DNA of 33,519 nucleotides, from positions 1-33,519 of the forward strand of contig NYWO01000065.1 in the NCBI GenBank assembly GCA_002685075.1. The letters run 5' to 3'. A model generated the notes under the pieces. It had not been told where the DNA came from and searched no databases. It was given only the letters and a program-made list of their open reading frames with translations. The translations under genes and the position numbers were made by a program. This stretch comes from Arcobacter sp. GTDB taxonomy: Bacteria; Campylobacterota; Campylobacteria; Campylobacterales; Arcobacteraceae. Every line of letters begins with the position of its first letter. The first letter of the stretch is position 1. This document shows, in pieces, positions 1 through 33,519 of the stretch.

Positions 1-1
1 A

Positions 2-238
2 AGTGCACCAGATATAGCAGGACAAGGGATAGCAAACCCAATAGCAACAATAGAGAGTGCAGCAATGATGCTAAGATATTCACTAGGAGAAGATAAAGCA
101 GCAGATATGATAGAAAAAGCAATTAGAAATGTATTAAAAGATGGATATAGAACAAAAGACTTAAGTGCATATGATGCAAAAGAAGTTTTATCTACTACTG
201 AAATGGGTGATGTTATAGCTGCTTACAGTATTAAATAG
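2..238 (+). CDS. leuB: 3-isopropylmalate dehydrogenase, C-terminal part (partial at window start)
   Basis: Frame 2 reads [54 protein letters not shown]...[14 protein letters not shown], a characteristic LeuB C-terminus. Confidence 0.93.
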
Positions 239-270
239 TTTTTGATTAAGCTTTAAAATAGTAAAAACAT

Positions 271-316
271 TGGCGACCCCGAGAAGATTTGAACTTCTGT
301 CATTAGGAGGAAATCC
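271..316 (-). repeat. Partial tRNA-Glu 3' half, putative attL of the genomic island
   Basis: TGGCGACCCCGAGAAGATTTGAACTTCTGTCATTAGGAGGAAATCC matches 28933..28978 at 39/46 positions. It covers CCA, acceptor 3' strand, T-arm and anticodon loop; no 5' half is present. Confidence 0.8.
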
Positions 317-422
317 AACTCACATATCATTCCTTAAGGTTTGTATTAATTCCAAATAGCTTTAATACAGGCTTTTATCTTTACTTTCAATTCCTATCAT
401 GTTATAATCAATTCAAATAAAA

Positions 423-1469
423 GTGTTACCTAGAGTGTTACCTTTTAAAAGAAGTTATATTATGGCAATAAATAGAGATGAGTTTATTAATATTATTGAT
501 ACAGGATTAAAAGCTAATAAAACTTTTTTTAGATTTTTGACTACTCAGATAAAACATGGGATAAAAGAACAAGAATTAATAAAGCAAAATCTGACTCATT
601 CAATTATAAAGAAGATATAAAAAATAATGACAAAAAAATTGATGATAATATAAGTTTAGATAAATTTGCAACTAATTATTTCGAAACAATAGAAGATAGT
701 AACTCATATAGTAAAAACAAGTGGAGAAATACGATAAAAAATTTTTATACTACTTATATAAAAAATGAACTAGGTAATAAAGAAATTAAAATTAAGTCCT
801 AGAACACAAAAAATGACACTAGAAATATTAAATCCAATATTTAAAAGTGCAATAGCAAATAGAATTATATTATTTAACCCATGCACAGGAATTACGGTTA
901 CTAGACCAAAAACTAAAAAGAAAGTAGAAAGCGCATCAATTTTATTAAAAGAGATTCATAATGCAATTACAACTACATTTAAAGATAATCCATATTTTCA
1001 AGCTCTATATTTATTTGCTCTTCAAGGAAGAAGAAAATCTGAAATATTGACTTTGAAATGGGAGAATATTGATTTTAAAAATGGTTTATACACATTACCA
1101 AATACTAAAAATGGAGAAGAACAAACTTTTGTTTTACCTGATTCTATTGCCTTATTACTATTGACTATCCCATCAAATAGAAAGTATTATATATTTCAAT
1201 CTCCTATTAATCATAAAGAACATATTCAAAATATTAAAGCTCAGACAGATAAGTTAAAAAAATACTTAAATAATCCTAGTTTTGGAATTCACTATTTAAG
1301 AAATGTAGTAATTTCTGCAATGGCAGAGCAAGGACTTAATGCGACATACTTATCTGGGGCTTTGGGCCATTCAGATTTAAATACAATTAAAAAATATTTA
1401 TCAATGCCCTATAAAAGAGGTTCTTTAGAAGCAAATAAAACTATTGAGATGATTACTAATAGTAATTAA
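423..1469 (+). pseudogene. Tyrosine recombinase/integrase, decayed
   Basis: N-terminal fragment MAINRDEFINIIDTGLKANKTFFRF continues out of frame as FDYSDKTWDKRTRINKAKSDSFNYKEDIKNN...KFATNYFETIEDSNSYSKNKWRNTIKNFYT, then shifts again before MTLEILNPIFKSAIANRIILFNP. The C-terminal domain keeps catalytic motifs (LQGRRKSEILTLKWENIDF; HYLRN; LGHSDLNTIKKYL). Confidence 0.87.
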
Positions 1470-1651
1470 TCTTTTTTAAATCTTAATTCTAGTGTTTATA
1501 TAATTTTAGATTCAAAGGTTATTAGAATAGATTTAACTTTTATGGAAACCTAATTAATTAGGATTAGTAATAATTTGATTTTGCAACTTAAATGGGACCA
1601 CAAAAATAATATTTTTTCTTCATTTTCTAATAGTGAGCACGAAGATATTAT

Positions 1652-3493
1652 CTATTTACTCAAATATCCAAGCTTTAATAAAATATTAGTAACTTCTTTA
1701 AATACAGGAACAGCAGATTTAGAAGCATAGTACTGATATCTTTTTTTACCTTTTGAATTTGGATTAAAAACTGTAACTCCAATTGTATAAGAATTCTGGG
1801 CATCATTTACAAATCCAAAAAATGAACTAATATACTCTTTTTGATATTTTCCTTTTCTTGCTATTTGAGCTGTTCCTGTTTTTCCACCAATTTCTAAACC
1901 TTCAATTCTTGCACTTCTTCCTGTTCCTTTATCAACTGTTTTTATTAGAAGTCTCTTTATCTCTTTTGCTGTATCTTTTGAAATAACTCTTTTTATATCA
2001 TTTTTATTGCTTAAATATTTAGTTGTATCATTTTGAATGTGAGAAACTAATTTTGGAGTAGTTACATAGCCTTCATTATTAAAAACTGTATATGCTTTTA
2101 GTACTTGCATAAATGTTGATGTCATTCCTTGTCCATAAGATACTGTTGCTTTAAATACATTATCACTGTTATTACGTTCACCAGCAGAGAATTGTTTTAA
2201 AGATGGAAGTATTCCTACTCTTTCATAAGGTAGCTCAATTCCTGTTTTTTTAGTAAATCCAAAATTATGCATTCCATCTAACATCTCTTTTCCACTTAAT
2301 CTTTGTGCCAATAGTAATGTTCCTATATTTGAAGAGAATATTACAATATCATCTAGTGTTAGATAATGTTTTTTAAATCTATGATCATCATGAATATAGT
2401 GTCTTCCTATTTTATATCTTCCTTTTGGATATAGACCTTTACTGTTGGAATTACCTTTTAAGTTATGCGCTGAAAAAAGTTCATTTTTTCTTATTCTTTT
2501 TTTATCTAAAACTAAAGCTATTGATATAGGTTTTATAATTGATCCTGGTTCAAATGGATACTCAACTGCTTTTACATTAAGAGATGGAATATCTTCTTGA
2601 AATATTCGTTCAGGATTAAATCTATTTGAGGATGCTAAAGATAATACTTTCCCTGTTTTACTTTCCATTATAGAAACTATAATCTCATCTGCTTTTAATT
2701 CCTTCTTATAAATATCTAAAACCATTTCAATATTTTTTTGAAGTCTTAGTGGAATATTTAAATAAATATTTGAACCATCTACTCTTTGTTTTAATATAGA
2801 GTTTTTATCAAAGCTAATATAAGAGTTTACATCTCTTTTCCCTTTTAGCATGCCATCTTCACTATTATTTAAAAGATTATCAAATTTCTTTTCTAAACCC
2901 TTTATTCCTTTTACTTTTGTAGTTCCTTTTTGGGATTCATATTTTCTGATATAACCTATAGTTGGAGTCAATACATCTTCATAAGAGTAAATTCTTTTTT
3001 CACCACTTTCAAGTACATCTAAGGCAGTTAATTTTTTACTTCCATTGATTTTTCTTGAAATAAAAACATCTAATTGTCTAAGTTTATAACTAAGTGCTTT
3101 TAGATTCTTTGCAGTTTTTGAATCTATATTGTAAGATAGTACTACAGTAGATGGTTTTAGTAATGATTTATCTATTTTTTTTAATATTTTTTCACTTGGG
3201 ATATTACTGTATATTGAAAATAGTTTTATAAACAACTCTTTTTTATTTATATCTAAATATCTTGTATCTATTGATGCTTTATATAGTTTTCTTGAAGTTG
3301 TAATTTTAAAGTTATCAGAGCTGTAAATATCTCCTCTAACTGCTAGTTCATTTTTTGTGATATTTAATGATGGAAGTTTTCTTATATTTTTTATTGTTGT
3401 AAAAACGGAATATATTAAGACAAGTAAACAAATTATTAGTGTTAAGGCTAAATAAAAGAATTTTTTTACTCTAGGATCTCTTTCTTGTGTCAT
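1652..3493 (-). CDS. Class B penicillin-binding protein (FtsI/PBP2-like transpeptidase)
   Basis: N-terminal TM segment; SxxK motif in PGSIIKPISIAL; SxN motif in IVIFSSNIGTLLLAQ; KTG motif in GGKTGTAQIA. Confidence 0.9.
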   Translation of the reverse strand: MTQERDPRVKKFFYLALTLIICLLVLIYSVFTTIKNIRKLPSLNITKNELAVRGDIYSSDNFKITTSRKLYKASIDTRYLDINKKELFIKLFSIYSNIPSEKILKKIDKSLLKPSTVVLSYNIDSKTAKNLKALSYKLRQLDVFISRKINGSKKLTALDVLESGEKRIYSYEDVLTPTIGYIRKYESQKGTTKVKGIKGLEKKFDNLLNNSEDGMLKGKRDVNSYISFDKNSILKQRVDGSNIYLNIPLRLQKNIEMVLDIYKKELKADEIIVSIMESKTGKVLSLASSNRFNPERIFQEDIPSLNVKAVEYPFEPGSIIKPISIALVLDKKRIRKNELFSAHNLKGNSNSKGLYPKGRYKIGRHYIHDDHRFKKHYLTLDDIVIFSSNIGTLLLAQRLSGKEMLDGMHNFGFTKKTGIELPYERVGILPSLKQFSAGERNNSDNVFKATVSYGQGMTSTFMQVLKAYTVFNNEGYVTTPKLVSHIQNDTTKYLSNKNDIKRVISKDTAKEIKRLLIKTVDKGTGRSARIEGLEIGGKTGTAQIARKGKYQKEYISSFFGFVNDAQNSYTIGVTVFNPNSKGKKRYQYYASKSAVPVFKEVTNILLKLGYLSK

Positions 3494-3548
3494 TTTTTCC
3501 CTGTATTATGTAGTTAGATTGAATTATTTTAAATTATAGTGTTAGTGA

Positions 3549-3565
3549 TGGACAGGTTATGTCTA
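3549..3565 (-). promoter_or_regulatory. WYL-regulon promoter module upstream of the PBP gene
   Basis: Minus strand TAGACATAACCTGTCCA; -10 TATAAT at 3533..3538, 21 nt after TAGACA. Confidence 0.75.
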
Positions 3566-3607
3566 CAAGAAAGATTTTTTTATATTTAGTTTACATTAGT
3601 AATTATA

Positions 3608-4612
3608 TTATTCTTCCTTAATATTAGATTCTAATTTTTTAATCATATTCATTAAAAGATCACTTATATCTTTAGTGCTAGAGATTAAAACAAGTTTCTC
3701 TAAAGCATCAAGTTTAAAATGATCAACCTCTATAATACTCAAATATTCAAGTGCTTTTTTAATGCCTTCTTTTTTTGCAATACTATAAACTATATTAACA
3801 GATAAATCTAGAGTTTCAGCAGGAAGACTCCCTACTATAGGGTATGTCTCATTGATATTATCTAAAATATCTAATGATTTAAAAGGGAAATATTCAACTA
3901 TTGATATAGCTACTTCTAATATATCTTCGACATATGTATTATGATTTTCTGTAATCTCGTAATCTAGTTCAATAAAGTTTATTAAATCATTGATTTCTTT
4001 TTCATTGTTATCAATTGCATAAATAAATGCTTCGTATCCAAATTTATGTTTTTTATCTAAAAACTTTTTCATATATTTGGAGAACTCTTCATCTGTAGAA
4101 GCAATATGTTTAGATATAGAATACAAATCATCTTTTGATATACCAAAGTCTTTTGATGTAACATATAAATCATTCTTTTCTAAATAGTTTAGTATTTGCT
4201 CATCTTTTACTGTGTCTTTATATTGTATTCTTCGTTCAAGTGTATTGATCATAATATCTTTACAGCCATTATATATAAGTACTTTTAAATTCTTACTACT
4301 TATTTTATAATCACAATCAATACTTATATCAAGCTTTTTTAGATTTGGAAGATTAAATATCTCATTAGGTATATTCTTTACATTTCTTGCAATTATAGAA
4401 AGTTCATTTAAATTAGTTAAATCACCTATCTCTTTAGGTATATCTTTTTTATAAGTGTCTCCAAGAGGTAAAATGAGCTTTTTAATATTTAGGTAGTTTT
4501 CCTCATTAATAGGTAATCCTACCGAACCATCAAAATCTTTATAATAGCTATTTTTAAGGGATTCTAAATTCTTTATAGGATTTTCATCTCTCCATAGTTT
4601 TAATTTATTCAA
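3608..4612 (-). CDS. Leucine-rich repeat protein (334 aa)
   Basis: LRR-like segments IPKEIGDLTNLNELSI, IPNEIFNLPNLKKLDIS; N-terminus overlaps the end of the protease ORF by 8 nt. Confidence 0.75.
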   Translation of the reverse strand: MNKLKLWRDENPIKNLESLKNSYYKDFDGSVGLPINEENYLNIKKLILPLGDTYKKDIPKEIGDLTNLNELSIIARNVKNIPNEIFNLPNLKKLDISIDCDYKISSKNLKVLIYNGCKDIMINTLERRIQYKDTVKDEQILNYLEKNDLYVTSKDFGISKDDLYSISKHIASTDEEFSKYMKKFLDKKHKFGYEAFIYAIDNNEKEINDLINFIELDYEITENHNTYVEDILEVAISIVEYFPFKSLDILDNINETYPIVGSLPAETLDLSVNIVYSIAKKEGIKKALEYLSIIEVDHFKLDALEKLVLISSTKDISDLLMNMIKKLESNIKEE

Positions 4613-6011
4613 CTCTTCTATCGCTTTGAAGTCTATATATCGATTTTAACTCTTTAAAGCTTTCTCTGGCTTCTTTTACATCTAATACAATCTTTTGCTT
4701 TTCTAGTGTTTTTATTACTACGAATTCTGTATCCAAATTATCTATAAGAGTTACGAAGTGTTTGAAGTTTTTAACCTTGATATCATTTACTGTTTCAACT
4801 ACATATGCAGCTGAGCTATATCCTCTATTTATTTTATGAGGGAATATATCTTGCATCCAAATAACTGCTTCATTAAAATCTTCTGTTTGATCTTTATTAT
4901 AAAAAAGCATTTCAATTGAAGTTGTTTTTTTAGATATAGCAAACACATAGTTCTTTGTAAGTGGTGTAAAAGCTAAACCACCAAAGATAAGATATCTAGG
5001 TTCCTTGTTAAACTCTCTTTTTATCAATGGATTGATTCTTTTAATAGTTTGTTTAAAAGATATAATTTTTTTATCTCTCAATACTTTTATATCAAGTGTA
5101 TCACCTATTTGTTTTTGATGAATAATTAGATTACTATATACTCTTCCAAATTGAGATTTGATTGTTCCATCATTTGCAATTGTATTACCATCTATTTCAA
5201 TTATAATATCGTCTTCTTTATAGTTCTCTGCTCCATAAGCAACTTTTGTGACTAAAACTCCATCACCATTTTTTAGACCAAAGTATTTTTTTACACTATC
5301 ATTTCTAATATAGTTTATTGAAGTACCATCATCTCCAAAACCATTTACAACACCATCTTTTATATCTTCTAAAAAAGTGTTTACAATAATAGAAGGAACT
5401 ATATATGAGATATTACTAGCTTTTGTTAAACTCATCATAGCAACACCAATAATCTCTCCATCTTTATTAATTGCAGGACCACCACTATTTCCACTATTAA
5501 TTGCAGCATCCACTTGTACAGCTAATAGATATTCACCACTCCACGCATAGTTTGTATATTCTATTCTTGAAACAACACCTGTAGTAGTTGAAATAGTTTG
5601 ACCACCTACTGGATAACCTAATACTGTAACTTCATCTCTTGGTTTTACATTTGAGTTAAGCTTTAACTCTTTTATACCTTTAAAGAATGTTTTATCTTCA
5701 ACTTCAACAATAGCAAGATCTGCTTGATGAGATATATACTTAACATTGGCAATATACTTTTTAGGATCATTCTCTTTTTGCACTTCTAAAAATCTAGCAC
5801 CACTTACAACATGAGCTGATGTAAGAATCATATTATCTTTTATAATAGAACCTGAACCCTTGTATCTTAATATCTTACTTGTTTGCCAAGGGTATTTATA
5901 GTTTGGGCTAGAGATTGATGCAAATATCTTTACAATAGCTTCATTTGGTAAGCTTGAAGCGTATGTTATTGTGTTTAGTAATAATAGTAATACTAAGATT
6001 AGTTTCTTCAT
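4605..6011 (-). CDS. HtrA/Deg-like trypsin-family serine protease with PDZ-like domain, exported
   Basis: Signal peptide MKKLILVLLLLLNTITYASS; triad contexts LTSAHVV, QADLAIVE, NSGNSGGPAIN; PDZ-like GVLVTKVAYGAENYKEDDIIIEIDGNTI. Confidence 0.9.
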   Translation of the reverse strand: MKKLILVLLLLLNTITYASSLPNEAIVKIFASISSPNYKYPWQTSKILRYKGSGSIIKDNMILTSAHVVSGARFLEVQKENDPKKYIANVKYISHQADLAIVEVEDKTFFKGIKELKLNSNVKPRDEVTVLGYPVGGQTISTTTGVVSRIEYTNYAWSGEYLLAVQVDAAINSGNSGGPAINKDGEIIGVAMMSLTKASNISYIVPSIIVNTFLEDIKDGVVNGFGDDGTSINYIRNDSVKKYFGLKNGDGVLVTKVAYGAENYKEDDIIIEIDGNTIANDGTIKSQFGRVYSNLIIHQKQIGDTLDIKVLRDKKIISFKQTIKRINPLIKREFNKEPRYLIFGGLAFTPLTKNYVFAISKKTTSIEMLFYNKDQTEDFNEAVIWMQDIFPHKINRGYSSAAYVVETVNDIKVKNFKHFVTLIDNLDTEFVVIKTLEKQKIVLDVKEARESFKELKSIYRLQSDRRVE

Positions 6012-6058
6012 TTTATGTATTTCCTTTTAAAATTTAATGTCTTATTACAATAAATATA

Positions 6059-7639
6059 TCATTCATTTGACAACTTAACACATCCATTTTCTCTTCTATC
6101 TTCTTCATCAACCCAATAAGCAGTTTCTTCAAAAGTAAAGGGTAAATTTTTAAGTATATTAGAACTGTCATCAAATAATTTAGAATGTGTAATGTTTAAA
6201 GTGTCCATATTCAATTTTTTAATGTCATCTATATTTGAATTAAAAAGATTATCATCAAAAGTTAATTGTTTTAAATTTGGTAATTTAAAAATATCCTTAT
6301 CCAAATTTTCAATAAGATTGTTTTCAAACTCTAGTTCTTCTAACTCTTTTAATTTTTGTAAATCTTTTGGAAAACTCTTTACATAGTTATTTGAAAAAGC
6401 AAGTCTTTTTAATTTATTTAAATTAACAATATCTTTTGGAATACTTTTTAATCTATTCCCATGTATACAAAAAGAGCTTAAGTTTTTTAATTTTGTTAAT
6501 TCATTTGGTATTTTATCTATATTATTACAACATAAACATAAACTATTTAATATTTTTAAATTCGATATATTAGATGGTATAGTTTTAATTTTGTTAGCTT
6601 TTAAAGATAAAAATATCAAATTCTTTTTATTTAAAATTACTTCAGGAATTTCAGGAATTTCATTTGATTCTAATATAATCATACATAAAGACCTAAGATT
6701 TTCAAACTCTTTTGGTACTTCTTTTATATTATTAAAAGCAGCATCTAAAACTACTAATTTTTCTAATAAAATAAGCTCTTTGGGTAACTCTTTTATACCT
6801 TTATTTGATATATTTAGTTCTACTAAATTAGTTAATTTTTCTAAATCTCTTGGAAAAGTTTCTTCATCTAAGTTATATTTATCAGCCCATTGAAATAAAC
6901 TTGATATGGAATCTTCTTTTAGTTCCTGTCTTTTAGTTATTTTTAAAACATCTTTTTGAATACAAAATTTCATTAAGCCATTTGACTCTTTATTAGGAGG
7001 ATAAAAACTGTATTTCATATCAGGATCTTGCATATTTCCTTCAGTTAAAAACTTAATAGTATTATCTGCTGTATCATATAATTCATCAGGAATATGCTCT
7101 ATATTTGTTGTTTCTACTTTTATTAGTCTGTCTTCAACAAAAGTTGCTTTTGTAAAACTATTTAAATCTTCAAATTCAAAGTGAATAACATTATCGCCGT
7201 CTGTATAATTTTTTTCTGCTTGAACCTTTTCTATAGAATAAAAAAGTAGTAAATTTAAATCATTTGCTATATCTGTACTTGGTGCTTTTGAAAGAATATT
7301 TAATATAGAAGTCTTTTTAACAACCTTATCATCACTTAGTAATTTAGCTACAGTTTTAATAAAGAAATTAATAAATTTAACATCAAACTTTTTATTTGAT
7401 TCTTTAATAATAAATTTTTCTAAACTATAAAGAGCATTGTATATATATTCATGAACTGTAAAAGTAAAATCACCTTCTTTAAGATTATCTTTTACATATT
7501 TATATTTTTCAAAAGAAAGAAGCATGTAGTTTAAAACAGCTTGTTCTGTATCTCTTAGTTTCTTTATATCTACAGTTGATGTTGCTTTAATTTTACTAAT
7601 TGAAATTTCTATACTTTTATTTTCTTTACTTTCTTTCAT
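6059..7639 (-). CDS. Leucine-rich repeat protein (526 aa) with ~250 aa non-LRR N-terminal region
   Basis: Repeated LxxLxxLxxLxLxxNxIxxIPxx units through the C-terminal half. Confidence 0.85.
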   Translation of the reverse strand: MKESKENKSIEISISKIKATSTVDIKKLRDTEQAVLNYMLLSFEKYKYVKDNLKEGDFTFTVHEYIYNALYSLEKFIIKESNKKFDVKFINFFIKTVAKLLSDDKVVKKTSILNILSKAPSTDIANDLNLLLFYSIEKVQAEKNYTDGDNVIHFEFEDLNSFTKATFVEDRLIKVETTNIEHIPDELYDTADNTIKFLTEGNMQDPDMKYSFYPPNKESNGLMKFCIQKDVLKITKRQELKEDSISSLFQWADKYNLDEETFPRDLEKLTNLVELNISNKGIKELPKELILLEKLVVLDAAFNNIKEVPKEFENLRSLCMIILESNEIPEIPEVILNKKNLIFLSLKANKIKTIPSNISNLKILNSLCLCCNNIDKIPNELTKLKNLSSFCIHGNRLKSIPKDIVNLNKLKRLAFSNNYVKSFPKDLQKLKELEELEFENNLIENLDKDIFKLPNLKQLTFDDNLFNSNIDDIKKLNMDTLNITHSKLFDDSSNILKNLPFTFEETAYWVDEEDRRENGCVKLSNE

Positions 7640-7702
7640 TTTACTTCCTATATTTAATTTGTGTTATTTTTTATACTGATGATTAATAGTATTTACTTAT
7701 CT

Positions 7703-8134
7703 TTAAAAAGGTATATCATCTTCATCAATATCTACTTCAGGTATTTTCTCTGAAGCTTTTGCTTGATATGGTTCTGGTTTATGTTCAACTGCAGATGGTC
7801 TATTTTCATCTTTTGAGCCTAACATTTTCATAGTTTCAACTCTTAAAGAGTGTCTATTTCTATTTGTTCCATCTTGAGCAATCCATTGGTCAAAGATTAA
7901 TCTTCCTTCTAAAAGTACTTTTGAGCCTTTATGTAAGTACTGGTTAGCAACTTCAGCAGATCTTCCAAAAATTGTAAAATCTAAAAAACAAACCTCTTCT
8001 TTTTGTTCTGCATTTGATGATTTATATTTAAAAGTTGTTGCAATTGCAGATTTGGCTACTGCTGTACCATTTTTAATAAACTTTAATTCTATATCTCTTG
8101 TTAAGTTACCAACAAATATTACTTTGTTATACAT
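7703..8134 (-). CDS. ssb: Single-stranded DNA-binding protein
   Basis: MYNKVIFVGNLTRDIELKFIKNGTAVAKSAIATTFKYK...LLEGRLIFDQW; acidic C-terminal tip DIDEDDIPF. Confidence 0.93.
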   Translation of the reverse strand: MYNKVIFVGNLTRDIELKFIKNGTAVAKSAIATTFKYKSSNAEQKEEVCFLDFTIFGRSAEVANQYLHKGSKVLLEGRLIFDQWIAQDGTNRNRHSLRVETMKMLGSKDENRPSAVEHKPEPYQAKASEKIPEVDIDEDDIPF

Positions 8135-8177
8135 AGTTTTCCTTTTTGATTTTATAAAAAGAGTATAGAAAAAAATA

Positions 8178-8194
8178 AAGACATATTTTGTCTA
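8178..8194 (-). promoter_or_regulatory. WYL-regulon promoter module upstream of ssb operon
   Basis: Minus strand TAGACAAAATATGTCTT; -10 TATACT at 8162..8167 with 21-nt spacing. Overlaps the stop codon of the upstream LRR ORF. Confidence 0.85.
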
Positions 8195-8767
8195 GTCGTT
8201 ATATAAATCTTCAATATCTATATAACACTTCATTAAAAGCTTTTGTCCAACATCATTGTTTAAGATACTTCGCTGTGATAAAAGAACTAAATCTAGTTTA
8301 GGAAGCTTTAGTATCTCTTTTGGTAATTCTTTTAAATCTTCATTCCAAACAATTTTTAATACTTCAAGGTTTGTTAGTTTTTCAATATTTCTTGATAAAG
8401 AAGTAAGATTATTACCTCCACTTATTACATCACCTAGAATTAAAACTTTTAGATTTTTTAGATTATATATTTCTTCAGGTAATTCTTTTAGAGAATTTCC
8501 TGCTAAGTTCAATTCTTCTAAATTTTCAAGACAGCCTATTTCTTGAGGTATTTTATTTAAATTTAAAAAGCTTAAATCTAACACTTTTAAAAAATCTAAT
8601 TGTCTAGTATTCAATGATTTATAATCTCTTTCCGTCCATCTTTTGTAAATAAATGTACTATTGCTTTCCTCTGCAACATATTTAATTTCATCTTCTAAAA
8701 TATTAAAAAATGAAGTTAACATTAGATGTTTTATACTTTTGTGTTGATACTCACCTTCTTTTTCCAT
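8192..8767 (-). CDS. Leucine-rich repeat protein (191 aa)
   Basis: LNKIPQEIGCLENLEELNLAGNSLKELPEEIYNLKNLKVLILG. Confidence 0.8.
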   Translation of the reverse strand: MEKEGEYQHKSIKHLMLTSFFNILEDEIKYVAEESNSTFIYKRWTERDYKSLNTRQLDFLKVLDLSFLNLNKIPQEIGCLENLEELNLAGNSLKELPEEIYNLKNLKVLILGDVISGGNNLTSLSRNIEKLTNLEVLKIVWNEDLKELPKEILKLPKLDLVLLSQRSILNNDVGQKLLMKCYIDIEDLYND

Positions 8768-8771
8768 CTTT

Positions 8772-9231
8772 TTAAATTCCTTTTAAAAACTTCTTCATTT
8801 GTTTTTCGTCTTTTGCAATAGCAAAGTGCCCTGCACTATGTACAAAAACCATTTCATTGTTTTGTTTAAAAGGTTTTGCATTTAATTAAAGATGAAAATT
8901 CAAATGGTTTTGCTTTTTGAACACCTGTATCATTTTTATCTATTAAATCAATTAGTTTAGATATTTTTGGATACTTATCATTTAAATCTAAATAATCCCA
9001 AATAAGACCTGCAGAACTTTTCCCACCTTTATACTGATGGTGATCAAAGTATTTAACACCATCAAACTTCTTTCCTATATCAATAACTAAATCACAGTTT
9101 GAGAAGTCTGTTGTATTATGATCAACTCTATTTACAATAATATTTTCATTTGTAAATACTTTTAGAAGTGCTACTGCTGCTACTTCATCTGCATGGAAAG
9201 TCTTATTATGTGTAATAATTAATTTACTCAT
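8772..9231 (-). pseudogene. MYG1-like (DHH-type) hydrolase remnant with probable internal deletion and frameshift
   Basis: ORF 8866..9231 has HNKTFHADEVAAVALL, VIDIG and DHHQYKGGKSSAGLIWDYL, then ends at ...FEFSSLIKCKTF*. The adjacent frame continues as NAKPFKQNNEMVFVHSAGHFAIAKDEKQMKKFLKGI*. Confidence 0.65.
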
Positions 9232-9236
9232 ATTAC

Positions 9237-9374
9237 TTAAATCTTTTCAATTAATTTATTGATTTTTTTCCTGTTATAAAGCTTTTTACTTGGTTTAACT
9301 CTACTAACAGGATTAAATCCCCATGTTACTCTTTGTTTTTGTTTTGGTATTTTTATTGTTTGTTTATTTTTCAT
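9237..9374 (-). CDS. Small basic protein, 45 aa (not in ORF track)
   Basis: ATG at 9374 to TAA at 9237: MKNKQTIKIPKQKQRVTWGFNPVSRVKPSKKLYNRKKINKLIEKI. It is the first ORF downstream of the promoter module at 9419..9435. Confidence 0.6.
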   Translation of the reverse strand: MKNKQTIKIPKQKQRVTWGFNPVSRVKPSKKLYNRKKINKLIEKI

Positions 9375-9418
9375 ACTTTATCTCTTTATATTTATTTAAA
9401 AGATTTTACAAAAAGACT

Positions 9419-9435
9419 AGGACATATTTTGTCTA
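9419..9435 (-). promoter_or_regulatory. WYL-regulon promoter module upstream of the 45-aa ORF / MYG1 remnant / LRR unit
   Basis: Minus strand TAGACAAAATATGTCCT; -10 TAAAAT at 9403..9408 with 21-nt spacing. Confidence 0.8.
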
Positions 9436-9553
9436 TTAGTATTTTTTATAGTTTGTATCATTTAAAATTGTTATATCTATGATACGATTATAAGCTTTAA
9501 TCGACTCATATTGTGATACTATTATATTTATTATTCGTTTCAAGGGTCAGAAT

Positions 9554-10696
9554 ATGAAAGAAGAAATTATCAAATGGATATGGCAACATAAAGAGTATCC
9601 AAACTTCAATTATGACAAATCAGAATTAACTGATATTATCAGTCAAATAGAGTATAACAGGGGAATACTTGATGGTATTTCAAAATTATTTAGTAGTGAA
9701 GATATTATAAATATTGAGATAGAAACATTAACAGATGAGGCTATTAATACTTCACTTATAGAAGGTGAAGTATTCAAAAGAGAGAGTATAAGATCATCTT
9801 TTAGAAAAAAACTAGATAAATATTTTGATGGAAGAAGTGACAAATACTCCACACGAGCTACTGATAATCTTGTAGAGATTCTTATTGATTCAAATCTAAA
9901 TAAAAGTGATTTAAAGTTAGATAGGCTTCATGGATGGCACAATTGTCTGTTTGAACATACCCAATATGACAGAATAAATAAGATTACAATTGCAAAGTTT
10001 AGAAACCATAGTGATATGGAAGTGGTTTCAGGAGCAATTGGTCATGAAAAAGTTCACTATAAAGCAGTGCCTGCAGAAAAAATAGATACAGATATTGAAA
10101 AGTTTTTAGATTATTGTAATACAAGCGATGAGAATATTTATATTAAATCTGCCATTGCACATCTTTGGTTTGTGCTAATTCACCCTTATGATGATGGAAA
10201 TGGAAGATTGGCTAGAGCCATTACTGATTATATATTATCTTCTAACAATTCAAATACACAGTTTAAACTCTATTCTATCTCAACGGCAATTAGTGGTAAT
10301 AGAAATGAATACTATGATATTTTAGACAGTACTACAAATCTCTTTTTAAATAAAGAGTTTGATTTAACACCTTGGTTAATCTGGCATCTAAATATTTTAA
10401 ACAAAGCAATGCAACAAGCACTTAAAAATATTGAATATCTAATACAAAAAACAAAGTTTTGGGATAAGCATAGAAAAAATGCTCTAAATGAACGGCAAAT
10501 AAAAGTATTAAATAAAATACTAGATATGGGTAGTGAAAACTTTGAAGGTGGCATAAATACCAAAAAATATATAGCTTTGACAAAAGTAAGTAAAGCAACT
10601 GCCGTAAGAGATATTGCTGAGTTATTAGATTTTGGATGTATTGAGCAAATCACTGGAACTGCAGGTAGAAATATTCGATATAAGGTTAAAATATAG
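9554..10696 (+). CDS. Fic family protein with C-terminal winged-helix-like domain
   Basis: Fic motif HPYDDGNGRLAR; inhibitory-helix-like TSLIEGE; N-terminal WIWQHKEYPNFNYD; C-terminal KYIALTKVSKATAVRDIAELLDFGCIEQI. Confidence 0.92.
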   Translation: MKEEIIKWIWQHKEYPNFNYDKSELTDIISQIEYNRGILDGISKLFSSEDIINIEIETLTDEAINTSLIEGEVFKRESIRSSFRKKLDKYFDGRSDKYSTRATDNLVEILIDSNLNKSDLKLDRLHGWHNCLFEHTQYDRINKITIAKFRNHSDMEVVSGAIGHEKVHYKAVPAEKIDTDIEKFLDYCNTSDENIYIKSAIAHLWFVLIHPYDDGNGRLARAITDYILSSNNSNTQFKLYSISTAISGNRNEYYDILDSTTNLFLNKEFDLTPWLIWHLNILNKAMQQALKNIEYLIQKTKFWDKHRKNALNERQIKVLNKILDMGSENFEGGINTKKYIALTKVSKATAVRDIAELLDFGCIEQITGTAGRNIRYKVKI

Positions 10697-10786
10697 TGAC
10701 ATTTTTTTAATCAGTTACTATCTAAAATCCCATATCTATTTTCTAAAAAAAGATCTTCCAATATCAATCACAAGATCATATTTTGA

Positions 10787-12430
10787 CTAATTATTAAATT
10801 TATTTTGAAGGTTTCCTAGTAAATTAGTTCTATCATACACCCTTAGTTTTGGTGGGTTTTGAATAACTTCAAGAATATTATTAAGTTTTAAAAACCATTT
10901 AGGCATTTCTTTTTGTTCAAATTTTATGTTATCGTTTGCATGTAAGTATTTATTTCGATTATAAATTAATGTGTTAAGATTAGAATTTATAATATTTCTT
11001 GCTTTAGTTTCATTACCATCATCAAGTTTTTTTATAATCATTTGTAGCTGATTGTAAACTGAGCTTTTCTTACACTCCTCTCCATCCCAAAAAATTTGTT
11101 TTTTTTCATCAATAAATATAGTAAGAATAGCTTCTAAAAATCGTGCCATTGAAAGAGCTGCATAAGCTAGTCTATTGTTATTACTAGAATCTAATATATC
11201 AAAAATAAAAAAGTTTTCATTTTGCAATATATTTAAATATGATTGATTTTTTTCTGTATTTAATTTATATTGAGCAAAAATATTCTTTTGTAATATTAAA
11301 GAATTATTTTGTTGAATATTCCAAATTTCTTTTAAATATTTTTTTTCTAATCCATCATCTACTAAGTCCACAAGTTTATTTATATTCTCAACTGTATTAA
11401 TACTTACATCATCTGGGTGCTCTTTTTTGATATATCCTAATATTTTCTTTTCATAAAGTTTTTCTAAGATAGTACTTTTACTTGTAGCTGTAAGCATAAT
11501 AACTTGAATACCAGCATTTATTTCATGAATCTTTTTAAGTATCTTTATACCTGTATAGCTATCAATGTCATTTGTTTCATGATCTGATTGTAAAAACCTT
11601 AAATCTAAAATAACAACATCTGAATTTTCATTTGCTATTCTTTTATAAGTTAAGTCACTTAAGGAATTTCTATCTTTAAATGTTGTTATAAATGGTTTAA
11701 ACTCTATTTCACGATTTGATTGAAATATAACTTTTAAAATATCACTCCATCCCTTATCCCACTCATCATCTATAAGAAGTACTTTCCCTTTTTTTGAAGG
11801 TTTTTTTATCTCTATATTTTCATTATCATATTGTTTTTGTTTTACTTTTAGGTATTTAAAATAAAGTAGATTTTCTATTTTTTCTTTATTTGTTTGTGTA
11901 GCTTCACTTTTAACATCTAAAATATCACTCCATTTGTAAATACTCCACTCATTTGCAATACTATGATGAGATAGATAATCTTTAGGTTGTTCTACTCTAA
12001 TTTTGTCTAAAAACTCAGATTGATACTCTTCTTGAGTAAGATTTTTAAAATCTTTATTTTTTATTTTATTATATTCACTTTTTGTATTTTGTATCAAAAA
12101 TGTATTTTTAGTAAAAAGTATATTTGCACTAGCATCAAGTTTGTTTAGTATATAACCATCAAGGTCACTTATAACAACTATTGGTAAATATTTTAGGTTC
12201 TCTGTAAGTCTAATATGATAGGCCACTCTTAAACCTAAAAGTTCAAGGTAGTTTAGAGATAAATTATCTTTGATATATATTACATCTGGTTTTATCTCTA
12301 AAAGATCTGGTAGTATCTCTTGTGAAATGTATCTATCTATATCACTTTTATCATAATTATCAAAATAAATTTCATCTTCAAAATCCTCAAAAAAACTAAT
12401 ATTGTCTTTATGGATTATTACATTAGTCAT
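10787..12430 (-). CDS. Tandem-receiver response regulator-like protein with C-terminal HEPN-like region
   Basis: Second receiver has VLLIDDEWD, VVILDLRFL, IQVIMLTATS and GYIKKE. The N-terminal segment is degenerate receiver-like. C-terminal NTLIYNRNKYLHANDN contains an Rx4H motif. Confidence 0.7.
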   Translation of the reverse strand: MTNVIIHKDNISFFEDFEDEIYFDNYDKSDIDRYISQEILPDLLEIKPDVIYIKDNLSLNYLELLGLRVAYHIRLTENLKYLPIVVISDLDGYILNKLDASANILFTKNTFLIQNTKSEYNKIKNKDFKNLTQEEYQSEFLDKIRVEQPKDYLSHHSIANEWSIYKWSDILDVKSEATQTNKEKIENLLYFKYLKVKQKQYDNENIEIKKPSKKGKVLLIDDEWDKGWSDILKVIFQSNREIEFKPFITTFKDRNSLSDLTYKRIANENSDVVILDLRFLQSDHETNDIDSYTGIKILKKIHEINAGIQVIMLTATSKSTILEKLYEKKILGYIKKEHPDDVSINTVENINKLVDLVDDGLEKKYLKEIWNIQQNNSLILQKNIFAQYKLNTEKNQSYLNILQNENFFIFDILDSSNNNRLAYAALSMARFLEAILTIFIDEKKQIFWDGEECKKSSVYNQLQMIIKKLDDGNETKARNIINSNLNTLIYNRNKYLHANDNIKFEQKEMPKWFLKLNNILEVIQNPPKLRVYDRTNLLGNLQNKFNN

Positions 12431-13097
12431 TTGTTGTCTCTTTTATAAATTGGTATATGCTATCTTTTAGCAGAAATATCTCATCCATACTTGTTCGATT
12501 ATTTTCTATTACTACTTCATGCAGTTTCATATCTAATATCTGAAGTTTTTCAATATCACAATCAGTTACAAACTCTGGATAATATATTTTATCATCATCG
12601 TTTTTTTCTAGTGAAAAGTTTATTTTTTCTAAAATATTTAATACAATATTTAGTTTCCACTTTCTCCCATAACATAACATTAAGATATTCTTATCTTCTG
12701 TTTTTGTGGCTTCTAAGAAAAGTTCTAAATTTTTACTATAAAAAGTTTTAGAATTTAATTCCATCACTTTATACTCTTCTTCATTGTAATATGTAGCACT
12801 GATACCACCTGAGAAAAATATTAATGGAGTATTTGTATCTTTACAGTGTTTTTTTAGTTTTTCTAAGGTTTGAGTATTTTTATCCCCATAAGCCGATTTA
12901 TGTGAGATGATAATATCATAAGGAGTTAAATCAAATGTATCATTTTGGAGTTGATAAAATACTTCATCATATGCTTCACCTGTGCAGTTAAAAAGTATAT
13001 CACTGTAACTATCAAGCTCTATATTTGTCTCTTCCATAAAAAGTTGTTGTCTTTTTATACGATCTTCTATTAAAAGTATTTTCATATTTAGTTCCAT
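12423..13097 (-). CDS. Receiver-like (pseudo-receiver) protein
   Basis: N-terminal MKILLIEDRIKRQQLF; phospho-acceptor region reads YDIIISHKSAYGD with no obvious Asp at the acceptor position. 8-nt overlap with the downstream ORF. Confidence 0.6.
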   Translation of the reverse strand: MELNMKILLIEDRIKRQQLFMEETNIELDSYSDILFNCTGEAYDEVFYQLQNDTFDLTPYDIIISHKSAYGDKNTQTLEKLKKHCKDTNTPLIFFSGGISATYYNEEEYKVMELNSKTFYSKNLELFLEATKTEDKNILMLCYGRKWKLNIVLNILEKINFSLEKNDDDKIYYPEFVTDCDIEKLQILDMKLHEVVIENNRTSMDEIFLLKDSIYQFIKETTND

Positions 13098-13120
13098 AAG
13101 CTTTGATTAAATAATCATTA

Positions 13121-13491
13121 TTATTTTAAATCTTTTAAAATTGTTTCTAAAGTTTTTTTAAGTTCTTCTATATTTTCACCTAATATACCAAATACTGTTT
13201 CTGCATTTAGATTAAAATAGTTATGTGAGAGTATATCTCTTATCCCTGCAATATTTCTCCAAGGAATATTTGAATAGTTTATAAGTAATTCTTTATTTGT
13301 TAATTTATCAACATCTTTTATACCCTGACCAATAGCTATAAGTTGCATACATATACTATCCAAAAGGATTAAGGAGTTTTCATTATATAAAAATCATCTG
13401 CATTTTTTATATTTTTTGATCTTGATATTATCTTATTTACAGATAATAAAATATCTTCAATTATATCTTGTGCTAGCGATTTATCATACAT
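13121..13491 (-). pseudogene. HepT-like HEPN toxin, apparently frameshifted
   Basis: Frame A from 13491: MYDKSLAQDIIEDILLSVNKIISRSKNIKNADDFYIMKTP*. Frame B continues ENSLILLDSICMQLIAIGQGIKDVDKL...WRNIAGIRDILSHNYFNL, with an intact Rx4HxY motif. Confidence 0.75.
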
Positions 13492-13777
13492 ATATTACAT
13501 CTTTGTTTATTCTATTTAATAGTTTTGGATTCATATGATTTGATAATGCTATTACATCTACATCTACATTAAATTTTTCTTTTAAATCCTCCATAATACC
13601 TGCTTGTACAAATAAGTTTGGTTTAGAAAATTCTACAACTATATCTAGATCACTATGTTTATTATTATCACCTCTTGCAATACTACCAAATAAACCTATT
13701 TTATTTAGATTATAGTCTTTAGTATGCTTTTTTTTATATTGCTTTAAATAATCAAGAACTAGATCTTTTGATATCAT
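13484..13777 (-). CDS. MntA-like minimal nucleotidyltransferase antitoxin
   Basis: GLFGSIARGDNNKHSDLDIVVEF (GSx10DxD motif); overlaps the HepT start by 8 nt. Confidence 0.85.
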   Translation of the reverse strand: MISKDLVLDYLKQYKKKHTKDYNLNKIGLFGSIARGDNNKHSDLDIVVEFSKPNLFVQAGIMEDLKEKFNVDVDVIALSNHMNPKLLNRINKDVIYV

Positions 13778-13820
13778 TTTTAAACTCCTTGCTATTTAAA
13801 ATATTATACCACAATCTATT

Positions 13821-16526
13821 TTACTTATAAAACCTCAAAACATGCGTAAAACCTTTTGGTTTGTTCTCTAGTTTTTCAATATCTTTTACATTGTTACTTT
13901 TTAAATAGTTGATTCTAAAGTTCTCATTCTCAAAGCTTCCTTCAACACTCCAATCACAAAGGTTTGTAAGATTATTCTTAATACCTGCAAAGTCACCTCT
14001 TTCTACCTTTTTGAATAGATCTTTACTATTTAGAGTAGATAGTGAGTCTATATGTATTATTTTTAGTTCAAAATATTCACTTTCTGGCATAGTTAATTTT
14101 ACTAATATATTTTTTAATTCTTTTCGTTTTTTTATAGGATCAAATATCTTATTTAATGCAATTGTAATCTTCTCTACATCTATATAAAATTCACCTTCAA
14201 TCTTAGATTTAGTTAATATCAAATCTTCAGGTAGATGTTTACCTATAGTGTTAAATATCTTTTCAAGAGTTTTGAAGTCACTTCTTACCTGTATCTCTTG
14301 TTTAAATAAATTTATGATGTCCTCAAACTTTCTAATTTTTGTACCATCACTTAAAGTTATAGCTTTTTTGAGTCTAAAATCAAAAGGATTTTTTCCACTA
14401 TCACAATACTCATTTAGTTCATCCAAACTTGACCATCCGATATTTATATCACCTTTACTACACCAGCTATAGTTTTCATCTGGATTAGTTTCTAATAAAA
14501 ATGTATATACTTTCTTATAAAGATTAGGAGACAACTCTTTAAGTTCATCTTTCATAGTTGCAAATTGAGATTTAACAGCACTCATATACCCATCAAAGTT
14601 TTTATACTCACTATTATTTAAACTGCCAAAATCCCAAGTGTGTGTAGTGTATTTTATAGGTTTATCTATAGTGAAGTTTGTGAGAAGTTTTACTAATTTT
14701 TGTGGGGTGTGGTTTGTAGTGCTTTTAATAAGATTTTTTATATCATCATTAGTAGCTAGATCAAAAGCAGTCATCTCTGACTTTACATTTATATCTGCAC
14801 CATTGTCTATCAAAATTTTAACAAGCCTATCTTCACCTTTTAAAGCATAGTGCATAAGTGGTGTCATACCCATATTGTTTTTGTGGTTTATATCTGCACC
14901 ATTTTGAAGAAGATAAATTAATATTTTTTCTGATGAATACTTAGGAAGTTCATGAGTATCAGTTATCATTTCACCATTTTCATTTTCATATTGATCAATA
15001 CTAAACTTATCTTGATAAGCATCTATTATATGAAATAAAATGTTATTTCCATTTTTATCTTTATAATGTATGTCTGCTCCATTTTCTATTAATAAGTTTA
15101 TAATTTTTAATTTTTTACGTCCCAATTTTTCAGATGAACATACTTCCATTAATAAATTTATTTGATTTTTATCAGAATTATAATTTATTTGATTCACACT
15201 AGAACCATTGTTAATTAACAATTTAATTAAATCAAGATTTTTAGTTGTAAATATAGATTTTTTTAATGGATTATATACATTCATATCAGCATTCATTTTG
15301 TAAAGATCGTTAATCAACTCAATAATAAGGTTTGTATTTTCCTTACTATAAAATAACTTAGCTTTTTTTGCAAAATCAATACAATCACTTACTGTTGCAT
15401 CATAATCTATGTTAATAGGTTTTGTTGATTCTTTATATTTTAATTCATTTGCATGTTTCATTACTTTTATATCACAAACAGAAAGAAGTTTTATTGAGCT
15501 ACAAATCTCTTTAATCTCTTTTTCTGGATCATTAAATATTGGTATGTTATGTCCGTCACCAATATCTTGGTAAATTTCTTTTTTTAATAATGGCGATATG
15601 TAATAACCTTTTGCATAAGGAATATTATTGTCTTTATGTTTTTGAATTACAAGTTTAATTAAAGAGTAATCTTGTAATTCAATAGCAACTTGTAAAAATC
15701 CTCTATCATCATTATCTAATCGTGATTCTTTATGCAACATTCTATGAAATAAATCATATTCTATATCAATATTTGCACCATTTTCAATTAAATATTTGCA
15801 GGTTTCAATATCTTTATTAGATGCTGCATAGAATAAAGACGTTGCATGATATATTTTCCCATCAAAAAACTCTACTTTTTCATATTCATTTATATCTGCT
15901 CCACATTCTAAAAATAATTTGATAAGTACTTTGCTTCTCATCAAAACAGCATATAAAAAAGTATTATTATCATTTTTGCATCTACTCTTTATATCTATTC
16001 CTTTTTTTAGTAGATATTTAATTGTATCGTATATCTTTTTACCTGGATCATATTCAGCATCATCTAAATCATTCCAATTGGCTCTGAGTTTAGGAGTTTC
16101 ATTATAAAAGTTTTTCATAACTTCAGCTAAATTGAGATTTTTTATATCACTATATTTACTTATTATAAAATCTACTAATTCAACATTATTAAGTAAAACG
16201 GCAATCATTAAAATACTTAAACCATTTTTTGATACTGACAACATATCCAAATCTTCATCATCTAAAAGATAGCTCATTAGCTCCATATTTACAGATTTTT
16301 TATTTTTATATAATTCATACAAATATTCAGCAAGATTAAAAGATTTGATTTCACCATAATTAGCATGAAAATTTTCTCTTAGTGTATCAAACCTTTCAGC
16401 TGCATTTTGTGTTGATACATACTCTTTTACTTGATCTTCTCTTTCTTCTTCTACATATATAGCAACTTTTTCATACTCACTAGGTAGTTTTGGTGCATTT
16501 TCAAATCTATTTTTAGTATTTTTCAT
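13821..16526 (-). CDS. Ankyrin-repeat protein (901 aa) with novel-looking C-terminal region
   Basis: Repeats such as MTPLMHYALKGEDRLVKILIDNGADINVKS and NNILFHIID...LLQNGADINHKN; the last ~300 aa are not ankyrin-like. Confidence 0.85.
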   Translation of the reverse strand: MKNTKNRFENAPKLPSEYEKVAIYVEEEREDQVKEYVSTQNAAERFDTLRENFHANYGEIKSFNLAEYLYELYKNKKSVNMELMSYLLDDEDLDMLSVSKNGLSILMIAVLLNNVELVDFIISKYSDIKNLNLAEVMKNFYNETPKLRANWNDLDDAEYDPGKKIYDTIKYLLKKGIDIKSRCKNDNNTFLYAVLMRSKVLIKLFLECGADINEYEKVEFFDGKIYHATSLFYAASNKDIETCKYLIENGANIDIEYDLFHRMLHKESRLDNDDRGFLQVAIELQDYSLIKLVIQKHKDNNIPYAKGYYISPLLKKEIYQDIGDGHNIPIFNDPEKEIKEICSSIKLLSVCDIKVMKHANELKYKESTKPINIDYDATVSDCIDFAKKAKLFYSKENTNLIIELINDLYKMNADMNVYNPLKKSIFTTKNLDLIKLLINNGSSVNQINYNSDKNQINLLMEVCSSEKLGRKKLKIINLLIENGADIHYKDKNGNNILFHIIDAYQDKFSIDQYENENGEMITDTHELPKYSSEKILIYLLQNGADINHKNNMGMTPLMHYALKGEDRLVKILIDNGADINVKSEMTAFDLATNDDIKNLIKSTTNHTPQKLVKLLTNFTIDKPIKYTTHTWDFGSLNNSEYKNFDGYMSAVKSQFATMKDELKELSPNLYKKVYTFLLETNPDENYSWCSKGDINIGWSSLDELNEYCDSGKNPFDFRLKKAITLSDGTKIRKFEDIINLFKQEIQVRSDFKTLEKIFNTIGKHLPEDLILTKSKIEGEFYIDVEKITIALNKIFDPIKKRKELKNILVKLTMPESEYFELKIIHIDSLSTLNSKDLFKKVERGDFAGIKNNLTNLCDWSVEGSFENENFRINYLKSNNVKDIEKLENKPKGFTHVLRFYK

Positions 16527-16605
16527 TTTCTATATTTCCTCGGTATATTCATTATCTTATCAAAATCTCTCTTTGACACTTATAGCAATATTATAAACTA
16601 AACTT

Positions 16606-16622
16606 TAGACATATATTGTCTA
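16606..16622 (-). promoter_or_regulatory. WYL-regulon promoter module upstream of the ankyrin gene
   Basis: Minus strand perfect TAGACAATATATGTCTA; -10 TATAAT at 16590..16595 with 21-nt spacing. Confidence 0.9.
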
Positions 16623-17096
16623 TTAAGTATTTAGTCTTTTCAATATCTGATACGCTTCATTTATATCTTTTGGTAAATCCTTACTTGCCAAGGTATCATA
16701 ATGGTATTGTCTAATTAATGTTTTATAATTTTTCTTTATAGTTAAAAGACTTGCATCGATACTACATTCAAGAACTTCATAATATTTTGTGAAACTACTA
16801 TACATAGCTGCTTCCTTATAATTATTCTCTTTTTCATAATATGTATTTTCATTACTTTCTATGAATGTCAATTTAGCATATTCCCTTTCACCACTAAAAT
16901 ATTGTTCTTTTATAACGGTACATACTAATCCTTCATATAAAGTCACATGAATCCAAGATGAATTTTTAGGTATTGAAATATAAAATCTTCTTCCATTAAT
17001 AGATACAACCATACTTAAACGATAAAGTTTATTTATTGTCATTGTATATTTTTTATTGTATGAAATTGGTAAATCTCTAAAGTTTGTTGTTTTCAC
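16623..17096 (-). CDS. Protein with C-terminal divergent J-domain (HYD in place of HPD)
   Basis: FTKYYEVLECSIDASLLTIKKNYKTLIRQYHYDTLASKDLPKDINEAYQILKRL. Confidence 0.75.
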   Translation of the reverse strand: MKTTNFRDLPISYNKKYTMTINKLYRLSMVVSINGRRFYISIPKNSSWIHVTLYEGLVCTVIKEQYFSGEREYAKLTFIESNENTYYEKENNYKEAAMYSSFTKYYEVLECSIDASLLTIKKNYKTLIRQYHYDTLASKDLPKDINEAYQILKRLNT

Positions 17097-17145
17097 ATTA
17101 ATTCCTTATTCAAGTTGTTTTATAGATTAATTATAGTAGATTGTA

Positions 17146-17162
17146 TAGACATATATTGTCTA
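17146..17162 (-). promoter_or_regulatory. WYL-regulon promoter module upstream of the J-domain gene
   Basis: Minus strand perfect TAGACAATATATGTCTA; -10 TATAAT at 17130..17135 with 21-nt spacing. Confidence 0.9.
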
Positions 17163-17173
17163 TAAAAACAATT

Positions 17174-18589
17174 CTAAAAATCCAAATTCAACTTATCTAA
17201 TTCAAAGTCAATAGAATCTAAAACAGAAGCCTGATGCTCTTCAAGTATTTTATTTGCATTATTTGGCAATAATACTTTTATATCTTTAGAAGCTCTTGTA
17301 ATTGCAACATACAAAAGTCTATACATCATATCTTTATCATTCATCTTTTGTATTTCTGTCAAATCAATATAAACAGTTTCATATGTGCTACCTTGTAGTT
17401 TATGAATAGTAGATGCGTAGATATATTTTACATCTATAAACATATTTTTTATACTATAAAACAATCTCCATTTTGTACTTCTTTGCACATAATTCTTTTC
17501 AAATTTTGCACTTTTTGCAAGTTTATTTAAAACCATTTCAAATCGACCTTTTGAATTTGGATCTATTACTTTAAAAGGTCTTCCACTTAAATCTTTACAA
17601 TTCCAATATTCAACTTCTAATTTCTTATGAAAACATTTAATAGTTAAATCTATTTTTGCAATATCGCTATTTTGGTGTACGACTATTTCATCAATTACAT
17701 TTGCTTGTTGAAATATCACTTGATCACCTTTTAGAAATGTTTCAGGATTTAATACATTGTTTTCTTTCCAATATCTATTTCTAATAACCTTATTGTGTTG
17801 TTCAACACTATTATTAGTAAACCCAGCTATTACTTTATCTTTTTTAGCCCAAGTATCAGGCGTACAAAAATCTTCATAAAATTCATTTTTAGAATCAAAA
17901 AATTGAACTTTATTTTTAAATGACTCATCATTGAAGAACTCTTTTATAGAGAGATAGTTTTTGGATTTGATTATATTTCTAGCTTTTGTTGCTATATTTA
18001 TTATATAGCTATCTTGAGCTTGTCTAACAATTTTATTTAGTCTATATTTATGAGCTATTTCAAATACTTTATTATTTTGATTATCAACAGGAAGTAATTG
18101 ATTCTCATCTCCAACAAATAATACAGATTTAATTCTAGATTTTTCAATTGCTTTAACGATATATTCATAAATATCAGAACTAACCATAGAACTTTCATCA
18201 ACTATTAGAATATCTGTTTTTGTATCATCTTTTTCTTTTGATTTTATAGGCTCAAATTTTTGAATACCTTTATCAAAATCAGTTACAAGCTTAATATTTA
18301 AAAAGGATTGTATTGTTTTTGTATCTACATTTTCAACTTCATGGGCTAAAAGATTTACTCTTAATACTTGAAGTGCTTTATGTGTAGGCGCTGTTATTGT
18401 AATATGAAATTGCTCTTTTAACTTTTTTACTAGTTTTGTAGTTAGATAAGTTTTACCAGTACCCGCTGCACCACTTAGTGAAACTTCATTTTGCCATACC
18501 ATATCTGCTTTTATAATATCTTCTAACTTTTTTGATATTTCTTCAAAAGCTTGTTTTTGAGTTAATGAGTTTGTAATTGTAGTGTTCAT
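17174..18589 (-). CDS. SF1 helicase, Dda/RecD-like
   Basis: Walker A GAAGTGKTYLTTKL; LIVDESSMVSSDIYE; FVGDENQLLPV; YASTIHKLQGSTYETVYIDL; MYRLLYVAITRASKDIKVL. Confidence 0.9.
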   Translation of the reverse strand: MNTTITNSLTQKQAFEEISKKLEDIIKADMVWQNEVSLSGAAGTGKTYLTTKLVKKLKEQFHITITAPTHKALQVLRVNLLAHEVENVDTKTIQSFLNIKLVTDFDKGIQKFEPIKSKEKDDTKTDILIVDESSMVSSDIYEYIVKAIEKSRIKSVLFVGDENQLLPVDNQNNKVFEIAHKYRLNKIVRQAQDSYIINIATKARNIIKSKNYLSIKEFFNDESFKNKVQFFDSKNEFYEDFCTPDTWAKKDKVIAGFTNNSVEQHNKVIRNRYWKENNVLNPETFLKGDQVIFQQANVIDEIVVHQNSDIAKIDLTIKCFHKKLEVEYWNCKDLSGRPFKVIDPNSKGRFEMVLNKLAKSAKFEKNYVQRSTKWRLFYSIKNMFIDVKYIYASTIHKLQGSTYETVYIDLTEIQKMNDKDMMYRLLYVAITRASKDIKVLLPNNANKILEEHQASVLDSIDFELDKLNLDF

Positions 18590-18633
18590 AGTATAATCCT
18601 TTTAAATTGTTAAAAGAATTATGCTATATTAAG

Positions 18634-18650
18634 TGGTCATATATTGTCTA
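18634..18650 (-). promoter_or_regulatory. WYL-regulon promoter module upstream of the helicase
   Basis: Minus strand TAGACAATATATGACCA; -10 CATAAT at 18618..18623 with 21-nt spacing. Confidence 0.8.
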
Positions 18651-18773
18651 GTATATTTATTTATTTTCATCTTATTAATGAGTTCTAAAACTCTACTTAT
18701 TTGTTAAGTGTTTTCAAAGTTAATATCTTAAAATCTTAAATGATATATGATTATTCTATTATTAAGAATCCTT

Positions 18774-19862
18774 TTAATTTTTTTTATTAACTATTCTCAA
18801 ACCTTTTCTTTGAGGAATATATATTTTTTCATTTTCATCATAAATTTTTACACTTCTTACTTTAGATAAATTTTCATATTCTTTCTGTAAACCCTTATCC
18901 CTATCAACAGTAGCTATTAAAGTATATATACTTGATCTCCTAAATTTATTTGAAACTTTTTCACCTTCTTCTTTTGGAGCTATTGTCCATGTAGAATCAG
19001 TCCATGAACTCTCATCACTTCCTTTTCCCATTGAAATAAAACATTGTGTTGTATCTATATACCTATCATGCCATTCATCCTCTTCTTTTTTTTCTTCCCA
19101 AATATAAACAGTAATTTTATGAGAGTACTTATTTTCAAAATAAGCTATTTGATCTTTCCAATTTTCTAAGTACTTCCATTTTAAAACTTTTTTACCTGGA
19201 CCTTCAGACTTAGATACTGCTTTTACGGAAGTATGAATCTCGATTTCGGCTTCCCTATTTATTCCATGTCTACTTGCCAAATACTCACATATTACTTCCA
19301 TTGGTCTAATATAGCGTTCTTCTGTAGATGATTTAGAAAAAAGTGGAAAAAAATTAAAATAAGGATCTATAACTTTTACTATTTCAGCATAAGATAAAAT
19401 GGGTGCTAGCATTTTTGTCATAAATTGAATAGTTTGTTTATCAATAATTGCACCCTTATTAATAAATTTTTCATCTGGGATATTTTCAGGTGTTTTAGAT
19501 AACTCAGCATTAACTGTACCAGAGATTAAATCAAATGCTCTGATTGAATTTAGTTTATCAATCTGATTTAGATACTCATCTTCACTTAAGAACTTTTTCT
19601 TATTTGGATAATTTACAACTCTTGACTCTAATAAGTTTAGAATATTGATAAAATCATCTTTATCTTCCTGATCGTATTGTTCAACTAATTTATAAACTTC
19701 ATTTAACCAATATATATTAGGAGCTACAATTAGTCCACTACAAATTAAATTTTGTAACATAGAACGAAAATTTGCATATCTCTGTTTTGGTTTTGAAAAA
19801 ATAAAAATTGCTTCAAAACATTGGGGAGTTAGAGTAACTTCTTTAATAATTGAACCAGACAT
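18774..19862 (-). CDS. Putative PLD-superfamily-like partner of the adjacent ATPase
   Basis: EIVKVIDPYFNFF and late HDRYIDTTQCFISMGKGSDESSWTDSTWT resemble an HxK/HxR-type PLD motif block. ATG overlaps the TAA of the upstream ATPase ORF by 1 nt. Confidence 0.5.
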   Translation of the reverse strand: MSGSIIKEVTLTPQCFEAIFIFSKPKQRYANFRSMLQNLICSGLIVAPNIYWLNEVYKLVEQYDQEDKDDFINILNLLESRVVNYPNKKKFLSEDEYLNQIDKLNSIRAFDLISGTVNAELSKTPENIPDEKFINKGAIIDKQTIQFMTKMLAPILSYAEIVKVIDPYFNFFPLFSKSSTEERYIRPMEVICEYLASRHGINREAEIEIHTSVKAVSKSEGPGKKVLKWKYLENWKDQIAYFENKYSHKITVYIWEEKKEEDEWHDRYIDTTQCFISMGKGSDESSWTDSTWTIAPKEEGEKVSNKFRRSSIYTLIATVDRDKGLQKEYENLSKVRSVKIYDENEKIYIPQRKGLRIVNKKN

Positions 19863-22255
19863 TATGAAAACCTTTCTTTAAATCCTTCTTCAAAAAAGCC
19901 ATTTGGCCATCTATCTAACAACTTTCCTGTTTTACTCAACCTCAATTCTAAAATCTCTGTTTTTTCATTTTCACTATCAATATATAATATACATACATCA
20001 TCTGGAGTTAATTTTAAATTTTTGTCTTCAATTAATCCATCAGCAGTTTCTCTCAATCTTCTCATAATCCTGAGAAGTAAATGCTCACTATGTGTTTCAA
20101 TTAAAAATCTATTTTGATTTTCCTTAGCACTTCGTATAAATTCATCAGCAATTTCACACTGTACTGCTGGATGTAAATGAAGTTCAGGTTGTTCGACTGC
20201 AATAGTCATATTTTTTTGTCTATTAGTAGCGATTAAAATAGGTAAAATCTGACTAATCCCTAGCCCTAAGTCTCTATTACTTATTTGAGTACCGTTTCTA
20301 AGATCTTCAAATACTAATTCTTCTTTTGAATCAGACTGCTTCATTAACTTCTTTAATATTGCAGTAAACATTAAGCTTTTATCTTTCGGTACTATAGTGT
20401 TTCTCTCATCTACTTCGTAAGTATCTTCATCAATATCATTTAAATTGTCTATATTCTTATTTTGAATATATATGTTAAGATATTTATCAATTATTTCATT
20501 AAGACTCAATTTATTTGTTTTTTCAATCATTGAGGAAATATCGTAAAGTTCTCTATATTTAATTTCATAGGGAGTTTTTAGTTTATTTTCATCTTTAAGC
20601 CATTTATTAATATTTTCTCTCAGTTGTACATCCTCTTTTAAGTATGACCAACTAGTTTGTGAGTCTGGTATAATAGAAGTATTAGAATCTAGCTCTTTAA
20701 ATGAGGCATCTCTTTCAGGATAAAATCTTAGTGGTCCAATGTATTGCATTTCATTAAAACCAAGCATATCATTAAATGTTCCAATTAAATCGTCATATCC
20801 ATTTTTATATGATAAAAATAATATGCTTGTTTTGTCTTCGTGCATTTTATTAATAGGGTCTTTAAAATATTCCACTGTACTTCCTGATTCTTTTTGATCA
20901 TCTGATAAATATACCTTATCCTTTAAAAAATCAGGCATTGATTTAAAAATATTAGGAATAACTGCTTTACAATCCATAAGATCATAACTCATGGTATCGA
21001 TATAAATTCTTTCACTATATAAAGAATAACCTTCTCCATAATTATTCCACTCTAACTTATCAAATAATTGATTATCAAGATAATAACTTACACCTAAAAC
21101 ATCAACATTATCTGGAGTATTAACGAAATCTTTATATGGATACCCAATTTCCACAATTATCTTTAATGAAACATTTGTTGTTTTTAATTTATTAAGAAAC
21201 TCAAATTCATCTGATAGTTCTCGTATAAAATCAATTGTAAGCTCTGCAATCTTATTTATTTCTTGAGTTGTAAACTTTTTATCTTCCTTATACATTAATG
21301 CTTGATTTGATATTAGGTATTGAAGTTTTGCATTGTTTATATAATGGGGAATAATAATATCCGAGATAAATTTGTTTTTAATATAAGTATTACTTAAATC
21401 AAAATCTTCATCACTTTTTTTAGGCAAATCAATATCTGCATAATCATTATTAAAAATAGTATCATTAAATTCAAATGAATACACATAAGGTATGATTTTA
21501 TAATAATTTTCAATTAAATTTTTATTATCTCTAAAATCATCATCAATATTATCCAAATAGCCACATTCATTAGAGTAAGAGTTACATAAACTATTATTCT
21601 TTCGTTTAAATTGTAATTTTTCTATCTCTTCAGTGTCTCTTTCCCTAGCAATTCCAAATAATTCTTCTATTTTAGTATCAAATACTGTATGTATATATTG
21701 GTCAGAATTATTAATAATATCTTCTATTTCTTTTAAAGAAAATGATTTAAGAGCTTCAATTTTACTTTGAGAAATTTTTTTGATATTTAAGAAGTCAATA
21801 ATAGCATCAGAACAATCTTCAAATTGATACTCTAATTTTAAAGTATTGTTTTTATCTCTTTTATGGATAAATTTTGAAAAACCACCAAGATTGATATTGT
21901 CACCAAACATATCTGTATTTTTTAGATCTAAGTTTTTAGTTTTGTGGATATAGTTATTGTATGCCATCATATGAATCAAGCTTGATTTTCCAATACTATT
22001 TGGTCCATAAATCAATGTAATCGGTTTATTAGAAAATGGCTTAATGTCTTCGTATGGTTTAAAATTACTAAATCCAAATTTTTTAAATCTTGAATTATGA
22101 TAACCATTTTCTGGCATAGACTTTCCAACTTCCAAGCGTCTTTCATATTCTTTTTTAATAGCATTTTCTTTTTCAAAACTATTATCATATAAGCCCTCAT
22201 TTTCTAAGTCATCTAAAGTTGTACCTACTCCAAAAGTATCTTCCCAATCACCCAT
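19862..22255 (-). CDS. ABC/OLD-type AAA ATPase
   Basis: Walker A ITLIYGPNSIGKSSLIHM; signature-like NRDLGLGISQILPIL; Walker B TIAVEQPELHLHPAVQ; switch LIETHSEHLLLRIMRRLRE. Confidence 0.88.
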   Translation of the reverse strand: MGDWEDTFGVGTTLDDLENEGLYDNSFEKENAIKKEYERRLEVGKSMPENGYHNSRFKKFGFSNFKPYEDIKPFSNKPITLIYGPNSIGKSSLIHMMAYNNYIHKTKNLDLKNTDMFGDNINLGGFSKFIHKRDKNNTLKLEYQFEDCSDAIIDFLNIKKISQSKIEALKSFSLKEIEDIINNSDQYIHTVFDTKIEELFGIARERDTEEIEKLQFKRKNNSLCNSYSNECGYLDNIDDDFRDNKNLIENYYKIIPYVYSFEFNDTIFNNDYADIDLPKKSDEDFDLSNTYIKNKFISDIIIPHYINNAKLQYLISNQALMYKEDKKFTTQEINKIAELTIDFIRELSDEFEFLNKLKTTNVSLKIIVEIGYPYKDFVNTPDNVDVLGVSYYLDNQLFDKLEWNNYGEGYSLYSERIYIDTMSYDLMDCKAVIPNIFKSMPDFLKDKVYLSDDQKESGSTVEYFKDPINKMHEDKTSILFLSYKNGYDDLIGTFNDMLGFNEMQYIGPLRFYPERDASFKELDSNTSIIPDSQTSWSYLKEDVQLRENINKWLKDENKLKTPYEIKYRELYDISSMIEKTNKLSLNEIIDKYLNIYIQNKNIDNLNDIDEDTYEVDERNTIVPKDKSLMFTAILKKLMKQSDSKEELVFEDLRNGTQISNRDLGLGISQILPILIATNRQKNMTIAVEQPELHLHPAVQCEIADEFIRSAKENQNRFLIETHSEHLLLRIMRRLRETADGLIEDKNLKLTPDDVCILYIDSENEKTEILELRLSKTGKLLDRWPNGFFEEGFKERFS

Positions 22256-22296
22256 AATTACCCTTTTAAATATTTTTTAGATTATCTTGTTTAATG

Positions 22297-22313
22297 TATT
22301 AACATACTGTCTA
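22297..22313 (-). promoter_or_regulatory. Degenerate WYL-regulon promoter module upstream of the ATPase operon
   Basis: Minus strand TAGACAGTATGTTAATA keeps only the distal arm; -10 GATAAT at 22281..22286 with 21-nt spacing. Confidence 0.6.
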
Positions 22314-22510
22314 ATACAAACTGAATTAGTAACATTCTATTTTTTACCACTAACTGCCATAAATAAATGTTTGTTTTGTGTTAATTATATTAATTTTATC
22401 ATATTCAATACTTGAATGAATTATTATATTATCAAAACTACATAAATAATTATTGAAATTAGAAAAGTTATTTGATTTTATACAAAAATATTTTCCCACA
22501 TACTATCTAT

Positions 22511-23185
22511 TTAAAATAACTGTAGCTGAACAGGTTCTATTTTATAAATAGTTTTTATAAAATCTTCTTTTGATTTCATTGCTATATCTATTAAATTTAG
22601 CCTTACAAGTGAAACCAATATTGCACAAGTTCTAGCTTGACAATTTATTGACCTTTTGGGATTAAATTCAATATCAGAAAAGTTATCGAATTTTATTAGT
22701 TCATCAATAATATCTGGATAATTTTTATATAAAGTATTTATATATAGCCAATCATAAAAAGAAGTTTTAGGTTCATTTTCCCAAAATATACCTTCATAAC
22801 AAAAACCTATTATATTCCCTGAATTTCTTAATCTTTCATCTTTTTTCGCTTTTATACTTTCAGTTAAATAAATATCTTTATATTGAACATCTCCTTCAAA
22901 TATTTTACTACCTTGAAATGCACATTCAAGAGATATTTGATGATCTATTTCAAAATCTACCATAAGATTAAATGCACTTAATTTCCAGCCCAGTTCATTA
23001 TCTGATTTAGTTGATACTTCTAGAATATTGTTGTATCCTATTTTTTTTGCACTTTCATGTAATGAAATAATACTTTTTGATTTTTGAGATACTGAAAAAC
23101 CATTGTAGAACTTAAACTCTATTCCAGTTTCTTTAAATAATTCTCTTTTATTGTTACTTACTGAAAATATTGGTCTATTTGCCAT
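22511..23185 (-). CDS. NADAR-type antitoxin associated with DarT1
   Basis: ELGWKLSAFNLMVDFEIDHQISLECAFQGSKIFEGDVQYKDIYLTESIKAKKDERL; starts 11 nt inside the DarT ORF. Confidence 0.75.
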   Translation of the reverse strand: MANRPIFSVSNNKRELFKETGIEFKFYNGFSVSQKSKSIISLHESAKKIGYNNILEVSTKSDNELGWKLSAFNLMVDFEIDHQISLECAFQGSKIFEGDVQYKDIYLTESIKAKKDERLRNSGNIIGFCYEGIFWENEPKTSFYDWLYINTLYKNYPDIIDELIKFDNFSDIEFNPKRSINCQARTCAILVSLVRLNLIDIAMKSKEDFIKTIYKIEPVQLQLF

Positions 23186-23684
23186 TTGTAATCCCTTTTA
23201 TTTTATTTATATTAATTGAACTATAAGCCATTACTTCTGCTTTTCTTGCTTCAACTCTTGTCCAAAAATCTTTTTCATTCACTAAAGTATTAAAATCAAT
23301 ATATTCAAATAAATCCTCAATCGTAAATATATTTGAGTTAGTTTGATTTGCAACCTTGTCACAGAACAATGTATTTTCATCAAACAATATAGATATATCT
23401 AGTTCTATCCATACAGGAGAGATAATACTTCCTCTTTTTTTAGCAGAGTGATACATGGGATGATCTTTAATAAATGATAAATGAACAAACTTATCAAGTC
23501 CCCTTTTTTTATCAAGAGTATGACTTAAACTTTCTGCACCATATCGAGAAACATCAATTTGATTTGATTCAATATTTAACAATGATTGAATGCCATTTTG
23601 TTCTATAGATTTTAAATTTGCTCTATCTGTAAAGTGATAAATTGATTCAATTCCATAACTTGATAATGTTTCTCTAATACTCAT
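23175..23684 (-). CDS. darT: DarT-like (DUF4433) DNA ADP-ribosyltransferase toxin
   Basis: ESIYHFTDRANLKSIEQNGIQSLL; FVHLSFIKDHPMYHSAKKRG; WTRVEARKAEVMAYSSININKIKGI. Confidence 0.85.
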   Translation of the reverse strand: MSIRETLSSYGIESIYHFTDRANLKSIEQNGIQSLLNIESNQIDVSRYGAESLSHTLDKKRGLDKFVHLSFIKDHPMYHSAKKRGSIISPVWIELDISILFDENTLFCDKVANQTNSNIFTIEDLFEYIDFNTLVNEKDFWTRVEARKAEVMAYSSININKIKGITNGK

Positions 23685-23731
23685 TTTTACATCCTCTTAT
23701 TTGTTTGATAAGAGAATTATATAAATTCAGA

Positions 23732-23748
23732 TAGACATATATTGTCTA
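23732..23748 (-). promoter_or_regulatory. WYL-regulon promoter module upstream of darT
   Basis: Minus strand perfect TAGACAATATATGTCTA; -10 TATAAT at 23716..23721 with 21-nt spacing. Confidence 0.9.
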
Positions 23749-23782
23749 TTTAACCATATACTTAATAAAAATGTATTTTGTA

Positions 23783-24994
23783 TTAAATTAAAAAAGATCC
23801 ACTAATATTTTTATAGCTACTTTGTGAAATTCCTAATTCTTTAGCATATTTTTTAAAGTTCTTCACACCATCTTGTACTTCAGATATTATATGATTACTA
23901 TTTTTTATATTATGTTTTTTTGCTAGTTTATGAATATGTTCTAGAGTAGGATTTTTCCCTTCACCTAGATAAGTTGTGCTATGTTCACCGTTTGGACCAA
24001 AGGAAAAGGTCAAGTCATAAGCAGGAGAGAGTTTCCAATTATTTTGCTTATCCAATAAAAATGAGAAGTTTTTAGCATGATCATCTCTATTATGAGTGAG
24101 TAGATTAAATACAGCTAATCTAAACATCATGCTTTGTTGTGATACATCTTTTGTAAGATGTAATGTCAAAGCTAAAAGGTCATCATAATCAACAGTTGGC
24201 ATTCTAAAATCAGTATGAGTAAGTCCAGCAACAGAATGAATATGCACTCTTTGATCTTGAACTCTATCAAATCTTTGAATAGCAAAATAACTATTTGTTT
24301 TAGTATGAAGTAGTTTTGTATTTGGAATATCTATTTTTGCATCTTTTGCCATCATTGAGTAGATATATTCTATTTTTCCGATATCTTTATCATCAAGAGA
24401 ATTTGGAAACTTCACTATATAGTGTTGATACCCTTTTTGTAGAGTTTGACTACCATGAATAATATTATTTTCATTATCTATTTGTATCATGGCTTTTGGT
24501 CTAGCACCTGCACTAGATCCTCCAATAGCCAAAAGAGTATCAAGAAGTTCTGTGCTTGTTCCTTGTAAGACTTTTTGAGAAGATTGTGCTATTTTTTCAA
24601 GGGATATTTCATCTTCATTAAATGCAATATTTTCAACTACAGGCTCATAGCTTAAAGCTCCAATACCAAACTCTCCAATATGACCCAGTCTGTCTAGTTG
24701 TGTAATATCTCTAAAGTTTATCCCTTTACTTAAAAGATATCTATCTAAAAGTAGTTTTCCCCAACCATCAGGTAAACTATCAGCAAATACTCCAAAAAGT
24801 CCGTCAAAAGTATTTTCTTGACATATATGTACACCATCTTTTTTTGGAAGTTTGTAAGGTGATAGCTCTATATTTGTTTTTAGAAACTCTTTATCATATT
24901 CAAAATATATCTTTTTAGATTTATATGCTAAAGTTCCAACTTTTATTTTTTTGTTATTTGTGTGTAGATGGACATTTATAGTTTGGATACTCAT
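23783..24994 (-). CDS. hipA: HipA-family serine/threonine kinase toxin
   Basis: FDGLFGVFADSLPDGWGKLLLDRYL; FAIQRFDRV; NLLTHNRDDHAKNFSFLLDKQNNWKLSPAYDLTFS. Confidence 0.92.
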   Translation of the reverse strand: MSIQTINVHLHTNNKKIKVGTLAYKSKKIYFEYDKEFLKTNIELSPYKLPKKDGVHICQENTFDGLFGVFADSLPDGWGKLLLDRYLLSKGINFRDITQLDRLGHIGEFGIGALSYEPVVENIAFNEDEISLEKIAQSSQKVLQGTSTELLDTLLAIGGSSAGARPKAMIQIDNENNIIHGSQTLQKGYQHYIVKFPNSLDDKDIGKIEYIYSMMAKDAKIDIPNTKLLHTKTNSYFAIQRFDRVQDQRVHIHSVAGLTHTDFRMPTVDYDDLLALTLHLTKDVSQQSMMFRLAVFNLLTHNRDDHAKNFSFLLDKQNNWKLSPAYDLTFSFGPNGEHSTTYLGEGKNPTLEHIHKLAKKHNIKNSNHIISEVQDGVKNFKKYAKELGISQSSYKNISGSFLI

Positions 24995-25299
24995 TTTATA
25001 CTGCCTCTTTGTTTTTTAGGTTTCTCTTGCTTTAAGAGGTCATCCATTGAATGGATCTCATTTTTTATTGTTGCTATATTTTTAAACTCTTCTAAACACT
25101 CTAAAACTAAGGCAAGTTTTAAAAGTGATTCTAAAGATATTTGTCCACTATTCTCAAACCTTTTTAAACTCCCTAAACTCACACCACTTTTTTTACTAAG
25201 TCCCTCTTGAGTAAGGTTAAAACTTAGTCTTTTTTGTTTAAAATTATCCTTTAAGACTTCCAAGATTGAAGATGGTGTTTCTATATTAATATCTAACAT
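24991..25299 (-). CDS. HipB-like HTH antitoxin (the ORF-track start at 25359 is probably too far upstream)
   Basis: KQKRLSFNLTQEGLSKKSGVSLGSLKRFENSGQISLESLLKLALVL (XRE HTH); MLDINIETPSS start preceded by AAGGATTAAT; 4-nt overlap with hipA. Confidence 0.85.
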   Translation of the reverse strand: MLDINIETPSSILEVLKDNFKQKRLSFNLTQEGLSKKSGVSLGSLKRFENSGQISLESLLKLALVLECLEEFKNIATIKNEIHSMDDLLKQEKPKKQRGSIK

Positions 25300-25345
25300 A
25301 TTAATCCTTATTGATAAATATGTTATATTATAGCTAATATATTCT

Positions 25346-25702
25346 CTATTTATTAACAATAAAGATTTTGATATCTAACTTCTTAGCTAAAGTATTTAAT
25401 CTTCTAACATATCTTTCATCTTTTGAACCAACGATTAAAGCAATAGCAGGTTTCTTATTTGTCATTTGAGCATAGTACAATGATTGCCCTACACCCTCTG
25501 CCCATTTTTCTGCCCAATCAACTTCTATAGCATACTCTGAACTAAGGCAATCAACTCTAGTCTTATCTTTGAGAGTATATTCCATCAATCCATCTAGTTT
25601 ACTACATAGCTTCTCTTGATAATATCTTTCATTTTTTTTGACACTTGAACAAGCATTGAAAAAAACCGATAATAATATTATATATATAAAACTTTTTAAC
25701 AT
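25346..25702 (-). CDS. Putative lipoprotein with PD-(D/E)xK-like motif
   Basis: Lipobox-like LSVFFNAC; RVDCLSSEYAIEVDWAEKWAEGVGQSLYYAQMTNKKPAIALIV. Confidence 0.65.
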   Translation of the reverse strand: MLKSFIYIILLSVFFNACSSVKKNERYYQEKLCSKLDGLMEYTLKDKTRVDCLSSEYAIEVDWAEKWAEGVGQSLYYAQMTNKKPAIALIVGSKDERYVRRLNTLAKKLDIKIFIVNK

Positions 25703-25731
25703 TTAATATTCCTATATTATTTATTTTTATT

Positions 25732-26100
25732 TTAGACTCTTTTTTCATATTTTTTTAAAATCAAATCACTGGTACTAAAAAGCTCACCTTTTTTCATAAT
25801 GATCTTTTCATTTTGTTTCTCGTTTGAGATATTGCTTAATTCAACTTCTTTTACATCAATTTTTGTTTTTCTTAATATATAAATATTAATAGCAATAATA
25901 ATCATAATAAGAAACCATTTAAAAAAGAGTAATGTACCAAGCATATCTTTATCTTTTACTTTCATAACTTGAAACAAATCATCATAAACTATTCCAATAA
26001 ATCCAATTAAAAATATAGAGCTTAAGATCAATAGAATATGCTTTTTAAATTTTTTCCAAATTACATAATATGCAGTAGTTTTAAATAATAAATTAAACAT
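25732..26100 (-). CDS. Small membrane protein, unknown function
   Basis: Two hydrophobic helices: ILLILSSIFLIGFIGIVY and LLFFKWFLIMIIIAINIYIL. Confidence 0.6.
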   Translation of the reverse strand: MFNLLFKTTAYYVIWKKFKKHILLILSSIFLIGFIGIVYDDLFQVMKVKDKDMLGTLLFFKWFLIMIIIAINIYILRKTKIDVKEVELSNISNEKQNEKIIMKKGELFSTSDLILKKYEKRV

Positions 26101-26108
26101 TTAATCTC

Positions 26109-26384
26109 CTATAATCCAAATAACATATCAAGACCTATAAATGCTAATAAACCTTGAGAAGTTTTCTTTGCGTAATCTTCTTTTATATCTTTTGAAAGAT
26201 CAGAAATCATTGCTTCATAATCATCTTGTTCTATTTGCTCAACTTCAAGATTCTTTTCTTTTATTTTTGCATTTACTTTTTCAATAGCTTTTTCTCTAAT
26301 ATGCTCCTCATATTTATTAGAAATAGTTTCAGTTCCATCTTTTATAGATTTTATAGCATCATCAAGTATTGTTTCTGGACTCAT
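26109..26384 (-). CDS. Small protein of unknown function (91 aa)
   Basis: Compact ORF in a head-to-tail cluster; hydrophobic C-terminus GLLAFIGLDMLFGL. Confidence 0.55.
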   Translation of the reverse strand: MSPETILDDAIKSIKDGTETISNKYEEHIREKAIEKVNAKIKEKNLEVEQIEQDDYEAMISDLSKDIKEDYAKKTSQGLLAFIGLDMLFGL

Positions 26385-26665
26385 CTACCTTCTCCTTTAT
26401 GTGTAAGCATTTTAATTCTTTCATCCATTTCTAGCTCTTTTTGTTCTTTTTTATATGATTGATACTCATCTACAATTACTTCATTTATCTCTTTTTTAAT
26501 CTCCCATGCAGCACCTAAAACAGTTGGGGTATTTTTAGCAATAAACTTTCCAGTAATCCAAGTTGCGGATGATAGAAGTTTTGTTATGGTCCAAACTTTT
26601 CCAGCAGTTGATTTTTTTGATGTACCATCTATAATCTTTTCTAATTCTTTTGTATTCATAATCAT
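26381..26665 (-). CDS. Small protein of unknown function (94 aa)
   Basis: 4-nt overlap with the next ORF; AAGGAATG ribosome-binding context upstream. Confidence 0.55.
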   Translation of the reverse strand: MIMNTKELEKIIDGTSKKSTAGKVWTITKLLSSATWITGKFIAKNTPTVLGAAWEIKKEINEVIVDEYQSYKKEQKELEMDERIKMLTHKGEGR

Positions 26666-26670
26666 TCCTT

Positions 26671-26901
26671 TTAAAATAATCCACCAGTAAGTATTGAAAT
26701 TCCAATACCTACAGCAACACCTGAACCAACTTTTTTACCATCAGATTTTATAATATCTATCTCTAGTTCTAAAAGCTCAGAAAACTTCTCTGTAGAGATA
26801 TCAGTTCTTTCAATTCCCTGTTTTCTTAGTTTTTTTAACAAACTATTTTCAGCTAAACTTTTTATACTTGTATCTAGTTCTTTTTGTAAGTCATTAAACA
26901 T
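26671..26901 (-). CDS. Small protein of unknown function (76 aa) with glycine-rich hydrophobic tail
   Basis: C-terminus KKVGSGVAVGIGISILTGGLF; 1-nt overlap with the upstream ORF. Confidence 0.55.
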   Translation of the reverse strand: MFNDLQKELDTSIKSLAENSLLKKLRKQGIERTDISTEKFSELLELEIDIIKSDGKKVGSGVAVGIGISILTGGLF

Positions 26902-27140
26902 TATTTGTTCCTTCTTTTGTTTTTTGGAATTATTGTAACTATTGAATTTTCTTTATAGATTGCATAAAATTTATTCTCAAAACCTGGCAATGGTAAATAT
27001 CTGTTATAACTTGTTGGCAAAACATCTTTAAATACTCTTTCAAGATATTCAACTGTTCTATGTACTTCATATTTTGTAAAATCCACTTTATTTACAACTC
27101 TTTCTAAAAATCTTTGTCCAGCGTGATATGTAATATTCAT
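26901..27140 (-). CDS. Small protein (79 aa), possibly RelE/DUF4258-like fold
   Basis: MNITYHAGQRFLERV...NKFYAIYKENSIVTIIPKNKRRNK; fold guess from pattern only. Confidence 0.5.
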   Translation of the reverse strand: MNITYHAGQRFLERVVNKVDFTKYEVHRTVEYLERVFKDVLPTSYNRYLPLPGFENKFYAIYKENSIVTIIPKNKRRNK

Positions 27141-27185
27141 TTTATGTCTCCTATTTTTTATATATTAAAATTATAGAGAGTATCT

Positions 27186-27202
27186 TGGTCATATATTGTC
27201 TA
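27186..27202 (-). promoter_or_regulatory. WYL-regulon promoter module upstream of the small-gene cluster
   Basis: Minus strand TAGACAATATATGACCA; -10 TATAAT at 27170..27175 with 21-nt spacing. Confidence 0.85.
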
Positions 27203-27267
27203 ATAATTAAAAGTTGTGATATTTAAGATATGGAAGAAATTCAAAAGATTTTGATGTCTTTTTTCCT

Positions 27268-27284
27268 TAGACAATATATGTCTA
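27268..27284 (+). promoter_or_regulatory. WYL-regulon promoter module upstream of the WYL regulator
   Basis: Plus strand perfect TAGACAATATATGTCTA; -10 TACAAT at 27295..27300 with 21-nt spacing. Confidence 0.9.
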
Positions 27285-27329
27285 TAATACTAATTACAAT
27301 ATTATTAGATTTACTAAATAGGAAAATAA

Positions 27330-28337
27330 ATGGAATCAAACCAAACAACAAGAGTTTTAGAGTTATTAAAAAGATTTAATAACGGTGAAAAAGTATGCAT
27401 AGATAAAATTATTGAAGAAGCAGCTGCTGATGCTAAGGATTATGTCCCAAATATCTGGCTAAACTCTAAAAATAAGCCTGTATCAGATAAAACTATAAGA
27501 AGAGTACTAGATGTACTAAAACCTTACTTTAATTTTGAGCTTATTAGAGGTGGGAAAGATGAAAAAGGTTGCTATAAAGCAATAACTAAAAATGCCTTTG
27601 ATAACTTTATGAATCCAGAGGTTTTATCTTTAATGGTACACACCTTTAATCTTGCAAATAAAAGCGATTTATTTGATAACTTTGATTTAGATGACAATGA
27701 TAAAAATATTTTAGAAAGTAAGATAAAAGATACAAATAAGCTTTATGATTTTAAAAATAAGCCATTTGAAACAAAAAAAGATGATATGGTTATTTTTAAA
27801 GCATTAGAATACGCTATTAAACATCAAAAATATACAAAGATTAATTACGAAGTAAATGGTAAAAATGAACTATTTGAAGTTAAGCCTTATAAAATAGTAT
27901 TTATAAATGAAAACTTTTATATAGCATGTGAAATAGAACATGAAAAACTTGAGTTTACAATGTATAGAATCTCAAAAATTAAAAGTGTAGAAGATACTTC
28001 TAAAACATTTCATAAGAACTTAGAAATAATTGATTTTATAAAAGATATGCAAACACCATTTTCAGTATATAAAAGGGATTATAAAAAACATTTAATTGAT
28101 ATTATACTTGAAGTTGATGTATCGAAAGCCTTTTACTTTAATGCAAAGAAATATCTAAAATCACAAGAACTATTAGAAGTAAAAGAGAATGGAAATTTAT
28201 TAATAAAATTTAGAGTAACACAAACTTTAGAGGTAAAAGAATTAATTAAAAGATGGATTCCACATTTGAAAGTAATTGAACCTATTTCTCTAAAAAATGA
28301 CATTGAATTAGAAGTTAAAAAATTCTTATCATTTTAA
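27330..28337 (+). CDS. WYL-domain transcriptional regulator
   Basis: N-terminal HTH-type RVLELLKRFNNGEKVCIDKI...VSDKTIRRVLDVL; WYL-like region YAIKHQKYTKINYEVNGKNELFEVKPYKIVFINENFYIACEIEHEKLEFTMYRISKIKSVE. Confidence 0.88.
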   Translation: MESNQTTRVLELLKRFNNGEKVCIDKIIEEAAADAKDYVPNIWLNSKNKPVSDKTIRRVLDVLKPYFNFELIRGGKDEKGCYKAITKNAFDNFMNPEVLSLMVHTFNLANKSDLFDNFDLDDNDKNILESKIKDTNKLYDFKNKPFETKKDDMVIFKALEYAIKHQKYTKINYEVNGKNELFEVKPYKIVFINENFYIACEIEHEKLEFTMYRISKIKSVEDTSKTFHKNLEIIDFIKDMQTPFSVYKRDYKKHLIDIILEVDVSKAFYFNAKKYLKSQELLEVKENGNLLIKFRVTQTLEVKELIKRWIPHLKVIEPISLKNDIELEVKKFLSF

Positions 28338-28357
28338 GTAGGCTATTTATCTACTCT

Positions 28358-28374
28358 TAGACAAAATATCACTA
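28358..28374 (+). promoter_or_regulatory. Orphan, partly degenerate WYL-regulon promoter module
   Basis: Plus strand TAGACAAAATATCACTA; -10 TATAAT at 28385..28390 with 21-nt spacing; followed directly by the IS3 remnant. Confidence 0.65.
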
Positions 28375-28403
28375 TAAATAAGTTTATAATTCTTCCAGAA
28401 CTA

Positions 28404-28908
28404 TTTAGGGTAACCAGATCACTTTGTATCTAGCTACTGTAATTGATTTATACTCAAGAAAAGTAGTTGGTTGGAGTATGGATGATACCATGAAAACTAA
28501 ATTAGTAAATGATGCATTAATAATGGCAATTAAAAGAAGGAAGCCTGATAAAGGGCTTATCTGACATACCGATCGTGGAAGCCAATATGCTTCTGATTCT
28601 CATAAGAATTTATTAAAAGAACATGGAATTGTTCAAAGTATGAGTCGAAAAGGTGATTGCTGGGATAATGCAGTTTCTGAAAGTTTTTTTCATTCATTAA
28701 AAACAGAATTAGTTTATCATGAAACTTTCAAAACCAAAGCACAAGCTACTGAAATGATATTCGAATATATAGAAATATTCTATAATAGACAAAGGTTACA
28801 TTCTTATAACAATTATATGTCACCAGTAGAATTTGAAGAGAAAATGTTACGTTTAGAAATGGTTGCTTAAGTTATTATTATTCTGTCCTATTTGGGATTG
28901 ACAGATCA
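28404..28908 (+). pseudogene. IS3-family transposase (OrfB integrase core) remnant
   Basis: [101 protein letters not shown]...[21 protein letters not shown]. 5' truncated; in-frame TGA at 28562; probable right IR ending near 28908 (GGGATTGACAGATCA). Confidence 0.88.
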
Positions 28909-28932
28909 CACTGATAATACGGTAGTTTAATA

Positions 28933-29008
28933 TGGCGACCCCGGCAAGATTTGAACTTACGTATTCAGGAGGAAATCCTGAGGTCCTTGGCCGCTAGACG
29001 ACGGGGTC
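28933..29008 (-). tRNA. tRNA-Glu (UUC), CCA encoded
   Basis: Reverse complement GACCCCGTCGTCTAGCGGCCAAGGACCTCAGGATTTCCTCCTGAATACGTAAGTTCAAATCTTGCCGGGGTCGCCA. Stem TCAGG/CCTGA, loop ATTTCCT with anticodon TTC. Its 3' end faces the island. Confidence 0.95.
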
Positions 29009-29045
29009 AATTAAGAAAAAGATTATATAAGAAACTTGTTTGATT

Positions 29046-29990
29046 TTATCTTAAATTATTAAGTTTTAAAAAATTTGTGGCACGTTTATGACCTAAAGAT
29101 TCTGCTCTTTTCATCCATTCAATAGCTTTAACTTCATTTCTAGCTACACCTTGTCCATTAAAATAGAAAAAACCTATATAATACATTGCTTTAGTGTTAT
29201 TTTCTTTAGTAGCTTGCATATACAAATCAAATGCTTTTTTATAATCCACATTTATTATACTACCTTCTCTATATATATCTGCTAGTTTTATTTGTGCTAA
29301 TATCATTTCAGAACTTGAAGATTTTTCTAATAAAGATATGGCTTTTTTATGATCTGTTTTTATACCATCACCTGATAAATACATTAATGCAAGATTATAT
29401 TGAGCAATAGGATTATTCGCATCTGCTGATTTTTCATACCAATATGCTGCTTGTTTTAAATCTTTTTTAACACCTTTACCAAAATAGTACATAGATGCTA
29501 GATTATTCTGAGCTATTATTACACCTTGTAAAGCTGCTTCTTTATACCATTGAAAAGATTTACTTAAGTTTTCTTTATTAGTGCTTTTTTCATATATCAT
29601 TGCAATATTTAGTTGTGCAAGAGCATAACCTTGTTTTGCTGATTCTTCATAATAGTATTTAGCTTTATTAATATCTTTTTTAACAGTTTCACCCATATAA
29701 TACATATAAGCTAAGTTGTTTAAAGCTTGTTTATTTCCATTATTCGCTGCTTGCTCATACCAAAAAAATGCAAGTTTTTTATCAATACTAGTACCTAGAC
29801 CTTTATAATTCATAAGACCTAAATTATATTGAGCATTAACATTATCATCTAATGCTAATTGCGTAAATTGTGCTAAAGCTGTCTCGTAGTTTCCATCTTT
29901 TAAATTTTTTGCTGCTTCATTTATACTTAGTGCATTTAAAGTTGTAATATTAATAATAAGAAAAAAAAGTAAGTATAAGATTTTTATCAT
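29046..29990 (-). CDS. Sel1-repeat (TPR-like) exported protein
   Basis: Signal peptide; repeats A..YNLGLMNYKGLGT, ALNNLAYMYYMGETVKKDINKAKYYYEESAKQG, AQYNLALMYLSGDGIKTDHKKA. Confidence 0.92.
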   Translation of the reverse strand: MIKILYLLFFLIINITTLNALSINEAAKNLKDGNYETALAQFTQLALDDNVNAQYNLGLMNYKGLGTSIDKKLAFFWYEQAANNGNKQALNNLAYMYYMGETVKKDINKAKYYYEESAKQGYALAQLNIAMIYEKSTNKENLSKSFQWYKEAALQGVIIAQNNLASMYYFGKGVKKDLKQAAYWYEKSADANNPIAQYNLALMYLSGDGIKTDHKKAISLLEKSSSSEMILAQIKLADIYREGSIINVDYKKAFDLYMQATKENNTKAMYYIGFFYFNGQGVARNEVKAIEWMKRAESLGHKRATNFLKLNNLR

Positions 29991-30787
29991 TGTTCGTCTT
30001 TTATATCATTTTTTATTCTATCTAATGTTTTATCAATATTAGAATTAACTTTTTTATCAAGCTCTTCAATCTCTTTATTTAATTCATCATCAAGTGTTTT
30101 TTCTTCATTTGTTTGATTATCACTTATATTTTCTTTACCTAAAAGATCATCTTTAGTTTCATCTAAAGCAAACTCAATATCTTCATTTAAAATATCATCA
30201 TTAATTTCATTTAAGTTTTTTGTTTTCTTTCTTTCTGAAATTAGGATATTTTTAACTATATCATCTTTTGTAGGAGTAGTTTTAGTATACATATCAATAC
30301 TATCACATAATGTTCCTCTTACATTTTTTACACTATCACAAATAAGCCATTTATCACTTAATCCTAATAAGTAATCAAGTCTACTCCAAAAAAGTTCATG
30401 GTTATACTTACTTAAATATTCTACATTATCTTCATTAAAATCAGTTATTCTAACTAACTCTAATTTTGCAAATGAAATATTGTCTTTTTCATCAACAGTT
30501 AAATTCCATCTATCTTCATGTGTTACTGGATAAAAAAAGAAATGTGACATTTTAGTTTTCGAAACTTCTAAATGATCTCTATATGAATCAATTCTAAACT
30601 GTTTTTTATCTGCAAATAAAAATAGCTTTTTAGATGCTTCAAAAATTGCATCCTTTGAAATATCTTTATATTCTTTTTTTGTAAAGTTTTCAACTTCTTT
30701 TACTTCTTTAATAGTTTCTTTATTAGGACTTGTTGTTGAACAAGCTGTAAAAAATATAATAAAAATTAAATAAATATATTTGCTCAT
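29987..30787 (-). CDS. Putative lipoprotein, unknown function
   Basis: Lipobox-like IFFTACSTTS; 4-nt overlap with the Sel1 ORF. Confidence 0.7.
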   Translation of the reverse strand: MSKYIYLIFIIFFTACSTTSPNKETIKEVKEVENFTKKEYKDISKDAIFEASKKLFLFADKKQFRIDSYRDHLEVSKTKMSHFFFYPVTHEDRWNLTVDEKDNISFAKLELVRITDFNEDNVEYLSKYNHELFWSRLDYLLGLSDKWLICDSVKNVRGTLCDSIDMYTKTTPTKDDIVKNILISERKKTKNLNEINDDILNEDIEFALDETKDDLLGKENISDNQTNEEKTLDDELNKEIEELDKKVNSNIDKTLDRIKNDIKDEQ

Positions 30788-30803
30788 TTATATCCTACCT
30801 ACC

Positions 30804-32987
30804 TTATCTTGTTGTTGCATAAGTACCAAATCTTTCTAATAAATCATAATCAGATTCAAGTTTTACACTATCTGCCATAATTTTAATACTATTTAATTCT
30901 CCAAAGATTACAATATTTTTAACTTTATGTTTTTTAACAACATCATTTGTAAAATTATTTGTATAATCTTTATCCATTCTAATATAATCTAGTTTTACTT
31001 CTTCTAATTTATTTAGAGGATACTCATCAGTTTTATATCTTTTAATAAGAATTTTTGCACCCATATTATGAACATCTGATACGAATTTTTCAAAAGATTT
31101 TCTATGTAAATATGCACTATATGAAGTAATACTAAATACAATATATTTTTTAATTGCTTCATTTTCTTCTAATATATCTCTTAACCAAATCATAAATTCA
31201 CTGTTTTCAACAGAACTAATTGAAAGATTAATTGATAGTTCATGATTTATTTGTTTTTCTTTTATAAGATTTATTGTTTTTTCAATTACTAATTTATCAA
31301 ACTTATCAGCTAATTTTAGTTTTTGAGAAACTGCTATAAAAGAACCTATTGAAAGCTTTTCATTATTATGATCATATAATTGAGGTGAAACTTCATTCAT
31401 AACTAAAATATCAGGATTATCAAAAAGATATGTATCTAGAACTAAATCAATTTCAAATTCTGCTTTAGTAATTACTTCAATTACATTATTATTAATAGAA
31501 GTATAATCTTTTTCAATATCTTTTTCACTGATAATATAATAAGAACTTATACCTTTTTCTTTTGACACTTTATAAGCACTATTAGCAGATGCTAGAACTG
31601 ACTCTAAACTACCATATAAATCAAAAGAAGTTCCACCAATATGAATTAAATCATCAGGTACATCATATATAAAAGGTATTCTATCACTTATTTCTTTGAT
31701 TATAGCCTCACACATTTGTTGTGATTCTTCAAAATTCATATCTTTAGCAACAATTGCAAATTCTGAACCATAAAATCTATACATTTTTAAATTTGTTTTA
31801 TTAATATTAAAGATAATGTTTTTAATAATATTTGAATATGTTTCTATAAAATTATTAATATATCCAGAATCATATTTTTTACTAAGCTCAACTAAACTAT
31901 CAATTCTTAATATAAAAACATATGCGCTTGTTGATGTTACAAACATACTTTTTATATCAAAATCAAAGATATATTTATTAGGAAGACCTGTTAACGTATC
32001 AGAATAAGTTTTCTTTTCTAAAGAATCTTTATTTACATTTATCTCATTTTTTAAAGTTGCTATTTTTGATGAAACTTTTGAAACTTTTGTTGTTAGTTCT
32101 TTAATTTCTTTAGTACCTTCAAATTGACTTTTATCTAAGGCTGCAAATTTGTTATCAAGGATATCATCAAGGTAATTATTTATATATAAAACTGGTTTTG
32201 TTACATATTTTCTAAAAATAAATTTATGATAAAAACCTAACATAAACAAGATAGGTAAATATATAATTAAATTAAATATTATGATATGGATAAGAAAAGA
32301 TTGCAGTTCTGCTTTTACTTTTTTACTATTTAAAGAGTATGAAATAGTTGCAATATTTATATTATCTATTACAATATCTTCGATTTTATTAGCAATATCT
32401 ATTGTAATTAAGGAATCAATCCATGAGAAAGAATCGTCTTTATTTTCTTTTTCTAGTTTAATATTTGAAAAATCTAATTTCGTAATAAAATTCTTAATTT
32501 CATTTTTTTTATAAACTTGATATCTAATATTAATCGGTTGTGATTTTTCATAATTTGAACTAGCCATAAATTCATATAAAGAGGTTTTATCTATTTTTTT
32601 TATAAATCCATATCTTGCATCAATTACAATTTCAGCTATTGCCCAAGACTTGTCATCAAAATTTGGAGTTGTATTTATTAATTTTTCTTTACTGAAAATG
32701 AATCTATCATGCTCAATTTCAATTAAATCAAATAATGTACTTTCTAAAACTTTATTTACTTCTAGTTCAATAATATTTTTATCTGACTTAAGAATATTAT
32801 TATGAACTTTTGAATTTAAATAGTTAATATTTAGTTGATAGTTATCCTTGGCATTTATTAATATTTTTTCTTTATAACTGTTAAAGTAATAATAGCTTGT
32901 AAATACTAAAGCTAAAAAAAGAAAAATTAATAATAAGATATTGTTTATAGAATTTGATTCTCTAAACTTATTTAATCTTTTTTTCAT
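30804..32987 (-). CDS. Membrane protein with degenerate GGDEF and EAL domains
   Basis: N-terminal TM plus periplasmic region and second TM; SDTLTGLPNKYIFDFD; YRFYGSEFAIVAKD in place of GGEEF; C-terminal EAL-like region lacking an EAL motif. Confidence 0.75.
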   Translation of the reverse strand: MKKRLNKFRESNSINNILLLIFLFLALVFTSYYYFNSYKEKILINAKDNYQLNINYLNSKVHNNILKSDKNIIELEVNKVLESTLFDLIEIEHDRFIFSKEKLINTTPNFDDKSWAIAEIVIDARYGFIKKIDKTSLYEFMASSNYEKSQPINIRYQVYKKNEIKNFITKLDFSNIKLEKENKDDSFSWIDSLITIDIANKIEDIVIDNINIATISYSLNSKKVKAELQSFLIHIIIFNLIIYLPILFMLGFYHKFIFRKYVTKPVLYINNYLDDILDNKFAALDKSQFEGTKEIKELTTKVSKVSSKIATLKNEINVNKDSLEKKTYSDTLTGLPNKYIFDFDIKSMFVTSTSAYVFILRIDSLVELSKKYDSGYINNFIETYSNIIKNIIFNINKTNLKMYRFYGSEFAIVAKDMNFEESQQMCEAIIKEISDRIPFIYDVPDDLIHIGGTSFDLYGSLESVLASANSAYKVSKEKGISSYYIISEKDIEKDYTSINNNVIEVITKAEFEIDLVLDTYLFDNPDILVMNEVSPQLYDHNNEKLSIGSFIAVSQKLKLADKFDKLVIEKTINLIKEKQINHELSINLSISSVENSEFMIWLRDILEENEAIKKYIVFSITSYSAYLHRKSFEKFVSDVHNMGAKILIKRYKTDEYPLNKLEEVKLDYIRMDKDYTNNFTNDVVKKHKVKNIVIFGELNSIKIMADSVKLESDYDLLERFGTYATTR

Positions 32988-33519
32988 CTAATAGATCCAA
33001 TTTTTTTAACTGGTGGCTTTGATTGAGATATTAAAGGATGTAATGAATCAGTCTTTGCTTTTGCATCTTTTACAGTATTAAAAACTCCATAGTAGATAGT
33101 ACTTTTATTACCATTTTTAATAACTGTATAATATGGATCCAATCCAAATCTATGTGTATACCATTTTACTTTACTATTTTTAATAGTTATTAATTTTAAA
33201 GTATAATTGTCTTTAGATGCTTTATTAAACTTGTTATTAAAACTTGCTAATTTTTTTGAATATGCTGTTTGTACTACTTTTTTTATCTCTACTTTTTGAT
33301 TTTTTTCTACTAACTTAACTTTTTCTTCTGCTATTTTCGCTTCTTTAGCAAGTTTCTCTTTTTCTAAGATTGAAGCATTTATGATTTCCTCTTTTTTTGA
33401 CTCATTTGAATTATCTATATTTAAATTGTTTTTTAAGTATGACTCTTGTGTTCTAAATATTTTTTGTAAGAATGGTTTATTTTTCTTTAATCTATTATCT
33501 AAATTTGATAGTCCTGATA
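32984..33519 (-). CDS. SPOR-like domain protein, partial at window end
   Basis: Reverse frame reads ...KDNYTLKLITIKNSKVKWYTHRFGLDPYYTVIKNGNKSTIYYGVFNTVKDAKAKTDSLHPLISQSKPPVKKIGSIR*; 4-nt overlap with the next ORF. Confidence 0.6.
   Translation of the reverse strand, partial: SGLSNLDNRLKKNKPFLQKIFRTQESYLKNNLNIDNSNESKKEEIINASILEKEKLAKEAKIAEEKVKLVEKNQKVEIKKVVQTAYSKKLASFNNKFNKASKDNYTLKLITIKNSKVKWYTHRFGLDPYYTVIKNGNKSTIYYGVFNTVKDAKAKTDSLHPLISQSKPPVKKIGSIR

Follow-up and report, generated by a model that had tools for sequence, protein, structure and literature searches.

What brings an SSB, two LRR proteins, and a Deg-type protease together behind a single promoter in a marine relative of Arcobacter? 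A preliminary description of this locus had proposed that the LRR proteins and the protease form a sensing and effector unit. The window, that is, the whole stretch of DNA analysed, is one entire contig (C133, 33.5 kb) of a fragmented assembly (161 contigs, 2.68 Mb, 86.5% complete). The operon comprises the following features:

8162-8194, minus strand: promoter module of the operon (operator TAGACAAAATATGTCTT at 8178-8194, 10-bp spacer, -10 TATACT)
7703-8134, minus strand: ssb, 143 aa
6059-7639, minus strand: LRR protein with DnaB N-terminal domain, 526 aa
4605-6011, minus strand: protease, 468 aa
3608-4612, minus strand: second LRR protein, 334 aa, TTG start, 8-nt overlap with the protease gene

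All four open reading frames lie on the minus strand in the tight arrangement originally described, including the 8-nt overlap between the protease and 334-aa genes. The intergenic gaps amount to 63, 47, and -8 nt, no terminator-like sites were found between the four genes on this strand, and a consensus scan for sigma-70 -35 elements or promoters within the operon was uninformative (46 promoter-like sites vs. 58.5 in shuffles). Judging from the spacing, the four genes probably share a common mRNA. Searches against Pfam support the SSB, Trypsin_2 plus PDZ_3, and LRR assignments of the encoded proteins. Comparison across genomes gave a divided answer: gene pairs and membership in the regulon recur, whereas the full cassette in its exact four-gene order is found in no other genome searched and is unique to contig C133. 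Because of this uniqueness among the searched genomes, a joint function of exactly these four genes has no support from conservation. The operon is instead one branch of an island-wide regulon.

The promoter module and the island regulon

The module consists of the palindrome TAGACAAWATATGTCTA, with the core GAC-N7-GTC, placed exactly 10 bp ahead of TATAAT, and is found before about ten operons of the island, including the gene of its own WYL-family regulator. The single module noted earlier in front of the operon is real and far above chance. Within the window, the operator palindrome has 8 matches with at most three mismatches, against a mean of 0.79 in shuffles (0 of 100 shuffles reach 8), and 9 of the 15 matches with at most two mismatches in the 2.68-Mb genome fall within the 33.5-kb contig C133. 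The full module including the -10 (TAGACAAWATATGTCTA, 10 bp, TATAAT; at most three mismatches) occurs nine times in the window. Apart from the operon's own module, the regulator, the modules with their genes, and the island ftsI are arranged as follows:

27330-28337, plus strand: WYL-WCX transcription regulator, DriD-like, presumed regulator of all modules (Pfam, family profile, module co-occurrence)
27268-27300, plus strand: the WYL gene's own module (autoregulation)
27170-27202, minus strand: divergent module of the small-gene operon 25346-27140 (module search)
3533-3565, minus strand: weaker module before the FtsI-like gene (TAGACATAACCTGTCCA, 10 bp, TATAAT)
1652-3493, minus strand: island FtsI, division transpeptidase (Pfam)
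9403-9435, minus strand: module before the MYG1-like fragment 8866-9231 and the LRR gene 8192-8767 (module search)
16590-16622, minus strand: module of the ankyrin/HisKin-conflict gene 13821-16526 and later genes (module search)
17130-17162, minus strand: module of the DnaJ-domain gene 16623-17096 (module search)
18618-18650, minus strand: module of the RecD-like helicase gene 17174-18589 (module search)
23716-23748, minus strand: module of the DarT1/NADAR pair 23175-23684 and 22511-23185 (module search)
28358-28390, plus strand: orphan module before an IS-transposase remnant (module search)

The notion of a regulon promoter ahead of a closely spaced operon is thus supported, and the parts belong to a defence-like island. 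What the preliminary description overlooked is the regulon that the module defines, including the WYL-family regulator at 27330-28337 and the adjoining FtsI-like gene. Families standing behind modules in several genomes comprise WYL, ankyrin/HisKin-conflict, iREC, RecD-like helicase, LRR, protease, MYG1-like, SSB, and DarT1/NADAR proteins as well as small genes. The iREC/response-regulator gene (10787-13097) and the ankyrin/HisKin-conflict gene (13821-16526) rank with the WYL regulator's most frequent neighbours, recurring in seven genomes or loci. The MYG1-like reading frame at 8866-9231 encodes 121 aa, compared with 207-260 aa in relatives under the same module, and is probably truncated; the transposase remnant behind the orphan module (28358-28870) is of the IS type and broken. 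Elsewhere, an FtsZ/tubulin-like GTPase domain protein is encoded in a module-led operon (L106:6089-6868 in G024), with a homologue likewise placed in G005 (L109:2-481), and TOTE conflict system genes directly follow the WYL regulator in G001 (L107:9731-14724).

The link between module and regulator was surveyed in 104 Arcobacteraceae genomes, counted as WYL-positive when they contain a gene closely related to the WYL gene at 27330. The nine WYL-positive genomes carry 2-15 modules each (G091, 15; G074, 12; G005, 11; G000, 9; G024, 6; G050, 5; G070, 3; G001 and G094, 2 each), whereas the 95 WYL-negative genomes have a mean of 0.25 and a maximum of 2, close to the 0.20 of a reversed-pattern control (Mann-Whitney p = 5e-10 for positive against negative genomes). 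Among these 104 genomes, the module is abundant only where the WYL protein occurs.

The left end of the window carries a partial tRNA-Glu-like 3′ end (271-316; 85% identity over 46 nt to the tRNA-Glu at 28933-29008) and, beside it, an integrase-domain reading frame (813-1469). Together, the tRNA-Glu copies, which differ from one another, and the integrase resemble the boundaries of an integrated island, about 28.6 kb long. No empty integration site was found, and the leuB of relatives is not followed by a tRNA. An island of this kind, with SSB, a helicase, and an integrase close by, might employ the operon for its own replication, repair, or transfer. The integrase and the tRNA copy fit such a housekeeping role, as do the frequent occurrence of SSB paralogs on conjugative elements and a locus (L218) in which a DnaB-NTD-LRR gene adjoins an integrase in the absence of modules. 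However, the window yielded no gene for a relaxase, a replication initiator, or transfer, and toxins and conflict domains abound in the regulon, so that housekeeping for the mobile element appears improbable as the purpose of the operon.

The regulator and the geometry of its operators

The regulator encoded at 27330-28337 matches Pfam WYL and WCX above the cutoff. At the threshold used, its N-terminus has no Pfam HTH match; a conserved SEKTIRRDLDVIKEYF segment in the alignment resembles a winged helix-turn-helix. While the single WYL sequence finds no direct match in the PDB, a family profile built from this sequence together with seven relatives (41-70% identity to it) retrieves just five sequences with E < 0.001, all over the WYL-WCX part (E 2e-5 to 1e-4). 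These five may be read as DriD structures, because 8TP8 is so named in PMC11804915 and the others align identically. The match is a remote one (E about 1e-5) that covers the WYL-WCX part only.

DriD, a DNA-damage activator of Caulobacter, recognizes the consensus ATACGAC-N7-GTCGTAT at sites that lie across the -35 and keep a constant distance to the -10 (PMC12340889), and its targets include dnaG, recJ, and the division inhibitor didA (PMC12340889, PMC4211646). The island system resembles it in the WYL-WCX architecture, in a GAC-N7-GTC element that covers the -35 region with constant spacing to the -10, and in a multi-promoter regulon with replication/repair and division targets. It differs in that the regulator is encoded on a mobile island, whose own conflict genes it controls, and in that the outer operator bases are TA..TA rather than ATAC..GTAT; the sequence similarity is remote. 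The mycobacterial WYL activators PafBC and SiwR also act from a site at about -26 to -35 that is fixed relative to the -10, SiwR and PafBC being placed at about -26 (PMC10693628, PMC11804915). PafBC, however, is a heterodimer that acts on core genome genes, and its structure is not matched by the island profile.

The position of the operator was analysed in a set chosen blind to the -10 (at most three mismatches to the 17-mer, with a gene start 20-120 nt downstream). The resulting 74 operators come from 32 loci that were partly retrieved through module searches and are hence not an independent sample. At an offset of 10, a match to TATAAT of at least 4/6 is present in all 74 operators and of at least 5/6 in 67; a match of at least 5/6 occurs in four operators at offset 8 and in none at offsets 9, 11, or 12. 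In loci retrieved via the WYL protein alone, 19 near-group sites have a downstream -10, which lies at the 10-bp position in 17 of them. Within the palindrome, G3, A4, and C5 are conserved in 97, 91, and 100% of the 74 operators and G13, T14, and C15 in 98, 72, and 95%. Spacing this strict is characteristic of an activator that cooperates with RNA polymerase.

The same genes and the same inducer could also operate with the opposite sign. WYL regulators of defence systems, namely BrxR (PMC9122601) and CapW (PMC9122588), are repressors, and a protein of this type might silence all modules until a nucleic-acid signal releases it upon infection. Like the island regulator, these repressors of BREX, CBASS, and defence islands reside inside the defence island and bind a palindromic operator. 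Their geometry is that of repressors, with one or two operators that usually serve one system, in contrast to the roughly ten operons of the island with operators upstream of the -10.

Campylobacterota promoters often lack a -35 region, which is dispensable in many of them, and an operator in its place could also repress. Moreover, a distant WYL group (30-36% identity) has its operator downstream of the regulator's own -10. Yet a repressor has no need of the exact 10-bp spacing found in the 74 operators of the 32 loci, whereas an activator in contact with RNA polymerase would be expected to show it; the nearest solved relative of the regulator is DriD, an activator; and BrxR operators sit downstream of the -10 (PMC9122601). 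Taken together, repression with release upon infection seems an unlikely mode of control.

The comparison of WYL groups bears on the same point. Relatives of at least 46% identity also occur in Sulfurospirillum, Sulfurimonas, and Sulfurovum genomes and, where they have an upstream module, the operator stays 10 bp before the -10. In the group to which the window's protein belongs, the operator lies upstream of the -10; a blocking position, over or downstream of the -10, is found only in the distant group, where it lies 4-8 nt downstream of the regulator gene's own -10 in many loci. In L151, L152, L154-L156, L158, L161, L166, and L176, an operator follows a -10, in many cases that of the regulator itself, and other promoters of L151, L152, L156, and L169 retain the activator spacing. 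This arrangement suggests autorepression combined with target activation in the distant group, and hence possible dual regulators in Campylobacterota; for the window's group it suggests auto-activation. Because DriD structures are the profile's only PDB matches and the operator shares the DriD core, the island regulator is best read as a DriD-like activator, probably triggered by ssDNA; both its sign and its ligand are what we infer. Among plasmids and phages, only distant copies of the regulator were found, close ones having been searched for.

The proteins of the operon

In the 526-aa protein, the preliminary description had missed the N-terminal domain of a DnaB helicase. The protein is composed of this domain (about residues 25-122), a mixed alpha/beta region (about 123-250), LRRs (about 260-475), and a conserved C-terminal tail. 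Pfam DnaB_N matches residues 30-122 with an E-value of 4.6e-7, above the cutoff, and LRRs are also matched; DnaB_N is present in all three full-length relatives tested, one of which (L043) falls slightly under the curated cutoff. A profile of the N-terminal region retrieves DnaB-sized proteins across the phylum (E about 1e-7). Since a fold search with the whole model returns only LRR proteins, the N-terminal part was folded on its own. The AlphaFold2 model of residues 1-235 has a pTM of 0.76, and DnaB N-terminal domains account for nearly all of its best 40 PDB matches in Foldseek (best probability 1.00; target-normalised TM 0.71 to the H. pylori domain; modest E-values, 3e-3 at best).

Pfam, profile, and predicted fold thus agree in describing the protein as a fusion of a DnaB-helicase N-terminal domain to LRRs. 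It resembles DnaB in the fold and sequence of its N-terminal 100 or so residues but is devoid of the RecA-like motor, which neither Pfam nor the fold search detected. Because only LRRs follow the collar domain, the protein is not a helicase. The reverse combination exists in G074, where a DnaB motor (DnaB_C, E 1.5e-50) is fused to LRRs directly behind a module (L115:356-1975). In G374, a 483-aa relative of the 526-aa protein stands behind a perfect module and adjoins a RecD-like helicase. A phage origin of the DnaB-NTD-LRR protein was considered and rejected, there being no match in 50,697 phage records. Neither for this architecture nor for the fusion of the DnaB motor to LRRs was a description found in the literature searched, and no literature on LRRs with DnaB in an anti-phage context was found.

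The island SSB has an OB fold (Pfam SSB, E 4e-28) and the C-terminus DIDEDDIPF with the acidic tip DDIPF. By sequence, it is a second copy of the host-type SSB: contig C102 carries a host-type ssb with 79% identity to it over 112 aa, while the island ssb of G024 reaches only 62%. Because the C102 copy is closer than the G024 island gene, recruitment from the host is suggested. An ssb gene is also found behind modules in G024 and near modules in G050. The island FtsI, too, is a second copy of a host gene, judging from relatives, which have one host FtsI each (about 65% identical); G091 and G050, both island genomes, possess an extra copy. In the window's own assembly, a search did not recover the host copy, probably owing to assembly incompleteness.

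The island holds copies or fragments of typical phage targets, i.e., SSB, FtsI, and LRR fusions of both the N- and the C-terminal domain of DnaB, as well as the FtsZ/tubulin-like GTPase in relatives. This inventory lends itself to an interpretation in which SSB, DnaB-NTD-LRR, and FtsI copies act as integrated decoys that bait phage proteins directed at attacking or hijacking the corresponding host proteins, the LRRs serving as the sensor as in plant immune receptors that contain integrated decoy domains. Such decoys would be compatible with control by the regulon and would explain both the copying of host replication and division proteins and their fusion to LRRs. Nevertheless, no effector domain was found in the LRR proteins, and the second copies of SSB and FtsI might serve as nothing more than checkpoint or backup proteins; the decoy interpretation is consequently unlikely.

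The protease features the catalytic triad H67-D98-S176 and a PDZ domain (Trypsin_2 with PDZ_3 in Pfam), and its best PDB match is plant Deg2/Deg9 (5ilb, E 2e-73). The triad is intact in all relatives, and the signal-peptide-like N-terminus that had been reported for it is conserved among them (judged by eye). Unlike these plant counterparts, the island protease is bacterial, predicted to be exported, and located behind regulon modules. Its sequence places it with the Deg9/Deg2-type serine proteases; being a predicted exported protein, it would not share a compartment with the putatively cytosolic LRR proteins.

Among the 104 genomes, the protease has a scattered distribution (9 genomes) and is over-represented in those with the WYL gene (Fisher p 0.003). 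It is under the regulon in five genomes, namely the window's own, G005, Poseidonibacter ostreae G094, and the Sulfurospirillum-type loci L124 and L129, following the WYL gene in the latter three, and occurs without the WYL regulator in five Arcobacteraceae genomes. One conserved partner of the protease across all genomes was sought and rejected, as its neighbours differ. The 334-aa protein consists of a short LRR part (about residues 48-102; Pfam LRR_14, 7e-6, below cutoff) and a C-terminal domain.

The proposed pair of LRR sensor and protease effector can be judged on this basis. LRR-protease adjacency does recur: G094 has overlapping WYL, protease, and LRR genes, with an LRR protein of the 526-aa family directly next to the protease, and in G062 a stand-alone gene right behind the protease is 40% identical to the C-terminal half (155-330) of the 334-aa protein. 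Against a direct partnership, a conserved signal peptide is present on the protease and none was seen on the LRR proteins, so that different compartments are expected, and relatives of the protease have other neighbours or stand alone. A direct sensor and effector pair is therefore very improbable.

A proposed replication and division checkpoint under a possible island alarm

The operon is best read as a branch of the regulon that touches both replication, through SSB and the DnaB collar-LRR protein, and the envelope, through the protease. We consider it fairly probable that it constitutes an output branch of a mobile stress/defence regulon of Campylobacterota, governed by the island's DriD-like WYL-WCX activator and functioning as a replication-and-division checkpoint. 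The regulon itself is well supported; within it, the operon may act as a checkpoint of this kind or provide phage decoys. A checkpoint function would parallel that of DriD with its targets dnaG, recJ, and a division inhibitor.

The domains suggest the following course of events. ssDNA from damaged or phage-invaded replication forks would activate the WYL regulator, which in turn would bring RNA polymerase to promoters devoid of a good -35. The extra SSB would then coat and titrate ssDNA and may also switch the signal off. As a helicase collar without a motor, the DnaB-NTD-LRR protein could compete for or trap primase, the helicase loader, or a phage equivalent, and trapping of these replisome partners would stop or guard replication. 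The exported Deg-type protease and the neighbouring second FtsI would act on the envelope and division side. Such a checkpoint might gain time for the co-induced conflict systems, i.e., DarT1/NADAR, HisKin/iREC, and the RecD-like helicase. That the island as a whole is a mobile alarm for DNA damage or phage, in which a DriD-type WYL protein, activated by ssDNA, turns on conflict systems along with copies and LRR-fused fragments of host replication and division proteins and in which the DnaB-LRR proteins are decoy receptors or replication brakes, is a tentative idea that for now must be called doubtful.

The case bears on how defence islands come to be switched on. The defence-associated WYL regulators described so far, BrxR and CapW, are repressors, whereas the ssDNA-sensing WYL activators DriD and PafBC run damage responses of the core genome. 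If the present reading is true, this case joins both, with an island that possesses its own ssDNA alarm and a single promoter grammar for about ten operons. This grammar is simple enough for pattern searches, by which members of the regulon, and hence candidate defence genes, may be found across Campylobacterota.
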